From Cytobacillus kochii (lineage in GTDB: Bacteria; Bacillota; Bacilli; Bacillales; Cytobacillaceae): a stretch of 64,000 nucleotides of DNA. The DNA is taken from positions 248,001 through 312,000 of the forward strand of contig NZ_JAIVAM010000007.1 in NCBI RefSeq assembly GCF_020171845.1, in the 5' to 3' direction. The notes beneath the pieces are model-generated. The model was given only the letters and a program-made list of their open reading frames with translations, was not told the origin of the DNA and did no database searches. A program made the translations under genes and the position numbers. Of this stretch, positions 1 through 64,000 are shown in pieces. Position 1 is the stretch's first letter; every line of letters begins with the position of its first letter.

Positions 1-554
1 ACTTCTACAACTTTTACCGCAAATGCTAGTGAGGTCGCCTTTATTAAACCAATAAATGTATTTCCCAAGTTTGGTAAGGCCACTAAGAAAGCTTGCGGGA
101 GGACAATTCTTTTTAACGCTTGAAAAGTAGTCATTCCCACAGAATGGGCCGCTTCCATTTGTCCGATTTGTACAGCATTTAAGGATGCCCGCATAATTTC
201 TGCTTGATAAGCTGATACATTAATTGTGAATGCAATAAAAGCGTAAAGCAGTGGTGAAATATGATCAGCATTATAGGCTGTACCGAAAGATTGATTCATT
301 TTTTCTAATAGAACAGGCACACCGTAGAGGAATACATATAATTGTACCAATAATGGCGTACCTCTAATAAATGATATATAAATAATGAAGAGGCGATTAA
401 GGATAGGGACGCGATAAATTCGGCAAAGAGCAATTAGCAGACCGAATATCAATCCAAACACCATTGCAACAACAGCAATCGCTAAGGTGATAGGCACCCC
501 TTTTAAAACCTCAGGAATCTGCTCAATAGCAAATTCAAAATTGATCATAGGCAT
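1..554 (-). CDS. Polar amino-acid ABC transporter permease (partial, runs off left edge)
   Basis: Membrane subunit of a HisM/TcyL-type importer. The reading frame is open from the window edge to an ATG at 554, about 184 codons; the C-terminus lies outside the window. The N-terminus reads MPMINFEFAIEQIPEVLKG followed by a hydrophobic helix, then an arginine-rich loop and the conserved segment IRGTPLLVQL typical of polar amino-acid permeases. The EAA loop is visible as EAAHSVGMT...RIVLPQAF. A second ATG lies at 548. It follows the sister permease at 573-1271 by 18 bp, so the two should be co-transcribed and form a heterodimeric channel. Substrate is inferred from context as cystine or another sulfur amino acid, not proven. 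Confidence 0.85.
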   Translation of the reverse strand, partial: MPMINFEFAIEQIPEVLKGVPITLAIAVVAMVFGLIFGLLIALCRIYRVPILNRLFIIYISFIRGTPLLVQLYVFLYGVPVLLEKMNQSFGTAYNADHISPLLYAFIAFTINVSAYQAEIMRASLNAVQIGQMEAAHSVGMTTFQALKRIVLPQAFLVALPNLGNTFIGLIKATSLAFAVKVVE

Positions 555-572
555 TAAGTGTTCATTCCTTCA

Positions 573-1271
573 TTATAATTTGGATAAACTGATCTTTCCT
601 TTCTTTAAAACCTTTTCTAATGTACTAATGACCATTTCTATTAAAATACAAGTGCCCCAGTATATAAGAGAAATGACGACATAAATCTCAAACATACCTA
701 TACCATGGTTATTACCTAATATAATCCTTACTTGACCCATAATATCGATAATACCAATCGTGAATGCTAAGGAAGTATCTTTTAATAGCTCGATAATGTT
801 ATTACCTAAATTCGGTAAAGATAAAACGAAGGCTTGAGGCAACACCACTCTCCATAATGCTTGTGTATAAGTCATTCCTACACTATATGCTGCTTCAAAT
901 TGATCCTCACCAACTGCCAAATAGGCAGAACGTACAACTTCTGAAAGATAAGCAGCATTATGCAGGGAGAGACTAATTAAAACAAAAATCATCCGATCCA
1001 TACTATTAATATCAATTTGAAAAGCTAATAACAGCTGTGGTAACCCAAAATAAACAAGAAATAATTGCACTAATAAAGGTGTCGATCGACAGAATGAGAG
1101 ATAAAATGTTGCGATTTGATAAAGTACTTTGAATCTCTTAATACGGATAATCGCTATAGCTACGCCTAAGACTAATGAACAAACTAATGAAATGAGTAAC
1201 ATAAATAAGGTGATTGGTAGCTTATCTAATACTTGTATAAACAAACTAAACCAATCATTCACCACAGACAT
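573..1271 (-). CDS. Polar amino-acid ABC transporter permease (TcyM-like)
   Basis: 232-residue inner-membrane permease of the His/Glu/cystine importer family. It has about five hydrophobic helices, the family motif CRSTPLLVQLF near residue 63, and an EAA loop (FEAAYSVGMTYTQALWRVVLPQAF) near residue 132. A good ribosome site (AAAGGGGAGAAGG) precedes the ATG at 1271. It is the third gene of a leftward operon: ATPase (2938-2186), binding protein (2168-1323), this permease, then a second permease. The two-permease layout with divergent flavoprotein resembles the tcyJKLMN-type sulfur amino-acid systems of Bacillus; the assignment to cystine is inference. Confidence 0.88.
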   Translation of the reverse strand: MSVVNDWFSLFIQVLDKLPITLFMLLISLVCSLVLGVAIAIIRIKRFKVLYQIATFYLSFCRSTPLLVQLFLVYFGLPQLLLAFQIDINSMDRMIFVLISLSLHNAAYLSEVVRSAYLAVGEDQFEAAYSVGMTYTQALWRVVLPQAFVLSLPNLGNNIIELLKDTSLAFTIGIIDIMGQVRIILGNNHGIGMFEIYVVISLIYWGTCILIEMVISTLEKVLKKGKISLSKL

Positions 1272-1322
1272 TCAACCTTCTCCCCTTTCTAATAACAAAG
1301 AATAATCCGTAATTCGATGTGA

Positions 1323-2168
1323 TTACGGATTAAATTTATAGTTTTCCTCATTGATATAATCTAAGTTCTCGAAGAAATTGACTTCAAACCATTTTTCAGC
1401 CAAATCTGGTAAGGTACCATCCTCAATAAGCTCTTTCGTCACCTCATCGAACTCTTTAGCTAATTCTGTGTGTTCTTTATTAAAGACGGCATAAACAGGC
1501 TCTTTTGACACAATCCCGGCCACTTTCAAATTTAAATCCAACTCTTTTTGGACAGCATTGAATGTTGTTACATTAATAAACATGGCATCATCCTTACCAT
1601 CATTAACCCGCTCTAGGTTATCTGCATTAGAAGGAAATTCAATACTCTCAATATCAATTTGCTCATCAGGATTGTTTTTGTTATAACTATTTAATATTGT
1701 TCTTAAACCACCACTAGGAGACATCGGTGCTAATTTTTTGCCTACCATATCTTCTAATGTTTTGATATCTTCACGATCTGGTTGTGTTACGAGAGAAGTG
1801 AGTGAATAACCAAATTCCTGTTCTGGATAAAGGAACTTTTCTTCTCTTTCAGGGTTTTTAAAAAACCAATTAATCGCAAAATCATATTTGCCTGTATCCA
1901 CGCCAACTAAATTTGCTTCCTCTTCTCCCCAAACATATTCAAAATGGTAGTCTTCTAATTTCTTTTCTACTTCTTTCAAATAATCCATATCGTAACCAAT
2001 TGGCTCATTATTATCGTCCGCATATAGGAATGGTGGATTCACCTCGTCACTTATGGCGACAGTAATAACTTTCTTACCATCTTCAGTTGTCCCATTACTT
2101 GAAGACGAGCACCCAGCAATGAATAAAACGCTTATTATAATTAAAAATGCAATATTTAACCCTTTCAT
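1323..2168 (-). CDS. Amino-acid ABC transporter substrate-binding lipoprotein
   Basis: 281-residue SBP_bac_3 protein that delivers ligand to the two permeases downstream. The N-terminus is a lipoprotein signal: short charged start, hydrophobic stretch, and lipobox FIAGC with Cys20. The mature part begins with an acidic/serine linker and contains the family signature VNPPFLYADDNNEPIGYDMD near residues 43-62, and a long alpha/beta fold ending in an acidic tail. Gene spacing (17 bp from the ATPase gene, 51 bp to the permease) supports one operon. TcyJ/TcyK-like cystine binding is the most likely role from context, but polar amino acids in general remain possible. Confidence 0.87.
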   Translation of the reverse strand: MKGLNIAFLIIISVLFIAGCSSSSNGTTEDGKKVITVAISDEVNPPFLYADDNNEPIGYDMDYLKEVEKKLEDYHFEYVWGEEEANLVGVDTGKYDFAINWFFKNPEREEKFLYPEQEFGYSLTSLVTQPDREDIKTLEDMVGKKLAPMSPSGGLRTILNSYNKNNPDEQIDIESIEFPSNADNLERVNDGKDDAMFINVTTFNAVQKELDLNLKVAGIVSKEPVYAVFNKEHTELAKEFDEVTKELIEDGTLPDLAEKWFEVNFFENLDYINEENYKFNP

Positions 2169-2185
2169 TTTAGTCCTCCATTCTC

Positions 2186-2938
2186 TTAGATAGTAAAGTC
2201 TGGTTCTTTCATTATTCTTTTTAAAAACTTCCTTGTTCTCTCTTGTTTCGGGTGAATAAGAATGTCGTCAGGCGACCCTTGTTCGATAATCTGGCCATCA
2301 TCCATAAATACCACTCTATTCGAAACCTCACGAGCAAAATCTATCTCATGGGTGACAATCATCATCGTAACTCCACCACTAGCAATTTCTCGAATAATTT
2401 CTAGCACTTCTCCTACCATTTCCGGGTCAAGTGCTGAAGTTGGCTCGTCAAACAATATAACGTCCGGATTGAGCGCTAACGCCCGGGCAATCCCCACTCT
2501 TTGTTTTTGACCTCCAGAAAGTTGTTGCGGATACGCATTGATCTTATCTGCTAAACCTACCTTAGTTAGAATGTCTATCCCGATTTCTCTCGCTATTTTT
2601 TTCGATTTTTTTTGTGCGACGATTAAACCTTCTGTGACGTTTTCTAGAACCGTTTTATTCTCAAAAAGATTATAGTGTTGAAAAACCATCGCCGTCCTTC
2701 TTCTTAATTGGAGAATGTCTTTCTTTACTGGTTTTTTTGTTTGTATCGTTAAATCATGGATTGATATTGTTCCTTCGTCTGGTTTTTCCAAATAGTTCAC
2801 ACATCTAAGGAGCGTTGTTTTTCCTGAACCGCTCGGACCAATAATTGTAACAACATCCCCTTTGGATACTTCTAAATCAATACCTTTTAATACATGGTTA
2901 TTTTTAAACTTTTTATGAATATGCTTCAGTAAGATCAT
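2186..2938 (-). CDS. Polar amino-acid ABC transporter ATP-binding protein
   Basis: 250-residue ATPase that energises the importer. Visible motifs are Walker [10 protein letters not shown] near residue 34, Q-loop [16 protein letters not shown] signature [15 protein letters not shown] near 140, Walker [15 protein letters not shown] near 160, and the switch histidine in [12 protein letters not shown]. The length and the FQHYNLF Q-loop are typical of GlnQ/TcyN-type ATPases. It is the first gene of the leftward operon. The upstream 214 bp to the divergent flavoprotein gene hold the promoters of both units. Confidence 0.92.
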
Positions 2939-3010
2939 TTAAACCTCACTTTCCTGCATTACTGCATCGGTGTTAGAATTTTATAAAAAAAGATTAACAA
3001 AACAATTTCT

Positions 3011-3036
3011 ATATGTAAAGTCGGAATTTTATTATT
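3011..3036. promoter_or_regulatory. Possible CymR-type sulfur-control site
   Basis: The divergent region between the ABC operon and the flavoprotein gene contains TATATGTAAAGTCGGAATTT, which resembles the GGAATT-containing operators that CymR uses in Bacillus to repress cystine uptake and sulfur-salvage genes. The match rests on memory of the consensus and on the gene content on each side. No symmetric element was found to strengthen it. Confidence 0.3.
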
Positions 3037-3152
3037 TTTTAAATATTTCAACAAACCAGTATCCCCTCCTTGACGAACCTGAACCACTTGTTTAACATTT
3101 AAACCAACAAAGGAAGTAGGGATTAGATCGTTCATTAGAGGAGGAAGAGACA

Positions 3153-4307
3153 TTGGTTTCACAATTATTCGTGAAGACGGAAGAGCAGAGAAAGTGGTTA
3201 CATGCATTACAGACAAAAAAAGCGACGTTTCTTAGTCGTTCACAAGAGATAGATGAAGAGGCGAAATTCCCTCATGAGAATATTCGTGAATTAGTGGAAT
3301 TAGGTTATACAAAAGTGACATTACCTAAAAAATATGGCGGTGAGGGGCTTGGTGTGTATGACATGGTTCTTTTCCAAGAAACTCTTGCTTCCTACGATAG
3401 TGCCACTGCCTTAAGTATCGGCTGGCATGTTGGTGGATTAGGTGAAATCTATGAAAAGCAATTATGGACAGAGAAACAACTTGCCTCTTTTGCAAATGAT
3501 GTACAAAAAGGGGCACTTGTGAACCGGTCTGTGAGCGAAGCACAAACAGGTAGCCCGACAAGAGGTGGCAGACCCGGAACAACTGCTGTGCGCCAAAAAG
3601 GTGCGTGGGTTATGAATGGCCGTAAAAATTTTACAACCATGTCGCCTGCTTTAACCTATTTTCTCACTTCTGCCTGGATAGAGGAGAAACAAACGATTGG
3701 CTTTTTCTTAATTCATAAAGATACGCCAGGATTATCTATTGACGAAACATGGGACGTCGTGGCTATGAGAGGAACAGGAAGTCATGATCTCGTATTAGAT
3801 CAAGTAGTCATTCCTGAAGAGGCACTCGTTGAAACAATTGCTGACAGGGGAAAATCTTTAAATGGATGGGTATTACATATCCCCGCCTGCTATCTCGGAA
3901 TTGCTCAAGCAGCTAGAGATTATGCCGTACAATTTGCCTTAGAGCATAAACCAAATAGTATAAAGGGGTCTATTAGTGAATTACCGAATGTACAAACACT
4001 TCTCGGTGAAATCGATGCCGCTTTGCTTGCTGCAAGACACCTACTCTATCACGTGGCCGAAGTATACGATGATATAGATAGAAGAAAATATATTGAAAAC
4101 GAACTATCTGTTGCTAAATACCAAGTCACACATGCAGCACTTACCGTTGTCGATAAAGCGATGCGTGTCGCAGGAGCAAAAAGCTTACAACGTAATAATC
4201 CACTTCAAAGATATTACCGAGACGTCCGTGCTGGTCTTCATAATCCGCCAATGGACAATATCACCATTCAAAAACTTGCCGAATCAGCGATTGCTGTCTA
4301 TAAATAA
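3153..4307 (+). CDS. Acyl-CoA dehydrogenase family flavoprotein (YdbM/SfnB-like)
   Basis: 384-residue FAD enzyme of the acyl-CoA dehydrogenase superfamily. The N-terminal helical domain contains the PKKYGGEGLG motif near residue 50; the middle beta domain has MNGRKNFTTMSPA; the C-terminal helical domain has the family pattern YRDVRAGLHNPPMDN. Start is TTG at 3153, 6 bp after a strong GAGGAGGA ribosome site; no ATG fits. Divergence from a cystine-type ABC importer argues for the subgroup that works as reduced-flavin monooxygenases or sulfur-scavenging enzymes (YdbM, SfnB, DszC-like) rather than fatty-acid oxidation. Substrate unknown. Confidence 0.85.
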   Translation: MVSQLFVKTEEQRKWLHALQTKKATFLSRSQEIDEEAKFPHENIRELVELGYTKVTLPKKYGGEGLGVYDMVLFQETLASYDSATALSIGWHVGGLGEIYEKQLWTEKQLASFANDVQKGALVNRSVSEAQTGSPTRGGRPGTTAVRQKGAWVMNGRKNFTTMSPALTYFLTSAWIEEKQTIGFFLIHKDTPGLSIDETWDVVAMRGTGSHDLVLDQVVIPEEALVETIADRGKSLNGWVLHIPACYLGIAQAARDYAVQFALEHKPNSIKGSISELPNVQTLLGEIDAALLAARHLLYHVAEVYDDIDRRKYIENELSVAKYQVTHAALTVVDKAMRVAGAKSLQRNNPLQRYYRDVRAGLHNPPMDNITIQKLAESAIAVYK

Positions 4308-4322
4308 GGGCAAGCTAGAATC

Positions 4323-4367
4323 AGACACGAGGGAATTCCAAAATTAAAATTCTCCGTGTCTTTTTTT
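4323..4367 (+). terminator. Rho-independent terminator
   Basis: Hairpin with arms GACACGAGGGAATT and AATTCTCCGTGTC followed by seven T residues, 16 bp after the flavoprotein stop codon. One bulge in the stem. Confidence 0.85.
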
Positions 4368-4464
4368 GTGGCGATAAGTAGCGTTTGGAGGTGATTGGGG
4401 AGGTTCAAACTGATAGGATAACATTTGTAGTAGGGGAATGGGGGATTTCGACTCAGCGCATTTT

Positions 4465-5310
4465 TGTCACTTGTTATGTTTGTCATCACGAATTTGGCAA
4501 TCTATCTTACCACTTGCTTTTTCTCATGACTATTTTAGGTCCGTCACCACATCTTTTTGCTTTTTCATTTGGGATGTGTTCGGATTTCGTTTTTGACAAC
4601 ACAACTACTTGCTTTTCATCCGTGTTATGTTCGTATTCCCATTTTGGCAACTCACCTACCTCCTTTTCATACGAGTTGTGTTCGTATTCCTAAATTGACA
4701 ACTCATCTACCTGCTTTTCGTCCGTGTTATGTTCGTATTCCTATTTTGGCAACTCACCTACCTCCTTTTCGTCCGAGTCATGTTCGTATTCCCATTTTGA
4801 CAACTCACCTACCTCCTTTTCGTCCGAGTTATGTTCGTATTCCCATTTTGACAACTCACCTACCCCCTTTTCATCCGAGTTATGTTCGTATTCCCATTTT
4901 GACAACTCACCTACCTCCTTTTCATCCGAGTTATGTTCGTATTCCCATTTTGGCAACTCACCTACCTCCTTTTCATACGAGTTGTGTTCGTATTCCCATT
5001 TTGACAACTCATCTACCTGCTTTTCATCCGAGTTATGTTCGTATTCCCATTTTGACAACTCGTCTACTTGCTTTTCATCCGAGTTATGTTCGTATTCCCA
5101 TTTTGACAACTCGTCTACTTGCTTTTCATCCGAGTTATGTTCGTATTCCCATTTTGGCAACTCACCTACCTCCTTCTCGTCCGAGTTATGTTCGTATTCC
5201 CATTTTGACAACTCATCTCACTGCTTTCCATCCTAGTTGTGTTCGTTTCTCCAATATGACAACCCATCGTTCTGCTTTTCATCCTAGCTGTGTTCGTATT
5301 GAAACTTTCA
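4465..5310. repeat. 51-bp tandem minisatellite, array 1
   Basis: About 14 full units of 51 bp, with more diverged units at both ends. Each unit carries TTATGTTCGTATTCCCATTT, then TGRCAACTCA and CCTACCTCCTTTTCATCC. Because 51 is a multiple of three and stops are rare, several frames stay open on both strands and give 17-residue periodic proteins. No frame has a ribosome site plus a non-repetitive domain, so I treat the array as non-coding. It sits in the convergent space between the flavoprotein gene and the MFS gene. The degenerate edges and uniform core are the usual mark of homogenisation by slippage or unequal exchange. Confidence 0.95.
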
Positions 5311-5372
5311 CATTTCCCAACACTTCTTTTTATCTTTTTTTCCCTAATTACCTCCACTATCCCTATTTTCCT

Positions 5373-6590
5373 TCAATCCAGTGGTCTCATCTCACTTAGC
5401 CTCACACCATTGTGTCTATATTTGAATAGAAACAGAGATAATAAGCTTAATATTGTGGTCCCGATTAAGAAGGGCAAATAAGTGTTCCATTCAGTTATCA
5501 CCCCTGCTAAGAAAGTAGCGAGCATTCCGGTAAGACTTGTCAGAACATGTACTACGCTTCTGACGCGAGCGATTAAATGATCGGGTGTAATTCCTTGTTG
5601 GACAGAGATTTGGACAACAAATCCCATTGATAGCGCACCATCAAATAGAACCATCCCCAAACACATCAAATAAAAATGACTAGTGGTCAAAAGTATAATC
5701 CCAACCCCTGAGACAGCCATGAGGATACCTAGGAAAGGTAGCCAATTCATTTGCTTAAACCGCGGCATGAGAAAAACACCTAGCAGATTACCAATACCGG
5801 CGCATGACAGTAACAGTCCAATTTGTGTTTCTGAAAAAGATAGCGTTAAATCTGCATGCATGATGACACTGAGGATGATAAAGGTGGTACTAAAAGAGAG
5901 GGATATCGCTGTTAAAGTAATTAACATTTGTGGCGTATTAATAAAAAGTTGGCCCATTCCTGCTTTCGATTCTTCGATAAAAGTCCTTACACTTTTTATT
6001 AAAGTTTGTTGTTTTTTCACCGTTGGTTGATGATTGTATTTTATGAAAATAAGCAGAAGCATGGCTGCGAGATAGAGCGTGCCACAAATGATGAGGGTAG
6101 TCGAGCCACCATATGTTGCAAGGAGATAGCCACCTAAGGCTGGGCCAATGAATGTAACAATGGCATCCGCTGCCTCAAGTAAATTATTCGCACTTAAAAG
6201 CCTTTCTCTCGAAACAATGCGGGGAATCATTGCTTGTTGGGCAATTTGAATAACAAGACCAGCAAAACCGAGTAAAAATATAATGATAGTGATCAACCAT
6301 AGGTCCCCTATACCTCTAGCGAAAATATAAGAAAGAAAAAATAACAAACAGCCGTATACGAAATTGGCAACCCAAGCTACAGTCACCACATTGATTCTTT
6401 CAATAAACGTTCCTACTGGAATGGCAAAGAGAATCGATGCCGCCTTTTGCACCATTAATACAGCCGTCGTTATAATAGGAGACCCAGAAATACCGAGAAC
6501 AATGAGGGGAAGGATAAGTTCATAAAAACGATCACTTAAAAGACGCGATAAGTAATGACTCCACACTTTAATAAATTCTTCGTTTATCAT
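5373..6590 (-). CDS. MFS transporter
   Basis: 405-residue polytopic protein with about 12 hydrophobic helices, start ATG at 6590. N-terminal FYELILPLIVLGISGSPI and PVGTFIERINVV between helices 2 and 3 are of the MFS enterobactin-exporter/macrolide-efflux (EntS/MefA) type; the middle loop has NNLLEAADAIVTFIGPALGG, also typical of that group. It follows a small membrane protein gene by 21 bp and is likely in a unit with the DUF2804 gene upstream. Export of an unknown compound is the reasonable inference. The 3' end lies beside minisatellite array 1. Confidence 0.8.
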   Translation of the reverse strand: MINEEFIKVWSHYLSRLLSDRFYELILPLIVLGISGSPIITTAVLMVQKAASILFAIPVGTFIERINVVTVAWVANFVYGCLLFFLSYIFARGIGDLWLITIIIFLLGFAGLVIQIAQQAMIPRIVSRERLLSANNLLEAADAIVTFIGPALGGYLLATYGGSTTLIICGTLYLAAMLLLIFIKYNHQPTVKKQQTLIKSVRTFIEESKAGMGQLFINTPQMLITLTAISLSFSTTFIILSVIMHADLTLSFSETQIGLLLSCAGIGNLLGVFLMPRFKQMNWLPFLGILMAVSGVGIILLTTSHFYLMCLGMVLFDGALSMGFVVQISVQQGITPDHLIARVRSVVHVLTSLTGMLATFLAGVITEWNTYLPFLIGTTILSLLSLFLFKYRHNGVRLSEMRPLD

Positions 6591-6611
6591 CGACCCACCC
6601 TCATTCCCCTT

Positions 6612-6914
6612 CTATATCGTTTTCGTATATTTTACCCATGCCAATACATTCAATAGAATTGTCACGACTAAAAGCACACTTGAAGCAAAGACAGCTGAAC
6701 TGGTTATATCCATCAAGGCACTAAAATCTCCTATTTCTACAAGAAATTTTTGCACCATTAATTGGAATAAAATAGCCGTACTACAACAGATGAAACTTAA
6801 AAATGAATACGTCGTCCACCGTTTGGTATTTTCTTGTTCTCGACTAAGATTCAGCAACGGTAAGATCCAAGCAACCATGCCTAAAACCAGACTCCCTATA
6901 TTTAACCAACCCAT
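6612..6914 (-). CDS. Small multi-helix membrane protein
   Basis: 100 residues from ATG 6914, which is preceded by AAAGGTGG at good spacing; an earlier in-frame start exists at 6965 but would overlap the DUF2804 gene. Three hydrophobic segments are seen (MGWLNIGSLVLGMVAWILPLL, TYSFLSFICCSTAILFQL, SAVFASSVLLVVTILLNVLAWV). The RWTTYSFLSFICC layout resembles Bacillus cytochrome/YesK-like small membrane proteins, but I do not recognise the family with certainty. It lies between the DUF2804 gene (16 bp upstream) and an MFS gene (21 bp downstream), so one transcript is likely. Confidence 0.65.
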   Translation of the reverse strand: MGWLNIGSLVLGMVAWILPLLNLSREQENTKRWTTYSFLSFICCSTAILFQLMVQKFLVEIGDFSALMDITSSAVFASSVLLVVTILLNVLAWVKYTKTI

Positions 6915-6930
6915 AATAACCACCTTTTTC

Positions 6931-7962
6931 TTACCATTTATTCTCCACCCTCTCAGCAAAACCAAGAAAGTCTTTCAGTACAATGGTTGTTCCATCATCC
7001 AATACCGCTTTACCAGTGAAATGACCAAATACTTGATGCTGATCACTAGAAATAACTATGACCGAGGTGTGGTCTTTACGATCTAAAATGGGGATGAAGT
7101 CCATTTCGAATCTTCCATCGCTTGAAGTGAATCGCCAAGGTGAGAGATAGTCAAGGATCCCATTATTTTGTGGGATATGGAAAGTAACTTCGTCCAGTTT
7201 ATGGGCCACTCCATCATAGAAGAGCATATTTTCACTGGCAAGTGAAGTATCGCCAAAACCATAGCCGATATTAAAGCCGAATGTTTTCCCCTCGACAACA
7301 CCAGATGCTGATCCCCAATACCACGTATTTTTATATATCCATACACCCCTGCCCCAGTCTAATGTAGCAAAGCTGTTCTTTTCCTGAAATTGATATTCTG
7401 TTTGCCCATAGTGGACACTGCCCTTTGCACGCATCCCGTTGATTTTTTGATTATAGTAAAACGCTTGTCGATCTTCCTTAAATGGAATAGCCATTACAAT
7501 AGAATCTTTAGCCTCATTAACTAAATCAATGTCACAGGCAAAGTCAGTTTTACCATCGAAATTTTTCATATGACAACATAATTTCCTACCATTCTTTATA
7601 TGCGAAAAAGACAGCTTAATTCGCTTATCTTGGTAAACAATATCGCCTTCCTTTGAAGTCGACGGTAATTTCAACTTCCCAAATGTAAGAGGCTTCATCA
7701 TACTTGTCGTTCGATAAGAAGCACGCTTAAAATCAAGAAAAGACACACTCAATAAAGCCATGTAGGAATTGTCGGCAATGGTCAGAGCGACACCAAAATC
7801 ATCATTACAAACTAAATAATAATCCCATTCCTTTATTCTCCACGCTTGAGCCTTGATGGCCTTTCGATCATATGTAAGCAGGAGCTGTTTTGCATACCCT
7901 GCTTGAACAAGTTCTCCTTTATCATTTAAAAGATGACCCGCTTCCGTCATTTCTCTCTGCAC
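6931..7962 (-). CDS. DUF2804 family protein
   Basis: 343 residues, no signal peptide and no clear membrane helix. The N-terminal pattern (LLNDKGELVQAGYAKQLLLTYDR), many aromatic residues, and the central TLDWGRGVWIYKNTWYWGSASG are characteristic of DUF2804, a beta-rich family of unknown role that is related in fold to lipocalin-like or AttH proteins. Start is GTG at 7962 with a GGGAGG site 7 bp upstream; that site lies at the end of the phosphatase gene, 12 bp away, which suggests translational linkage. The gene continues into the small membrane protein and MFS genes. Confidence 0.75.
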   Translation of the reverse strand: MQREMTEAGHLLNDKGELVQAGYAKQLLLTYDRKAIKAQAWRIKEWDYYLVCNDDFGVALTIADNSYMALLSVSFLDFKRASYRTTSMMKPLTFGKLKLPSTSKEGDIVYQDKRIKLSFSHIKNGRKLCCHMKNFDGKTDFACDIDLVNEAKDSIVMAIPFKEDRQAFYYNQKINGMRAKGSVHYGQTEYQFQEKNSFATLDWGRGVWIYKNTWYWGSASGVVEGKTFGFNIGYGFGDTSLASENMLFYDGVAHKLDEVTFHIPQNNGILDYLSPWRFTSSDGRFEMDFIPILDRKDHTSVIVISSDQHQVFGHFTGKAVLDDGTTIVLKDFLGFAERVENKW

Positions 7963-7974
7963 AACGTAACCTCC

Positions 7975-8604
7975 CTAAGTGAATTCATATTGGTCCGGTT
8001 GAAGATGAGACATATCTGCTTCCAATAGGATATTTTTCTGACCATTTACAATGTCAATTACTGAAAGACAAGTATCATGAATGTACGGGGCATCCCAAAG
8101 ATTTTCCATAGGTATTTGTTTTAAGTAGGCAAGAAGCGTTTTAATTACGACCGTATGTGTTACAAGCAAAACATTTCCATTCTTATGGTTTGCCATCACT
8201 CTTTTTAGCACTTTTACTGCTCGATCCTGTACTTGCTGAAAACTTTCTCGTTCTGTTGGATGATAGAGATGAGGCGCACGCCAAAAGGCATGGAACTCAT
8301 CTGCGTATTGTTTTTCTACATCTGATTGTTGCTGCCCCTCCCAACTTCCCATATAAATCTCTTGTAAATCCTCATCAGTAAAAATCTTAATTGGGCGATT
8401 GCCTTTAATCAGGCTCGCCGTCATCATCGTTCTTCCACTTGGACTGGCATAAATCGCATCAAACGGGACTTTGCTTAAATGTTCTCCTAATAATTTGGCG
8501 TTCTCCCTCCCAATTGTTGTTAGGTCAGAATCTAATCTTCCCTGTAGCCTTCTTTCTCTATTCCATTCTGTCTGACCATGTCTTGTCATGTATATTTTCA
8601 CCAT
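7975..8604 (-). CDS. Histidine phosphatase family protein (PhoE/GpmB-like)
   Basis: 209 residues. The catalytic RHG motif is at residues 8-10 (MTRHGQTEWN), with a second arginine in SPSGRTMMTASL and the second catalytic histidine in LLVTHTVVIKTLL near residue 150. The Glu of the acid/base region is visible in MGSWEGQ. The family covers broad-specificity phosphatases and cofactor-independent phosphoglycerate mutase homologues; the size and QGRLDSDLT region fit the phosphatase group. Start is ATG 8604 or the adjacent GTG at 8601, which has better spacing to AAGGGTGA. First or second gene of a leftward run ending at the MFS gene. Confidence 0.85.
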   Translation of the reverse strand: MVKIYMTRHGQTEWNRERRLQGRLDSDLTTIGRENAKLLGEHLSKVPFDAIYASPSGRTMMTASLIKGNRPIKIFTDEDLQEIYMGSWEGQQQSDVEKQYADEFHAFWRAPHLYHPTERESFQQVQDRAVKVLKRVMANHKNGNVLLVTHTVVIKTLLAYLKQIPMENLWDAPYIHDTCLSVIDIVNGQKNILLEADMSHLQPDQYEFT

Positions 8605-8620
8605 TCACCCTTCTTTCTGT

Positions 8621-9421
8621 CTAAAATCGGAAACTTATCTGTTGAAAGGAATGTATGCCTGTCCCAAATTGATCCAATTGATGACTCTTTAAATACTGAA
8701 CTGCATCATATGCTTCCTGCAAAACAGTCGGTGCTAATCCTAATGTATGATGTGATCCGAACACTTTTGCAACATTGGGAATCAGCGCTATTTTTTCAAT
8801 TGATCGTACGAGATCAGAGGGACTCGTCGAAGGATAAAAAGCGAATATAGGCTCGGTATCATACAATAAATCACCTGTAAATAGGTAGTTATATGTTTCA
8901 TCAAAAATAGTAATATGCCCCGGTGAGTGTCCTGGCGTATGATAGATCTTAAGTTTTCGATTCCCTAATTGCAGCACATCACCATCCGCTAGTAAAGCGG
9001 TCGGCTCTCCTGTAAAAGGCTGATACGTTTCAGGATTAAATGTTTTTGGGGTGGGGATTGTAATATCTCTTTGTATATCAGTGCGGATTTGTTGGAGCGT
9101 AAGACCACTAATACCATTAATTAACCAGTCTTTATCTAGCTCATGAACGTAAATCGTATCGTACAATCCATGTCCACCAATATGATCGACATGAACATGC
9201 GTTGTTATGACCTCAATAGGTAAGGAAGTTAATTGATCGGTTATACGTTTAATGTTATCTATTCCAAGTCCTGTATCAATGAGTACCGCTTTTTCTTCAC
9301 CAATGAGTAAAAACGAATGTACTTTTTCCCAGTGGCCATATTCACTAATCGCATACGTTTTACTATCAATTAATTGCACAGTAAACCAAGAATCTTTAAT
9401 TAACACAAGCTTCACCTGCAT
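8621..9421 (-). CDS. MBL-fold metallo-hydrolase
   Basis: Metallo-beta-lactamase-fold hydrolase. The zinc motif THVHVDHIGGHG is clear, with later ligands in HTPGHSPGHI and FTGDLLYDTEP and a C-terminal GSHHTLG. The frame is open to 9493, but the first 24 codons of the longest form are unlike the family, so I favour the ATG at 9421 (MQVKLVLIKDSWFTVQLI); no convincing ribosome site is seen for any start. The conserved fold begins at TYAISEYGHWEKVHSFLLIG. Substrate cannot be told. It is 16 bp upstream of the phosphatase gene. Confidence 0.8.
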   Translation of the reverse strand: MQVKLVLIKDSWFTVQLIDSKTYAISEYGHWEKVHSFLLIGEEKAVLIDTGLGIDNIKRITDQLTSLPIEVITTHVHVDHIGGHGLYDTIYVHELDKDWLINGISGLTLQQIRTDIQRDITIPTPKTFNPETYQPFTGEPTALLADGDVLQLGNRKLKIYHTPGHSPGHITIFDETYNYLFTGDLLYDTEPIFAFYPSTSPSDLVRSIEKIALIPNVAKVFGSHHTLGLAPTVLQEAYDAVQYLKSHQLDQFGTGIHSFQQISFRF

Positions 9422-9760
9422 TTCAAATTTTGGAATGGAAGAGTTTTTGAGGTACTTAATGTATAATGGTTGGTCTATTCTTAAGTATAGCAATTTTTGG
9501 TAGATGTGAATAGATAACGATATCTAAATAAGAGTTATCAACATTTGTATTAAATAGCTTCTATTAAATGGATCGTTTTGGAAGAAATAGAGCCATTTTT
9601 CAGTTCTTTTATCTTCTGAACTTAATAGAATTTATATATCTTTTTTTTACAAAGGTATGAATAACATCTATGAAAAAAGGAGACAGCTTCGTTCAGGGAG
9701 GGAATTTTTTAATCATTATAGAAATCTGAAAGAAATAATATTTGTTAGGTGTGATTAATA
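9422..9760. other. Divergent intergenic region
   Basis: AT-rich spacer between the leftward metallo-hydrolase and the rightward GNAT gene. It must carry both promoters, but I cannot pick a confident -35/-10 pair. No repeat, RNA or conserved element was recognised. Confidence 0.5.
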
Positions 9761-10192
9761 ATGGAAATTAGGAAAGCCACATTGAATGATATCGAAGGGA
9801 TAACTCAATTGATGGGGCATCTTGGGTATCCTACCACAATTAATAAAATGAAAATAAGACTAAATGATATATATTCAAATCCAGATTATCATACTTTAAT
9901 AGCATCATCTAATGGCAAAATAGTTGGAATGATTGGTCTTGTTAAGGGTTATTACTATGAACTGGATGGATTTTATATCCGCATTGTTGTCCTTGTCGTA
10001 GATAAAAATTATCGGAATAAGGGAATAGGCAAACAACTATTAGAAAAAGCGGAAAGTTGGGCAAAGAATATTGGAGCAACTGGAATAGGGCTGAACAGCG
10101 GGGATAGACCAGAGAGAATTAGCGCTCATAATTTTTATAAAAAGAATGGTTATGTAGAAAGAAGTATTGGATTTGCAAAAAAAATGAGCTAA
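9761..10192 (+). CDS. GNAT family N-acetyltransferase
   Basis: 143-residue single-domain GCN5-type acetyltransferase. The N-terminus EIRKATLNDIEGITQLM is the usual strand-helix start, the acetyl-CoA loop is visible as VVDKNYRNKGIGKQLL near residue 90, and the C-terminal HNFYKKNGYVERS matches the conserved F-Y-x-x-x-G-Y pattern. Ribosome site is weak (AGGTGTG). It stands alone between two leftward genes. The substrate cannot be deduced; small-molecule or protein N-acetylation are both possible. Confidence 0.85.
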   Translation: MEIRKATLNDIEGITQLMGHLGYPTTINKMKIRLNDIYSNPDYHTLIASSNGKIVGMIGLVKGYYYELDGFYIRIVVLVVDKNYRNKGIGKQLLEKAESWAKNIGATGIGLNSGDRPERISAHNFYKKNGYVERSIGFAKKMS

Positions 10193-10319
10193 AAGTAGAC
10201 AAGGATGCTAACGATTTTTAATATATTATTCTTCCACAATCTCAAGAGATTATAAGATTATCATACTACTCACTTAAGCTTGACCAATAAGCACTATTCC
10301 ATTTAATTTATAAATTTTA

Positions 10320-10350
10320 AGCCTTATTACATTTGAAATATAATAAGGCT
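10320..10350. terminator. Hairpin between convergent genes
   Basis: Arms AGCCTTATTA and TAATAAGGCT with a short loop, between the GNAT gene and the convergent acyltransferase gene. It could end either transcript, but there is only a weak T-tract on either side. Confidence 0.4.
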
Positions 10351-10393
10351 CTTCATTATTGAAATGAAATTCATCATAATTATCACTCCACAC

Positions 10394-11017
10394 CTATAAC
10401 CGCTCTCGACTCCAAGTTGTTCCTGTTTTGATTATCTTAGCTGGAGAGCCTGCAATGGTTGTATGTGCTTCGGAGAAAGGTTTAGTAACAACTGATCTTG
10501 CTCCGATGATCGTATCGTCCGGAATCACCGCGCCTTTGGAGATCAAGCAACTAGCAGCAACCCAAACATGATTACCAATGACCACATCCTTTGCACCGTT
10601 CAATCTTTCATTTGTTTCAAGGTCAAGAACGGAATGAGCATCTGTTGTTCTCACGGCTATATCATAAGAAAACATACAGTCCGCTCCAATGGTAATATTC
10701 TTTCCTTCTTGTGATAATAGATAGACATTCTTAAAGGTTGTTCGGTCACCCACTTTAATTGATTGTTTTTTGCCTTTTAATAATATATGACCAATCAAGT
10801 CGGTATTTTCCCCTATCATAATTTCATTATTTGAACCTCGTATGTGAATTAATATATTGGATAGTTTTGTCCCTTTTCCAATATGGATTTTATTATTTGA
10901 ACCAGTGATTTTTAATTCAGCATTTTTAAAAATAAACGATTCTTCATCGTATATTAGTTGATTGTTTTTTCCAAATACTTTCGTCGTTAGTCCTTTAATT
11001 TCTTCTTGAAGTATCAT
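10394..11017 (-). CDS. Hexapeptide-repeat acyltransferase (left-handed beta-helix)
   Basis: 207 residues with repeated I-G-x-x-x hexapeptides throughout (KIHIGKGTKL, EIMIGENTDL, NITIGADCMF, VVIGNHVWVA, TIIGARSVVT), the signature of LbH acyltransferases. The C-terminal half has the catalytic His region DAHSVLD and the xylose/sugar acetyltransferase-like GSPAKIIK end. These enzymes transfer acetyl or acyl groups to sugars or polysaccharides. Start ATG 11017 has AAGGAGGT at ideal spacing. No glycosyltransferase neighbours are present, so the target is unknown. Confidence 0.85.
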   Translation of the reverse strand: MILQEEIKGLTTKVFGKNNQLIYDEESFIFKNAELKITGSNNKIHIGKGTKLSNILIHIRGSNNEIMIGENTDLIGHILLKGKKQSIKVGDRTTFKNVYLLSQEGKNITIGADCMFSYDIAVRTTDAHSVLDLETNERLNGAKDVVIGNHVWVAASCLISKGAVIPDDTIIGARSVVTKPFSEAHTTIAGSPAKIIKTGTTWSRERL

Positions 11018-11134
11018 GAAAATGGACCTCCTTACAATTATTGCTCGTATTATAACATCACTGAGTTATTGTAAAGGAGGAATTTACAGAAACTGAAAAC
11101 AACTGTTACATATGATTTAATTGTCATCTTATTT

Positions 11135-11177
11135 TTGCATTTACATCGTACCCGATATATAATGTATCGTGTACGAT
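11135..11177 (+). promoter_or_regulatory. Promoter with OhrR-type operator
   Basis: TTGCAT at 11135-11140, 17-bp spacer, TATAAT at 11158-11163. A 13-bp inverted repeat, ATCGTACCCGATA (11145-11157) and TATCGTGTACGAT (11165-11177), has one mismatch and a spacer that is exactly the -10 box plus one base. A bound dimer would block the promoter, so autorepression by the MarR/OhrR-type regulator just downstream is the natural reading. Confidence 0.8.
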
Positions 11178-11648
11178 TTAAATAAGGAGGTGGCCAAAGT
11201 AAAAGCACAGACCTTAGAGAGTCAATTATGTTTTGCTATTTATAAAGCAACAAATCAATATACTAAGTTATACCGGAAAGCACTGGAACCGTTTGACCTC
11301 ACTTACCCTCAATATATTGTCTTACTCGCTCTGTGGGAAAATGATCATATGATTATTAAACAATTAAGTGAAAAGTTATCGTTAGGGATTGGTACCTTAA
11401 ACCCCATTATTTCTAAACTAGTAAAAAAAGATTATATAACGAAAACACCCTCACCAATGGACAAAAGATCTGTAGTCATTTCATTGACCACAAAAGGAAG
11501 AAACTCCGAAAGTACGATATCAGAAATGATTTCAACTAAGGCTACAAAATGGGATTCATTTGCTATATTTGATGACCAATTCAAATTAAAATTACAAGAA
11601 TTGAATACACTGTTATCTCAATTAAATGACGGGGAGGAGAAAAAATGA
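11169..11648 (+). CDS. MarR family regulator, OhrR-like peroxide sensor
   Basis: Winged-helix repressor. LESQLCFAIYKATNQYTKLY matches the N-terminal helix of OhrR with its conserved peroxide-sensing Cys; TYPQYIVLLALWEND and the wing region PSPMDKRSVVISLT follow as in that family. The start is unclear: the GTG at 11169 falls at the predicted transcription start, the GTG at 11190 lies inside the AAGGAGGTGG site (11184-11193), and the position ideal for that site (11199) reads GTA. The end overlaps the peroxidase start by ATGA, so the two are translationally coupled. Oxidation of the Cys would release the operator and induce both genes. Confidence 0.85.
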   Translation: MYDLNKEVAKVKAQTLESQLCFAIYKATNQYTKLYRKALEPFDLTYPQYIVLLALWENDHMIIKQLSEKLSLGIGTLNPIISKLVKKDYITKTPSPMDKRSVVISLTTKGRNSESTISEMISTKATKWDSFAIFDDQFKLKLQELNTLLSQLNDGEEKK

Positions 11649-12121
11649 ATTTATATGATATAAACGTAAAACTCGAAAACGGTACCAATTATCAATTGGA
11701 GCAATATGAAGGCAAGGTATTACTAATTGTCAATACCGCAACAAAATGTGGTTTGGCCCCACAATTTGCAGAACTTGAGAACCTATATCAAAAATATAAA
11801 GATGCGGGACTGGTTATATTAGGATTTCCTTCGGATCAATTTAAACAAGAACTCGACTCTGCTGAGGAAGCGAGTGAAGCTTGTCGGATGACCTATGGTG
11901 TTTCATTTCCTATGCATGAAATCATTAAAGTGAATGGAAAAGAAGCACACCCTTTATTCAATTATTTAACGACAGAAGCAAAAGGTTTTCTGAGCAAAAG
12001 CATTAAATGGAACTTTACTAAGTTTCTCATTGATCAAAATGGAAATGTGGTAGAGCGCTTCGGTCCTACAGACAAACCAAGTGATTTTGAGGAAAAAATA
12101 AAACAACTACTATCAAATTAA
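11645..12121 (+). CDS. Glutathione-peroxidase-family thiol peroxidase
   Basis: 158 residues. Conserved blocks are NTATKCGLAPQF with the peroxidatic Cys near residue 36, LGFPSDQF, and KWNFTKFLID containing the Trp-Asn-Phe of the active site. As usual in bacteria the enzyme has Cys rather than selenocysteine, and it probably uses thioredoxin or bacillithiol systems. A second Cys in EACRMTYG may be the resolving residue. It overlaps the OhrR-like gene and should be induced by organic hydroperoxides. In the Gpo/BsaA family, Gln and Trp complete the catalytic set. Confidence 0.9.
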   Translation: MNLYDINVKLENGTNYQLEQYEGKVLLIVNTATKCGLAPQFAELENLYQKYKDAGLVILGFPSDQFKQELDSAEEASEACRMTYGVSFPMHEIIKVNGKEAHPLFNYLTTEAKGFLSKSIKWNFTKFLIDQNGNVVERFGPTDKPSDFEEKIKQLLSN

Positions 12122-12230
12122 GACATATGTCACTTCGCCTTCCCCCTGGTAGATAACTATGATTATTACCGTTCACTTTAGGGTATTACAATTAATACCA
12201 TCATTTTATTTATCAAGGGGAGGCTCATTC

Positions 12231-12944
12231 ATGAATCAGTCAAAGAAACTAGGTATTGTCTACCTTATTACTTTCGCTATAATGATTTTCTTAAATTATT
12301 GGTCCGCTACAAATGTTGGCAATGTTGCTGATGCTAACCAACCTTTATTACAACCTGCTGGTTTTGCATTTTCCATTTGGGGGTTCATTTATTTCCTTTT
12401 ATTTATTTGGATTATCAGAGCTTTTTTCGTGAAAGGTGATGCTGTTTATGTAAAAACTAGCTACCTACCAGCTCTTAACTTTTTATTAAATGGCTGTTGG
12501 ATTCTAGCTTTTACTGCTCAAGCACTACTTACATCAGTAATCATCATTTTTGCTTTACTTGTCACCTTAATTCTGATCTATGGCAGAATAAACGATACCA
12601 CTCATACTTTCTTTGAAAAACTACCATTTTCCATTTATATTGGTTGGGTTTCTGTAGCAAGTATTTTAAATGTATTTGTTTGGTTTGTAGGGATGGAACA
12701 GACTGTTTTTCTCGGATTGAATGAAGTGACTTGGACCTTTATTATGTTAGCAGTTGCTACAATATTAGCGATTGTTTTCTCTATTCGATTTAAAGACTTT
12801 ATTTATACACTTGTTTTCATCTGGGCATACATTGGTATATATGCAGAAACACCTAATGATGCTGTGAAAACCTTTGTGATGATCCTCATCCTTTTATTAA
12901 TCGTTATTTTTATCTATACGCTCTACAAATTTTTCAAAAAGTAA
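12231..12944 (+). CDS. TspO/MBR-related tryptophan-rich membrane protein
   Basis: 237 residues from ATG 12231 with AAGGGGAGG upstream; a longer frame from 12159 lacks such a site. About eight hydrophobic helices; the N-terminal part has QPAGFAFSIWGFIYFLLF, the hallmark of TspO/MBR proteins, and later NGCWILAF. Length is greater than the 160 residues of TspO itself and fits the longer tryptophan-rich sensory-protein-like group in Firmicutes. Members bind porphyrins or are linked to stress; the location behind a peroxide-responsive pair is consistent with that but the function here is unproven. Confidence 0.7.
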   Translation: MNQSKKLGIVYLITFAIMIFLNYWSATNVGNVADANQPLLQPAGFAFSIWGFIYFLLFIWIIRAFFVKGDAVYVKTSYLPALNFLLNGCWILAFTAQALLTSVIIIFALLVTLILIYGRINDTTHTFFEKLPFSIYIGWVSVASILNVFVWFVGMEQTVFLGLNEVTWTFIMLAVATILAIVFSIRFKDFIYTLVFIWAYIGIYAETPNDAVKTFVMILILLLIVIFIYTLYKFFKK

Positions 12945-12965
12945 ATACAACTTAAGAGGCAAATT

Positions 12966-13694
12966 ATGAAGAAAATAATCAAATCAAAAGTATTCCTTAT
13001 CCTATCAGCTCTAGTAGTTACAGCAATCGGTGGATTTTTCATCTGGACTCAGCTCACTTATCATTCAGTGAATGAGCCAACGATCCCCGTAGACAACCAA
13101 ATAAGCGCTGAAGATGATTGGCTCTTATACGGTGACCCTAATAGTCAAATAGGTCTGATTCTTTATCCGGGTGCAAAAGTAGAACCCGAAGCTTATGCTT
13201 ATATTGGTCAAGAATTAGCTAAAGAAAATCTATTTATCGCTATACCACATGTAACACTAAACATCGCCATACTTGATGTTTCTAAAGCTAACGAAATCAT
13301 TAGTACGTATAAAGATGTAGATTGGTTTGTTGGAGGCCATTCAATGGGTGGTGCAGCAGCAGCCATGTACGCCGATAAAAACATAGATCAAGTACATGGT
13401 TTAATACTACTGGGTGCCTATGCCTCTGATAATGATACACTGACAAATTCGCAATTACCTGTCTTATCCATAAGTGGCTCAAATGATGGACTAAGTACGC
13501 CCGCTAAAGTTGACGAGAAGAAGGTTTTTCTTCCAGATGAAGCAGACTTCGTAGAAATCGAAGGAGGAAACCATGCCTATTTTGGTGTATACGGAGAACA
13601 ATCTGGTGACAACCCAGCCGACATTTCTATTAAGAAACAACAAGAAACGATCATCGATACCATTATTCACTGGATAAAAGAACAAAAACAATAA
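12966..13694 (+). CDS. Alpha/beta hydrolase with N-terminal anchor
   Basis: 242 residues. An N-terminal hydrophobic segment (VFLILSALVVTAIGGFFIW) is a signal or membrane anchor with no lipobox. The nucleophile elbow GGHSMGGAAAAMYA is near residue 123, the acidic residue region SGSNDGLSTP near 178, and the catalytic His in GGNHAYFG near 200. The mature domain is a small extracytoplasmic hydrolase of the PF12695-like group. It follows the TspO-like gene by 21 bp and is followed by a terminator, so it is probably the last gene of that unit. Confidence 0.85.
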   Translation: MKKIIKSKVFLILSALVVTAIGGFFIWTQLTYHSVNEPTIPVDNQISAEDDWLLYGDPNSQIGLILYPGAKVEPEAYAYIGQELAKENLFIAIPHVTLNIAILDVSKANEIISTYKDVDWFVGGHSMGGAAAAMYADKNIDQVHGLILLGAYASDNDTLTNSQLPVLSISGSNDGLSTPAKVDEKKVFLPDEADFVEIEGGNHAYFGVYGEQSGDNPADISIKKQQETIIDTIIHWIKEQKQ

Positions 13695-13700
13695 TTAAGA

Positions 13701-13725
13701 AGGGCTATCTCCTATAGATAGCCCT
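13701..13725 (+). terminator. Terminator-like hairpin
   Basis: AGGGCTATCT-CCTAT-AGATAGCCCT, a perfect 10-bp stem 6 bp after the hydrolase stop. The tail is only moderately T-rich. Confidence 0.6.
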
Positions 13726-13729
13726 CCTG

Positions 13730-14386
13730 TTATTCTCCTCTAATTCCTTCTACTTCAATCTCTGTAATATGATAAGATGAATGAAATGCCAGAGGTAACC
13801 AGTCTTCAACTAAATGAATTTTCTTCATGCCCGGAGTTGGCATAAGCAGTTGAATTTTTGATAATAGTTTTGTTTCATCCATTTCATAGGAGACAATATA
13901 AAATTGATCAAACGTTTGTTTAAGAGAATCGAATCCACCGAAGCTTAATTGTTCAAAATTCTGAGAAGTGACGTCTTCTAACATTAACTGTTCTCCTACT
14001 TCATTCATTTGTTCTAATTGCTGCCAATCAATATGACGATTAATCTTGGAGAGTTCAACTAAATAGTGCTCCTCTTTTCGACTCGGTGATGATTGTGGTG
14101 AAGGTCCTCCACTTTTAATGATAAATAAAGAGTTTGTTGCCTTATTTTCGAATTTAAGATAACCCCATGCATAACCGGCTTTAGAAAATTCAAATTGAAT
14201 CCCGAGTTTGCGGCATTCTTGTGCTACGGCATCTTCAATATGATTGCCTTTTACCCATGCATAACCTGTACTAATAAGCATTTCACGTTTCTTCTGTTCA
14301 CGCTCATGAATGTAATGTCTATATCCTTTTAATATCCCATCAACAATCGCCTGACTTAATTCAGGTGAAAATTTATAATTCATCAA
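13730..14386 (-). CDS. Hypothetical protein, 218 residues
   Basis: Soluble protein without signal peptide. The N-terminal half is helical and charged (SPELSQAIVDGILKGYRHYI, then EREQKKREM), followed by a mixed alpha/beta region with GYAWGYLKFENKATNSLFII and KSGGPSPQSSPSRKEEHYLV. The middle is consistent with a restriction-endonuclease-like or nucleotide-binding core, but no catalytic motif is evident and I do not recognise the family. Starts at ATG 14386 or 14383. It is convergent with the hydrolase gene and divergent from the small membrane gene at 14453. Confidence 0.6.
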   Translation of the reverse strand: MMNYKFSPELSQAIVDGILKGYRHYIHEREQKKREMLISTGYAWVKGNHIEDAVAQECRKLGIQFEFSKAGYAWGYLKFENKATNSLFIIKSGGPSPQSSPSRKEEHYLVELSKINRHIDWQQLEQMNEVGEQLMLEDVTSQNFEQLSFGGFDSLKQTFDQFYIVSYEMDETKLLSKIQLLMPTPGMKKIHLVEDWLPLAFHSSYHITEIEVEGIRGE

Positions 14387-14452
14387 GTGATTATATCCTC
14401 CTAAGTTTTCTTTTTCACATATTCAACCTTTTTTGGAAAGGAAGATCATTGC

Positions 14453-14593
14453 TTGTTTTGGAAAAAAACCATTCTTATTACCATGCCCTTTTGTCTATTA
14501 ATTCTTTTTCGTTCTCCCATACCATACGCAATAGGAGCTTCTTTATTCTTTTCTATATTCTATTATTTATGGTCTTCTAGTAAAGAGAAATGA
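14453..14593 (+). CDS. Small two-helix membrane protein (46 residues)
   Basis: TTG start at 14453 with AGGAAG 8-9 bp upstream, then LFWKKTILITMPFCLLILF, a short Pro-containing turn (RSPIPYAIG), a second hydrophobic stretch and a charged SSSKEK end. An alternative ATG is at 14483. A T-rich terminator hairpin follows 5 bp after the stop, which supports a real transcript ending here. Function unknown. Confidence 0.5.
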   Translation: MFWKKTILITMPFCLLILFRSPIPYAIGASLFFSIFYYLWSSSKEK

Positions 14594-14597
14594 TAAA

Positions 14598-14637
14598 AGC
14601 ATTCGCCTAATGAAGAAACGAATGCTATCTTTCTTTA
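14598..14637 (+). terminator. Rho-independent terminator
   Basis: AGCATTCG and CGAATGCT arms with a 13-nt loop, then ATCTTTCTTT. Positioned just after the small membrane gene; its tail overlaps the stop of the convergent gene at 14635. Confidence 0.6.
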
Positions 14638-15051
14638 GCCATTTTGGATAGAAACCGAAGTTTCTTCTCTCTTTATTTTCCAGTTGAACGATAAAACTTT
14701 TTCTATCTCGTTTAATTGACTCTCACTTACTTTTACATTAGTTACTCCGTTTTCTACAAGCGTGTAATCTTGGTCTTTCTCTAATCCGAACTTCATACTT
14801 AACATGCGTTGCAAGCCAGGGAAGGTAAGGAATTTGATGCGGTAACCATTGTTAATCATTGAAACAAAGTTTGCCTCATCTTTTTGAGCCAGATGAGCTA
14901 ATTGTTCAAAATCGAACTGCTCGTTATACTTCCTCCACTCTGTCACTTCGTTTGACAAAGATTTTCTTATAATTTCTTCATCCGTTACACCTTGATTACG
15001 TAAAAGCTCAATCATATATGCTTCCATTAAACTTAATTGTTGTTTCAACAT
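14635..15051 (-). CDS. Hypothetical protein, 138 residues
   Basis: Soluble, acidic, helix-rich protein. N-terminus MLKQQLSLMEAYMIELLRNQ followed by an EEIIRKSLSNEVTEWRKY helix; the C-terminal half has FPGLQRMLSMKFGLEKDQDY then a short beta-like segment and a helix ending KIKREETSVSIQNG. No catalytic motif, signal or membrane segment. Not recognised. It lies 27 bp downstream of the SGNH hydrolase gene on the same strand and may be co-transcribed. Confidence 0.6.
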   Translation of the reverse strand: MLKQQLSLMEAYMIELLRNQGVTDEEIIRKSLSNEVTEWRKYNEQFDFEQLAHLAQKDEANFVSMINNGYRIKFLTFPGLQRMLSMKFGLEKDQDYTLVENGVTNVKVSESQLNEIEKVLSFNWKIKREETSVSIQNG

Positions 15052-15078
15052 TCATCAGCTCCGAGGTTTTCTTTCATT

Positions 15079-15837
15079 TTACCACGGGATCGGCTGATTG
15101 AAGTACTCATTCATTACTTGAAACCAAATATAGTAACCAATATTATTCGGATGCACCCCATCTGCCAATGTGTCTTGTAAATCAATGGAACTGTCCGCCA
15201 TTCTTTTTGCCATCGGTCGATAAATATCTATATATGGCCACTCGTTTTCTTTAATATACTGTTCTGTTGCTTTTAAATAGTCTTGATAAGAATGATTGCG
15301 CTTATTATCAATTTTTCCGTTATAAAGAACAGTTGTCGGATTGGGAGAAAGAAAAAGAATTTTCGTATCAGGAGTGGCCTTTTTAATTTTATCAACGGTT
15401 TTTTCAATCGCTTGCTCCGTTTCTTTTATGCTTTGATGATATTGATAACTATTAACGACACCTGTTTCAATCATTACCAAATCAGGCTCTGATTTTACCA
15501 ACTTTTCAACCGTTCCATCCTTAAGTAGCATATTTAAGGTGTAACCGCTTTTAGCAAAATTATGAAATGACAGCTTTTTTTTATGTGGCAAATGGCGTTC
15601 TCGCACTTCCTTTTCTAATAAACGAAACCAAGAAAACATCGGATGAGATGCTCCTTTTCCACGAGCAACACTACTGCCAATAACGGCTACTTTTGCACCG
15701 TTCTTACTGTAGCTTTCAGAGACAATATAATCATAAATTGTTGTCTGCTCGCTAAATGAATGGATTGTTTTAGCCGATACAGCAGAGCCAGAAAACAATA
15801 AAATACTTGTAAACACTAAGAGCATCGTTTTTTTCAT
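15079..15837 (-). CDS. Secreted SGNH/GDSL hydrolase
   Basis: 252 residues with a Sec signal peptide (cleavage near AVSAK, residues 19-23). Block I with the catalytic Ser is VAVIGSSVARGKGAS, block III has a Gly/Asn-type position in IETGVVNSYQYHQS, and the Asp-His pair is in ADGVHPNNIGYYIW near the C-terminus. Family members are extracytoplasmic esterases, lipases or acetyl-esterases acting on cell-wall polymers or exopolysaccharide. Start ATG 15837. The gene is divergent from the LacI regulator, but the regulator's identified operators are on its other side. Confidence 0.85.
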   Translation of the reverse strand: MKKTMLLVFTSILLFSGSAVSAKTIHSFSEQTTIYDYIVSESYSKNGAKVAVIGSSVARGKGASHPMFSWFRLLEKEVRERHLPHKKKLSFHNFAKSGYTLNMLLKDGTVEKLVKSEPDLVMIETGVVNSYQYHQSIKETEQAIEKTVDKIKKATPDTKILFLSPNPTTVLYNGKIDNKRNHSYQDYLKATEQYIKENEWPYIDIYRPMAKRMADSSIDLQDTLADGVHPNNIGYYIWFQVMNEYFNQPIPW

Positions 15838-15969
15838 TTTAGTCGCTTCCTTTCATACTCTCTGCTTACCCTTTTCACTGGCACTTAATCTAGGTCATTT
15901 TGACTTCTCTCACCCATGGGAATCTGATAAAATAAGGAAGCACAGTTTTTCTTGAAAGGAGGAAACTAG

Positions 15970-16959
15970 ATGGTCTCTTCTAAGGATGTTGCCAAACATG
16001 CTGGCGTTTCTCAAACGACCGTATCACGTGTACTTAATACTCCAAACCTAGTCAAAAAACCAACAGTAGATAAAGTGATGGCTGCGATTGAAGAACTTCA
16101 TTACATTCCGAATGCCCATGCGCGTTCTCTTGTACAAAATAAAACAAACACGATTGCGTTACTTTCTGGACCCCTTCATAATCCTTTTTTTGTCGATACA
16201 ACAGCAGCAATTGTTAATTACGCTAATAGCAAAGGTTATCGTGTGCATGTTCAATTTGTGAATGATGAGAAATTAAATGAGGCATATACTTCAGTAGTTG
16301 AAAATAAGGTAGATGGGGTCGTGATGTCCTGTATCTTACTTGATGATCCTATTTTCGAGAAGTTTGAGAAAATGGATATACCATTTATTACATATAATCG
16401 AAAACATATTAATAATAAACATTTCGTTGAAATCGATAATTTTCAGGCTGGCATACTTTCAGCTCGTCATATGCTAGAGTTAGGTCATAAACAAATTGCT
16501 TGGATTGGAGGTCCCTCTACCGTTAGTACATTTAAAAATAGATACGATGGCTTCGTGGAAGGGATGAACACTCAAGACCTTGCATCGCAATACGTGATTC
16601 AAACGAATACATCAAAACAAGCGGTAAAAGAAGCATTTGAAAAACTGATGCAATTACCAACTCCACCTACAGCTATTTGTGCTGCCACAGATGCAATCGC
16701 TCTACAAACCATCGATGAAGCAACAAAAGCCGGTTATCGTGTCCCAGCCGATATTAGCGTAGTGGGAATCGATAATGTTGACTTAAGTAAACACGGTAGT
16801 ATCGAGTTAACAACCGTCGGAAGTATCTCTGAGCAAAATTTAGGTTTTCTAGCCATTAATGAACTGATTGAAATGATTGAAAATAAAAAAAACAGTTGCG
16901 TGAAAATCACTGAATCTGTTAAAGTATTTAATAGGAAAACAACAAAGGCATATCAATAG
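15970..16959 (+). CDS. LacI family transcriptional regulator
   Basis: 329 residues. N-terminal HTH (SSKDVAKHAGVSQTTVSRVLN) and hinge helix (HYIPNAHARSLVQ) are typical, followed by a periplasmic-binding-like effector domain with DGVVMSCILLDD, HKQIAWIGGPS and SVVGIDNVDLS. Ribosome site GAAAGGAGGAAAC is 5-6 bp before ATG 15970. It is followed on the same strand by a permease and two dehydrogenases; a pair of CG-centred operators in the gap is its likely target. The effector is probably the transported substrate or its aldehyde, unidentified. Confidence 0.92.
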   Translation: MVSSKDVAKHAGVSQTTVSRVLNTPNLVKKPTVDKVMAAIEELHYIPNAHARSLVQNKTNTIALLSGPLHNPFFVDTTAAIVNYANSKGYRVHVQFVNDEKLNEAYTSVVENKVDGVVMSCILLDDPIFEKFEKMDIPFITYNRKHINNKHFVEIDNFQAGILSARHMLELGHKQIAWIGGPSTVSTFKNRYDGFVEGMNTQDLASQYVIQTNTSKQAVKEAFEKLMQLPTPPTAICAATDAIALQTIDEATKAGYRVPADISVVGIDNVDLSKHGSIELTTVGSISEQNLGFLAINELIEMIENKKNSCVKITESVKVFNRKTTKAYQ

Positions 16960-16976
16960 TTTTTATTTATGCAAAA

Positions 16977-17082
16977 ATGAATACGTAACCATTTTGAAAG
17001 CATAATCCCTTACCCTCTTCCATATGAGCTTGAACGACTCATGTGGAATCGCTTTACAAAAAAATGGTTACGTATTCATAAT
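16977..17082 (+). promoter_or_regulatory. Promoter with paired LacI-type operators
   Basis: Perfect 19-bp inverted copies, ATGAATACGTAACCATTTT at 16977-16995 and its complement at 17061-17079. Each copy is itself a rough palindrome about the central CG (GGTTAC|GTATTC), the usual LacI-family operator form. Candidate promoter TTTACA (17053-17058), 18 bp, CATAAT (17077-17082) places the second operator over the spacer and -10. The two centres are 84-90 bp apart, suited to looping. A hairpin TTCCATATGAG/CTCATGTGGAA lies between them. Confidence 0.75.
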
Positions 17083-17132
17083 TTAATATTCTAACTTGTA
17101 AGGGTTTACAATTAAGGAGGAGAGAAACCGTC

Positions 17133-18530
17133 ATGAAATGGAAAAACAGAAAATACGGCGAAGAATCACCGTATATCCCAGCAGGACCTTTTAAGGTTCG
17201 CTTACCTTTTATCCATTACCGTTTTGAATGGCCCGATTATGTGCAAGGACTATTAATGTGTGCTGTTGATTTATCAGCCATCCCGCTTTTAATGGAATTA
17301 CTCGGTATGCCTTTTGAAGTAGCACTCGCTATTGTTGTTTTAAATGGACTTTTTTACTTATTACATCATTTACTAGGTGATCCGGCTGTACCTGGTTGGA
17401 TAACACCAGCCATTCCTTTAATCATGCTGTACTGTCAGCAATTCCCTGAAGGACCTGAACGTGTTCACTCACTGATCGCCTTCCAATTAACACTCGGTAT
17501 TCTATCATTATTACTCGGTGCTACTGGATTGGCATCAAAGGTTGTTCGCTTTATTCCGCCCGCATTAAAAGCTGGTGTTATCCTAGGAGCTGGTTTAGCA
17601 GCTGTCATCTCTGTTTTCCAAGTTGGTGGCCGTTTTGAATTGTTCCCTTGGACCATCTCGATTGCTATTGGAATTGGGTTTTATCTTTTATTTTCAAAAC
17701 ATTTTATTCACTTCCAAAATAAGAATGTCTTTTGGAAAACGGTCGCTAAATTAGGGATATTCCCAGTAATATTATTAGCTGTTTTTATCGCTCCAATCTT
17801 TAGTGAAGCTAAATTACCTGCAATAGAATGGGGCTTTTCTTCCCCAGACTTTATTACTCTATGGAATGAATACACAGTATTTGGTATTGGTTTACCGCCT
17901 TTAATGATGTTTATTACCGCGATTCCTACAGTTTTGGCTGCATATATTGTGTTGTTTGGTGATGTATTACAAGTAAAAGCATTAGTAGAGGATGGACAAT
18001 CTAAACGTCCAGATGAAAAGGTTGAATATAATCCAAACCGTTCTCACTGGATATTTGGTATTCGAAACGGGGCAATGAGTATCATTGGACCTGATGTCAC
18101 AATGGCCGGACCAGCTTGGAGTGCGATGCAAGTTGTTATGGTTGAACGCTTTAAAAAAGGCAGAAAAGCAATGGACTCATTATACGGTGGCGTAGGCTCT
18201 TTCCGTTGGGGAACAAATACTGGATTATGGCTACTGCCAATCGTAAGTTTCGTTGAGCCTATACTAGGTGTTGCGATGGCATTAACTCTTCTTATTCAAG
18301 GATATGTAAGTGTGAAAGTTGGTATTTTAGAAGCACGAAGTCAAAAAGATCTTGGTGTAGCTGGGATTGTCGCAGCTGTTCTATGTATTAAAGGCGCTGC
18401 TTGGGCGTTTGCGGTAGGTATTATTCTTTGTCTATTATTATACGGAAAAGATTTCTTTAAAGGAGAAATCGACAAAACGTTTAATAAAGATAGTGAAGAT
18501 CTCAAAAATCAAGAAAAGCAGGTGAGTTAA
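17133..18530 (+). CDS. NCS2-like multi-pass permease
   Basis: 465 residues with about 12-14 hydrophobic helices. The motifs WITPAIPLIMLY, SKVVRFIPPALKAGVILGAG and SIIGPDVTMAGPAWSAMQV echo NCS2/xanthine-uracil permeases (QxxG-type and central P-A-rich helices), although the cytoplasmic start KWKNRKYGEESPYIPAGPF is distinctive. A ribosome site AAGGAGGAG precedes the ATG. It heads an operon with aldehyde and alcohol dehydrogenases, which suggests uptake of a hydroxylated or aldehyde-yielding carbon source rather than a nucleobase. Substrate unknown. Confidence 0.75.
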   Translation: MKWKNRKYGEESPYIPAGPFKVRLPFIHYRFEWPDYVQGLLMCAVDLSAIPLLMELLGMPFEVALAIVVLNGLFYLLHHLLGDPAVPGWITPAIPLIMLYCQQFPEGPERVHSLIAFQLTLGILSLLLGATGLASKVVRFIPPALKAGVILGAGLAAVISVFQVGGRFELFPWTISIAIGIGFYLLFSKHFIHFQNKNVFWKTVAKLGIFPVILLAVFIAPIFSEAKLPAIEWGFSSPDFITLWNEYTVFGIGLPPLMMFITAIPTVLAAYIVLFGDVLQVKALVEDGQSKRPDEKVEYNPNRSHWIFGIRNGAMSIIGPDVTMAGPAWSAMQVVMVERFKKGRKAMDSLYGGVGSFRWGTNTGLWLLPIVSFVEPILGVAMALTLLIQGYVSVKVGILEARSQKDLGVAGIVAAVLCIKGAAWAFAVGIILCLLLYGKDFFKGEIDKTFNKDSEDLKNQEKQVS

Positions 18531-18532
18531 TT

Positions 18533-19954
18533 ATGAAGAAACAATTATATATCAATGGTGAATGGAGAGACTCAGCAAACTATGCTGACCTCCTCTCTCC
18601 CTATACAAATAAAGTGATTGCGCAAATTCCACAAGCTTCAAAGGAGGAAGTGGAAGAAACCATTGAGATGGCGCATCAAAAAAGAAAAGAGATGGCTCGT
18701 TTGACTGCCTACGAGCGTGCAGAAATATTAGAAGAGCTTGTTCTATTATTTAAGGAAAATCGACAAAAAGCTGCTGAAATCATTTCTTTAGAATCAGCGA
18801 AACCATTGAAATTCTCACTAGGTGAAATTGACCGTACGATTGAGACATATAAATTCGCAGCTGAGGAAGCAAAACGCTTAACAGGAGAAATGATTCCGAT
18901 GGACGCAGCCAAAAACGGAGCTAATCGGTTCGGCTATACAATCGAGGAACCGATTGGCGTAATTGGTGCCATTACACCATTTAATTTTCCACAAAATTTA
19001 GTAGCACATAAAGTGGGACCAGCGATTGCCTCTGGAAACCCGATTGTATTAAAACCAGCATCGCAAACACCATTATCTGCTCTATTTCTTGCTGAACTCC
19101 TTGACCAAACTTCTTTACCCAAGGGTGCATTTAACGTAGTTACTGGCAGTGGTCGTATTGTCGGAGATGCCCTTGTCGAGAATCCGCTTGTGAAAATGAT
19201 TACTTTCACTGGTAGCCCAGCCGTTGGTATTGGTATTCGCAATAAAGCAGGACTAAAGAAAGTTGCACTAGAACTCGGCTCTAATGCAGGACTGATTATT
19301 GATAGAAACGTAGACTTAGAAGAAATCGTAGCTAAATGTGTAACAGGTGCCTTTTCTAACCAAGGGCAAGTCTGTATTTCTCTGCAACGTACGTACGTAC
19401 TAGAAGAGATTTTCCCTGCGTTCATTGAAAAGTTTGCCGAAGCTACTCAGGCATTAACAATCGGTGATCCCATGCATGCAACAACTGACCTATCAGCGAT
19501 GATTCATCCAGCTGAACAGGAGCGCGCATTGAGTTGGGTTGATGAAGCAGTCTCCTTAGGAGCAGAGATTATTACAGGCGGAAAAATTGAAAATGGCGTA
19601 TTTTTACCAACCATCTTAACGAATGTCGATGCGACTGCAAAGGTTTCTTGCCAAGAAGTGTTTGCCCCTATTGTTATTGTTAACCGTATCTCTTCAATTG
19701 AAGATGGTATTATTGCAATCAATGATTCTGACTATGGTTTGCAGGCTGGGATTTTCACTAATGATATTCAAACTGCCTTCCATGCTTCTAAAGCACTTGA
19801 AGTGGGCGGCGTGATGATTAATGATATTCCAACCTATCGTGTAGACCAAATGCCATATGGCGGAGTGAAAGAAAGCGGTACGGGCAAAGAAGGTTTGAAA
19901 TACGCGATTCACGAAATGACAGAAACAAAATTAATTGTTTGGAACCAAAATTAA
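18533..19954 (+). CDS. NAD(P)-dependent aldehyde dehydrogenase
   Basis: 473 residues. The ALDH fold is clear: TPFNFPQNLVAHKVGPAIAS with the catalytic-site Asn, KPASQTP, TFTGSPAVGIGIR, the general-base Glu in VALELGSNAG, the catalytic Cys in NQGQVCISLQR near residue 284, and C-terminal MPYGGVKESGTGKEG. The sequence is close to lactaldehyde, sulfolactaldehyde and phosphonoacetaldehyde-type dehydrogenases. It starts 2 bp after the permease stop with AGGTGAG upstream and precedes the iron alcohol dehydrogenase by 17 bp. It should convert the aldehyde made by that enzyme to an acid. Confidence 0.9.
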   Translation: MKKQLYINGEWRDSANYADLLSPYTNKVIAQIPQASKEEVEETIEMAHQKRKEMARLTAYERAEILEELVLLFKENRQKAAEIISLESAKPLKFSLGEIDRTIETYKFAAEEAKRLTGEMIPMDAAKNGANRFGYTIEEPIGVIGAITPFNFPQNLVAHKVGPAIASGNPIVLKPASQTPLSALFLAELLDQTSLPKGAFNVVTGSGRIVGDALVENPLVKMITFTGSPAVGIGIRNKAGLKKVALELGSNAGLIIDRNVDLEEIVAKCVTGAFSNQGQVCISLQRTYVLEEIFPAFIEKFAEATQALTIGDPMHATTDLSAMIHPAEQERALSWVDEAVSLGAEIITGGKIENGVFLPTILTNVDATAKVSCQEVFAPIVIVNRISSIEDGIIAINDSDYGLQAGIFTNDIQTAFHASKALEVGGVMINDIPTYRVDQMPYGGVKESGTGKEGLKYAIHEMTETKLIVWNQN

Positions 19955-19971
19955 TTAGAGGAGTGACCATC

Positions 19972-21162
19972 ATGTCTGAAAAAATCACCTTTACCCCTAT
20001 AAGCTACACGGGCTGGGATGCCCTTTCCCACCTCGTTGAAGAAGTAGAAAAGTTTAACGTCAAAAAAATCCTTGTGATTACTGACCCTTTTTTAAAAGAA
20101 ATTGGCTTAACGGATAAAGTGACACACCCACTTAATGAGGCAGGATATATCACTGATGTTTACACTGATGTTGTTCCTGAACCACCACTTGCTGTTGGGG
20201 AAAAACTGGTCTCCTATACGCGCGAACACGCTTTTGATATGGTCATCGGCATCGGTGGCGGAAGTGCACTTGACTTAACAAAATTAGCTGGCGTTATCGC
20301 TGTTCATGAAGGTGATGTAGCTGATTATTTAAATCTAACCGGCACAAAATCGATTACAAAAAAAGGATTACCGAGCATCTTAATTCCAACTACATCTGGA
20401 ACAGGATCAGAAGTAACAAATATCTCCGTCCTTTCATTGGAAACAACAAAAGATGTCGTCACGCATGATTATTTACTTGCAGATGTAGCTATTGTTGACC
20501 CAGCACTCACAATGTCTCTTCCTGCAAAGGTAACAGCTGCTACTGGTATCGATGCCCTTACACATGCGATTGAAGCATATGTGTCTAAAAATGCGAGCCC
20601 AGTCACGGACGCTTTAGCACTCCAGGCCATTCGCCTAATCAGTCAATCCATCCGCACAGCTGTTCATCATGGCGACAATAAACAAGCACGCATTGACTTG
20701 AGCTATGGGAGTTATTTAGCTGGTATTGCCTTCTTTAACGCAGGTGTAGCTGGGGTTCATGCACTTGCTTATCCACTAGGCGGTCAATTCCATATTGCCC
20801 ATGGTGATTCAAACGCTGTTCTTCTGCCATATGTGATGGGCTATATTCGTTCAGCATGTGAAAAAAGGATGAAGGATATTCTCGATACAATGGGCTTTAG
20901 CTCTACCCATCTTTCACAAGAAGAAGCTTCCCACCGCTGTGTAGAAGAATTAAAACGCTTAGTCGAAGATGTTGGCATCCCGTCTTCTTTAAAAGGGTTT
21001 AACATTGGCCATGATGCACTTGATTCTTTAACAGAAGATGCGACAAAACAAACTCGTTTACTCGCTCGAAGTCCAATGGAATTGTGTAAAGAAGATATTT
21101 ATACAATTTATGAAGCCGCCTTTGAGGGTAAAGTAGTTGATCAAAGGCTAGTAAAAGCATGA
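19972..21162 (+). CDS. Iron-containing alcohol dehydrogenase
   Basis: 396 residues from ATG 19972, preceded by GAGGAGTGA; the longer frame from 19939 would overlap the aldehyde dehydrogenase. NAD-binding GIGGGSALDLTK near residue 90, TTSGTGSEVT near 140, and metal ligands in ATGIDALTHAIEAY and HALAYPLGGQFHIAHGDSN are diagnostic for group III alcohol dehydrogenases. It probably oxidises the imported alcohol (or reduces the aldehyde). Together with the aldehyde dehydrogenase it forms an alcohol-aldehyde-acid module controlled by the upstream LacI protein. A terminator follows directly. Confidence 0.92.
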   Translation: MSEKITFTPISYTGWDALSHLVEEVEKFNVKKILVITDPFLKEIGLTDKVTHPLNEAGYITDVYTDVVPEPPLAVGEKLVSYTREHAFDMVIGIGGGSALDLTKLAGVIAVHEGDVADYLNLTGTKSITKKGLPSILIPTTSGTGSEVTNISVLSLETTKDVVTHDYLLADVAIVDPALTMSLPAKVTAATGIDALTHAIEAYVSKNASPVTDALALQAIRLISQSIRTAVHHGDNKQARIDLSYGSYLAGIAFFNAGVAGVHALAYPLGGQFHIAHGDSNAVLLPYVMGYIRSACEKRMKDILDTMGFSSTHLSQEEASHRCVEELKRLVEDVGIPSSLKGFNIGHDALDSLTEDATKQTRLLARSPMELCKEDIYTIYEAAFEGKVVDQRLVKA

Positions 21163-21166
21163 TGAT

Positions 21167-21206
21167 AAAAAAGGGGTGCAATTCATTACTTGCATCCCTT
21201 TTTTAT
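21167..21206 (+). terminator. Rho-independent terminator
   Basis: AAAAAGGGGTGCAA and TTGCATCCCTTTTTT arms with an 8-nt loop, 4 bp after the alcohol dehydrogenase stop. Ends the LacI-controlled operon. Confidence 0.9.
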
Positions 21207-21242
21207 TAGATAAGAAAGTATAAAATTTTTCAATGAGTTTTC

Positions 21243-21362
21243 ATGTCTAGCTCCAGGCGCCATCGGCTCGAGGTCATAAGCCAATCCGTCAAAAAGGTTA
21301 AAGAACAACCTTTCCGCCGGCTCGTCTTATGCTTGTCGACGATTACGGGCGCCTTGCGCTTT
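21243..21362. repeat. GC-rich dispersed intergenic repeat element
   Basis: About 120 bp, clearly more GC-rich than its surroundings, beginning TGTCTAGCTCCAGGCGCC and ending GGGCGCCTTGCGCTTTTC. Internal pairs include AAAGGTT/AACCTTT and GGTCATAAGCC/CTTATGC. I recognise this as a structured intergenic repeat widespread in Bacillaceae genomes. It lies just after the alcohol dehydrogenase terminator and before the stop of the convergent gene. It does not encode a protein. Confidence 0.7.
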
Positions 21363-21367
21363 TCTTA

Positions 21368-21955
21368 TTAATCTGTTTTCAATTCATAATTAGCTACTCG
21401 ATTCTCTTTAAATGTAATGATTAGCCATTCACTATCAATACTAATGATACTCCTTTCATTACCCAAATAATAAACGATGTTATTGTCACTCTTAAAATAC
21501 GTGTTTTCTGTTGGTGTTCCTAGTTTTTCAATTACTTCGTTATAATGTCTATTTTTTAAATCATACGTATTTAATAAATCGTCTATCATTCCCACTCGTT
21601 CGTGTGGATTATTTCTCCAATCCATTTCATTAAATTTGGCATGAACGCCATTAAATACTAGTAGGCTAATCAAAGCGATTGGCCATACCCATGCTAAAGA
21701 AAACAACCAAAGTTGTTTGGGCTTCTCCCTCCTATTTGGACGTAAGCGTTTTATCGCAAACCACACGCATAAAAAATACAATACACTTGGTAAAATGACA
21801 TATAGCATCGTATGAAGATTCATATGAGCATCAGCAACCGAAAACAAAATGAACAGTAGAAGATTAACCATCAAGTACAATATCGTTACGATAACTAGAA
21901 GAGGAAAAACAGCTTGAGTGAACTTCATAAATTTGAATAACCTCCTTATATTCAT
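21368..21955 (-). CDS. Membrane protein, 195 residues, unknown
   Basis: Three N-terminal hydrophobic helices (AVFPLLVIVTILYLMVNLLL, LHTMLYVILPSVLYFLCVWF, LWLFSLAWVWPIALISLLVF) with an Arg-rich loop (KRLRPNRREKPK), then an outside domain of about 90 residues with RVGMIDDLLNTYDLKNRHY and YKSDNNIVYYLGNERSIIS-like beta structure. The C-terminal part, with pairing of a linker helix and SIDSEWLIITFKENRV, resembles small lipoprotein-like beta domains found in Bacillus membrane proteins. Not recognised further. Start ATG 21955 with a GGAGGTTAT site. Confidence 0.7.
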   Translation of the reverse strand: MNIRRLFKFMKFTQAVFPLLVIVTILYLMVNLLLFILFSVADAHMNLHTMLYVILPSVLYFLCVWFAIKRLRPNRREKPKQLWLFSLAWVWPIALISLLVFNGVHAKFNEMDWRNNPHERVGMIDDLLNTYDLKNRHYNEVIEKLGTPTENTYFKSDNNIVYYLGNERSIISIDSEWLIITFKENRVANYELKTD

Positions 21956-22206
21956 TTGGTATTATTATACATTCATTCAAAATGATATTGGTAGTCATCT
22001 AGAGTGATTGTTTTCACACGGTCAGGGGAGGCGACCACGGCATTATGGTGGCTATTAGTTATTCTCCTAGATAAAAGGTAAAGGCAGTGGCTGCTCCTTT
22101 GCGGTGCTCTCTAATTACATACCAACTGTCAGTGTCATGCTAGAGATGTACGTATTTGATTATTTCAGTAAGTGCAAAATGAAATAAATGATGTGGGGTT
22201 TTATGG

Positions 22207-22790
22207 GGGTTGCCAACACATCTTAGAAGGTTTTACATCTCTTGTATGCGCATTTTCTTTTTGCCAACACATCTTAGCTGGTTTTTCATCTGTTGTGTGT
22301 GCATTTTCTTTTTGCCAACACATCATAGCTGGTTTTTCATCTCTTGTGTTCGCATTTTCTTTTTTGCCAACACATCTTAGACGGTTTTTCATCTCTTGTG
22401 TGCGCATTTTCTTTTTGCCAACACATCTTGACTGTTTTCTCATCTCTTGTGTGCGCATTTTCTTTTTGCCAACACATCTTAGACGGTTTTTCATTTCTTG
22501 TGTGCGCATTTTCCTTTTGCCAACACATCTTGACTGTTTTCTCATCTCTTGTGTGCGCATTTTCCTTTTGCCAACACATCTTAGACGGTTTTTCATTTCT
22601 TGTGTGCGCATTTTCTTTTTGCCAACACATCTTAGACGGGTTTTTCATCTCTTGTGTGCGCATTTTCCTTTTGCCAACACACCTTGGCGGGTTTTTCATC
22701 TCTTGTGTGCGTATTTTCCTTTTGCCAACACATCTTAGCCGGGTTTTCATCTGTTGTGTGTGCATTTTCTTTTTGACTATACATCTTGGC
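22207..22790. repeat. 51-bp tandem minisatellite, array 2
   Basis: About 11 units plus a partial one, period 51 bp (single-base insertions make two units 52). Core pieces are TTTTTGCCAACACATCTTAG, ACGGTTTTTCATCTCTTG and TGTGCGCATTTTC. Segment TTTTGSCAACWCAYCT and TTTTCATC recur at matching places in array 1. It lies in the divergent space between the membrane-protein gene and the Fur-controlled operon. Reading frames across it are repeat artefacts. Confidence 0.95.
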
Positions 22791-22984
22791 AGTTACCTCA
22801 TGAAAGTTTATACTCTTCCATGATTATGTCAGGTGATCCTCGTTTCTATGTTCCCCCATTCCTGGATTTCCTTTAAACAATGATTTCTTCTTTTGTAAAT
22901 TTTCCACATGACAGGATCCTATCAAAAATAGCTTGATTGCCTTGATCATTCACCTATAAAGTTATTATAAATTTCCGAAAGTGA

Positions 22985-23036
22985 TTGACTTCTACTCTAG
23001 GTAATTATACACTGAATGAGAATGATTATCGTTATT
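22985..23036 (+). promoter_or_regulatory. Promoter and Fur box of siderophore operon
   Basis: TGAGAATGATTATCG at 23017-23031 matches the 7-1-7 Fur consensus TGATAATNATTATCA at 13 of 15 positions. A candidate promoter lies just upstream: TTGACT at 22985, 17 bp, TACACT at 23008. Iron-dependent repression of the transporter operon is expected. Confidence 0.8.
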
Positions 23037-23086
23037 AAATTACTACATACGATTGTCACAGTTTAATAGAAGAGAAGGGGAAAAAA

Positions 23087-24151
23087 ATGAAAGCAAAGAA
23101 GTCGTTCTTATTACTACTATTACTGGTATCTACCGCCATGTTTGCCTTAATTGGTTGCTCAAATAATGAATCAACTGCTTCTGAAGATGAAAAAGATAAA
23201 GAGGTGGAAACAACTACAGATCAACCATCCGAAACAGAATATCCAATTACAATTGAACATGCTTTTGGGGAAACAGTGATTGAAGAAAAACCTGAAAGAG
23301 TGGCAACAATTCAATGGGCGAACCATGATGTTGTACTAGCCCTAGGCGTTGAGCCTGTCGGTTTTTCTGCAGCAAACTATGGTGTAGAAGATGGTAGTGG
23401 CTTACTTCCATGGACTACGAAGAAACTTGAAGAACTTGATATTAAAGATCCTAATATTTATCAAGATACAGATGGTCTTGATTTTGAAGCGATTGCAGAC
23501 TCCAATCCAGATGTTATACTTGCTGGTTACTCTGGAATTACACAAGAAGATTACGATTTATTAACACAAATTGCACCAGTTGTCGCATATCCAACTACTC
23601 CTTGGACAACAACATGGCGTGAACAAGTGCTTCTTAATGCCAAAGGGATGGGTATGGAGAAAGAAGGAGAACAACTCATTAAAGATACAGAGGATTTAGT
23701 TGCGGAAAAAGTTGCAGAGTATCCTGAATTAAAGGGAAAGAAAGTAGTTTGGGCTAACTTCTCAGCAAACGATTTGTCTCAGTTCCACCTCTATACACCT
23801 GCTGATCCACGTGTATCTTTCCTTATGGAAATGGGATTAGAAACACCTGAGAGTATTACCAATCTAATCGAAGATGAAAATGCATTCTCTTTATCTTTGA
23901 GTGCTGAAAATGCTGATGTACTTAATGATGCTGATATTATCATCGGTTATAATGATGAAAGCACATATGATGCAGTAAAAGCAGACGCTCGTCTTGGCAA
24001 AATTAAAGCTATAGAAAGAGGATCGGTTGTCTTTATTGGTAACAACACACCACTTGCAGCTTCCGGGAACCCTAACCCGCTTTCTATCGAATATACAATC
24101 GATGAATACTTAGAATTAATCGCAGATGCGGTTGAGAAAGTTGATGAATAA
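23087..24151 (+). CDS. Iron-siderophore ABC transporter substrate-binding lipoprotein
   Basis: 354 residues. Lipoprotein signal with lipobox LIGC (Cys24) and an acidic linker rich in Glu/Asp/Thr. The FecB/FhuD-type fold is visible: FGETVIEEKPERVATIQWAN near residue 62, a conserved IADSNPDVILAGYSGI, and the C-terminal SIEYTIDEYLELIADAVEKV. Resembles the YfiY/YhfQ group that binds hydroxamate or citrate-type siderophores. Ribosome site AAGAGAAGGGG upstream. First gene of a four-gene operon whose members overlap by a few bases. Confidence 0.9.
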   Translation: MKAKKSFLLLLLLVSTAMFALIGCSNNESTASEDEKDKEVETTTDQPSETEYPITIEHAFGETVIEEKPERVATIQWANHDVVLALGVEPVGFSAANYGVEDGSGLLPWTTKKLEELDIKDPNIYQDTDGLDFEAIADSNPDVILAGYSGITQEDYDLLTQIAPVVAYPTTPWTTTWREQVLLNAKGMGMEKEGEQLIKDTEDLVAEKVAEYPELKGKKVVWANFSANDLSQFHLYTPADPRVSFLMEMGLETPESITNLIEDENAFSLSLSAENADVLNDADIIIGYNDESTYDAVKADARLGKIKAIERGSVVFIGNNTPLAASGNPNPLSIEYTIDEYLELIADAVEKVDE

Positions 24152-25178
24152 TTTAATTGAAAAGCAAGTCCCAAAAAGGCATCTACCAAAGCATCTGATA
24201 ATTGTGCTCGTCGCATCTATCATTCTACTATGCTTATGTGTTGTTGCCTCTTTGGCATTTGGCGCAAGGTTTGTATCATGGAATGAGTTACTTACCGGTC
24301 TATTTCACCCAGAAATAGAATCATTTAGTTCAAGTGTTGTGCAAGAACGTATCCCTCGTACGATTTTTAGTTTATTATGCGGTGCTGCTCTTGGTGTTTC
24401 CGGTGCACTCATGCAATCTGTAACAAGAAATCCAATTGCTGACCCTAGTATTCTTGGCGTAAATACAGGGGCAGCGCTTTTTGTCGTCTGTGGGATAGCT
24501 TTTTTTCAAATTAGCAGTGCAGCTGAATATATTTGGTTTGCGATTGTTGGAGCTATGCTAACAGCGATTTTTGTATATGGAATTGGTTCAATGGGGAGTT
24601 CAGGTGCGACCCCACTTAAGCTCGTCTTAGCTGGGGCAGCAACAAGTGCCGCTCTCTCTTCCCTCGTTAGTGCCATTATGCTATCTCGTACATATGTCAT
24701 GGATCAATTTAGATTTTGGCAAGTAGGTAGTGTAGGATCTGCTAACTGGAACTTAATCCTCACTTTTTTACCTTTTTTAGTTGTAGGTATTTTGCTTGCG
24801 ATCATGACTGCTTCTGCTTTGAATGCATTAGCACTCGGTGACGAAGTGGCTACCGGACAAGGTGTCAGAACCGGTATGATTCGTTTAATCGCTGCATTTG
24901 CAGGGGTTATTTTATGTGGTGCCGCAACTGCGCTAGCCGGTCCAATTGGCTTTGTCGGTTTATTAGCGATGCACCTGATGAGACTCATTCTAGGTGCTGA
25001 TCTTAGATTCACCATTCCCATGTCGGCAATATCAGGTGCAGTCATTTTAACAATCGCAGATATCGCTGGTCGTATCATCGGTAGCCCAGGGGAGTTAGAA
25101 GCTGGAGTTGTTACAGCCTTTATTGGAGCGCCTTTATTAATATTTTTAGCGATTAGAATGAAGGTGCGTTCACTATGA
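24144..25178 (+). CDS. FecCD-type siderophore permease 1
   Basis: 344 residues from ATG 24144, which overlaps the stop of the binding-protein gene; the frame is open to an earlier ATG at 24126. About ten helices. Family motifs are RIPRTIFSLLCGAALGVSGALMQ, TRNPIADPSILGVNTGA, and GPIGFVGLLAMHLMRLILG, as in FecC/FhuB/YfiZ. Pairs with the next permease to form the channel. Start choice rests on the usual 8-bp overlap with the preceding gene; the ribosome site is weak. Confidence 0.9.
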   Translation: MNNLIEKQVPKRHLPKHLIIVLVASIILLCLCVVASLAFGARFVSWNELLTGLFHPEIESFSSSVVQERIPRTIFSLLCGAALGVSGALMQSVTRNPIADPSILGVNTGAALFVVCGIAFFQISSAAEYIWFAIVGAMLTAIFVYGIGSMGSSGATPLKLVLAGAATSAALSSLVSAIMLSRTYVMDQFRFWQVGSVGSANWNLILTFLPFLVVGILLAIMTASALNALALGDEVATGQGVRTGMIRLIAAFAGVILCGAATALAGPIGFVGLLAMHLMRLILGADLRFTIPMSAISGAVILTIADIAGRIIGSPGELEAGVVTAFIGAPLLIFLAIRMKVRSL

Positions 25179-26206
25179 GACATCCATTATTAACCGTTAT
25201 TAAACAAGGACGAATAAAAAGAAGACAGCGCTGGTTACTGATTAATAGCATACTCTTTGCTACATCCTTAGCATTATGCTGTGCCATGCTTATGTTTGGT
25301 AACTCCTATTATCCGCCACAAGAGATTTGGAGTGCACTAACAGGGAATGCTGCTGGCGGTGCTTCCTTTGCCGTCAATACAATCCGCTTCCCGAGAATGT
25401 TAGCTGGTTTTTTTGCTGGTATTGCTTTCGGCATAGCTGGGAATACATTCCAAACGATGCTAAGGAACCCGCTTGCTAACCCCGATATTCTGGGTATTAC
25501 TGCTGGTTCAAGTGTGGCAGCTTTAATTTGTATTCTTATTTTCCATACAAGTAACACGGTCGTATCTATTGCATCTGTCATTGCCGGATTATTAACGGTT
25601 TTCCTTATTTTTATTTTATCTAAAGGAAAATCTTTTTCCATCGGACGATTAATACTAGTCGGTATTGGTATCCAAGCTATGTTGAGTGCAGCCATTTCTT
25701 TTCTATTAATGCGAGGGGCGCAAGAAGATATACCTACTGCCTTACGATGGTTAAACGGCAGCTTGAATGGTGCTCAGCTAGATTCAACGATTCCATTAAT
25801 GATTACTGTCATCCTATGCGCGCCTATTGTTGCCATTTTGGGTAGACAGCTTGGGATTCTTGAATTAGGTGAAGAATCCGCGACATCGCTCGGACTGAAT
25901 ACGAATCAAACAAGAATACTCCTTGTACTAACTTCGGTCGCCATGCTAGCCATTGCCACCGCAACGACCGGACCGATTGCTTTCGTTGCCTTTTTAGCTG
26001 GACCGATTGCCAAAAGACTAGTTGGTGTCGGGTATTCTAATGTCATTCCTGCAGGTCTCGTTGGTGTGAATCTTGTTTTAGCAGCTGACTTGATTGGTCA
26101 GTTTGCTTTTACAACTAGATATCCTGTTGGTATTATTACTGGATTACTCGGGGCACCATATCTAATTTACTTACTTATCCGTATGAATCGAAAGGGTAGT
26201 TTATAA
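25175..26206 (+). CDS. FecCD-type siderophore permease 2
   Basis: 343 residues, ATGA overlap with permease 1. Motifs FPRMLAGFFAGIAFGIAGNTFQTMLRNPLANPDILGI and GPIAFVAFLAGPIAKRLVG mark the FecD/YfhA partner. A positively charged N-terminus (KQGRIKRRQRW) precedes the first helix. The two permeases plus one ATPase dimer make the importer. Confidence 0.9.
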   Translation: MRHPLLTVIKQGRIKRRQRWLLINSILFATSLALCCAMLMFGNSYYPPQEIWSALTGNAAGGASFAVNTIRFPRMLAGFFAGIAFGIAGNTFQTMLRNPLANPDILGITAGSSVAALICILIFHTSNTVVSIASVIAGLLTVFLIFILSKGKSFSIGRLILVGIGIQAMLSAAISFLLMRGAQEDIPTALRWLNGSLNGAQLDSTIPLMITVILCAPIVAILGRQLGILELGEESATSLGLNTNQTRILLVLTSVAMLAIATATTGPIAFVAFLAGPIAKRLVGVGYSNVIPAGLVGVNLVLAADLIGQFAFTTRYPVGIITGLLGAPYLIYLLIRMNRKGSL

Positions 26207-27021
26207 TGAAAACAATACACCAATTTGAAACGAAGGAAGTCGTAGCCGGTTATGATCAGAAAACGATTCTCCATGGGTTGGATGTGGAGATTCCAAGCAA
26301 TAAAATAAATGTCATTATCGGGGCAAATGCTTGTGGAAAATCGACTTTGTTAAAAACGATGGCGAGGCTAATCAAACCACAGTCCGGTCAGGTTATTCTT
26401 GATGGGAAATCAATTGATCAAATTCCACCGAAGCAACTCGCTCGGGTACTCGGTATTTTACCACAGTCCCCTATTGTTCCAGAGGGAATTACAGTAACTG
26501 ATCTCGTAGGTAGAGGGCGTTATCCTCACCAGAAAATGTTCAGTGGTTGGTCTAAGAAGGATTATGAAGCGGTAGCTGAAGCAATGGAAATTATGAATAT
26601 CGCAGAACTGGCCGATCGTAATATTGACGAACTATCTGGTGGTCAGAGACAACGAGTATGGATCGCCATGGCACTGACACAACAAACAGATATTTTATTT
26701 TTAGACGAGCCCACTACGTTTTTGGACATTGCCTATCAAGTAGAAATTTTAGATTTATTAACCGATCTCAATCGTAAATACGGGACAACTATCGTCATGG
26801 TTTTGCATGACATTAACTTATCTGCACGTTACGCAGATTACATTTTCGCATTAGAAAAAGGGCAGCTCATCGCAGAAGGTGAACCTTCTCAAGTCATCAC
26901 AACTGATCTTGTGAAAAAAGTTTTTGGTCTAGATTGCACTGTCATCAATGACCCTGTGTCCCTCTCACCTATGGTTGTACCTAGGGGCAGATACCATGTA
27001 CAAGTAAATGAATCGTTATAA
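26206..27021 (+). CDS. Siderophore ABC transporter ATP-binding protein
   Basis: 271 residues. Walker A GANACGKSTLLKTMARL near residue 37, signature DELSGGQRQRVWIAMAL near 140, Walker B DILFLDEPTTFLDIAYQ, and switch His in VLHDINLSARYAD. The ACGKSTLLK Walker variation and the DPTTFLDI context are typical of FecE/FhuC/YusV ATPases. Start codon overlaps the permease stop (TAATG). YusV-like ATPases can serve several siderophore permeases in Bacillus; here the gene is physically in the operon. Confidence 0.92.
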   Translation: MKTIHQFETKEVVAGYDQKTILHGLDVEIPSNKINVIIGANACGKSTLLKTMARLIKPQSGQVILDGKSIDQIPPKQLARVLGILPQSPIVPEGITVTDLVGRGRYPHQKMFSGWSKKDYEAVAEAMEIMNIAELADRNIDELSGGQRQRVWIAMALTQQTDILFLDEPTTFLDIAYQVEILDLLTDLNRKYGTTIVMVLHDINLSARYADYIFALEKGQLIAEGEPSQVITTDLVKKVFGLDCTVINDPVSLSPMVVPRGRYHVQVNESL

Positions 27022-27270
27022 GAACAAGAAACTCGCTTCTGTAAAATGAGCGAGTTGAGGGGATAGGGAGTTCGATTAAATGGGGTCTGGGGAAGGTTTC
27101 CTCGGTGGGTTTGGGCAAGGCCCAAGGTTTAGACTTAAAGCTGTTCTTTTGTATCATTTATGTAAAATATAGTAAATCCCCTTGTATAATTTCTGCATAG
27201 TTTCTTCTGGAAGCTGCCTTTGATAAGGCAGTTTTCTATTTATCTAGAAAAACGAATAGAGGTGAACCAT
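27022..27270. other. Spacer with G-rich stretch, hairpins
   Basis: An ACTCGCT/AGCGAGT hairpin (27032-27056) follows the ATPase gene without a T-tract. Around 27060-27130 the top strand is unusually G-rich for this genome (GGGGTCTGGGGAAGG, GGGTTTGGGCAAGGCCC). A short hairpin CTGCCTT-TGAT-AAGGCAG followed by TTTTCT (27214-27237) lies between a TTGTATAAT-like -10 and the AbrB-like gene, and could attenuate it. Confidence 0.4.
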
Positions 27271-27402
27271 TTGAAAAGCACTGGAATTGTTAGAAATGTA
27301 GACGAGCTAGGTAGAAACGTCATACCCATCGAATTAAGAAGGGTAATGGATATTAACATTAAAGACCCGATAGAAATTTTCTTATCAAGACTTAAATCGT
27401 AA
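27271..27402 (+). CDS. Short AbrB-like protein (43 residues)
   Basis: TTG start at 27271 with GAGGTGAACC upstream. LKSTGIVRNVDELGRNVIPI and ELRRVMDINIKD match the N-terminal swapped-hairpin DNA-binding domain of AbrB/Abh/SpoVT, after which the frame ends at IEIFLSRLKS. AbrB itself is about 94 residues, so this is the DNA-binding domain without the C-terminal multimerisation domain. It may be a truncated relic or a genuinely short transition-state-type regulator; short forms exist in Bacilli. No obvious continuation in other frames. Confidence 0.65.
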   Translation: MKSTGIVRNVDELGRNVIPIELRRVMDINIKDPIEIFLSRLKS

Positions 27403-27566
27403 AAAGTCATAAAAAAATAAAGGGAGATACATATTATATATGACTAAGATGTATCCCCCGATTGTGAAATATGAATTAGGTCGTATCTTTCATTTTGATT
27501 TTGATATTAAAGGAATCTACATAAAGATATGCCCAAAATATAGTGTTAGTAATATAACCTTTCTTT

Positions 27567-28862
27567 CTAATTACCACCTCTACGAGACCATATGATAATC
27601 GGAATTAATAATAAGGAGAGAATCCCTCCAATAAATGATAAAGTTAGATAACTTGAACCTGCCATAATCACTCCAGACAAGGCTCCACCAGCAGCTCCTG
27701 ATAACGCAACGAAAACATCCAACGTACCTTGTGTTTTAGCCCTTGTAGAAGTTGTAGTTGAATCAACAATAAGTGCAGTCCCACTTATCAAACCAAAATT
27801 CCATCCTAATCCAAGTAAAGAAAGTGCAATTACGAGGAAAACCATGGAATCTGCTGGAGCAAATGCTGCTGTTAAACCCGCCAGAAGTAACGTAGTTCCA
27901 GAAGCAATCGCCATAACAGTACGGCCCAATTTGTCAACAAGGATACCAGTAACCAGTGAGGGGAGATACATGGCACCTATATGAAAACCAATAACCATAC
28001 CTACTTCACCCACGCTATGTCCATGATGCCGCATATGAACTGGTGTCATAGTCATAATAGCTACCATTACAATTTGAGTCAGAACCATAATTGTCGCACC
28101 TACAATTATGCCTCTTTTGTTCTCTAATTGCTCAGTATTGACTGAAGGTTTTTTCTCATTCTTTTCTTTGTTCGATGCTTCTATTGTTCTTGCTATTAGT
28201 AACGGATCTGGGCGAAGCATAATGAAAAGAACAATACCTGCTAAGATATATGCTGCTGCCGCCAAAATGAATGGACCAGCAAGTGCTGGAACGCCAATAG
28301 AAAGAGCAATATCGCCCATTACATTTACTAAGTTCGGACCAGCAACTGCACCAAATGTTGTAAATACCATGGTAAGACTAATAGCAGTCGCTCTCTGTTT
28401 ACTATTTGCTAAATCTGTACCTGCATAACGAGCTTGTAAATTTGTTGCAGTTCCTGAGCCATAAACAAGTAATGAAAGAAATAACAGCAAAACGCTATTT
28501 ATAATTGCTGCAATGATGACCCCTATTGCTCCCAGTCCACCTATCATAAAACCTGTTCCCAGACCTATACGACGTCCAGAAGCTTGCGAAAGTCTCCCAA
28601 CGAGTAAGGCTGCTCCTGCTGACCCTAAAGTAAATAAAGCTGATGGAAGTCCGGCAAAGGCTTCTGTACCAAGCATTTGCTGTGCAAGAAGTGCCCCCAC
28701 CGTAACTCCTGCTGCTAACCCTGCACCACCAAAAATTTGTGAAACACTTACCACGAATAATGTACGCTTATATAACGCTTTTTGTTTTTCTGGAGAAAGA
28801 ATGTAGCTTTTCAGCGTAGTTGTTTGTACTTCTAACAATTCTACACGATCTTTTTGTACCAT
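27567..28862 (-). CDS. MFS transporter
   Basis: 431 residues with about 12 helices. Start ATG 28862 follows AGGTAGG. Conserved MFS features include GRLSQASGRRIGLGTGF between helices 2 and 3 and VTGILVDKLGRTVMAIA in the second half; a hydrophilic middle loop of about 35 residues (EASNKEKNEKKPSVNTEQ) separates the halves. Likely an efflux pump. It is downstream of the MocR regulator gene on the same strand but separated by that gene's terminator, so it probably has its own promoter at 28863-28935. Confidence 0.85.
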   Translation of the reverse strand: MVQKDRVELLEVQTTTLKSYILSPEKQKALYKRTLFVVSVSQIFGGAGLAAGVTVGALLAQQMLGTEAFAGLPSALFTLGSAGAALLVGRLSQASGRRIGLGTGFMIGGLGAIGVIIAAIINSVLLLFLSLLVYGSGTATNLQARYAGTDLANSKQRATAISLTMVFTTFGAVAGPNLVNVMGDIALSIGVPALAGPFILAAAAYILAGIVLFIMLRPDPLLIARTIEASNKEKNEKKPSVNTEQLENKRGIIVGATIMVLTQIVMVAIMTMTPVHMRHHGHSVGEVGMVIGFHIGAMYLPSLVTGILVDKLGRTVMAIASGTTLLLAGLTAAFAPADSMVFLVIALSLLGLGWNFGLISGTALIVDSTTTSTRAKTQGTLDVFVALSGAAGGALSGVIMAGSSYLTLSFIGGILSLLLIPIIIWSRRGGN

Positions 28863-28933
28863 GTTCCTACCTACCTTTCCAAAAACTCATTCTATTAATC
28901 TTCCAACAAGATTTGAAATATCATAACACGCAC

Positions 28934-28964
28934 AAAAAAACCATACAATATCATAATTGTATGG
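28934..28964 (-). terminator. Terminator of the MocR gene
   Basis: Read leftward: CCATACAAT-TATGAT-ATTGTATGG followed by seven T residues, 10 bp after the MocR stop. Perfect 9-bp arms. Confidence 0.85.
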
Positions 28965-28973
28965 CAAACAATA

Positions 28974-30362
28974 TTAGGTATGACCCTTTAATAAACGTTT
29001 AAGGATAATCAATCCTTGTTCAAGCTCTTGTGTGGTATTAGGTGCGCAAACAGAGATTCTTACTGCCCTTTCGGGACAACTATTTCCAACTACAAAACGT
29101 TCAGCTGCATATACTTGTACTCCCTCTTGCTCAGCTAACGTTTCAAATTCTGCACCAGTAATCTTGCCTGGTAATAGCAACCAACGAAAGATACCCGTTT
29201 CAACACCTAGGCACTTATAGTCACTCAAATATCGATCTACTATTTGGTTTCTTTGAATGGTCTGTTTTCGATGCCCCTCAATTAAGAGTTCAAATTGGTT
29301 GGATACAATCGTACGTGCTGTCAATTCCGCTAATAACGGGGAAACAGTTATGTTTAAATTATAAAGTGCCTTTGAAATGGGCTCCTTATATTGACTCGGC
29401 ACTGCTACATAGGCTAGTCGTAATCCTGGTGCTAATGCTTTAGATAAACCTGCAATATAGACAACCTGTTCCGGGGCGAATGATGCAACTGCTGGTAGTG
29501 GGTTTTTATTAAGAAGATGGTAAGATCCATCCTCAATAATGAACTGATTATACTTTTTGGCAATGCTAGCAATCTTTTTCCGATTCTCAACCGACATTAA
29601 GGAAGCTGTGGGATTATGATAATCTGGCATCAAGTATATGCCTTTAATATTTTCATTTTTACATGCATAATCAAAAGAAGTTGGACTCATTTCATAGTTC
29701 TCTGACTTTATCGGCACTATTTGTACATTAAGCATCGCTGCAACTGTTTTTAGGCCGGGGTACGTATGCTGGTCAACCCCAATGCGATCACCAGGCTTAC
29801 AAAGACTTGCTAGTGTAGCAGCAATTGCATTTTGAGCTCCATTTGCAAATAAAATGTGTTCAACAGTTGTTTCGAATCCACCTCTTCGGAGTAACTTTAT
29901 AGCTGCATCCTTTTGCCATAGACTTTCGCCTGTCCGACCATATCCAAACCATTTTTCGTAATCAGTCTCTTGCAGCATACTTTTCAGTTGGATTAACAAT
30001 GGCTCGTAGGAAGCATTATCTGGAAGTGTTGCTCCCATTTCAATTAAATGCTGCGGCTTTGTATCTTCAAGTAAATAGGCATTCGATAACGCGTCATATG
30101 ATACAAACGTCCCACTTCCAACTGAAGCGCTTAACAAGCCCTTCAACTCACAAACTTTAAAAGCTTTTGAAATGGTACTCAGATTTAAATCTAGATAATC
30201 AGCCAATTCTCTTTGTGGTGGAAGTTTTGTTCCTGGTAACAAAACTCCGTTAAGTATGTCCTTCTCCAATTGCCTTGCAAGTGCTTGATATATAGGTTTT
30301 TCAGTTTTATCAACCGAAGGCTTCCAGCTCATCGGATAGTTTTCAAAAGAATTAATTGGCAT
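28974..30362 (-). CDS. MocR-type regulator (GntR HTH fused to aminotransferase fold)
   Basis: Fusion of an N-terminal GntR winged helix (KPIYQALARQLEKDILNG, LPPQRELADYLDLNLSTISK) with a C-terminal fold-type I PLP aminotransferase domain. The PLP lysine is in YIAGLSKALAPGLRLAYV and the Asp/Tyr ligands in GIYLMPDYHNPTA. The ATG at 30362 has AAAGGGAT at 7 bp; an earlier ATG at 30371 would sit on that site. MocR proteins control vitamin B6, GABA or amino-sugar genes; no biosynthetic target is adjacent here, but two MFS pumps flank it and are candidate targets. Confidence 0.9.
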   Translation of the reverse strand: MPINSFENYPMSWKPSVDKTEKPIYQALARQLEKDILNGVLLPGTKLPPQRELADYLDLNLSTISKAFKVCELKGLLSASVGSGTFVSYDALSNAYLLEDTKPQHLIEMGATLPDNASYEPLLIQLKSMLQETDYEKWFGYGRTGESLWQKDAAIKLLRRGGFETTVEHILFANGAQNAIAATLASLCKPGDRIGVDQHTYPGLKTVAAMLNVQIVPIKSENYEMSPTSFDYACKNENIKGIYLMPDYHNPTASLMSVENRKKIASIAKKYNQFIIEDGSYHLLNKNPLPAVASFAPEQVVYIAGLSKALAPGLRLAYVAVPSQYKEPISKALYNLNITVSPLLAELTARTIVSNQFELLIEGHRKQTIQRNQIVDRYLSDYKCLGVETGIFRWLLLPGKITGAEFETLAEQEGVQVYAAERFVVGNSCPERAVRISVCAPNTTQELEQGLIILKRLLKGHT

Positions 30363-30378
30363 AATATGCATCCCTTTT

Positions 30379-30398
30379 TACAATTTTATATGATTGTA
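30379..30398 (-). promoter_or_regulatory. Possible operator in the MocR promoter
   Basis: TACAAT-TTTATATG-ATTGTA inverted repeat overlapping a candidate -10 (TAAAAT, leftward) just upstream of the MocR ribosome site. Position suggests autoregulation. Confidence 0.4.
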
Positions 30399-30563
30399 CC
30401 ATTTCTATAAAAAATAAAATTCTCTTTTTCTTTATCCCTATCAATGAATACCTGAGTAATTATCTATAAGTAAGGCCACCATTCTTTTTTTAATATTCAT
30501 GATTATTTTGTGATTCGCATAGTTGTTTAAACCCTTTTTAAATTTATATCACTTTGGACTATT

Positions 30564-31991
30564 CTATTTTCCTTGCTTTGGTGAGTGTGTAAACAGTAGT
30601 GCCAGTAAAGCACCCAGAAATGCTATTATACCGCCCCAGAAAAATGCCTGTTGAAACCCATCATTCAAAGCAACTACCTGTGACCCGGCTGTACTAGAAG
30701 CAGTTGTTGCGCCTGCAATAGCTACTATTAAAGCTAGACCAACCGCTGATCCAATTTGGTAAAAGGTATTGTATAAACGAGATGCAATACCTGACCTTTC
30801 TGATTCGACCTCTGATACAGATGCCGTAGTCGCAGGTAAATAAGCAAGTGCATTACCTAGAGATGCTATTAACGAAGCGAGCAACACATTGGTCCAATAG
30901 TTCCCGTCTACTGTAGCTGTTTGTGAAAATAAAACAGATCCGGCCCCAAGTAAGATAAATCCAGTAATCATGGTCTTTTTCATTCCGAATTTGTCCATCA
31001 CTTTTTCGGCTATAAATATCATGAAAAGCGCCATAAATACAGGCATAGGCAACAATGCCATTGCTCCAACAAATGGAGAAAGCTGTAAAACCTGTTGCAA
31101 GTATAAAACAAGTATATATATCATCGGGAACCATGATGCTGCTATTAAGAAAACAGAAATATTTCCTATAGCTAAATAAGGCGTCTTAAATATATTGAGT
31201 GGTAAAAGTGGTTCTCTTTTCTTGGACTGTACCAAAAGGAAAATAAGAAACAAGATAGCACCGACAGCCAAGGAGAATATTGTATTGGATGACTGCCAGC
31301 CACTTTGCTCTGCTGTTACAATTCCATAAACAATTAACATAGAAGAAACAGTAACTAAAATGGCACCGATATAATCGACACGACCAGTTGCTTTACGCCC
31401 TGCCTCTTGTAAAAGCTTCGGAGACAAGGTAAGCACGATAATACCAAGTGGAACATAGATCAATAATGTCCAGCGCCAACCAAGAACTTCTGTAATAACG
31501 CCACCTAAAACGATACCCAAAGCTCCACCTGCTGCCCCAGACAGTCCCCAGAAAGCAAGTGCTTTACCCATTTCTTTACCATTAGAAGAAAACAGGAGCA
31601 TAATCAGGGACAGTGCAGCTGGTGCAATGAAAGCAGAGCCCAATCCTTGAACTCCACGCCATACGTTTAGACTCATTTCACTCCAAGCTATACCTGCAAA
31701 CAAGGATGATACAACTAGAATCATAACGCCTAAATTAAATATGCGTTGATTTCCGAATAAATCCGCTAACCTTCCACCCAATAGTAGAAATCCTCCAAAT
31801 ATAATAAGAAAAGCACTCATTACCCATTGTAAGCTTTCTTGACTATAACCAAGCGTTTTTTTGATAGATGGCAGGGCAATCTGAATAATCGCAGAATCCA
31901 TCATCACAAGGAAATTTGCAAAGCACAACAAAGCTAGTGCTTTCCAACGCTTTGAATCAGGTTGCGAAATTGCCTGTGCATGTGTAGGCAT
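30564..31991 (-). CDS. DHA2-family (EmrB/QacA) MFS efflux transporter
   Basis: 475 residues with about 14 helices. Motif A-like LGGRLADLFGNQRIFNLGV, helix-1 motif MMDSAIIQIALPSIKKTLG, and motif C region GLSGAAGGALGIVLGGVITEVLGWRWTLLIYVPLG are typical of drug-proton antiporters. Likely exports cationic or lipophilic toxicants. Monocistronic by spacing (192 bp from the MocR gene start). Start ATG 31991 with GGAGGTAATTT. Confidence 0.88.
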   Translation of the reverse strand: MPTHAQAISQPDSKRWKALALLCFANFLVMMDSAIIQIALPSIKKTLGYSQESLQWVMSAFLIIFGGFLLLGGRLADLFGNQRIFNLGVMILVVSSLFAGIAWSEMSLNVWRGVQGLGSAFIAPAALSLIMLLFSSNGKEMGKALAFWGLSGAAGGALGIVLGGVITEVLGWRWTLLIYVPLGIIVLTLSPKLLQEAGRKATGRVDYIGAILVTVSSMLIVYGIVTAEQSGWQSSNTIFSLAVGAILFLIFLLVQSKKREPLLPLNIFKTPYLAIGNISVFLIAASWFPMIYILVLYLQQVLQLSPFVGAMALLPMPVFMALFMIFIAEKVMDKFGMKKTMITGFILLGAGSVLFSQTATVDGNYWTNVLLASLIASLGNALAYLPATTASVSEVESERSGIASRLYNTFYQIGSAVGLALIVAIAGATTASSTAGSQVVALNDGFQQAFFWGGIIAFLGALLALLFTHSPKQGK

Positions 31992-32113
31992 AATGAAATT
32001 ACCTCCAGAATTACAGTTTAATTAGTTTCGATATTAAATGATAGTCCATCATTGAAAAAGTAAATTAATTCCCTTTACCTTTTTATTAATCCACAACGAA
32101 AAAAGCATTTATA

Positions 32114-32731
32114 TTAACTTATCAATTGGTCCTTACCTACCCTCTTCCAGAATTTACAGAATGTCTCCCGTTTTTTACCCATTTGCGAATAGTTAGCAAT
32201 AATCTTTTCTACAGTATCGTACAATTCTTCTGGAGTTAGATTCTCTTTCAGTAGATAACCAACTTCCGCATCTCTTCCTTTTGCTTTTCCACCAACATAT
32301 AAATTGTAATGATCCTTAAACTTCATAACGCCTATGTCGCTTAACATTGGTTCACCGCACCCTATAGGGCAACCTGTATAAGCAAACTTCAGGGTAAACG
32401 GTACAGGTTTTCCCGCAAAGCGTTTATTTAATTCCTTTGCTACCGGCATTCCTTCCTCTTCTTCTCCTTTGCAAAAATTGCAGGTTCTCAAACTTTTCAC
32501 ATAGTTTCCAACTGGGTAACATGCTAACCCGACATTTTCAAAATTTTTTATGATTTCTTCTTTTTTATCTTCTGGGATATCTACATAGAGTTGTTGGAAG
32601 GTTGTCAACTCCAGTTCCTCATCTTCATTCATATATTTTGAGATCATCGTAAGTTGTTTTGAGTTTAGCTTTGCCCCAAACCCTATTCCTCCATTTACGG
32701 CTATTTTAAGTTTTTTAACATCGCTCTCCAT
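32114..32731 (-). CDS. Nitrite/sulfite reductase hemoprotein-like protein
   Basis: 205 residues from ATG 32731 (AAAGGGAG upstream); an earlier in-frame ATG at 32755 overlaps that site. The four-Cys pattern LRTCNFCKG ... FAYTGCPIGCGEP is that of the siroheme/4Fe-4S half-domain of nitrite and sulfite reductases, preceded by the ferredoxin-like half (KLKIAVNGGIGFGAKLNS, ELTTFQQLYVDIPED). It is a single module, shorter than assimilatory reductases of over 500 residues, so a small redox or sulfur-transfer protein is likely. A copper-type palindrome lies upstream at 32783-32797. Confidence 0.75.
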   Translation of the reverse strand: MESDVKKLKIAVNGGIGFGAKLNSKQLTMISKYMNEDEELELTTFQQLYVDIPEDKKEEIIKNFENVGLACYPVGNYVKSLRTCNFCKGEEEEGMPVAKELNKRFAGKPVPFTLKFAYTGCPIGCGEPMLSDIGVMKFKDHYNLYVGGKAKGRDAEVGYLLKENLTPEELYDTVEKIIANYSQMGKKRETFCKFWKRVGKDQLIS

Positions 32732-32782
32732 ATCATTTCTCCCTTTTAAATCCAACTATTTTTTCATTAATTACGAATACTT

Positions 32783-32797
32783 TACCATGGTAGGGTA
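32783..32797 (-). promoter_or_regulatory. CsoR-type operator upstream of siroheme-like gene
   Basis: TACCATGGTAGGGTA, similar to the palindromes in front of copZ, copA and the csoR-type gene (TACC...GGTA arms). About 50 bp before the ATG at 32731. Confidence 0.5.
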
Positions 32798-32853
32798 TAA
32801 AATTAGTGAAAATATATCTATGCACAAAAAGCAGGTACATAATGTTATCTATG

Positions 32854-33126
32854 CTATATTAATAACTTCTTTATCTCTTCTTTATTCCTTTCGAACCCTA
32901 TCATGCTTTTTGGTTTTCTCATCCATCCTAAGAGGGACGGATGAGAAAACACAAGTGCTGGAACAATTCTGCTTCCGGTTATCTTAATTAGATCTTTTTC
33001 TTTTGATGGTTGTTTTGCTAAATCGTATTCCTTGTGAGGAATATGATGACTTTGCAAGAATTTTTTCAAATCTTGGCAATCAGAGCAAGTAGGTCTAGTG
33101 TAAACTTCAAGTTGATAGCTTTTCAT
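32854..33126 (-). CDS. Glutaredoxin-family protein
   Basis: 90 residues. Thioredoxin-fold start LEVYTRPTCSDCQDLKKFLQ with a CxxC (Cys14-Cys17), then IPHKEYDLAKQPSKEKDL and the cis-Pro region GSRIVPALVF. The later helix KPKSMIGFERNKEEIKKLL is like NrdH/YtnI-type glutaredoxins. Placed in the copper cluster, it may reduce disulfides or handle copper, as glutaredoxin-like proteins in cop operons do; this is inference. It lies 33 bp downstream of the His-rich protein gene on the same strand. Confidence 0.85.
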   Translation of the reverse strand: MKSYQLEVYTRPTCSDCQDLKKFLQSHHIPHKEYDLAKQPSKEKDLIKITGSRIVPALVFSHPSLLGWMRKPKSMIGFERNKEEIKKLLI

Positions 33127-33159
33127 CTCAAAACCCCACTCCTTTATTTTAACTTTGTT

Positions 33160-33984
33160 TTATTCCTTTACTTCTAAAATAAACGGATAGACGTTTACAT
33201 TATCACCAAACTTAAATTCCGCCCAAATTTTGTACTTACCAGGTTTAGAAAAATGCGCATTGAACGTGGTTGTATCTTCTGAAGCTGGATGAACATGAAT
33301 ATATTGTTCAACCTCCTCGTCAACAATCACCACATGCCCTAAGGCACCTAGATGTGGATCTGGCTTTTCCCCATGCGTATCAAATACCAAAGGAACTTTT
33401 TCTTCAACCGCAGCATTAACATCCTCTAAGGTGACGGTCTTCCCATCAATTTCTTTTGTCCATTTATCCTCACTCTCTAGGCTTGCTTTATCTGTTTCGT
33501 TTGTTCCAATCTGCACTGGGTTTGGGACGACCTGGTACGCCTTATTTTCTGGAGTAATATCAACGAATGCTTGGTAAGTGCCTTCACTCAACTCTTGATT
33601 TACTACATATGAACCTTGTTGTTCCTTATCTGGATGTAAATGATAATACGCCTCTAAGTCATTAGAAACAATGATAAAATGCATTTCTTTTTCATGCTCT
33701 TTAGCAAGTTTAGGTGGGTTTCCATTATCAGCTTCCAATTTAATAAAAACTCTTCCATCATTGTACGTAACATTTGTATTAAGCTCTGATTCAACCTGAT
33801 GGTCATGATGATGATTATGCTGCCTATGTTCCATTGTTTCTTCCTCCTTTTGAACTTCTGAAGTTTCATGATTATGGTCTAATTCTCCGCTTTGAAAAGG
33901 GTTATTTCCAGTAATTAAGCTATATGCTAGGATAACCAATATTAAATATACACTACCTAGAGAAACCCACTTTTTGATTGACAT
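33160..33984 (-). CDS. His-rich extracytoplasmic protein of copper cluster (YtkA-like)
   Basis: 274 residues. N-terminal anchor (VSLGSVYLILVILAYSLI), then a linker with a histidine cluster (HRQHNHHHDHQ near residues 53-63) and two related beta domains: the first ends in VSNDLEAYYHLHPDKEQQ, the second in VDEEVEQYIHVHPASEDTT, each followed by a G-K/T-Y beta strand. The HLHP and HVHP motifs in duplicated positions suggest metal ligands. Only 4 bp separate it from copA, so it is in the copper operon. A periplasm-side copper binding or transfer role is likely but unproven. Confidence 0.75.
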   Translation of the reverse strand: MSIKKWVSLGSVYLILVILAYSLITGNNPFQSGELDHNHETSEVQKEEETMEHRQHNHHHDHQVESELNTNVTYNDGRVFIKLEADNGNPPKLAKEHEKEMHFIIVSNDLEAYYHLHPDKEQQGSYVVNQELSEGTYQAFVDITPENKAYQVVPNPVQIGTNETDKASLESEDKWTKEIDGKTVTLEDVNAAVEEKVPLVFDTHGEKPDPHLGALGHVVIVDEEVEQYIHVHPASEDTTTFNAHFSKPGKYKIWAEFKFGDNVNVYPFILEVKE

Positions 33985-33988
33985 AGCT

Positions 33989-36418
33989 TTACTGCCCTCC
34001 CTTTAGCTTTAAACGTTGTAACCTCAAGGCATTTAGTACAACAGATACGGAGCTAAACGCCATTGCAGCTCCGGCAACCCATGGAGCCAGTAAACCAATA
34101 GCAGCAATTGGGATAGAGGCAGAATTATAGATAAACGCAAAGAACAGGTTTTGCTTAATATTTCGCATCGTTTTGTCGCTCAGTTCTACACTATCTGCCA
34201 CACTGTGCAAATCTCCTCGCATAAGTGTAATATCAGCTGCCTCAATGGCTACATCTGTTCCTGTACCAATCGCCATTCCAATATCCGCAACAGCTAGAGC
34301 AGGCGCATCATTCACGCCATCACCTACCATGGCTACTTTTTTATTCATTTTTTGTAATTTCTTAATTTCATCTGCTTTTTGTTCAGGAATCACTTCTGCA
34401 ATAACACGGTCAATACCGACCTGTTTACCAATTGCTTGTGCTGTCCGTTCATTATCACCTGTAAGCATAATGACTTCTAAGCCAAGCGCGTGCATTCTTT
34501 CAATAGCTGCTTTTGATGTTTCTTTCACAGTATCAGCTACGGCAATCACTCCTGCTAATTGTTGATCAACACCGATTAACATTGCTGTTTTACCATCTAA
34601 TTCTAGTTTTGACATCACTTCTTCTATAGAAGTGATATCGATAGCTTGTTGTTGCATCAATTTTCTTGTACCAACAAAAACTGTTTTACCTTCTATTACA
34701 GCACGAATACCAAAGCCAGGTATCGCCTCAAATGAATCTGGTTCTTTAACCATAGTACCCATTGCTTTTGCACCTTTAACAATCGCTTCAGCAAGAGGGT
34801 GTTCAGAACTATTTTCAGCAGATGCCACTAAGGATAGTACTTCTTCCTCCGTGAATCCTTGTTGAGGAAGAACGTCTGTTAAATCTGGCTCACCTTTGGT
34901 TACTGTTCCAGTTTTATCTAAAACAATTGTATTTAATAAGCGTGTGTTCTCTAAATATTCTCCACCTTTAAATAAAACACCTAGTTCTGCAGCCCGTCCA
35001 GAACCAGCCATAACAGATGTTGGTGTCGCTAAACCAAGCGCACATGGACAAGCAATGACAAGAACTGTAATGGCAGGAACAAGTGCTGATCGTAATTCAC
35101 CAGGTTCGACGATGAAGTACCAAACAAGAAAAGTCACGATTGCAATCCCTACAACAATAGGAACAAAGATACCTGATACATGGTCAGCCACTCGCTGAAT
35201 ATCTGCTTTACTTCCTTGTGCTTCCTCTACCACTTTTACAATTTGGGATAGCGCAGTATCTTTTCCAACTTTGGTAGCCTCAATGGTTAACATTCCATTT
35301 TTATTAATCGTTGAGCCAATGGCAATGTCGCCTATTTTTTTATCGACAGGAATACTTTCTCCTGTAATCATAGATTCATCTACAGCAGATTCACCTTTTA
35401 TAATTTGCCCATCAACTGGAATTTTTTCACCTGGACGAACAATAATGGTATCTCCAACAATTACTTCTTCAATTGCTATTTCTTGTTCGACAGCATCACG
35501 TATCACTCGTGCTGTTTTAGCTTGCATGCCAAGCAATTTCTGAATAGCCTGACCTGTGCGTCCTTTGGCACGCACTTCAAAAAGCTTCCCAAGGATAACT
35601 AATGTAATAATAACTGACGCTGCTTCGAAATAGAGTACTGGCATCCCCTCTTGACCATTCATTTGCCATTCAATACCGAGAAAAATGCTATAGAAGTATG
35701 CGACAGATGTACCGAGTGCAACGAGAACGTCCATATTTGCACTTTTATTTCGTAATGCTTTATACGCACCTCGATAGAATTGTGCGCCAACAATAAATTG
35801 AACTGGAGTGGCTAATGCCAATTGTACCCATGGATTCATTAACATAACTGGTGAATAGATAAAAGAAGTAAACTTAAAATGCGTGACCATAGTCCATAAC
35901 AAAGGAAACGTCAGAATAGCGGAGAAAATGAATTTCCCAGTCTGATTTCGTACTTCTTCATCCTTACTGTTGGCCGTTTCTTCTTTGGATGTTTGAGCCT
36001 TAAGCGTATACCCCAGCTTTTTTACTGCTTCAATCATATCTCCAGTTGTCACTTGGTCTTGATTATATTCAACCATGACATTCTCCAGGGCAAAGTTAAC
36101 CGTAGCATTAGAAACTCCATCCATTTTAGCTAATCGTTTTTCAATTTTATTCGCACATGCTGCACAAGTCATCCCAGATATATCAAATGTTTGCTTATTA
36201 TGTGCCACGCGATAACCTAATTTCTCGATTTTATCTTCAAAATCTTGCACATTTGTTTTCTCAGGATTGTAAACAACCTTTGTTTTTTCTATCGCAAAAT
36301 TGACATTGGCATCTATTACACCGTCTATCTTGTTTAGACCTTTTTCAATTTTGTTGGCACATGCTGCACAAGTCATGCCTTGAATTTGCAAACTTACTTC
36401 TTTGTTTGCTCTCATCAT
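33989..36418 (-). CDS. copA: Copper-exporting P1B-type ATPase CopA
   Basis: 809 residues with two N-terminal HMA domains (each [13 protein letters not shown]), about eight helices, the ion-path motif [12 protein letters not shown], the phosphorylation motif DKTGTVTKG, the actuator TGES and the hinge [12 protein letters not shown]. This is the class that exports Cu(I) from the cytosol. Start ATG 36418 (or 36415) follows GGAGGG. It has its own palindromic operator at 36438-36453, and is followed by the His-rich and glutaredoxin genes. Length and two-HMA layout agree with B. subtilis CopA. Confidence 0.97.
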
Positions 36419-36437
36419 TGTTTTCCCTCCTAAACAA

Positions 36438-36453
36438 GTACCCCATAAGGGTA
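36438..36453 (-). promoter_or_regulatory. CsoR-type operator of copA
   Basis: GTACCCCATAAGGGTAT, arms TACCC/GGGTA, just upstream of the copA ribosome site. Confidence 0.7.
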
Positions 36454-36501
36454 TATATTTTTTAAAAAGAAAATCGTGCTACAGAAGCACGACCGCTCTT
36501 C

Positions 36502-36708
36502 TTAGGCAACATCATAGCCTTGCTCTTCAATCACTTCGGTAATATCTTTCAAGTCTACCTTTTCCGGGTCAAAGGCTACGTCTACTTTTCCATCTTGCAG
36601 ATGCACTTTTACAGTTTCCACACCCTTCAGTTCTCCTACATTTCCCTCAATTGAATTAACGCAATGTCCACAAGACATTCCTTGTACATTAAGTGTAACT
36701 TGTTGCAT
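36502..36708 (-). CDS. copZ: Copper chaperone CopZ
   Basis: 68 residues, single heavy-metal-associated domain with MSCGHCVNSIEGNVGELKGV giving the MxCxxC ligand pair (Cys13, Cys16). It delivers Cu(I) to CopA and can load the repressor. Ribosome site AAGGAGGAATT before ATG 36708. Own palindrome at 36759-36775. Gap to copA is 83 bp and contains an additional operator. Confidence 0.95.
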   Translation of the reverse strand: MQQVTLNVQGMSCGHCVNSIEGNVGELKGVETVKVHLQDGKVDVAFDPEKVDLKDITEVIEEQGYDVA

Positions 36709-36758
36709 AATAATTCCTCCTTAAATGACTTTACTAGTTTTAATATATTCACATTACC

Positions 36759-36775
36759 ATACCTATGTTAGGTAT
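36759..36775 (-). promoter_or_regulatory. CsoR-type operator of copZ
   Basis: ATACCTATGTTAGGTAT, arms ATACC/GGTAT, 50 bp before the copZ start. Confidence 0.65.
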
Positions 36776-36823
36776 AATAAATAGTAAATTTTTGATTAAA
36801 TTTTGTGATTTTTGAAAAGGTCG

Positions 36824-37098
36824 TTAAAATTCTTCCACCGGATCATCTTGTCTTAACCGTTCACAATCACACAAAGTGTTAATATAACTCTCTAACAAAA
36901 CGCGGGAAACAAGATCTAATGCTGTTTGGGCTGCTGTATTTGATGTAAAATATCATCACAAAAATTTTTTCTCGTCATCATATTTTTTATTCCTTTAATA
37001 TGACCCTCAATTCTGTTCATCCTCTTAATGAAGTTTATCTTGTAAATCACTTGGATAGTTTCCACTTTCTTTTTCTTGACTGCTGCATCATGTTTCAT
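36824..37098 (-). pseudogene. csoR: CsoR/RcnR-family metal repressor, frameshifted
   Basis: From ATG 37098 the frame gives YKINFIKRMNRIEGHIKGIK and NMMTRKNFCDDILHQIQ, the first two helices of a CsoR-type regulator, then stops. Near 36930 (leftward reading CAGCAGCCC) restoring one lost G gives AAQTALDLVSRVLLESYINT and LCDCERLRQDD to a stop at 36824. So one base appears to be missing. Even in the corrected frame the His of the classic Cys-His-Cys copper site is not obvious; a Cys pair remains, which is more like CstR. N-terminal start is also uncertain. Sequence error, true pseudogene and programmed frameshift must be told apart. Confidence 0.75.
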
Positions 37099-37188
37099 TA
37101 GAAATCATGATCAATTCGTCCATTCTTATCCCCCCTCTAGATATAGAATTAACTGCCGATATACCGGATTGACAAAACCAATATTACT

Positions 37189-37205
37189 ATACCCTCGTAG
37201 GGTAT
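37189..37205 (-). promoter_or_regulatory. CsoR-type operator of the regulator gene
   Basis: ATACCCTCGTAGGGTAT, the best palindrome of the four, about 90 bp upstream of the regulator start. Confidence 0.7.
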
Positions 37206-37292
37206 GTCAACTTTTAAATAAAATGCCAGCAAATGATTACTGGCTTACAAACCGCATTTCATTTATTTGGTGAGAAATTATCTTTTCCCCCA

Positions 37293-37749
37293 TACTAGAT
37301 TTATTTAATGGTGTAAAAATCGTAGCCTATAATATTCAAAGCCCTCCTCATATGGACTTGTTTCAGATATGTTAGTCAGAGCTTTTAATGCTTATCCGAA
37401 GTAGATGCGCCTATCTTACATTCAGATTAATATTGCCATTATCAAATGAAAGAATACTCTTATGCATTAAAACAAAATGGTATTACTCAAAGTATGTCTC
37501 GTAAAGGCAATTGTTTAGATAACACAGTAATTGAGAACGTCTTTAGTCTATTAAAATCGGAATTATTTTTATGTAAGAATTTGAGAGTATGGCTCAATTC
37601 AAGCGTGAGCTTGAACTCTATATCGAATACTACAATCACAAACGTATGAAAGGGAAAAATTAAAAGGATTGAGCTCGGGGCAATACCGAATACAATCCTC
37701 CATAGCTGCTTAACTTAATATAATGTCTAACTTTTTGGGCTCACTTCAT
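37293..37749 (+). mobile_element. Decayed IS3-family (IS150-type) transposase 3' end
   Basis: Three-frame translation recovers the C-terminal DDE part of an IS3 OrfB: LDLFNG...IVAYNIQS, then [44 protein letters not shown] and EYYNHKR...IQSSIAA. At least three frameshifts and one in-frame stop break it. The right end TGTCTAACTTTTTGGGCTCA with CTTCA at 37749 resembles the IS terminal repeat. No left end or OrfA is seen, so only the 3' third of the element remains. It sits directly upstream of the copper cluster. Confidence 0.85.
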
Positions 37750-37775
37750 TTGGTATAAGCGCCCTTTAATGAAAT
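37750..37775. repeat. Dispersed GCGCCC repeat remnant
   Basis: TTTGGTATAAGCGCCCTTTA followed by ATG, next to the IS3 end. Same motif at 39373-39396; related forms at 38539-38575, 39441-39465 and 40891-40912. Confidence 0.5.
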
Positions 37776-37899
37776 AAACACTCGAATTGATTTATCTATT
37801 AGTGTGAATAATTAGCAAATGTTTCTTAAACACATTTATTGATTTTATAATTATCTAAAGCCAGTCAGTTAGTCAAGAGGGATTATAAGTTCCCTTTCT

Positions 37900-38424
37900 T
37901 TAACACTTACCATATTGTAATTCCCGAAGCATTTGAAAAATTTGACCTCTATGATGTGATTCATGTTCAATCAAATGGTAAACAACCCACTCAGGTGTGA
38001 CGTCATAATGTTCAAGTGCTCTCGGTTTACGCCAATCGGTTAGGTCCATTGAACGAAAGTGAGAAAGAAATACTTCACGTACCTTATTGAGCCGGTAAAA
38101 ATGGTCCTCTATACTTTCTCCCTCAAAGTGAGTTAAATTGCCTTCAGTTCGATGTTCTAAAGGAAATAATGAGCTAATTTCAGGATCCCAATCGGTTCCA
38201 AGTACTTCTACATATAACCAATCTGCCTCGATCAATGCAATGTGATACAAAAGAGTCCCAATTGATTGCCTTCCGACTATTTTTCTGTCAATTAAGCTTT
38301 GGCTGATTCCAGTTAATTCAGTAATAAGAGTACGTCGAACATCCGCTAAACACCATATCCATCGGCCAATCTCTTCTTCATATTCTGGTAATGAGGATAC
38401 CAGTAAAGCTCTTCTCTCCAACAA
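37900..38424 (-). CDS. DinB family protein
   Basis: About 174 residues. Four-helix-bundle protein with metal-binding His pattern: LLYHIALIEADWLY near residue 60 and HLIEHESHHRGQI near 155, as in DinB/YfiT-like proteins. These are putative thiol-dependent or metal-dependent hydrolases or transferases. Starts are TTG: the frame begins with TTG at 38430, but AGGAGG sits directly before it, so TTG at 38424 (6 bp spacing) is preferred. Isolated between IS remnant and decayed DNA. Confidence 0.8.
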   Translation of the reverse strand: MLERRALLVSSLPEYEEEIGRWIWCLADVRRTLITELTGISQSLIDRKIVGRQSIGTLLYHIALIEADWLYVEVLGTDWDPEISSLFPLEHRTEGNLTHFEGESIEDHFYRLNKVREVFLSHFRSMDLTDWRKPRALEHYDVTPEWVVYHLIEHESHHRGQIFQMLRELQYGKC

Positions 38425-38538
38425 GATCAACCTCCTCTAATTAAAATACTTACATTCTATTAAAAATGGATGTTTCCTTCTTTTAAATAAAAAAATTCTT
38501 TCCGTACTTCACAAACTCCCCCTTTAGCTGAAAGAAGG

Positions 38539-38575
38539 CACAATTCTTTTCAAGAATTGCGCCCGATTGTTTAAA
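38539..38575. repeat. Hairpin repeat with GCGCCC core
   Basis: GGCACAATTCTT-TTC-AAGAATTGCGCC near-perfect hairpin followed by CGATTGTTTAA. The tail reappears at 40900-40911. It looks like a member of a dispersed structured repeat. The surrounding 38431-38653 holds no gene. Confidence 0.5.
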
Positions 38576-38653
38576 ACAATATCTCAGTTCTTACACACAA
38601 TTTAATCGTTTTACTGTAACTTGTTATTTACAATACCTCTGAGCTTAGGGAAT

Positions 38654-38960
38654 TCAGAAATCATAATAAGTGTATGTAACCACACTTAAAGAACCCAAAA
38701 CACTATATTCAAAGTTAATAAACTCAAACCAACCTTTGCTTACCAAAAACATCACAACAATCATTACTAAATATGGAAAAATCATTATAAAATAAAATCC
38801 TATACCTTTTCCAAATTGGAAAAATGAGTTCCATTTATTCTCATCTTTATTAAAAACCCTTCCAAGGGGTCGCGAAAAAAAACAAAAGTACAGCAACATA
38901 AAGAGCAGACCCTATGATATCTAACAGAATATAAGAAATAAGAAACAAAAGTATATCCAT
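38654..38960 (-). pseudogene. Small membrane protein, frameshifted
   Basis: ATG at 38960 with AAAGGTGG at good spacing starts MDILLFLISYILLDIIGSAL and YVAVLLFFF; the frame then shifts at a run of eight A/T bases (38876-38883) and continues as RPLGRVFNKDENKWNSFFQF, GKGIGFYFIMIFPYLVMIVV and a final hydrophobic segment to a stop at 38654. Joined length would be about 102 residues with three helices. The homopolymer makes slippage, either biological or in sequencing, the likely cause. Family not recognised. Confidence 0.5.
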
Positions 38961-39064
38961 ACCTACCACCTTTAATCTTATGTCACACTCGTGCCAGTTG
39001 CCCCTTTTTATTCCGGTGTGCTCCAAAATAAAAATCCTACCTACGAAAAAAATCACCAAAACAA

Positions 39065-39288
39065 TTAATATAATGTTGCAGAAACGTATAATAAAATCTT
39101 TCCGAATAGATTCCTTTTGCTAAACAAATATAAAATCAAAGTAATAACTAAAAATATTAAGCCAGTTATCATTGTGACATTATCGTTAACCAATGTACCT
39201 CCGACCAAAAAAAAAACAGCCATGGAAATAATGCTCACAATCAAACTTATGAAAGAAATAATCCCATATTTCTTCGTTCATTTGTCAA
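39065..39288 (-). pseudogene. Two-helix membrane protein remnant, frameshifted
   Basis: TTG at 39288 begins MTNERRNMG, then another frame gives GIISFISLIVSIISMAVFFL, VGGTLVNDNVTMITGLIFLV and ITLILYLFSKRNLFGKILLY to a stop at 39065. The pattern (charged start, two helices, YLFSKR turn) is that of small Bacillus membrane proteins. A frameshift near the ninth codon separates the two parts. It lies upstream of the other broken membrane gene on the same strand. Confidence 0.4.
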
Positions 39289-39372
39289 AATATATCGCCC
39301 CCAATTACCATTAATTTTAATATATACTATGCAACAATCTGGCCCTTAACATCAAAAAGCACTTACCTTTAT

Positions 39373-39396
39373 TTTCAAGATAAGCGCCCTTTAATG
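39373..39396. repeat. Dispersed GCGCCC repeat remnant
   Basis: TTTCAAGATAAGCGCCCTTTA then ATGG; a related form, TTACAGATAAGCCCCCTTTT then GTTTAA, lies at 39441-39465. Confidence 0.5.
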
Positions 39397-39502
39397 GAAG
39401 ATCGTTCAACAGTATTAAGAGCCTTCTAGTCACTTAACTATTACAGATAAGCCCCCTTTTGTTTAAGCAGAATACTTCACAAAACTTCTTTGAAACAAAT
39501 GT

Positions 39503-39949
39503 TTATTGTAATATGGCAGTCAACGGATTACGTTGTTTAATCTCTTGTATTGATAGGTTTAAACTATAGTTCCCATGATCGAGAAGTTGATTAAGAAGAA
39601 GATTCAATTGATTTTGGGATTTAACTTTTATTTTTAAATGGTAACAGCCTTCTCCAGATACTCGGTGAGCTTCAACTACCTCTTTTCGATCTTTAATAAA
39701 ACGAATAAAAGCAGCATGATTAGCTGTTTTCATATGAACAATGACAAACGCTGTATAAGAAAGCCCGAGTTTCATTTCATCGATTATTAGGGAGTAGGCT
39801 TTAATTACACCACTTTCCTCAAGTTTTTTAATACGATTCCCTACTGCTTGTCCAGTCATATGAATTTGTCCTCCCAAGTCCTTCCATTGAATACGTGAAT
39901 TTTCGGTTAGTAACCGTAAAATCTCAAAATCAATTTGATCAATTTCCAT
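39503..39949 (-). CDS. Lrp/AsnC family regulator
   Basis: 148 residues. HTH of the Lrp type (DQIDFEILRLLTENSRIQWK, IHMTGQAVGNRIKKLEESG) and a C-terminal RAM domain (YTAFVIVHMKTANHAAF, VSGEGCYHLKIKVKS). Such proteins sense amino acids or related small molecules. It is divergent from the isochorismatase-family hydrolase, with a 118-bp AT-rich gap, so that gene is its likely target. Start ATG 39949. Confidence 0.9.
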   Translation of the reverse strand: MEIDQIDFEILRLLTENSRIQWKDLGGQIHMTGQAVGNRIKKLEESGVIKAYSLIIDEMKLGLSYTAFVIVHMKTANHAAFIRFIKDRKEVVEAHRVSGEGCYHLKIKVKSQNQLNLLLNQLLDHGNYSLNLSIQEIKQRNPLTAILQ

Positions 39950-40067
39950 AATAAATTCCTTTCACCGTGAAATTATTTGATATAAAAGTTTTTCATCAAA
40001 GTATCGATAAAAACCAAGATATTATTTATCATTTTATTATAATAAATTTTTTAATGAGGTGAAAAAA

Positions 40068-40643
40068 ATGAGCACAGCTTTAATCATTGTCGATATTCAA
40101 AATGACTATTTTCCAAATGGAAAGATGGAATTAAGCAACCCCGTAAAAGCAGCCTCTAATGCTGCTAAAGTTCTTAAATGGTTTAGACAGAATAACAAAG
40201 ATAATATTTTTCATGTCCAACATATTGCAAGTAATCCAGGTTTAGGCTTCTTTCTTCCAAATACGGAGGGAGTTCAACTAAATGAAACTGTTTTACCATT
40301 AGAACACGAAAGTATTATCATAAAACATGCACCTAACAGCTTTTTTAAAACCGAACTAGAGCGCAAATTAAGAGAAAAAAGAGTGACCAAGCTAGTGATT
40401 GTAGGTATGATGACGCATATGTGTATTGATGCCACAGTCAGAGGTGCTGTAGAGATAGGCTTTGAAACTACTCTTATTGAAGATGCATGTGCGACAAGGG
40501 GATTATCTTATCAAGATAAGGCCGTGCCAGCTGAACAGGTTCATTTTGCGTTTGTCAGTGCACTTAATGGTATGTATGCCAACGTTATATCAACTGAGGA
40601 TTTCCTGCAACAAGAAGCTAACACAATCTTGAAGAACAAATAA
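40068..40643 (+). CDS. Cysteine hydrolase, isochorismatase family
   Basis: 191 residues from ATG 40068; a GTG at 40059 is part of the GAGGTGAAA ribosome site. The catalytic Asp is in LIIVDIQNDYFPNG, Lys in RVTKLVIVGM region, and the nucleophilic Cys in MMTHMCIDATVRGAVEIGF near residue 122, the classic Asp-Lys-Cys set of nicotinamidase/isochorismatase-like amidases. Divergent from an Lrp-type regulator. Substrate not determinable; YcaC/YrdC-type amide hydrolases are close relatives. Confidence 0.9.
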   Translation: MSTALIIVDIQNDYFPNGKMELSNPVKAASNAAKVLKWFRQNNKDNIFHVQHIASNPGLGFFLPNTEGVQLNETVLPLEHESIIIKHAPNSFFKTELERKLREKRVTKLVIVGMMTHMCIDATVRGAVEIGFETTLIEDACATRGLSYQDKAVPAEQVHFAFVSALNGMYANVISTEDFLQQEANTILKNK

Positions 40644-40655
40644 TTCAATACAAAT

Positions 40656-40685
40656 GGGGGGTTGTTTAAAAAGAATCTCCCTTTT
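40656..40685 (+). terminator. Probable terminator
   Basis: GGGGGGTT and AATCTCCC arms followed by TTTTTG, 13 bp after the hydrolase stop. The rest of the spacer to 40947 holds only a repeat-like TTTCAGATAAGCGTCGATTG at 40889-40908. Confidence 0.6.
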
Positions 40686-40947
40686 TGCTGTTGTTTAAAC
40701 TAATTAATAAGGTATCCTTCTTCAACTGCAACCGTTAGCTTAAGTGTAACTTCCCACAAATAATCTTTAATCAGGATATCTACTGTCCTTAATTCCTCAA
40801 CAATATGGCCCTATTGCTCATTACCAATTATTTCAAAATCATTCGCTCAACTCAATCTTTTTTCTGTGAAAAAGGACGTTTACCTTATTTCAGATAAGCG
40901 TCGATTGTTTAATAAAAATTAGGATAACGGTAAAAGTGTACTGAAAC

Positions 40948-41637
40948 TCATGAATTAAGAAAACTTTTTACAGCAGCTAAGAAGGCTGGTAAATTAGCAT
41001 CATGCACAAAGTGCCCAGCATCTTCTATCGTCACCAATTCGCAATTCGGGATGCGTTCAGAAACTTCCTGTAATTTGTTTTGAGGAATGTGACTGGACTC
41101 ACCGCCTATAATTAGAGTCGGCATGATAATGTCGGTAAGACGCGCCCACCATTCGGGATTGGGTTCATTAAGTTGCTGTAGAATCGAAGACACAACAAGC
41201 CAATCAAACGGTAGGGGATCAGAAGGTTTGGAAGGAACTTCGATCGGCTTATCCGGAAAAGGAGGAGGAGTGTCTTCAATAATCAACCGTTCTATCCTTG
41301 ACGGAAATGTTTCCGAGAAAAGATAGGATACTGTTCCCCCCATGGAATGACCAATTAGCGCAAATCGTTCTAAATTCATAGCATTCGCAAAATGAAACAA
41401 GTCATCGGACATCAGTTCAAAAGAATATGTACTAGTTCTCGCACTCCCACCGTGACCCCGTTGATCTAAAGCTAAAACGCGATATTTTTCTCCTAATACA
41501 GCAGCCACTTGATCCCATGATTCTGCACTTTTTCCCAGCGCGTGAAGTGCAACAAGCGGTGGTGCGGAAGGTTCTCCACTCTCGCGATATTGAAAAGTGA
41601 GCCCATTCAATTCAATTTGATTTACTAGGGTTTCCAT
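40948..41637 (-). CDS. Alpha/beta hydrolase
   Basis: 229 residues. Core motifs are ALHALGKSAESWDQVAAVL near residue 31, LDQRGHGGSARTS near 57, nucleophile elbow LIGHSMGGTVSYLF near 92, acidic region LIIGGESSHIPQ and final catalytic His in IEDAGHFVHDANLP. It is a small soluble esterase/lipase-like or haloperoxidase-like enzyme. Ribosome site GGAGATGATCGGAG before ATG 41637. An inverted repeat (41658-41678) lies in its leader. Confidence 0.9.
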   Translation of the reverse strand: METLVNQIELNGLTFQYRESGEPSAPPLVALHALGKSAESWDQVAAVLGEKYRVLALDQRGHGGSARTSTYSFELMSDDLFHFANAMNLERFALIGHSMGGTVSYLFSETFPSRIERLIIEDTPPPFPDKPIEVPSKPSDPLPFDWLVVSSILQQLNEPNPEWWARLTDIIMPTLIIGGESSHIPQNKLQEVSERIPNCELVTIEDAGHFVHDANLPAFLAAVKSFLNS

Positions 41638-41657
41638 CTCCGATCATCTCCTATGGT

Positions 41658-41678
41658 GGGTTTCGTCATATGAAACCC
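41658..41678 (-). promoter_or_regulatory. Inverted repeat in leader of hydrolase gene
   Basis: GGGTTTC-GTCATAT-GAAACCC, perfect 7-bp arms, 20 bp upstream of the start codon. Could be an operator or an mRNA hairpin near the ribosome site. Confidence 0.45.
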
Positions 41679-41755
41679 GATTTATTTAATGTCCATACCT
41701 ATATATTTCAGCGAGTGTGTGAATATTCCCTGCTCATCTTCAACAGTATGGTCCT

Positions 41756-42085
41756 TTAATTGAACAAGATAGGAAACGGAGTTCCCTCAGATTTTTTTAT
41801 AAACTTCTTCATAGGAAATTTTAACTGCTCACGTAATTCCTTTTTTTCTTCCTCTAACTTCTTAACCTTACGTTTTATTGAAGCAATCATAGCTTCTTTG
41901 GTGTTTTTTTATCCATTTCACGTTAGATTTGCTTTGCAGTTGGGACTTGTGCTTGTTGCATACGTAATGATTTCGATTCGCTCTCTAATTTCTGTGTTAT
42001 TGTATAGTGCCGCTTTACTAACTCCTGCCTCTTGAGCAACACTGTTAAAATTCAAGCTTTCTTTGGCCTATATAAGGCGTTTTAT
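41756..42085 (-). pseudogene. Tn554 TnpC-like (DUF6262) remnant
   Basis: Leftward translation in several frames recovers SVAQEAGVSKAALYNN-like, EIRERIE, then MIASIKRKVKKLEEEKKELR and EQLKFPMKKFIKKSEG, a layout of the Tn554-type TnpC/DUF6262 accessory protein: an HTH-like segment followed by a basic coiled coil. Stops and frameshifts interrupt it. No TnpA or TnpB recombinase genes are present, so only a fragment of such a transposon remains. Confidence 0.55.
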
Positions 42086-42173
42086 TGAAGTATGTTTGAT
42101 TTAATCTCAAAACATGCTAAAAAAATACTCTTCTTAAAGTAAAGCATCCGATCGTAATATAAGGTTAGCCAGA

Positions 42174-42395
42174 TTTTTCTGGTTGTTAGATAAGTCATAT
42201 GATAAAAAACGTGAAGTAGGAAAACCCTTCAGAATAGCAATTATTGCCTGTGTAAATAAGCTTTTAAATTGGTTACTCCTTACTAAAAAACAGAACTACT
42301 TTCAAGGATATAGATTAGGAACTATATCTATCTATATACAACAAAACCCTCCAAAAGTGAGAAAGTGGAAGGTTATTTGGCATGATCTATTTTAA
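42174..42395 (+). pseudogene. IS110-family transposase 3' remnant
   Basis: YDKKREVGKPFRIAIIACVN and KLLNWLLLTKKQNYFQG match the C-terminal segment of IS110/IS116 transposases (GKP-x-x-x-A-x-x-A-x-x-x-K-L-L). The catalytic N-terminal half is absent. Read-through continues to 42395. One of three different element remnants within 5 kb. Confidence 0.5.
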
Positions 42396-42496
42396 TATGT
42401 CATTGTTGTTTGAAATATTTTAATGAAAAATTTTGACAAACTATAAGCTGGTTTAGTTCAATAAGAATGCACAAAATAATAATAGTCGGTTTTTTA

Positions 42497-42940
42497 TTAA
42501 TGGATTAATGAAGCTCTCAAATCACTAACACCATTTTCCAAATAGCACTTTAAACAAGTTAGCATATAAACCCAACCTTCTTTTTGTCCTAGCATTTTGT
42601 TTACTATTTCAGGGTCATCTTCATTAAGACCTGATTCGTTCACCTCAATAATTGTTCTCGCATTATCCAACTCTTTCAGTGTAATTATAACAACTGTTTC
42701 TTCATCAGATTCTCCGCCCCATGAAAACACGATTTTCTTATTTTTTTCGATTTCTAATACATGTATAATACCTTCTGCTTCGTATTCATCATATCTTAAT
42801 GTAATAGTCTTGCCCTGTTCCCATCTTTCAGAACTCGATGAGAACCAAAAGTTTCCGATTTTGAAAGGGTCTACTATGGCTTCAAAAACCTCATTTGCTT
42901 GCTTATATATTTTAAATTTCGTAGTTACTTGGGTATCCAT
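42497..42940 (-). CDS. SRPBCC/AHSA1 family protein
   Basis: 147 residues. Begins with a strand and helix typical of the START-like fold (TKFKIYKQANEVFEAIVDP, then FKIGNFWFSSSSERWEQG), and has the VFSWGGESDEETVVIITLKE core strands and a long C-terminal helix with GWVYMLTCLKCYLENG. AHSA1-like proteins bind hydrophobic ligands or act in stress responses; nothing indicates a ligand here. Start ATG 42940. Confidence 0.85.
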   Translation of the reverse strand: MDTQVTTKFKIYKQANEVFEAIVDPFKIGNFWFSSSSERWEQGKTITLRYDEYEAEGIIHVLEIEKNKKIVFSWGGESDEETVVIITLKELDNARTIIEVNESGLNEDDPEIVNKMLGQKEGWVYMLTCLKCYLENGVSDLRASLIH

Positions 42941-43335
42941 AACAAAATCAACTCTCTTTCAGAATATTTAATACTTTTTCTATTATATTTTACGGTACTC
43001 TTTCTTTACATTAATGCTTCTTATTTAACTAAACTGCATCTTTACTTTAAGTATATCATCAAGCAAAGTCCTATTCTTTAAATCCTGCATACCTAAAACA
43101 TTAAACTGACTTTTGAAATCCAGCCCCTTGCTAGTCTTATCTTTTTTTACATTAAATAACACCTTCCTGTATTTGCTAATATCATTGATAAATGGTATGA
43201 TGAATATAATTATTTTTGTTCGGTGTAAAATTGAGAGAGAGGAAATCTCTTCTAAGGATTTTTTTGTCTTAAAATCGTATGTTTGAACAAGGGTAGTAAT
43301 ACATTTGTGGTAACCCCACAACAGGAGACGATAAC
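42941..43335. other. Intergenic region and cold-shock gene leader
   Basis: No convincing gene. The right part is the 5' leader of the cold-shock gene; it contains TTGTGG-TAAC-CCCACAA (near 43304-43321), a hairpin directly before the ribosome site, in keeping with the structured leaders of csp mRNAs. Confidence 0.5.
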
Positions 43336-43536
43336 ATGGAAACAGGTACAGTAAAATGGTTTAACGCAGAAAAAGGTTTTGGATTTATCGAGCAAGAAGG
43401 CGGAGAAGATGTATTCGTACATTTCAGCGCAATTCAAAGCGAAGGCTTCAAATCTTTAGACGAAGGTCAAAAAGTAACATTTGACATCGAACAAGGTCAA
43501 CGTGGTCTTCAAGCAGCTAACGTTAACAAAGCATAA
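43336..43536 (+). CDS. Cold-shock protein (CspA/CspB family)
   Basis: 66-residue single-stranded nucleic-acid-binding protein. The RNP1 motif KGFGFIEQ and RNP2-like DVFVHFSAI are present, with the standard start [12 protein letters not shown]. Ribosome site CAGGAGA. Acts as an RNA chaperone during cold shock or growth transitions. It has its own promoter and leader and a strong terminator. Codon use is of the highly expressed type. Confidence 0.98.
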
Positions 43537-43545
43537 TTACTATAG

Positions 43546-43577
43546 AAAAAAAGACTCCATCTAGGAGTCTTTTTTTC
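43546..43577 (+). terminator. Rho-independent terminator
   Basis: AAGACTCC-ATCT-AGGAGTCTT hairpin with a run of seven T, 15 bp after the cold-shock gene. Confidence 0.95.
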
Positions 43578-43625
43578 ATTAACGGTAAGGACACATTATC
43601 TTCACTAATGAAAGGGATTGAGATT

Positions 43626-43802
43626 ATGAGCGTAGAAATGTTTCGTATCGGGGAAATGGTAAATATAAAAAGGACGAAAGAGCAAGTGATTATATCAAAA
43701 AGCCAGTATGTAAAAAATATGAAAAGATACTCTTATGTCGTTAATAAATATCCTGGTACATTTTTCTTTGAAGAAGAATTGATGAAGCGCGAAAAGAATT
43801 AA
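43626..43802 (+). CDS. Small hypothetical protein, 58 residues
   Basis: ATG 43626 with AAGGGATTGAG upstream; the frame is open to 43608. Sequence MSVEMFRIGEMVNIKRTKEQ continues to a Tyr/Lys-rich end (KNMKRYSYVVNKYPGTFFFE). The start resembles a small SH3-like or KOW-like fold (F-x-x-G-x-x-V-x-I), which is common among short Bacillus proteins, but the function is unknown. It lies between the cold-shock gene and the GAF-STAS gene. Confidence 0.6.
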   Translation: MSVEMFRIGEMVNIKRTKEQVIISKSQYVKNMKRYSYVVNKYPGTFFFEEELMKREKN

Positions 43803-43877
43803 GTTCTTGCATCTGTAATCAGTGATTCTATTTTTATGCTAAAATTATAGTATCAATCAATTTTGGAGAGATGTTCG

Positions 43878-44741
43878 ATGATCAGTAAAGTAAAGGATAA
43901 AACAGTTTACCAATCACTAGTGGATACGTCTACTAAATTATTTGCGTTGTTAACTAAAAAATTAGATGTCAATTCTGCATATATAGCCAAAAAAGTAGGC
44001 AATAAAATGACTGTTATTAATTCCTATAATAAAGTGGAATTTATCATACCAGACGATATTGCTGTTGATTATCAAGAATCGAATTGCAAACTTGTATTAG
44101 AAAATAATGAACCTGCGAAAACCGTGATGAATTTAATGGCTGATGAAGAAACAAAAAAGCGAAAAATCACCGATGAGCTTGGGGTGAAAGCCTTTATTGG
44201 TGTTCCGTTAAATCGCACAGATGGATCAAACTTCGGCACGCTCTGTTTAATGGATAAAGATGAAAAAACCTTTACCAATGAACAAGTGGAAATGGTCCAG
44301 TCCATTGCCGATGTCCTCTCCTATATTATTGAACTCGATGACCTTTATGAAGATATCGATTTACTCAGCGTACCCATCATTCCGATATCAAAAGGGATTG
44401 CTATCTTGGCACTACAAGGCAACGTCAACGATAAAAGGGAAAGAAAAATTCTTGAGGATACATTAAATTATACATTAAGCCATAAAATTTCTTCTTTTCT
44501 CATCGACTTATCTGAAATGCAAATCTCTAATTATGAATTTTCCGACGCACTTAATCGATTAGTCTCTGCTCTTAAACTTATGGGCGTGAAGGTAATGCTT
44601 TCGGGTATTCCAACCGCACTTGCTAGCTCAACAAGAATGAGAGACCAATTCCAAGATTTAGAAGTGACATTTGTCAGAAGTATTGAAGGCGGACTAAAAA
44701 AATTAGGTTATCAAATTGTGGAACGTGAAGAAGAGCAGTAA
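43878..44741 (+). CDS. GAF-STAS domain protein (RsbR-like stressosome paralogue)
   Basis: 287 residues from ATG 43878, with GGAGAG upstream; the TTG at 43863 overlaps that site. Residues ~10-160 form a GAF domain (AFIGVPLNRTDGSNFGTLCL, VEMVQSIADVLSYIIE); residues ~170-285 form a STAS domain (LLSVPIIPISKGIAILALQG, ISSFLIDLSEMQISNYEF, GVKVMLSGIPTALAS). RsbR proteins combine a sensory domain with STAS and gate sigma-B through RsbT; the conserved Thr phosphorylation site next to DLS is not obvious here, as the position holds DLSEMQIS. No rsbS/rsbT neighbours. Confidence 0.85.
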   Translation: MISKVKDKTVYQSLVDTSTKLFALLTKKLDVNSAYIAKKVGNKMTVINSYNKVEFIIPDDIAVDYQESNCKLVLENNEPAKTVMNLMADEETKKRKITDELGVKAFIGVPLNRTDGSNFGTLCLMDKDEKTFTNEQVEMVQSIADVLSYIIELDDLYEDIDLLSVPIIPISKGIAILALQGNVNDKRERKILEDTLNYTLSHKISSFLIDLSEMQISNYEFSDALNRLVSALKLMGVKVMLSGIPTALASSTRMRDQFQDLEVTFVRSIEGGLKKLGYQIVEREEEQ

Positions 44742-44756
44742 CTCCTACTGCTCTTC
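44730..44756. repeat. Palindrome joining convergent gene ends
   Basis: GAAGAGCAGTA-ACTCC-TACTGCTCTTC, perfect 11-bp arms. It contains the stop codon of the GAF-STAS gene on one strand and that of the remnant on the other. It may form a bidirectional hairpin; T-tracts are lacking. Confidence 0.6.
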
Positions 44757-44891
44757 AGCAATTTCCCCGTGTCTTAACCTTCCTATTAGAAGAAAGCCTC
44801 CGCTCCCCTCTTTATCGACAGCAAGACCATCATAGTCATTCCCGCTTTTATAAGCTAAATATCTCCATACCTCTTTAATGACCTTGTTTAG
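44745..44891 (-). pseudogene. C-terminal gene remnant
   Basis: Leftward frame KVIKEVWRYLAYKSGNDYDG, then LAVDKEGSGGFLLIGRLRHG and EIAEEQ before a TAG. Composition and codon use look like real protein, but no start codon precedes it before an upstream stop, so it seems to be the last third of a broken gene. Family not recognised. Confidence 0.35.
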
Positions 44892-45013
44892 AATCTACCT
44901 CTTCCTACTAACCTTCCTTGTGCGAATCAATCAAATGGTTAAAAAGTAGTTTAAGTGTACAAGCACTAAATACATCCTTTGCATAAAACTATTAGAAAAG
45001 GAGGTATTTTCAT

Positions 45014-45700
45014 ATGGTAAAAATATATATCGATCCTGGTCATGGTGGTACTGACCCTGGAGCAGTAGGTAATGGTTTACAGGAAAAGAACCTTACACTA
45101 CAAATAGCTACAAAGGTAAGAGATTTATTATTAGGATATAGTAATGCTGAGGTACGAATGAGTCGAACAGGTGACCAAACCGTTTCTCTTGCCCAAAGAA
45201 CAAACGATGCCAACGCTTGGGGGGCCAATTACTTCTTATCCATTCATATTAATGCCGGTGGCAGTACTGGCTATGAGGATTATATCTATCCTGGATCCGG
45301 CACACCTACAACAACCTATCAAAATATCATCCATGAAGAAATAATGAAAGTCGTTAACTTCGCCGATCGTGGGAGAAAGCAAGCCAATTTTCACGTATTA
45401 AGAGAAAGCAATATGCCTGCTATTTTAACAGAGAACGGTTTTATTGACACAGTTGCTGATGCCAACAAATTAAAACAAGCGTCATTTATTCAAGCTATTG
45501 CCCAAGGACATGTAAATGGACTCGTACGTGCCTTCAACCTGGTTCCATCAGGAGGAGCTATCTATCATACAGTTGTCAGCGGAGATACTGTATATGCTCT
45601 CGCCAATAGATATGGTAGCACTATACAGCAAATCCGTAACTGGAATGGATTAGATGCAAATTATACGATTTATCCGGGTCAAATTTTGCGGGTGAAATAA
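45014..45700 (+). CDS. cwlC: CwlC-like N-acetylmuramoyl-L-alanine amidase with LysM
   Basis: 228 residues, no signal peptide. Amidase_3 domain with the zinc ligands in IDPGHGGTDPGAVGNGLQEK, SIHINAGG and catalytic Glu in ILTENGFID. A C-terminal LysM (YHTVVSGDTVYALANRYGST) binds peptidoglycan. Sequence is close to B. subtilis CwlC, a sporulation protein that helps lyse the mother cell from inside, where a SPOR-type repeat replaces LysM. A SigK-like GCATA...TA element is near 44980-44992. Ribosome site AAAGGAGGT. Strong terminator follows. Confidence 0.9.
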   Translation: MVKIYIDPGHGGTDPGAVGNGLQEKNLTLQIATKVRDLLLGYSNAEVRMSRTGDQTVSLAQRTNDANAWGANYFLSIHINAGGSTGYEDYIYPGSGTPTTTYQNIIHEEIMKVVNFADRGRKQANFHVLRESNMPAILTENGFIDTVADANKLKQASFIQAIAQGHVNGLVRAFNLVPSGGAIYHTVVSGDTVYALANRYGSTIQQIRNWNGLDANYTIYPGQILRVK

Positions 45701-45703
45701 AAG

Positions 45704-45740
45704 AAAGAATGGACCCCATTGATAGGGGTCCATTCTTTTA
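45704..45740 (+). terminator. Rho-independent terminator
   Basis: AAAGAATGGACCCC-ATTGATA-GGGGTCCATTCTTT, perfect 14-bp arms with A/T-rich flanks, usable in both directions. Confidence 0.95.
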
Positions 45741-45781
45741 TACTTTCAAAATAGATTCCTTTAATTGAACATATAAAAACC

Positions 45782-45833
45782 TTTACATATAAAATGATTT
45801 ATATTAATATTGTTATCGAAAACCGATATCGGT
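45782..45833 (+). promoter_or_regulatory. Promoter and PadR-type operator of chromate operon
   Basis: TTTACA (45782-45787), 17 bp, TAATAT (45805-45810); then the perfect palindrome ACCGATATCGGT at 45822-45833, just downstream of the predicted transcription start. Autorepression by the PadR protein is likely. Confidence 0.7.
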
Positions 45834-45861
45834 ATTGGAAAACAAAAGGGAGTCCTTATGG

Positions 45862-46173
45862 TTGGAAAACAATAAGATATTAAGAAAGTTATTTTTGGGC
45901 TTTATCCACATTCATATTTTACATCATGCCAAAGAGCATCCCATATATGGAAGCTGGATGTTAGACGAATTAAGAGAACATGGTTATACCATTAGCGCAG
46001 GTACACTATACCCTATATTCCACGGAATGGAAGCTGATGGTTTATTGTTAAAAGAAGACCAATTGGTAGATGGAAAAATAAGAAAGTATTATCGCATTAC
46101 TGAAAAAGGTGAAGCTATTTTAATTGAAGCAAGAGCAAAGGCCTATGAATTATTCAAAGAAATTAAAGAGTAA
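45862..46173 (+). CDS. PadR family transcriptional regulator
   Basis: About 103 residues. The frame opens at TTG 45835, but the AGGGAG ribosome site fits the TTG at 45862 (9 bp spacing); an ATG at 45858 is out of frame. PadR winged helix is clear: ILHHAKEHPIYGSWMLDELR, YTISAGTLYPIFHGMEADGL and KIRKYYRITEKGEAILIEA. It is followed after 11 bp by chrA, so it is likely the sensor that induces chromate efflux. Confidence 0.9.
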   Translation: MENNKILRKLFLGFIHIHILHHAKEHPIYGSWMLDELREHGYTISAGTLYPIFHGMEADGLLLKEDQLVDGKIRKYYRITEKGEAILIEARAKAYELFKEIKE

Positions 46174-46184
46174 AGGAGTCCTGC

Positions 46185-47360
46185 ATGCAATACTTTAAAA
46201 AACTACTTGAGATTTTCATTGTATCAACAAGACTTGGTTTCACTTCTTTTGGAGGACCAGTCGCACATTTAGGTTATTTTCATCAGGAATATGTTCGAAA
46301 AAGAAAATGGATGGACGAAAAAAGTTATGCTGACCTCGTAGCATTAAGTCAATTTCTACCTGGCCCAGCAAGCAGTCAAGTCGGAATTGGCATTGGTGTC
46401 ATGAGAGGTGGCGTTTTAGGTGGGATTGTATCTTTTATTGGCTTTACAATGCCCTCAGTCATTGCTCTTATTTTATTCGCTTACTTTGCTCAACAGCTTG
46501 GTCTAATGGAATTTGGCATCATCCAAGGGTTGAAAATAGTTGCTGTAGTCATTGTCGCTCATGCCATTTTAGGGATGGCTAAGAGTTTAACCCCTGACTT
46601 AACTAGAAAATCAATCGCTTTATTCGCGCTTTTGATCACCTTACTTATTCCCCATAACCTATCGCAGATTGGGGTCATTTTGGTAGCTGGATTGCTTGGT
46701 TATTTTATGTTTAGTAAAAAAGAGGAGCATGACGGTTTATCATTACAAGTACCGTTATCAAAGAAGATAGGATTGGTTTGTTTAAGCTTATTTTTCGGGC
46801 TTTTAACCATCCTTCCAATTTTAAGCAGTTTAATTTCAAATACTTGGCTAAGTATGGTTGACAGTTTCTACCGGGCTGGTGCATTGGTATTTGGAGGAGG
46901 GCATGTAGTTCTTCCCTTATTAGAAAGAGAATTTGTTCCTACTGGATTTATTAGTGAAGAAGCCTTTTTATCTGGTTATGCCGCTGCGCAGGCTGTGCCT
47001 GGTCCACTATTTACCTTTGCAGCATTTATTGGCGCTGATATGAATGGGTGGTTAGGAGGCATGATTGCAACATTTTCTATCTTTTTACCTGCCATACTGC
47101 TTATCTTTGGTGTCTTACCCTTTTGGCATGCATTAAGGAAGAATCATCACATAAGAGGAGCATTTATTGCCATTAACGCTGCTGTTGTTGGAATACTAAT
47201 ATCAGCCTTTTATATGCCCATATGGACGAGTGCTATTATTACGCCATTAGATTTTTCCTTAGCAGCTATATTATTCTTTATGTTGGTTTATTGGAAACTC
47301 CCCCCGTGGCTCATTGTTTTAGCTGGCGCACTAGGGGGAGTATTGATAGAAATGACTTGA
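46185..47360 (+). CDS. chrA: Chromate transporter ChrA
   Basis: 391 residues, long two-domain CHR type with about 12 helices. First CHR half has FGGPVAHLGYFHQEYVRKRK, WMDEKSYADLVALSQFLPGP, and PASSQVGIGIG; the second half has YRAGALVFGGGHVVLPLLER and YAAAQAVPGPLFTFAAFIG. The two halves are inverted repeats in the membrane. Exports chromate, giving resistance. AAAGGAGT ribosome site. Forms an operon with the PadR gene. Confidence 0.95.
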   Translation: MQYFKKLLEIFIVSTRLGFTSFGGPVAHLGYFHQEYVRKRKWMDEKSYADLVALSQFLPGPASSQVGIGIGVMRGGVLGGIVSFIGFTMPSVIALILFAYFAQQLGLMEFGIIQGLKIVAVVIVAHAILGMAKSLTPDLTRKSIALFALLITLLIPHNLSQIGVILVAGLLGYFMFSKKEEHDGLSLQVPLSKKIGLVCLSLFFGLLTILPILSSLISNTWLSMVDSFYRAGALVFGGGHVVLPLLEREFVPTGFISEEAFLSGYAAAQAVPGPLFTFAAFIGADMNGWLGGMIATFSIFLPAILLIFGVLPFWHALRKNHHIRGAFIAINAAVVGILISAFYMPIWTSAIITPLDFSLAAILFFMLVYWKLPPWLIVLAGALGGVLIEMT

Positions 47361-47372
47361 ACACCTTTAAGC

Positions 47373-47392
47373 CGTTATTATAAAATAACGGT
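47373..47392 (+). terminator. Terminator hairpin
   Basis: CCGTTATT-ATAA-AATAACGG, 12 bp after chrA, followed by TTTACTTTATTTTTG; can also serve the leftward gene from 47398. Confidence 0.7.
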
Positions 47393-47397
47393 TTACT

Positions 47398-47631
47398 TTA
47401 TTTTTGCTTCATCTTCAATTGATTTTCTAGCTCCGTTACACGATGCTCTAGTTTCTGCCTTTCATCAAGCTCCATTCTTAATTTTTCCTCCATCAATTCT
47501 CCGTTTTTTAAATACCTTTTTATGACCTTACTCGTGGCTACAAATACAATGATAAGTAAGGTAGGAATGATAAGAACAAATGTCAATATTATGATTCCAT
47601 TCACCAATGAAAACATATCCCCAAACCCCAT
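47398..47631 (-). CDS. Small membrane protein with C-terminal coiled coil
   Basis: 77 residues from ATG 47631, which has GGGAG at 8 bp; the frame opens at a TTG 15 bp earlier. One long helix (NGIIILTFVLIIPTLLIIVF) and a charged heptad-like end (MEEKLRMELDERQKLEHRV). Typical of small Bacillus membrane proteins of the DUF4083-like sort, but not identified firmly. Confidence 0.65.
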   Translation of the reverse strand: MGFGDMFSLVNGIIILTFVLIIPTLLIIVFVATSKVIKRYLKNGELMEEKLRMELDERQKLEHRVTELENQLKMKQK

Positions 47632-47802
47632 GGCTCCTACTCCCAACTAAATGAAAATCTTATTGCTTAATTAGTATATAGGACACATTTTCATATAGCC
47701 ACTCTTTATTTTCCACAAATATGTTATTAATATATAAGAAACAACTAATAGCATAAACTGAAACTTCAGCTAATAAAAATTTGTTACCATATTCATTAAC
47801 TT

Positions 47803-48135
47803 CTATTCCACCAAATACGTTAACAGTAACACACGTACCTCATCGTACAGCATATATTCATCTAAAAAATGAGGATAATCTCTCATTACCCGTTTTAAAA
47901 ACTCATATGTAGGGAACTGCTCAAAAAAGTCGGATGTCAATAATGATACTTGCCTTTGTGAAAGCTGATCTTGGCGGTTGTTGGCAACGTAACTTAGACT
48001 ACCTGCTATATTCATCCAGTATGTATGTAAATCTACAGTTAAATCCTCTAATGGATACGAATCACCAAAATCATTATCGATCTTTGTTAAGTCTTCAAAT
48101 GGCATGGGATGATATAGATTTTCCTTTTTTTCCAT
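47803..48135 (-). CDS. YxiJ-like protein
   Basis: 110 residues. The core PFEDLTKIDNDFGDSYPLED, LHTYWMNIAGSLSYVANN and SDFFEQFPTYEFLKRV matches my memory of YxiJ-family proteins, which are found in Bacillus next to LXG or WapA toxin loci and are candidate immunity proteins. No toxin gene is in this window. An orphan immunity gene is one reading. Start ATG 48135. Confidence 0.5.
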   Translation of the reverse strand: MEKKENLYHPMPFEDLTKIDNDFGDSYPLEDLTVDLHTYWMNIAGSLSYVANNRQDQLSQRQVSLLTSDFFEQFPTYEFLKRVMRDYPHFLDEYMLYDEVRVLLLTYLVE

Positions 48136-48242
48136 TAACTGTTCGAATATTGTTTGTTTATTGATATGCCCACCACCGCTTAGACGCTATTTGTTAACAC
48201 AGGGATAATAAAGGTTTCTATCGAGAGCTACTTTTCCCAGTA

Positions 48243-48419
48243 TCAAAAGAACCACTGATAAAAGAAAAAACCCCCAATAACAATAATTACGAGTAAGAGT
48301 AAATCGTTCCAGCCCATCCCACTTACATCAGGTGACGGACTCTGACTTTTATTAATGCTATCATTTAGCGTAACTGTGGGAGGATTCTCCTCCTGCTTCT
48401 TTCTATCTTCTGATGGCAT
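48243..48419 (-). CDS. Small membrane protein, 58 residues
   Basis: ATG 48419 with AAGGGGTG upstream. Polar, Pro/Ser-rich N-terminus (MPSEDRKKQEENPPTVTLND) then WNDLLLLVIIVIGGFFFYQW as a C-terminal membrane helix ending WFF. One predicted tail anchor. No family recognised. Confidence 0.6.
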   Translation of the reverse strand: MPSEDRKKQEENPPTVTLNDSINKSQSPSPDVSGMGWNDLLLLVIIVIGGFFFYQWFF

Positions 48420-48497
48420 TCCTACACCCCTTTTGTTTCACACTTTAGGGAAAAGCAATAGATAGCTATATTTACTGCATTTTCCCTTTCTCCTCTA

Positions 48498-48968
48498 TTA
48501 TTCTCGTTCCCTCGCAGCTTGCGTATCACGAATATTCTTTTGCACTGCGACACTTGCAAATAAGCTAAGGACAAAAGCCATCGCATAAAATCCCTTTTCA
48601 CTTAGAATAATACTACCAGCGTTATATAACCCAATGGCCATTAATGAAACGGCGACAATTAAAGCGAACCAACTGATCCCGTAATAAATACCCGTCACAG
48701 AAATACCATCTTCCTTGTCTCTTACCGCCTTTTGTAAAGAAACAGCGGCATACAATCCAAATATTAGAACAGCAAAATAATAGCCCTTCTCATTGAGTTC
48801 CATCGCAGCATTAAATAGACCGATGATATAAGCCGTCACACCTACTAATAGGGCTGCCCATGAAGCACCTTTAAAAGCTGCTGATGGTTCCCCTTCTTTT
48901 CTTTCTTCTTTCACTTTATTACTAGTCTTTTTCGCCTTCTCTACCATCAACTCTTCATCACTCGACAA
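48498..48968 (-). CDS. YiaA/YiaB two-helix domain membrane protein
   Basis: Frame opens at 48998; TTG at 48968 follows AAAGGTGGAGG and is the likely start (156 residues). N-terminal charged segment, then two copies of the YiaAB hairpin: FKGASWAALLVGVTAYIIGL...KGYYFAVLIFGLYAAVSLQK and YGISWFALIVAVSLMAIGLY...KGFYAMAFVLSLFASVAVQK, each ending V-Q/R-K. Function of the family is unknown. It overlaps or abuts the next gene upstream (49273-48986) by 12 bp in the longer form. Confidence 0.8.
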   Translation of the reverse strand: MSSDEELMVEKAKKTSNKVKEERKEGEPSAAFKGASWAALLVGVTAYIIGLFNAAMELNEKGYYFAVLIFGLYAAVSLQKAVRDKEDGISVTGIYYGISWFALIVAVSLMAIGLYNAGSIILSEKGFYAMAFVLSLFASVAVQKNIRDTQAARERE

Positions 48969-48985
48969 TATAACCTCCACCTTTC

Positions 48986-49273
48986 TCAACCCCACCACAT
49001 GGCTAATACAAAAGTTGACCAGATTGACATGATGAAGCTTATCATAACTACCACTACAAGGGTTTCCAAGTATTTTACCTTCATTCTATGTTTAATTACT
49101 CGGTAAAATGTTATCGCAATCGCTAGCATATAAAATAAATAACTGCTTATCGTTACAATGGTTAAAAAAGTGATTGGATAAACATTAGGCAAAATAGCAT
49201 GAAGGGAATAAGCAAAATCTTGACCAAAAATGGCAAATACCGAGCCAAGGAGTAAACAAATGATCACAATCAT
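48986..49273 (-). CDS. Small three-helix membrane protein
   Basis: 95 residues from ATG 49273, with GAGGTATAAG just before; the frame is open to 49312, but the first 13 codons overlap the promoter. Helices: MIVIICLLLGSVFAIFGQDF, PITFLTIVTISSYLFYMLAI, and a final LETLVVVVMISFIMSIWSTF. No known family. Directly upstream of the YiaAB gene and probably co-transcribed. Confidence 0.6.
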   Translation of the reverse strand: MIVIICLLLGSVFAIFGQDFAYSLHAILPNVYPITFLTIVTISSYLFYMLAIAITFYRVIKHRMKVKYLETLVVVVMISFIMSIWSTFVLAMWWG

Positions 49274-49297
49274 CTTATACCTCATTTTGTTTAATTT

Positions 49298-49313
49298 AGT
49301 GTAATTATACACT
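49298..49313 (-). promoter_or_regulatory. Promoter -10 within inverted repeat
   Basis: AGTGTA-ATTA-TACACT. Read leftward it includes TATAAT, with TTTCTA 17 bp upstream. The arms may be a regulator site for the two-gene unit that follows. Confidence 0.4.
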
Positions 49314-49411
49314 TTGTAAATTCGTTTAGAAACGTTTATTTATGAAAAATGTAATTTTTGAGAATAAATACCTAAAAAGAGTTAGTTCGAAAACGCGAAC
49401 CAACTCTTCTT

Positions 49412-50188
49412 TTATCCTTTATTCAATTTTAAATGAGCTTCCTTTATGAACAAATTCACCTTAAAGATCGTTTTATACATCAAGTAACCTACCATTGCAC
49501 CCATCGTATTAAGGATAATATCATCAATATCAAACTGCCCAATCTGCAAGAAAAACTGTAGAAGCTCAATAGAAAAACTCGCAGTAATGGCAGTGATGGT
49601 TACGACTGAAAAAAGTCGACAATGTTTAAAAAGCACCGGAAGTAATATTCCTAATGGCAGAAAAATAAGGATATTTCCAATTGTGTTAGTGATAATAATA
49701 TCCAAATTAAAGCGATCAGCACCTAAAAGATAGGTGATTGTCGTTTTAAAAGGGATAATATTTACATTCATGCCCCATTCAGATAAATTAAAGTTAAAAA
49801 AGCTCATTTGTTCTTCTCTTGATAAAAAATAAAAATTACCTGTATAACCATTAGCATAATTCATTATTCTCTCCAAGAGCCGACCAATAATTAACTGCCA
49901 TAAGACGACTAGTGCAAACAATGAAAACAGCAACCAGCTACTCACCTTATAGAGCTGATAGAATGGGGAGATAGATTGATTATAACCATGTGCAATGCTT
50001 TTCTGATTGCCAAAATCAGCTAGAGCCAGCTGTACGGCCTCTTTTTCACTCTTGCCATTTTGCCTATGTTCTTGTTTCAGTAGTAAAATATGGTCTGTCA
50101 TTTCATCAATGATCTCTTGCTTTTCAACATGGTCACAATCAATTGTATTTACAATTTGTTTGATATAGGATTCAACCTCTTTGTCCAC
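49412..50188 (-). CDS. VanZ family protein with N-terminal permease-prefix domain
   Basis: 258 residues. Residues 1-70 are a soluble helical prefix (SYIKQIVNTIDCDHVEKQEI, LALADFGNQKSIAHGYNQSI) of the kind that also precedes DUF1700 and FtsX-like permeases. Then about five helices with VanZ motifs: WGMNVNIIPFKTT, NTIGNILIFLPLGILLPVLF, SFSIELLQFFLQIGQFDIDD. VanZ-like proteins alter susceptibility to glycopeptides or act in envelope homeostasis. The start overlaps the PadR gene by 40 bp, so expression is coupled to that regulator. Confidence 0.85.
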   Translation of the reverse strand: MDKEVESYIKQIVNTIDCDHVEKQEIIDEMTDHILLLKQEHRQNGKSEKEAVQLALADFGNQKSIAHGYNQSISPFYQLYKVSSWLLFSLFALVVLWQLIIGRLLERIMNYANGYTGNFYFLSREEQMSFFNFNLSEWGMNVNIIPFKTTITYLLGADRFNLDIIITNTIGNILIFLPLGILLPVLFKHCRLFSVVTITAITASFSIELLQFFLQIGQFDIDDIILNTMGAMVGYLMYKTIFKVNLFIKEAHLKLNKG

Positions 50189-50511
50189 TTGAGCCCCTCC
50201 GTTGTTACGTTAATCAAATCATTCACTTTTTGCCACTCGCCTAGTTTCCTACTTAATTCTGTTTTTCCACCGTTTGTTAATTGATAATACTTCCTTCGAC
50301 CACCAAACTGTGAATCTTCCCAATACGCTTCAATCCAGCCATTCTTCTCCAACCTCTTTAAAGCCGGATACAATGTCCCTTCACTCATGTTATACAACTC
50401 ATGACTGTTTTCCTTTAAGCTCTTCACCATCTCATATCCGTACATATCTTTTTTAGATAATAATGAAAGCAATAAAATATCAATACTACCCTTCATGATT
50501 TCTTTATCCAT
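50149..50511 (-). CDS. PadR family transcriptional regulator
   Basis: 120 residues. DILLLSLLSKKDMYGYEMVK, LYNMSEGTLYPALKRLEKNG and RRKYYQLTNGGKTELSRKLG are the PadR winged helix. A palindrome upstream (50553-50572) is the likely autoregulatory site. Overlap with the VanZ gene start is the usual arrangement in PadR-prefix-domain operons, where the regulator controls an envelope protein. Start ATG 50511. Confidence 0.9.
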   Translation of the reverse strand: MDKEIMKGSIDILLLSLLSKKDMYGYEMVKSLKENSHELYNMSEGTLYPALKRLEKNGWIEAYWEDSQFGGRRKYYQLTNGGKTELSRKLGEWQKVNDLINVTTEGLKWTKRLNPISNKL

Positions 50512-50552
50512 TCTGTTTCTCCTTTATTTGGAAAGTCGCTAACTATATTGTA

Positions 50553-50572
50553 ATGCGATGTACATCGTATTA
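50553..50572 (-). promoter_or_regulatory. PadR-type operator
   Basis: AATGCGATGTACATCGTATT, with a perfect CGATGTACATCG core, upstream of the PadR-VanZ operon. Matches the ATGT...ACAT style of PadR sites. Confidence 0.65.
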
Positions 50573-50726
50573 CAAGGTAATTGTTGTCTTTATACAATGA
50601 ACATACACGGTTTTTTTCCAAATTTAAGAATATCCCCATGTAAAACAAGGAAATTTTTGTTATTATTTTTGTAGTAGAAGAATATTTTATTCTGCCTCAA
50701 TAAGAATTTAAGAATGGAGAGAAAGT

Positions 50727-50975
50727 GTGCTTAAAATCCTACAAATGATCTTATCTTTTCCCGCTTTAATTACCATCACATATATTTTCATAACGGAAGA
50801 TTTCACATTGCAGCCATTGTCGTTACTGCTATTAGGGTTGATGTTACTTATTATGACTATTACTCTATTTCAACAAGGTCATAAAGGGATCGCTTTATTT
50901 TGCGCCATTGTGATGTTCATATATATGATTGTTTTCATACAAAATATCGTTTATAGGGGTATACTATGGAATTAA
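50727..50975 (+). CDS. DUF3953 family small membrane protein
   Basis: 82 residues, GTG start with GGAGAGAAAGT upstream. Three helices: ILQMILSFPALITITYIFIT, PLSLLLLGLMLLIMTITLFQ, GIALFCAIVMFIYMIVFIQN. The size and helix pattern fit DUF3953, a family of unknown role in Bacilli. Its end overlaps the next small gene by 10 bp. Confidence 0.65.
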   Translation: MLKILQMILSFPALITITYIFITEDFTLQPLSLLLLGLMLLIMTITLFQQGHKGIALFCAIVMFIYMIVFIQNIVYRGILWN

Positions 50976-51121
50976 TATACGTTTTTATTATTTTTCTTAT
51001 TCTATTTCTCATTAGTGCTGTGCTTAATATTCTGTTGAAAATGACAAGAAAAAGAGACTGGCTGATTACTTTATTTATTAGTGTTTTTTTAAGCATTATT
51101 ATTTACGGGGTGCAACAATAG
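50966..51121 (+). CDS. Small two-helix membrane protein, 51 residues
   Basis: ATG 50966 inside the end of the DUF3953 gene, TAGGGGTAT upstream. MELIYVFIIFLILFLISAVL, a short KMTRKRD loop and ITLFISVFLSIIIYGVQQ. Overlap suggests translational coupling. Unknown function. Confidence 0.55.
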   Translation: MELIYVFIIFLILFLISAVLNILLKMTRKRDWLITLFISVFLSIIIYGVQQ

Positions 51122-51139
51122 ATTTGAAAATGGAGGGAT

Positions 51140-51679
51140 ATGGCCGAAATGGATGATACAAAGGAACGCCTCTTACTGGAGAGTGAACAACATTTCCACT
51201 CATTAATGAAACTAATTGAATCTGTTCCTGTAAGAAAAAGAAGCCTTTCCATCGAGACAGCTGACCGGGATAAAAATTTCCGCGATATTCTTATGCACCT
51301 ATATGAATGGCATGCGATGTTGGAACGCTGGTATAGAGAAGGCATGGCCGGAGATACACCATCCATGCCGGCACCCGGGTATAAGTGGCGAGAGATTCAA
51401 CAGCTTAATCAACAAATTTGGGAAAACTACCAAGATATGAAACTCAACCAAGCAATCAAGAAATGTAAATTAAGCCATGAGCGAATCATGAACATTATCA
51501 AGTCCCATACCACTGAAGAAATCATCACCAAAAAGCATTACAAATGGACAAAAACAAGCAATCTATATAGCTATTTTGCTGCGAATACATCCAAGCACTA
51601 CTTGTGGGCAATGGGGAAATGCGAAAAGATTATTGTTGAAATCAATTCAATGAATATGGTTAGTGATAGGAACAAATAG
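51140..51679 (+). CDS. ClbS/DfsB family four-helix-bundle protein
   Basis: 179 residues, start ATG 51140 or 51149 (GGAGGG upstream). DTKERLLLESEQHFHSLMKL, DRDKNFRDILMHLYEWHAML, APGYKWREIQQLNQQIWENY and KWTKTSNLYSYFAANTSKHY match the ClbS/DfsB (DUF1706) family. ClbS itself opens the colibactin cyclopropane; most relatives in Firmicutes are of unknown role. A decayed second copy of the C-terminal part lies 600 bp downstream. Confidence 0.85.
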   Translation: MAEMDDTKERLLLESEQHFHSLMKLIESVPVRKRSLSIETADRDKNFRDILMHLYEWHAMLERWYREGMAGDTPSMPAPGYKWREIQQLNQQIWENYQDMKLNQAIKKCKLSHERIMNIIKSHTTEEIITKKHYKWTKTSNLYSYFAANTSKHYLWAMGKCEKIIVEINSMNMVSDRNK

Positions 51680-51845
51680 TTTTGGATGTGGATTACTCTC
51701 AGTATCCCGCTTGCGGTTCTTGTTTCTTTCTCGGATTCGGGGATTACTTTTGAATTGCTCTCATCTCCACTTTTTGATAGACAATGTTGGTTTCCTAAGT
51801 TAGAAGTACTGTTCTTCTTCTCCAACGACGAGACCATAACTTCAC

Positions 51846-51884
51846 AAAAAGTACCCTATAGGTAGACTTTTACCTATAGGGTAC
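51846..51884 (-). terminator. Strong hairpin terminator
   Basis: GTACCCTATAGGTA-GACTTT-TACCTATAGGGTAC, perfect 14-bp arms; leftward reading ends in TTTTTG. It fits as the terminator of the broken ABC-2 permease gene at 52025-52213. The remainder of 51680-52024 shows no gene. Confidence 0.8.
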
Positions 51885-52024
51885 ATTCTTAGCCGTAAAC
51901 CATTTTTATTTAATTAGCTATTGTTTCTATTATGACCCACTATTACTGTTGAATAAGGTCCTCTAAGGATGTGAAATAATATTATTTTATACAATTAGTT
52001 GATTTCAAAACGAAATTTTTTTCT

Positions 52025-52213
52025 TTAGAGCCACCTAAATGTTTTAATTGTCATTAAATAAAAAACAATACTTAAGCCAAGTATAATCGATATATCCCCT
52101 ACTATTGGCAACTTTCCATCGAAATCAAACAATGCCTGATGGTAAATATCAGTAAGGTATGTAAACGGAATAAAATAAGAAATCGTTTCAAATATATCAG
52201 GTAATATATACAA
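52025..52213 (-). pseudogene. ABC-2 type permease C-terminal remnant
   Basis: ILPDIFETISYFIPFTYLTD and IYHQALFDFDGKLPIVGDIS, then a last helix GLSIVFYLMTIKTFRWL, as in the C-terminal end of drug/antibiotic ABC-2 permeases (P-I-P-F-x-Y-x-x-D region). Everything upstream of this is missing; the adjoining sequence is not permease. The ATPase partner is absent too. Confidence 0.65.
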
Positions 52214-52284
52214 ATGAAATCATTTATCTGGGAAATGCTTTGTTGATGATTATTAGTGATTATTAACAGAAGATACACTTTCAT

Positions 52285-52400
52285 CTGTTCTGAATCATAT
52301 CACTCATTTATAACCAATAGCATTACAAATGGCAAAGACCAGCAGTCTATCTAGTATTTTTCTACGAATACCTTTAAACCTAACTTTGTGGGCATGAAAT
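52285..52400 (+). pseudogene. Decayed copy of ClbS/DfsB C-terminus
   Basis: AGCATTACAAATGG followed by AAGACCAGCAGTCTATCTAG, TTTTTCTACGAATAC and CTTTGTGGGCATGAAAT align base for base with the end of the gene at 51140-51679 (codons for KHYKWTKTSNLYSYF...LWAMGK) with scattered substitutions and indels. No intact frame remains. Duplication then decay is the simplest reading. Confidence 0.6.
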
Positions 52401-52918
52401 ATAAACAGTTCATAAGTTTAGGGTTTCCTCGTTGTTGGAGATTTCTTCTGGATATGTTTCCTCCTCTTTAACCAGCTTTGGATACTGCTTTTAAATTATC
52501 ACTTTCCTCTTCAAACGACTTACATTAGTCATTGGCCTGTCTTTTTAAAAGGTCGGAAATTCCTTTACACTCATAAAAGGGACGCCTTCTCAATGTCAGG
52601 GGATTGAAATGATGAGTATGGCGGCAAACTAAATAAAAGTGAGTTTACTTAATAAATTATTTTGTGAATAGATGTTCTTAAACAAACGAGGCATTTCTTT
52701 AAAAAGAGATGCTCTTTTCGTAGCCAATTAAAAGGAATTGAATGTTTGTATTATATTAGAGATGGTTTTTCTTCTATTATATGTAGAGAAAGCTTTAATT
52801 CGATATATGCTACACTATAAATACGAGGAACTTTGGAGGCACACCACCACGGATTAAAATTATATAGACCATCACGGACATATTGTGAAACAGTGCTTTT
52901 AAAAAGGAGTTGGATAAA
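52401..52918. other. Long spacer upstream of AlkD-like gene
   Basis: No intact frame. Contains a terminator-like hairpin GAGGCATTTCTTT/AAAGAGATGCTC followed by TTTT (52688-52719), and the promoter region of the next gene (TACACTATAAATAC near 52808, then a GTGGTGTGCC-type inverted segment GGAGGCACACCACCAC). Confidence 0.4.
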
Positions 52919-53587
52919 ATGGATAAAAACAAAGATACAGAAATAAAGCGATCTTCAAAAGCAGAACACATTCTACTTCAGATCAATAGTAAAACGAAGC
53001 TAGGCGACTTACGAAAAATCGCGAAGGATATTAAAAAAGATCACGAACTAGCTATGGAACTTTGGTCAACTGAAGAGTTTTTGCCTAGACTATTAGCAAT
53101 CTTAATTATGGACAAAAAACTTCTTTCTCAAGATGTGCTAAATAAGCTTGATAAGGATATGCAGACTCACACTCTTGATGAGCGAAATAACTTAATGGAT
53201 TGGTTAATGGCTAATCAACTCACCAAAGACAAGAAGAAAATTGCATTGATGGAGTCATGGGAAAATAGTCCTTCTGCTCTTCAAAGGCGAGCTTTCTGGT
53301 ATTATCAAGGGCGATTGAGATGGACTGGACAAACACCGCCTGATAACACCGCAGACTTGCTATCTAGATTAGAAGCTAATATTATGCAGGAGGAACCGGA
53401 AGTTCAATGGGCTATGAATTTCACCGCAGGCTGGATAGGCGTTTATGATGAAAAGAATCGTACACGTTGTATGAATCTTGGTGAGAAAACGGGTCTTTAC
53501 AAAGATGAAAAAGTAGCAAAAGGTTGTACTCCCAGCTATTTGCCAGAGTTCATTGCGATTGAAGTGGACAAACGGCAAAATAACTAG
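52919..53587 (+). CDS. DNA alkylation repair protein-like (AlkD family)
   Basis: 222 residues from ATG 52919 (AAAAGGAG upstream); a TTG 9 bp earlier abuts the site. HEAT-like helical repeats: KLGDLRKIAKDIKKDHELAM, ELWSTEEFLPRLLAILIMDK and LMESWENSPSALQRRAFWYY. These fit AlkD/AlkC-type glycosylase folds. The Asp/Trp catalytic pair of AlkD was not located with certainty, so a repair role is provisional; several Firmicute homologues are annotated only from the fold. Confidence 0.75.
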   Translation: MDKNKDTEIKRSSKAEHILLQINSKTKLGDLRKIAKDIKKDHELAMELWSTEEFLPRLLAILIMDKKLLSQDVLNKLDKDMQTHTLDERNNLMDWLMANQLTKDKKKIALMESWENSPSALQRRAFWYYQGRLRWTGQTPPDNTADLLSRLEANIMQEEPEVQWAMNFTAGWIGVYDEKNRTRCMNLGEKTGLYKDEKVAKGCTPSYLPEFIAIEVDKRQNN

Positions 53588-53781
53588 TTACCTCAGGGGT
53601 TACTGTATTTGTGCACGGTGTAATACAAATTTGTTGCTTCAATATTAAATCACTTATCACGTAACCAATCAGCATTTTATATCGAAAGCAATGATGACTC
53701 TTGCTAGTGCGAAATGCCACACTGAAAATTGTTCTCCTCCTTTTACTGACCCCATCACTCAACTAGAACGATAGCTCCATA

Positions 53782-53812
53782 CAAAAACCCCCCACAAATT
53801 CCTGTGAGGGGT
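53782..53812 (-). terminator. Terminator of peptide ABC operon
   Basis: Leftward: ACCCCTCACA-GGAATT-TGTGGGGGGT followed by TTTTTG, about 19 bp after the binding-protein stop. Confidence 0.85.
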
Positions 53813-53830
53813 ATCTTTCATTTCTATCCT

Positions 53831-55630
53831 TTATTCAGCTTGATACTTACCTAAGAATTCCTTCACTTTATCAGCATCGGCTTTTAGTTCATTGCCAGTA
53901 TCTACTAGTGGACTTACTGTAGATGAGGCTTTGATTTTATTACCTTGGTAGTAGTCGATGATTTCCTCTTGGTTGATAGAGTAAAGTACGGCTCTTCTTA
54001 GATCGGCACTTTCAGAAACGGCACGACCTTCTGTATTAAATAGAAGGTATGATACAGCATTACTTGGAATGCTTTGTAATTGTAGTTTGCTATCGCCTTC
54101 TACCGTCTCATATTTATTTTCTGGTACGCTGTATTGAATATGTGTTTCTCCGTTACGTAAGGCAGAAAGTGAGCTATCAATATCGGCAATGAAACGAACA
54201 TTTACTTGATTAATATTTGGTTCATTTTCAGTATCCGTCATATAACCTGGGTTTTTGTAGAATACAGCTTCATAATCATTTTTATGAGATAAGATGTATG
54301 GGCCACTAGCATATAACGTATTGTCATAGCTATCGCCTTCAGTTACTGTGTTTTGGTCACCATAAGCGATGTCCTTGTTTACATCAAAGTCTTCCACTTT
54401 ATACGTGTTGATTGATTCGACTTGTTCTTTTGATACAATACCTGCAGATTGGTGCGCAAGGTAGTTTAATACTTGTGGGAATGGTTCTGTAGTTGTTACT
54501 TTCACCACTTGGTATTTACCTGCTGCGTTATCTGCTGCATCATCTTCAGCAACTAACTCGGCAATCTCTGTATCTAATCCTTCTTCAAGTGCTGCTTTAA
54601 CCGTACCCTCGCCACCTGAAGTTTGTACTTTCTCTAATTCTGAAACATCTGTCACAACTTCAGCTGTCTCAATATGCTCATGTAAGCTATATGTGCGGTG
54701 ATCTGGTACAGAATTTTTATCCTTCGCACGTTCTAGTGAGAAGACAACATCCTCTGCACCAACAAGGTCATCTGTTTCTTCTGCTTTTTTATCAGTAACT
54801 TTGGCAAAATTAACGTCATCTCTTAATAAGAAATAATACTCAGAATTGCCATCTGCAATACTAAAATTACGAGATAGGGAACCATCAGCCGTCACAACAT
54901 CATCATCTGTTAAGTTTACAAGGCGAATATACATATTCGAATTCAACATATTAATAGAACCATCGTTCCCTTTAATTGGGTCAAGGGAAGTCAGTGTTGA
55001 AAGTGTTTGCGATAATACGAGTGGATCTGATTCTCTCTTCGCTTCATCTTGGAAATCAATCGTTTCCCATGCTAAAGAGCGCGATTTAGAAAGGCGAACA
55101 GAATCTGGTACTAACACATCTTTATTCAATGCTTGTGTTTTGTAAGAGCTATATAATGGTGCAATATAAGCTTTATCAAATACAAGTTTTTCCTCGAATT
55201 CCTTATATGTTTTTGCGTATTCTTCTGGTGTTTCAGTACTTGCTTTATCTATCAACTCATCAATCTCTTTATCAGCCATAATGCTGTAATCTCCACCGCT
55301 AATAAACAATGAACGCACAGCGTAATCTGGATTTCCTGTTACAGTCGTCCAACTTGATAAAGCAACATCATAGTTTCCTGCATCTTGTTGTGCTTTAAAG
55401 CTACCATAGTCAGGTTGGATGTTTAATTTTACATCAAAACCATTCTTCGTTAATTGGTCACGAACAATGTTCATGTCCTCTTCACTACTGCTCATGCCAA
55501 GAATCTCTATTGATGGCTTAGAGCCATCACCACTACCTGAACCTTCATTCTCAACATCAGATTTTGTATTCACACATCCTGTTAGAATCAATGTAAATAT
55601 TAACAAGAATGATAGTACCGCCTTTTTCAT
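53831..55630 (-). CDS. Family-5 (peptide-type) substrate-binding lipoprotein, apparently circularly permuted
   Basis: 599 residues. Lipobox LILTGC (Cys19), Gly/Ser/Asp linker to ~38. Residues ~40-190 read like the end of SBP_bac_5 proteins: EEDMNIVRDQLTKNGFDVKL, GNYDVALSSWTTVTGNPDYA, EFEEKLVFDKAYIAPLYSSY. Residues ~200-330 then read like the usual beginning: LVLSQTLSTLTSLDPIKGND, YYFLLRDDVNF, GAEDVVFSLERAKD. The C-terminus is the usual middle: SYLLFNTEGRAVSESADLRR, AVLYSINQEEIIDYYQGNK, ending KVKEFLGKYQAE where normal proteins continue into the segment found here at the N-terminus. Gene order: last of leftward operon after two permeases. Peptide or nickel ligand unknown. Confidence 0.9.
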   Translation of the reverse strand: MKKAVLSFLLIFTLILTGCVNTKSDVENEGSGSGDGSKPSIEILGMSSSEEDMNIVRDQLTKNGFDVKLNIQPDYGSFKAQQDAGNYDVALSSWTTVTGNPDYAVRSLFISGGDYSIMADKEIDELIDKASTETPEEYAKTYKEFEEKLVFDKAYIAPLYSSYKTQALNKDVLVPDSVRLSKSRSLAWETIDFQDEAKRESDPLVLSQTLSTLTSLDPIKGNDGSINMLNSNMYIRLVNLTDDDVVTADGSLSRNFSIADGNSEYYFLLRDDVNFAKVTDKKAEETDDLVGAEDVVFSLERAKDKNSVPDHRTYSLHEHIETAEVVTDVSELEKVQTSGGEGTVKAALEEGLDTEIAELVAEDDAADNAAGKYQVVKVTTTEPFPQVLNYLAHQSAGIVSKEQVESINTYKVEDFDVNKDIAYGDQNTVTEGDSYDNTLYASGPYILSHKNDYEAVFYKNPGYMTDTENEPNINQVNVRFIADIDSSLSALRNGETHIQYSVPENKYETVEGDSKLQLQSIPSNAVSYLLFNTEGRAVSESADLRRAVLYSINQEEIIDYYQGNKIKASSTVSPLVDTGNELKADADKVKEFLGKYQAE

Positions 55631-55660
55631 CTGCTTTCCCCCCTGAAAGTCTTTTATTTA

Positions 55661-57160
55661 TTAATCAAGCTTAGGGTCAAGTGCATCACGCAACCCGTCC
55701 CCAAGAAAGTTAAACGATAAAACAAGTGCAATAATAGCAATACCAGGATAAATAGCTAAGTAGGAATGTGATTCTAGATAAGCACTACCTACTTTTAAGA
55801 TATTACCCCATTCCGGTATATGCGGCTCAATTCCTAATCCTAAATAACTTAAACTACTTGTGGCAATTACTGCTCCTCCGATTGTTAACGTAGCCTTTAC
55901 AATCATTGGCGCCATACTATTTGGGACAATTTGTTTAAAAATAATCGATAGATTACTTGCTCCGAGCGCACGAGCCGACATAACATATTCCATATTGGAA
56001 ATCATCAGCACATTTGCTCGCATCGTTCTTGCATACGTTGGAATTGAACCAACACTTAAGGCAATCACTAGTGTCGTTGTGCTTGCCCCGAAAGCTGCGA
56101 TGATGACGATCGCAAGTAAAATACCTGGAATAGCATATAATACATCTAATAATCGCATTAAAATATTATCCGTGCGTTTCCCATAATAACCAGAAATAGC
56201 ACCTAGAATCCCACCAACCACAAACGGAATGAAGGTCGATAAAACCCCTACAATCAGAGAGATCCTGGCCCCAAAGACAATGCGCGAGAACACATCGCGA
56301 CCAAAATTATCTGTACCTAAAGGATAGGCAAGACTTGGCATTTGTAATGTAGCACCATAATTATTATCAACCGCCATACCATAATCGAAGGTCCAATAAC
56401 TGCAAATCGATAAAGAGAAAATAAACAGAATGAAAAATAATCCTAGCATCGCTGTCATATTACTCGCAATTTTCTCCCACATCGCATACCATTTAGCAAC
56501 AGTAGATGGCGTTTTGCTGAACACTTCTAATAGCATAAATAAACCTAAGGCAAGGGCAAATAAATTACCGGTTAAAGAAGTAAGTATTAATAGGATTCCT
56601 ACAGACAACTTCCATTTCGATAATTGTCCGTTATCTTTTATTACTAAAAGGAGTACAACCAACTGAAAAACGAAAATGGCCAGTAACAAAAACATACCCA
56701 TGAGGAATGTATTCGCTACGTAAGGTTTAAACAAGTTTAATGAAGATACCGCAATCACGTAGAATTGCGTCATCAACATAAACATAGTAAATAAGTATTG
56801 TGGGCTTTTTTTCTTTTTAATAAGACCAAATGCAAAAGCGGTTGTGAAAATATTACCCACCAATACACTTAATAGTTGGAAATAACCCCACATTCTTGTC
56901 GACGAGCGTATAACGCCATCTCTTTTCAAATCCCGCTTCACTTGATAAGCAATAAAAGATTGAATGATAGAGAAAACGGCATAAGCAATAAATAATGAAA
57001 AGAAAACTGGCTTGATTGCCCCTGTTGAAAAATCAATACCTGCAAGCAAAAAGATCAGCGTTAAGGCAATAGAGACAACAAGGGCAAAGTTGGCCTGCGC
57101 ATATTCAGATGTCGCCTTTAAGGCGAATTTTTTTAACAAGCTATCTTTATGAGTAGACAT
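55661..57160 (-). CDS. DppC-type permease with six-helix N-terminal extension
   Basis: 499 residues, against about 300 for DppC/OppC. Residues ~1-220 are an extra block of about six helices (FALVVSIALTLIFLLAGIDF, AIKPVFFSLFIAYAVFSIIQ, WGYFQLLSVLVGNIFTTAFA, YLFTMFMLMTQFYVIAVSSL and two more). The standard domain begins near WEKIASNMTAMLGLFFILFI and has PLGTDNFGRDVFSRIVFGAR, YAIPGILLAIVIIAAFG and the EAA loop ARALGASNLSIIFKQIVPN. Start ATG 57160; 30 bp upstream of the binding protein gene. Confidence 0.9.
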   Translation of the reverse strand: MSTHKDSLLKKFALKATSEYAQANFALVVSIALTLIFLLAGIDFSTGAIKPVFFSLFIAYAVFSIIQSFIAYQVKRDLKRDGVIRSSTRMWGYFQLLSVLVGNIFTTAFAFGLIKKKKSPQYLFTMFMLMTQFYVIAVSSLNLFKPYVANTFLMGMFLLLAIFVFQLVVLLLVIKDNGQLSKWKLSVGILLILTSLTGNLFALALGLFMLLEVFSKTPSTVAKWYAMWEKIASNMTAMLGLFFILFIFSLSICSYWTFDYGMAVDNNYGATLQMPSLAYPLGTDNFGRDVFSRIVFGARISLIVGVLSTFIPFVVGGILGAISGYYGKRTDNILMRLLDVLYAIPGILLAIVIIAAFGASTTTLVIALSVGSIPTYARTMRANVLMISNMEYVMSARALGASNLSIIFKQIVPNSMAPMIVKATLTIGGAVIATSSLSYLGLGIEPHIPEWGNILKVGSAYLESHSYLAIYPGIAIIALVLSFNFLGDGLRDALDPKLD

Positions 57161-57173
57161 GCTGCACCTACTT

Positions 57174-58634
57174 TTAATATTGTTTCATTTTTGAACGAAT
57201 TCTTGGATCGATAAATGCATATAAAATATCAATCAATAAGTTCACTAATGAGATTGTAATGGCAATATATACAACACCGCCCATAATAGCGGGAATATCA
57301 GGGATAAATTGTTTATCAACAATATAACTTCCAATTCCACTAATATTAAAAACTTTTTCTGTAACAGCAGCTCCACCGAGCATACCGCCAAACATTAAAC
57401 CAATGACAGTAATAATTGGTATCAAAGCATTTCCAAAAGCATGGCGCCAAAGTATGCGGCGTTCATTAAGACCTTTTGCTCTTGCAGTAATAATATAATC
57501 TTCATGGATGACTTCTAGCGTAGATGAGCGAGTCATCCGAGCAATGGAAGCCATTAAACCGGTTCCCAGGACAACCGCTGGCATGATAATCGAAAGCAAA
57601 TTACCTGGTGTAAAAGTAGCCGGCAGCCACTGTAACTCAATCGAAAATGTTAAAATAAAGATTAAACCTTGCCAAAAATTCGGAATCGATAACCCAATTA
57701 AAGCTACGAACATAAGGGTATAATCTAAAAAGGTATTAGACCTTGTAGCAGAAATGATTCCAATAGGAATGGCAATAACAATCGCTAAAATTAAGGCAAT
57801 AAACGTTAGTAATAGTGTGATTGGAATTTTTCTAGCGATGGCATCCACAACATTTTCATTTCCGGCAAAAGAAGCACCTAAATCAAATGTGAAAATACCT
57901 TGAATTGCTTGCCATAATTGAACCCAATACGGTTGATCTAACCCATAAATTTGGTTAAATGTCGCGATCTGTTCCTTAGTAGCCGTTACTCCTAAAATAT
58001 TGGCAGCTGGATCAAACGGTGAAATATACAAAATCGTAAACACAAAAAAAGCGACCCCAACAATAACAAATAGGGTGGAAACAAGCCTTTCAAAAATATA
58101 CTTTATATACGGATTCATATACAAGAAAAGGAGGGTATAGAACAATAATCCAGGTATGAACGTTAGAACAACAAATACTGGATGTTCTAATAATGATCGC
58201 ATGATACTTGCAAAAGTTAATTGATCTTCTCCTCGCTGTGCTAATTCCTCCTGAACTTTATCCTCTACTACCTGAAGAAACTCATCCTCTGCTCTCTTTT
58301 CAGCCACTTGTTTCATTTTCAACTCATCTATCTTTTGCTGAAAGAACGTTTGCTTTCGCCTTTGCTGTTCTATATGTTTCGTAATTAATTTTTCCTTTAA
58401 ACCGGCTTCTGTGCATGCTTGATGGAGCTCACGCCATAACCGCTGATAAGCGTCATCTTTTCTCTTTATGAGGTAAATAATGAAGCTAATCACATAAACT
58501 GGTAAACCTATAATCAACATCGCCCATTTTAAAAATGGGTATTGGTTCATTTTCCCAAAGGTTTGACTGAGTGTCGAAAGCACATTAGGAACGCTAGATG
58601 AATGTATCTGTGGCGCATTATTGACTGTATTCAT
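57174..58634 (-). CDS. DppB-type permease with coiled-coil N-terminal extension
   Basis: 486 residues, against about 310 for DppB/OppB. Residues ~1-180 are extra: a helix (PFLKWAMLIIGLPVYVISFI), a long charged helix rich in Lys/Glu/Gln (TKHIEQQRRKQTFFQQKIDE, LKMKQVAEKRAEDEFLQVVE) predicted as a coiled coil in the cytoplasm, and a second helix (VFVVLTFIPGLLFYTLLFLY). The normal domain starts at IKYIFERLVSTLFVIVGVAF and contains IYGLDQPYWVQLWQAIQGIF, and the EAA-like ARAKGLNERRILWRHAFGNA. First gene of the leftward operon; 13 bp to the second permease. Confidence 0.9.
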   Translation of the reverse strand: MNTVNNAPQIHSSSVPNVLSTLSQTFGKMNQYPFLKWAMLIIGLPVYVISFIIYLIKRKDDAYQRLWRELHQACTEAGLKEKLITKHIEQQRRKQTFFQQKIDELKMKQVAEKRAEDEFLQVVEDKVQEELAQRGEDQLTFASIMRSLLEHPVFVVLTFIPGLLFYTLLFLYMNPYIKYIFERLVSTLFVIVGVAFFVFTILYISPFDPAANILGVTATKEQIATFNQIYGLDQPYWVQLWQAIQGIFTFDLGASFAGNENVVDAIARKIPITLLLTFIALILAIVIAIPIGIISATRSNTFLDYTLMFVALIGLSIPNFWQGLIFILTFSIELQWLPATFTPGNLLSIIMPAVVLGTGLMASIARMTRSSTLEVIHEDYIITARAKGLNERRILWRHAFGNALIPIITVIGLMFGGMLGGAAVTEKVFNISGIGSYIVDKQFIPDIPAIMGGVVYIAITISLVNLLIDILYAFIDPRIRSKMKQY

Positions 58635-58671
58635 TCATCCGTTCACCCCCTTTAGTCCCGATAATTCCTAG

Positions 58672-58713
58672 TTGTATACTATATTTTAATTCTAGTATAA
58701 TATGACTGTCAAT
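58672..58713. promoter_or_regulatory. Divergent promoter region of the peptide ABC genes
   Basis: Rightward: TTGTAT (58672-58677), 18 bp, TATAAT (58696-58701) for the ATPase. Leftward: TTGACA (58713-58708) with a weaker -10 near 58685-58690 (ATTAAA) for the permease operon. The two promoters overlap. Confidence 0.5.
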
Positions 58714-58754
58714 ATTGTTCGAGAGTAAACATCAAAGTTTGGTAGGTGGAGAAT

Positions 58755-60512
58755 GTGGAACCGTTATTAAAAATAGAAAATTTACAAGTATCCTTTATGT
58801 CTCGAGAGAAGGAATTTGAAGCTGTCAAAGGTGTCAGCTTTACTGTCAATAAAGGAGAAACATTAGGCATTGTCGGTGAATCAGGCAGTGGCAAGAGTGT
58901 CACTGCCCGCTCGATTATGAGACTGCTCCCGTCTCCTCCTTCCCTTTTAAAAGACGGCGAGATTATGTTTCTCGGTAAAGATCTGGTCAATGCAAGTGAT
59001 CAAGAATTGGAAGCGATCAGAGGGAAAGATATGAGCATGATCTTCCAAGATCCAATGACCTCGTTGAATCCAACGATGCGTATTGGTCAACAATTAACTG
59101 AAACAATGCTAAAACATACAAAAGGATTAGGTAAAACTCAAGCAAAGGCTGAAGCCATTGAGCTTTTAAGATTAGTAGGGATTCCAAAGCCAGAAGTTCG
59201 TTTTGCCCAATACCCACATGAGTTTTCTGGCGGGATGCGGCAACGGGCAATGATTGCTATCGCTCTTGCTTGTCGTCCTAAGCTACTCATCGCTGACGAA
59301 CCAACAACAGCACTTGATGTAACCATACAAGCGCAAATACTGAACCTAATGAAGCATATGCAGGAAAAATTCGGTACTGCGATCATTTTAATCACCCATG
59401 ACCTTGGCGTTGTTGCTGGCATGTGTGACCGTGTTGTCGTAATGAAGGACGGGGAAATCGTTGAAAAAGGCACAACCGAAGAAATCTTTGAGCATGCCAC
59501 TCACCCTTATACATTACGATTACTCAACGCTTTACCAAAGCTTCATGAAAAAAAGAAAGCAAAACCAGCACCGCGTATTAGTGAAGATATCAATGCAAAA
59601 GAACCCCTTCTCGAAGTAAAAGCATTGAAACAACACTTCGATTTAGGCAAAGGCCAAGTGTTGAAGGCTGTTGATGATATTAGCTTCTTTATTAAACCTG
59701 GTGAAACACTTGGTCTTGTCGGGGAGTCTGGTTCAGGAAAGTCCACCACCGGGCGTGCGATTTTAAGATTAAATGAACCAACTGCTGGTGAAGTGTTGTA
59801 CCAGGGTATTCCTGTGAATCAACTAACAGCAAAGGAAATGAAGATGATGCGCAGACATATGCAAATGATTTTTCAAGATCCTTATGCTTCATTAAACCCG
59901 CGCTTTAAAGTAATTGATATTATCGGTCAAGCACTAGATATTCATAAGCTCGTAAAAAATAAGCAAGAACGCCGGAAACGCGTAGAAGAATTACTAGAAA
60001 TGGTGGGTTTGGAGAAGGAACATGCAATGCGTTATCCCCATGAATTTTCTGGGGGACAAAGACAGCGAATTGGGATTGCCCGCGCACTTGCCGTCGAACC
60101 AAAATTCATCGTCTGTGATGAGCCACTCTCTGCACTAGACGTATCCATCCAAGCGCAAATCGTTAAATTACTTGAAGACTTACAGCAAAAGCTTGGATTG
60201 ACCTACCTATTTATTGCCCACGACCTCTCCATGGTTAAACATATTAGTGACCGTGTAGCCGTTATGTTCGGGGGAAAAATCGTCGAACTCGCAGAAAGTG
60301 AAGAACTCTATGCTAACCCGCAGCACCCATATACAAAATCACTACTCGCTGCCATCCCAATCCCTGACCCAGCGATTGAACGGCAGAAAAAACGCGAAAC
60401 TTTGTCCGCACAAGAAGAGCGACGTGAGGAATATCAACTCGATAATGCTGAACTTGTGGAAGTAACGCCTGGGCATTGGGTTGCTCAGCCGAAGGTAACA
60501 GTGGAAATATAA
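58755..60512 (+). CDS. Fused double ABC ATPase for peptide-type importer
   Basis: About 585 residues, GTG start at 58755 (or GTG 58746, which lies in the AGGTGGAG site). Two full DppD/DppF-like ATPases in one chain. First: Walker A GESGSGKSVT, signature FSGGMRQRAMIAIAL, Walker B LLIADEPTTALD, switch THDLGVVAGM. Second: GESGSGKSTTG, FSGGQRQRIGIARAL, FIVCDEPLSALD, AHDLSMVKHI. Each half has the Opp-type C-terminal extension (HPYTLRLLNALP; HPYTKSLLAAIP). It is transcribed away from the two permeases and is the obvious energy source for them. Confidence 0.95.
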   Translation: MEPLLKIENLQVSFMSREKEFEAVKGVSFTVNKGETLGIVGESGSGKSVTARSIMRLLPSPPSLLKDGEIMFLGKDLVNASDQELEAIRGKDMSMIFQDPMTSLNPTMRIGQQLTETMLKHTKGLGKTQAKAEAIELLRLVGIPKPEVRFAQYPHEFSGGMRQRAMIAIALACRPKLLIADEPTTALDVTIQAQILNLMKHMQEKFGTAIILITHDLGVVAGMCDRVVVMKDGEIVEKGTTEEIFEHATHPYTLRLLNALPKLHEKKKAKPAPRISEDINAKEPLLEVKALKQHFDLGKGQVLKAVDDISFFIKPGETLGLVGESGSGKSTTGRAILRLNEPTAGEVLYQGIPVNQLTAKEMKMMRRHMQMIFQDPYASLNPRFKVIDIIGQALDIHKLVKNKQERRKRVEELLEMVGLEKEHAMRYPHEFSGGQRQRIGIARALAVEPKFIVCDEPLSALDVSIQAQIVKLLEDLQQKLGLTYLFIAHDLSMVKHISDRVAVMFGGKIVELAESEELYANPQHPYTKSLLAAIPIPDPAIERQKKRETLSAQEERREEYQLDNAELVEVTPGHWVAQPKVTVEI

Positions 60513-60549
60513 AAGAAAAGCCGGCCATTTTCGGTCGGCTTTTCTTTTA
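60511..60549. terminator. Bidirectional terminator
   Basis: AAAAGAAAAGCCGGCC-ATTTTC-GGTCGGCTTTTCTTTT, A-run on one side and T-run on the other. It overlaps the ATPase stop codon and serves the convergent AtoE-type gene. Confidence 0.95.
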
Positions 60550-60557
60550 TAAATTCT

Positions 60558-61868
60558 CTAGTAGACAAAATAGATAAGAATAGTAGTAATCACCCCGACC
60601 CAAACACTCAACAAAATGCAATACCCCATTATATGGCGAATATGCAGACCAACAACACTTAAAATAGGTAGAGCCCAAAAGGGTTGAATGAGATTCGTCC
60701 AACCATCTCCCCAACCGACAGCCATTGCCGTGATGGCATGATTTACTCCTAGCTGTGCTCCTGCCGCTACTTGTAATGGACCTTGTAATGCCCATTGTCC
60801 TCCACCAGACGGGGCGAGTAGGTTCACCACGCCTGCAGTCCAATAAGTAAAAACACCAAAAGTATCTGATGTGGCCACATTGGTTATCCAATTGATAATA
60901 GACTCAGCTATCCCTGAGCTACCAAGTACCGCAATAATGCCAGCATAGAAAGGAAATTGCAAAATAATCGGTGATATCGATGAGGCCGCATCCTTAAAAG
61001 CTTCTGCATATTGAGTAAGCGACTGATGAAATAATAAACCTAAAGATAGAAACGCAAGATTAATAATATTTAAATCTAAATCTCTACCATTCCAAAATGA
61101 AACCAGTAAATAAATAAGTCCAATCAAACCTGTTACCGTTCCCCAAACCTTCGATCGCTCTAACTTCATAGCCGGACTATCTATTTTCTGTTCCTTTTGT
61201 CGAGAAGTTACCTTTTTTTCTTTTTCTACAAAAGGAATAATGTCTTTTTTTGGTGCCATTAATATGATGAATAGTGGCATCGTTATCACTAAGGCAATAA
61301 GAATCGTCATTGTACCTGGATGGAATATTGTCTCGGAAGTAGGAATGACACCAATAGCACTTTGAAGAAAATGACCTTCTGTTGCCACTGATAATCCAAT
61401 TGAACTCGATAAACCAGCTGTGTACAATACCGTGGGTGCATATGCAGCTGCTACCAGTAATGGAAAATGCGCCTGCTGATTTCTTTTACCAACCTCTCGG
61501 GCGATGATTGCACCGACAATGACCGCCAATCCCCAGTTAATATAATAGGCAAATGAGGATACGAGAAAGGTGAGAATATAAGCTTGATTTGCACTTTTGG
61601 CTAATGATGCTACACGGCTGAGAAAACGTTGGATAAAAGGGACTTTAGCTAATGCCATTCCCGTCATTAATAATAAAACCATTTGCATAGTAAAGGTTAA
61701 ATAAGTCCAAAAGCCATCACCGAAAGACTCCACAATCATCAATGGCTCACTTGGATTCATGATTAAAGCAAGGCCCATCATGAGTAACATCAGGATAACA
61801 GCAATGACAAAGGCATCCGGTAAAAATCTCTCAACCATTTTTGAAAAACGGTGTGCTAATCGATTCAT
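60558..61868 (-). CDS. AtoE-type short-chain fatty acid transporter
   Basis: 436 residues, about 11-12 helices. Family motifs: LAHRFSKMVERFLPDAFVIA at the start, GDGFWTYLTFTMQMVLLLMT, SSFAYYINWGLAVIVGAIIA, and LLAPSGGGQWALQGPLQVAA followed by AVGWGDGWTNLIQPFWALPI. These mark the AtoE/TIGR00366 short-chain fatty acid uptake family. It stands alone; no ato catabolic genes are near. Start ATG 61868. Confidence 0.92.
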   Translation of the reverse strand: MNRLAHRFSKMVERFLPDAFVIAVILMLLMMGLALIMNPSEPLMIVESFGDGFWTYLTFTMQMVLLLMTGMALAKVPFIQRFLSRVASLAKSANQAYILTFLVSSFAYYINWGLAVIVGAIIAREVGKRNQQAHFPLLVAAAYAPTVLYTAGLSSSIGLSVATEGHFLQSAIGVIPTSETIFHPGTMTILIALVITMPLFIILMAPKKDIIPFVEKEKKVTSRQKEQKIDSPAMKLERSKVWGTVTGLIGLIYLLVSFWNGRDLDLNIINLAFLSLGLLFHQSLTQYAEAFKDAASSISPIILQFPFYAGIIAVLGSSGIAESIINWITNVATSDTFGVFTYWTAGVVNLLAPSGGGQWALQGPLQVAAGAQLGVNHAITAMAVGWGDGWTNLIQPFWALPILSVVGLHIRHIMGYCILLSVWVGVITTILIYFVY

Positions 61869-62136
61869 TCCCTACTCCCCCTAACATGCTCGTCAGCACT
61901 AGGCTGTAGTACATGGTATGAACGAGGGAAAAGGGATATACGCTTTATTTTCTCAAAAAGTTTGTCCGGAATAAAGAAAGTAATTGAGTGGTCATCAATA
62001 CAAAAGTTCATTACTACCTATAGTAAAATCTAAATCATATAGCACTTAAGAATCTCTCACTTGCTCCAATGTAATAGTTAACATGGCGAACTTTCTCCTT
62101 TATAATATAAGAAAAAGTAGGAAAGGATGATTTTGA

Positions 62137-63063
62137 TTGCCCATTATGAAACCGCTATACCCTCCCCAACAACTCCGTTTTCTTCTTGCACTCCATGCTC
62201 GAAAGGAATTATCTTCAGACCACCTTCATCACCTACAAGCAATGAAAAAAGGAGCAGATGGTGAAATACGTTGGACAACCCTCTTAAGCGAACTGCCAGA
62301 TGACATTCCCATTCTTTATGATCTCAATTTTGAGATTAACCAATCCATTATTCAATTAGATGCTCTTTGTATTCTGCAGAATAAAATAGTTATTTTTGAA
62401 ATCAAAAATTACAGTGGTAATTATACACTGGTTGGTGACCAATGGCTTAGTCCTTCAAAAAAAGAAATGAAAAGTCCACTCATCCAAATCAAACGAAATG
62501 AACCGCTCATTCACCAGTTTCTTAAGAGGTACCAGCTCCCCATTCCCTTTGAATACCACCTCATATTCGTTAATCCCCAATTTATTTTATATGGTGCAAA
62601 ACCAAATGGAAATATCATTTTTCCTGGACAAATCCCACAATACCTTGACTCATTAAAAAAACAAACTGTCTCTCCAACATTACTTCACACTAAAATCATC
62701 GAGACATTATTAGACAACCACAAAAACAAACTAAACATGCTTGTCAAACCAGAATATCATTATGAAGAATTAGCGAAGGGCGTGTTTTGTAGTAAGTGTT
62801 GTGGGAGGATGGAGCGATTGAGTAAAAAAAGGTTTAAATGCAAGAAATGCTCCCATTCGGGATTTGTAAATGACATCATCTTCAACAATATTAAAGACTA
62901 TTCAATCCTATTTCCTGAGAGGAAAATTAAAACATTAGATATATACGAGTGGATTGGGAAGCAAGTAAGCACTGCTATTATTCATAGAATATTGCAGAAA
63001 AACGCTAAAAGACTCGGAAATGGCCGAGCAACCTATTATGAACTCATAAATAGCAATTTTTAA
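62137..63063 (+). CDS. NERD domain protein with C-terminal zinc ribbon
   Basis: 308 residues. TTG start at 62137 is 7 bp after AAAGGATG; the ATG 9 bp later is too far. NERD nuclease-related core: KKGADGEIRWTTLLSELPDD, ILYDLNFEINQSIIQLDALC and IVIFEIKNYSGNYTL, giving the E...D...E-x-K pattern of PD-(D/E)xK folds. Near residue 225 two CxxC pairs (FCSKCCGRMERL, FKCKKCSHSGF) form a zinc ribbon, followed by a short helical end. Nucleic-acid processing is likely; biological role unknown. Confidence 0.85.
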   Translation: MPIMKPLYPPQQLRFLLALHARKELSSDHLHHLQAMKKGADGEIRWTTLLSELPDDIPILYDLNFEINQSIIQLDALCILQNKIVIFEIKNYSGNYTLVGDQWLSPSKKEMKSPLIQIKRNEPLIHQFLKRYQLPIPFEYHLIFVNPQFILYGAKPNGNIIFPGQIPQYLDSLKKQTVSPTLLHTKIIETLLDNHKNKLNMLVKPEYHYEELAKGVFCSKCCGRMERLSKKRFKCKKCSHSGFVNDIIFNNIKDYSILFPERKIKTLDIYEWIGKQVSTAIIHRILQKNAKRLGNGRATYYELINSNF

Positions 63064-63171
63064 GCGTAGCTCAGGTCATGAAAGTCCTTGATTAAACAAG
63101 AGGCTAAACACTTTTTTGACGATTTAGGGCAAAGCCATAAACAAATGACCGGAAGGAGGAAAAGTCGTGGC

Positions 63172-64000
63172 CTTACCTTTTTTCCCTACTTATCTTTTCC
63201 TTCACAACGAGATTAGTCGCGATTCTTTCTTTTACCCTACTTATCTTTTCCTTCACAACGAGATTAGTCGTGATTCTTCCTTTTACCCTACTTATCTTTT
63301 CCTTCCCAACTAGATTAGTCGCGATTCTTCCCTTTGCCCTACTTATCTTTTCTTTCACTGCCAGATTAGTCGCGATTCTTCCCTTTACCCTACTTATCTT
63401 TTCTTTCCCAACGAGATTAGTCGTGATTCTTCCTTTTGCCCTACTTATCTTTTCTTTCACAACGAGATTAGTCGCGATTCTTTCTTTTACCCTACTTATC
63501 TTTTCCTTCACAACGAGATTAGTCGCGATTCTTCCTTTTACCCTACTTATCTTTTCTTTCACAACGAGATTAGTCGCGATTCTTCCCTTTGCCCTACTTA
63601 TCTTTTCCTTCTCTTCCAGATTAGTCGCGATTCTTTCTTTTTCCCTACTTATCTTTTCTTTCACTGCCAGATTAGTCGCGATTCTTCCTTTTGCCCTACT
63701 TATCTTTTCTTTCACTGCCAGATTAGTCGCGATTCTTCCTTTTACCCTACTTATCTTTTCCTTCCCAACGAGATTAGTCGCGATTCTTCCCTTTACCCTA
63801 CTTATCTTTTCTTTCACAACGAGATTAGTCGCGATTCTTTCTTTTTCCCTACTTATCTTTTCCTTCACAACGAGATTAGTCGCGGTTCTTTCTTTTTCCC
63901 TACTTATCTTTTCTTCACTGCCAGATTAGTCGCGATTCTTCCTTTTACCCTACTTATCTTTTCTTTCACAACGAGATTAGTCGCGATTCTTCCCTTTGCC
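63172..64000. repeat. 51-bp tandem minisatellite, array 3 (runs off right edge)
   Basis: At least 16 units of 51 bp. Core pieces are GAGATTAGTCGCGATTCTTC, CTTTTACCCTACTTATC and TTTTCTTTCACAAC, with CACTGCCA, CCCAACGA and TTCACAACGA variants mixed along the array. Period is identical to arrays 1 and 2. Long periodic frames on both strands are artefacts of the period being a multiple of three. It starts about 110 bp after the NERD gene. Confidence 0.95.

Follow-up and report, generated by a model that had tools for sequence, protein, structure and literature searches.

Is the family-5 solute-binding protein (SBP) encoded at 53831..55630 a genuine circular permutation and, if so, which transporter does it serve? 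The window, i.e., the whole stretch of 64,000 nucleotides of Cytobacillus kochii DNA analyzed here, carries the gene on its minus strand. A sequence-only reading had proposed that the segments normally closing such proteins come first, directly after the lipobox, that the segments normally opening them follow, and that the break falls cleanly between a KAKELL-type helix and the next strand of the fold. Our best explanation, to which we assign a probability of roughly 0.7, is that the gene encodes a permuted cluster C SBP acting as the receptor of a GisABCD-type importer of a sulfur nutrient, probably glutathione (GSH) or its disulfide (GSSG).

Domain order and break point of the SBP

ORF 55630-53831 (minus strand) is intact, begins with ATG and encodes a GisD-like protein of 599 amino acids, assigned to the family-5 solute-binding lipoproteins by Pfam, paralogue HMM and PDB-sequence matches. 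As expected of a Gram-positive lipoprotein, the product starts with a signal peptide carrying an LTGC lipobox (LILTGC, Cys19; residues 1–19, 55574..55630, minus strand), which has been retained at the new N-terminus. Cys19 is nearly invariant in a 43-row alignment of the family, and the signal peptide corresponds to positions 2–41 (9.5 bits) of the paralogue HMM, a 520-position model that we built from the nine other family-5 proteins of the genome. On the 3' side of the gene lies an intrinsic terminator-like hairpin (53787..53812, minus strand; 11 pairs followed by TTTT), which has the longest stem of six such sites (3.0 expected).

Pfam-A returned SBP_bac_5 (PF00496) with 133.1 bits against a gathering score of 32.4, split into two stretches, and no other family at E-values up to 1. 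In a genome-wide search with PF00496, the N-terminal part of this protein matched profile positions 300–366 (of 368; 31.1 bits, just below the 32.4 cut-off when taken alone) and its end matched positions 10–271 (106.5 bits); the nine other family-5 proteins matched approximately positions 1–366 as a single stretch. Because profile positions 300–366 precede positions 10–271, the ORF departs from the usual colinear order of the SBP_bac_5 fold and is a permuted variant, not an ordinary member of the family. This is the pair of reversed matches that the sequence-only reading had anticipated. A single colinear HMM alignment, which it had named as grounds for rejection, was not obtained: the native chain aligns with the paralogue HMM as two stretches in reversed order, residues 53–172 with positions 379–500 (45.4 bits) and residues 207–593 with positions 48–354 (98.7 bits). 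After rotation (cut at residue 200, residues 1–38 removed) the sequence aligned as one domain spanning positions 51–500 with 151.2 bits, the optimum being a plateau of cut points at approximately residues 174–214. Half-rotation of the nine paralogues, used as a control, cost them 40–50% of their paralogue-HMM score.

In comparisons with PDB sequences, the profile of the 43-row alignment matched 5u4o twice, residues 49–156 with 378–489 (i-E 3e-7) and residues 439–573 with 201–333 (i-E 0.002). The single sequence matched GbpA (3m8u) in three individually weak stretches: residues 56–147 with 370–465 (i-E 10), 217–336 with 17–133 (i-E 0.09) and 431–577 with 173–317 (i-E 0.004). Residues 38–197 were also excised and searched separately; every one of the 13 rows at E < 0.1 is the C-terminal part of a family-5 protein, the best being 5u4o 380–490 (E 3.8e-6), and unrelated proteins appear from E 0.23.

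The AlphaFold2 model (pLDDT 78.5, pTM 0.77) opens with a low-confidence leader followed by a strand at residues 40–46, and its last element is a helix at residues 586–598. Its best structural matches are cluster C proteins; residues 202–599 superpose on DppA 1–341, and the VIA-align rows begin at model residue 173 or later. Both the model and the rotation of the sequence bear out that the break falls cleanly after the KAKELL-type helix, ahead of the strand that follows it.

Based on these observations, we regard it as practically certain that the ORF encodes a solute-binding lipoprotein of family 5 (cluster C) that is naturally circularly permuted, with a clean break. As delimited by the paralogue HMM, Pfam and PDB chains, the fold-closing piece (the former C-terminal segment, residues 40–193, 55052..55513, minus strand) now comes first after the lipobox. 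A linker of about eight residues (approximately 194–201, 55028..55051, minus strand), placed from the sequence and the rotation plateau, connects the former C-terminus with the former N-terminus; inspection by eye found no hydrophobic signal-sequence remnant in it. The fold-opening piece (the former N-terminal segment, residues 202–599, 53834..55027, minus strand) is now last and stops at the usual mid-point loop, its end being the normal mid-point helix. The chain would still fold as the usual two-lobed clamp. Because the C-lobe segment follows the lipid anchor after approximately 20 leader residues, the anchor would hang on the C-lobe instead of the N-lobe.

Conservation and distribution of the permuted order

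Since a permutation needs several rearrangement steps, an artefact is the first suspicion, namely a mis-assembly, a frameshift or a broken tandem duplication mistaken for a single gene. We evaluated this in a genome scan, which returned 72 homologous loci, each in a genome record of its own and each aligned with the permuted SBP from no later than residue 41 to at least residue 596. The SBP ORF has at least 560 aa at 71 of the 72 loci, and at one locus (L083) it is broken at 437 aa. Together with the intact ORF and its own lipobox, the shared order at all 72 loci rules out a mis-assembly or broken duplication, including the assembly error that the sequence-only reading had named as a way for its proposal to fail. 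Mean column identity over the 43 rows of the family alignment is 78%, which points to selection on the permuted chain. We therefore assign an artefact a negligible probability, and, judged from these comparisons, the permuted SBP is old and selected.

The scan loci carry the names Cytobacillus, Paenibacillus, Rossellomorea, Niallia, Neobacillus, Sporosarcina and Saccharibacillus, in addition to one 'Bacillus sp.' and one Paenibacillaceae MAG; the closest, from Cytobacillus stercorigallinarum, is 98% identical. One further scan locus is labelled Arthrobacter, and its operon DNA is 88% identical to a Sporosarcina locus; it may reflect contamination or transfer. Homologues sharing the permuted order were likewise found among relatives, in 12 of 61 genomes, all 12 belonging to the 36 genomes of the window's own genus. 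In a draw of 398 genomes from the class, 35 contain matches to the permuted SBP (34 full-length and one fragment), and in a draw of 398 genomes from the phylum there are four; the two draws share genomes G000, G126, G395 and G436 and hence are not independent.

The four-gene operon and its extended permeases

The SBP gene is the last of a set comprising a divergent fused ATPase, an OppB-type permease, an OppC-type permease and the permuted SBP, and this order is kept, with strands, at 71 of the 72 loci. The exception is a locus (L078) whose contig ends before the ATPase. An examination of gene neighbours, suggested by the sequence-only reading, thus yielded a conserved four-gene arrangement. 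Full-length ORFs were found for the OppC-type permease at 69 of 72 loci, for the OppB-type permease at 70 of 72 (at least 460 aa) and for the ATPase at 70 of 71. A search for a fifth conserved gene gave, as the commonest other neighbour family, one present at 21 of the 72 loci.

The GisC-like OppC/DppC-type permease (55661..57160, minus strand; 499 aa) matches PF00528 at residues 316–498, weakly OppC_N at residues 224–272, and the NCBIfam model Opp4C at residues 223–497, the last below its cut-off. Ahead of this core lies an N-terminal extension (residues 1–222, 56495..57160, minus strand), for which a model consists almost entirely of helices (pLDDT 88.6) and a Foldseek search of the PDB gave nothing at E of 0.001 or below (best E 0.71). 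When the extension was cut by hand into halves, these aligned with each other in hhalign (probability 95.7, E 9e-9) and, for the window sequence, in blastp (E 0.003), and the extension apparently consists of two related repeats.

The GisB-like OppB/DppB-type permease (57174..58634, minus strand; 486 aa) matches PF19300 at residues 177–277 and PF00528 at residues 288–480, and its residues 177–486 align with DppB (8z1v) at E 3e-57. Its own N-terminal extension (residues 1–176, 58107..58634, minus strand), delimited from Pfam and from ORF lengths across the loci, has no Pfam match at E below 0.2 and shows, on visual inspection, two hydrophobic segments separated by a charged stretch. The GisA-like fused ATPase (58746..60512, plus strand; 588 aa) has two ABC_tran stretches and is YejF/GsiA-like by NCBIfam, with scores below the cut-offs of those models.

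The OppC-type extension and the permuted SBP occur together. Of the 398 genomes in the class draw, 34 contain the extension, and each of these also has the permuted SBP; the remaining one of the 35 SBP-positive genomes has the SBP fragment only. In the phylum draw of 398 the same four genomes carry both; no ordinary-order SBP with an extended OppC-type permease was found in either of these overlapping draws. This linkage by itself is no proof of joint function, because the genes form one operon and are inherited as a unit. We give close to an even chance to a neutral history, in which chance fixed the permutation in the operon's ancestor and the extensions of the permeases have nothing to do with it. 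Such a history is also compatible with the Staphylococcus-type OppC-like permease, which retains approximately one of the two repeats, i.e., about half of the extension, and with signs that docking may be ordinary (see below). Against it, all 34 genomes with a full-length permuted SBP carry the extension or at least its second half, although ordinary permeases of the family work without one. That the permease extensions are adapted to the moved anchor is a possible but tentative reading, to which we give less weight than to the neutral one.

Relationship to GisABCD

In S. aureus, gisBCD is reported to be operonic with ggt, and gisA is presumed to be divergent, the whole forming the GisABCD-Ggt glutathione import system (SAUSA300_0200-0204; PMC10355420). 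GisABCD promotes GSSG acquisition (PMC10355420), and growth at 250 µM GSH or below depends on Gis, as examined with a gisD mutant (PMC12510641). The most distant members of the present family, L126–L128 (Staphylococcaceae by similarity), have the same four genes in the same order and on the same strands, with local alignments to the window proteins that are 39–41% identical for the SBP, 45–48% for the permeases and 49–50% for the ATPase; in L126, a gamma-glutamyltransferase gene directly follows the SBP. The same genes occur in the S. aureus record NZ_CP077929.1, where a first copy is 71–80% identical to L126 and a second, inverted and partial copy is 60–84% identical. The SBP stretch of that record comprises the lipobox, the former C-terminal segment, the junction and approximately 20 residues of the former N-terminal segment, then ends at about window residue 224, where the inverted copy begins, and so covers the first 40% of the SBP only.

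We equate the arrangement in L126 and NZ_CP077929.1 with GisABCD by gene order and functions, without a locus-tag match. As in GisABCD, a fused ATPase in the window is divergent from two permeases and an SBP, homologous protein by protein, and the S. aureus record has the same permuted SBP start; the window operon is thus very probably a GisABCD orthologue. The sequence-only reading had made no connection to GisABCD or to sulfur. Two features distinguish the window from the S. aureus GisABCD-Ggt system: the SBP is approximately 40% identical, and the adjacent ggt is absent. No ggt was seen among the listed window ORFs around the operon, and none was recognized among the neighbour families common to at least 5 of the 72 loci; two Ggt-family genes lie elsewhere in the genome, one of them without an evident signal peptide by eye. 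The window OppC-type extension is, in addition, about twice as long as the Staphylococcus-type one.

A candidate CymR box and a probable link to sulfur

The intergenic stretch ahead of the GisB-like gene contains a promoter-like sequence (58683..58712, minus strand; TTGACA-18-TAAAAT), placed by an 11/12 consensus match only. Such promoter-like sites are not enriched overall (20 against 18.2 expected in shuffles), and this one is the best of the 20. Between it and the GisB-like start lies a candidate CymR-like box, TATACAACTAGGAATTA (58662..58678, minus strand), for which 0 occurrences are expected in shuffles of the window. The box element recurs upstream in related loci: a longer form (searched as a regular expression whose fixed flanks are separated by 3–7 bases) is found in 40 of 71 intergenic stretches, and the 8-mers ATATAGTA and CGGAATAA, on either strand, in 50 and 49 of 70, respectively. 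An Rfam search of positions 45000–64000 gave no match at gathering score.

The box core, ATACNNNTMGGAATTA, occurs exactly at two sites in the genome, at the GisB-like promoter and 50 bases before an operon of a methyltransferase, an MTA/SAH nucleosidase, a cysteine-synthase-like protein and a cystathionine gamma-lyase. This is the gene order of yrrT-mtnN-mccAB of B. subtilis, which is reported to be repressed by CymR (PMC3519770). Allowing one mismatch reveals no enrichment, as the pattern then matches 24 times and a reversed-pattern control 34 times; 19 of the 22 non-exact matches lie inside ORFs of at least 120 aa, and one of the other three has an ORF start fewer than 300 bases downstream. 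The CymR site of B. subtilis cysK, as printed in PMC11487621, only loosely resembles the window box. The evidence that the box would place the operon under cysteine control is good but not decisive.

Taken with the relationship to GisABCD, import of a sulfur nutrient by the window operon is likely. The step to glutathione or GSSG as the substrate is a narrower one, which we favor somewhat, and regulation by CymR would not by itself point specifically to glutathione. The permuted SBP could instead belong to an importer for another sulfur compound, e.g., a gamma-glutamyl peptide that is not GSH, a peptide containing cysteine or the precursor of a thiol: the box points to sulfur and not to GSH, no ggt neighbour was seen, and the identity to the Staphylococcus-type SBP is only about 40%. 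The CymR regulon also reaches past glutathione, since loss of CymR repression is reported to rescue pantothenate-pathway mutants of B. subtilis (PMC11487621). We nevertheless judge this alternative unlikely, given that all four genes, with order and strands, match the GSSG importer of S. aureus and that Ggt-family genes are present, twice, elsewhere in the genome.

Ligand site and docking

In GbpA, 13 of 18 ligand contacts are reported to lie in the C-lobe, among them Ser430 and Asp432, and Asp432 binds the ligand amino group (PMC3295651); Asp408 of DppA (Asp436 of the precursor) is described as doing the same (PMC12136057). The counterparts of GbpA Ser430 and Asp432 in the permuted SBP are Thr95 and Val97, as placed through a W-x-x-x-x-G-x-P motif in weakly matching stretches. 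Both residues are invariant in the 43-row and in a 17-row alignment; in the SBP of NZ_CP077929.1, Val97 is kept and Thr95 is replaced by Met. GsiB, which binds glutathione, has a Ser at the position of the DppA/GbpA Asp, in a weak stretch (6.5 bits). Because Thr95 and Val97 replace Ser430 and Asp432, we do not expect an ordinary peptide with a free amino group to be bound in the customary manner, and GSH, too, would need a binding mode different from that in GbpA, the Asp being Val97 here. The sequence difference between GisD and GsiB has been ascribed to different recognition mechanisms (PMC10355420).

These residues also bear on whether the operon encodes a general di- or tripeptide importer whose SBP was permuted by chance and whose sulfur link is coincidental. 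DppA, GsiB and GbpA are among the closest solved relatives, with similar scores, and GSH is itself a tripeptide. However, an invariant Val stands in place of the Asp that holds the amino group in DppA, the exact box core is found elsewhere only before the cysteine operon, and the genome already has nine other family-5 proteins; a general peptide importer is therefore very unlikely.

On the permease side, nearly the whole OppB-type core is covered by two stretches of alignment with DppB, and the scoop region, which in DppB is reported to enter the SBP cleft (PMC12136057), is kept with a one-residue gap. Delivery to the OppB-type permease is thus probably conventional, and it is this feature that lends the neutral history described above part of its weight. 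The permease has Val-Thr where DppB has a Glu-Arg pair, the placement of the pair in the alignment being our own reading.

Proposed mechanism and relation to known binding proteins

We propose that the permuted SBP, hanging from its C-lobe anchor, would capture an extracellular sulfur nutrient, most likely glutathione or its disulfide, and dock on the two permeases, whose extra N-terminal regions may position or guide a receptor tethered in this unusual way. The fused ATPase would drive import, and CymR would repress the operon when cysteine is plentiful. The suggestion made from the sequence that both termini would sit at a different surface of the lobe, which could place the lipid anchor and the permeases in a new geometry, fits this arrangement, in that the former C-terminal segment belongs to the lobe that makes most ligand contacts in GbpA, as reported in PMC3295651, and the permeases carry extra regions.

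DppA, GsiB (1uqw), GbpA (3m8u) and OppA belong to the same family as the window SBP by Pfam and sequence, and differ from it in that the two halves are in reversed order. In the E. coli DppABCDF system (PMC12136057) DppA is unpermuted. The two permeases of the window also differ from that system by the N-terminal extensions that precede the part alignable with DppB or with the OppC-type models. The closest precedent for the permutation itself is Tp0684 (MglB-2) of Treponema pallidum, a 'Type Ic/Cluster Bc' protein described as a natural circular permutation found in many species (PMC4990184); its authors raised membrane tethering as a possible reason. Like the window SBP, Tp0684 is a lipid-anchored, naturally permuted ABC binding protein. 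It has, however, the cluster B sugar-binding fold that defines Type Ic and a different break point, whereas the window SBP belongs to cluster C, family 5. Tp0684 is the only natural permutation of an ABC binding protein that we found in the literature searched; among the open-licence papers listed by searches for permutation, none showed a permuted family-5 protein, and the sequence-only reading likewise knew of no described case. The main texts of PMC10355420 (2023) and PMC12510641 (2025, DtpT) contain no word beginning with 'permut'. The window SBP would then be the first natural permutation for the family-5 group, which includes peptide, nickel and glutathione binders.

For GisABCD-type transporters, complete GisABCD-Ggt systems had been reported only in the S. 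aureus group, in a survey of genomes with a Ggt homologue (PMC10355420). The present loci extend such transporters from the staphylococci to Cytobacillus, Paenibacillus, Sporosarcina and other Bacilli, without a recognized adjacent ggt. Alignment and modelling of GisD need to be changed for the permuted order, and a naturally permuted SBP provides a template for biosensor design. A further and rather unlikely reading is that of a new importer subtype, in which a permuted receptor anchored by its C-lobe is received by the extra N-terminal membrane regions of both permeases, and the same, so far unremarked, holds in GisABCD of S. aureus; if true, residues of GisD would have been compared with those of ordinary glutathione binders out of register. 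The permuted SBP raises the testable question of whether it matters which lobe of a receptor bears the anchor.

At 21 of the 72 loci, namely locus L044 (positions 9868-10326) and 20 others, the gene directly 3' of the permuted solute-binding protein gene encodes a conserved product some 150 residues long. In a variant of the operon in genome G827 (locus L133, positions 6892-13792) the ATPase is encoded by two separate genes, both of which sit between the OppC-type permease gene and the permuted solute-binding protein gene, on the same strand, and these split genes possibly represent a pre-fusion state.

In the S. aureus "plasmid" record NZ_CP077929.1 (15231-29935) the start of the operon is present twice, forming a near-palindrome, and the record looks like an artefact from the assembly of a chromosomal piece. 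In NZ_JADHDX010000017.1, labelled Arthrobacter beigongshangensis, the operon DNA is 88% identical to that of a Sporosarcina psychrophila metagenome-assembled genome (L054), which may reflect contamination or transfer. The operon is further carried by a 362-kb plasmid of Metabacillus dongyingensis (NZ_OK052578.1), a possible route of spread.

At the end of the window, a 51-base unit is repeated in tandem (63179-63997; 16.1 copies, 90% matches), reaching nearly to the last base. Reading frames are open on both strands of this array: one strand encodes KEKISRxKxRIATNL repeats, and the other hydrophobic repeats.

Elsewhere in the window's genome (G000:C5; locus L204, positions 1001-7986), a Ggt-family gene, the product of which has no evident signal peptide, adjoins an ordinary Dpp-type importer, and this gene could supply the cytoplasmic step that is absent beside the Gis-like operon.
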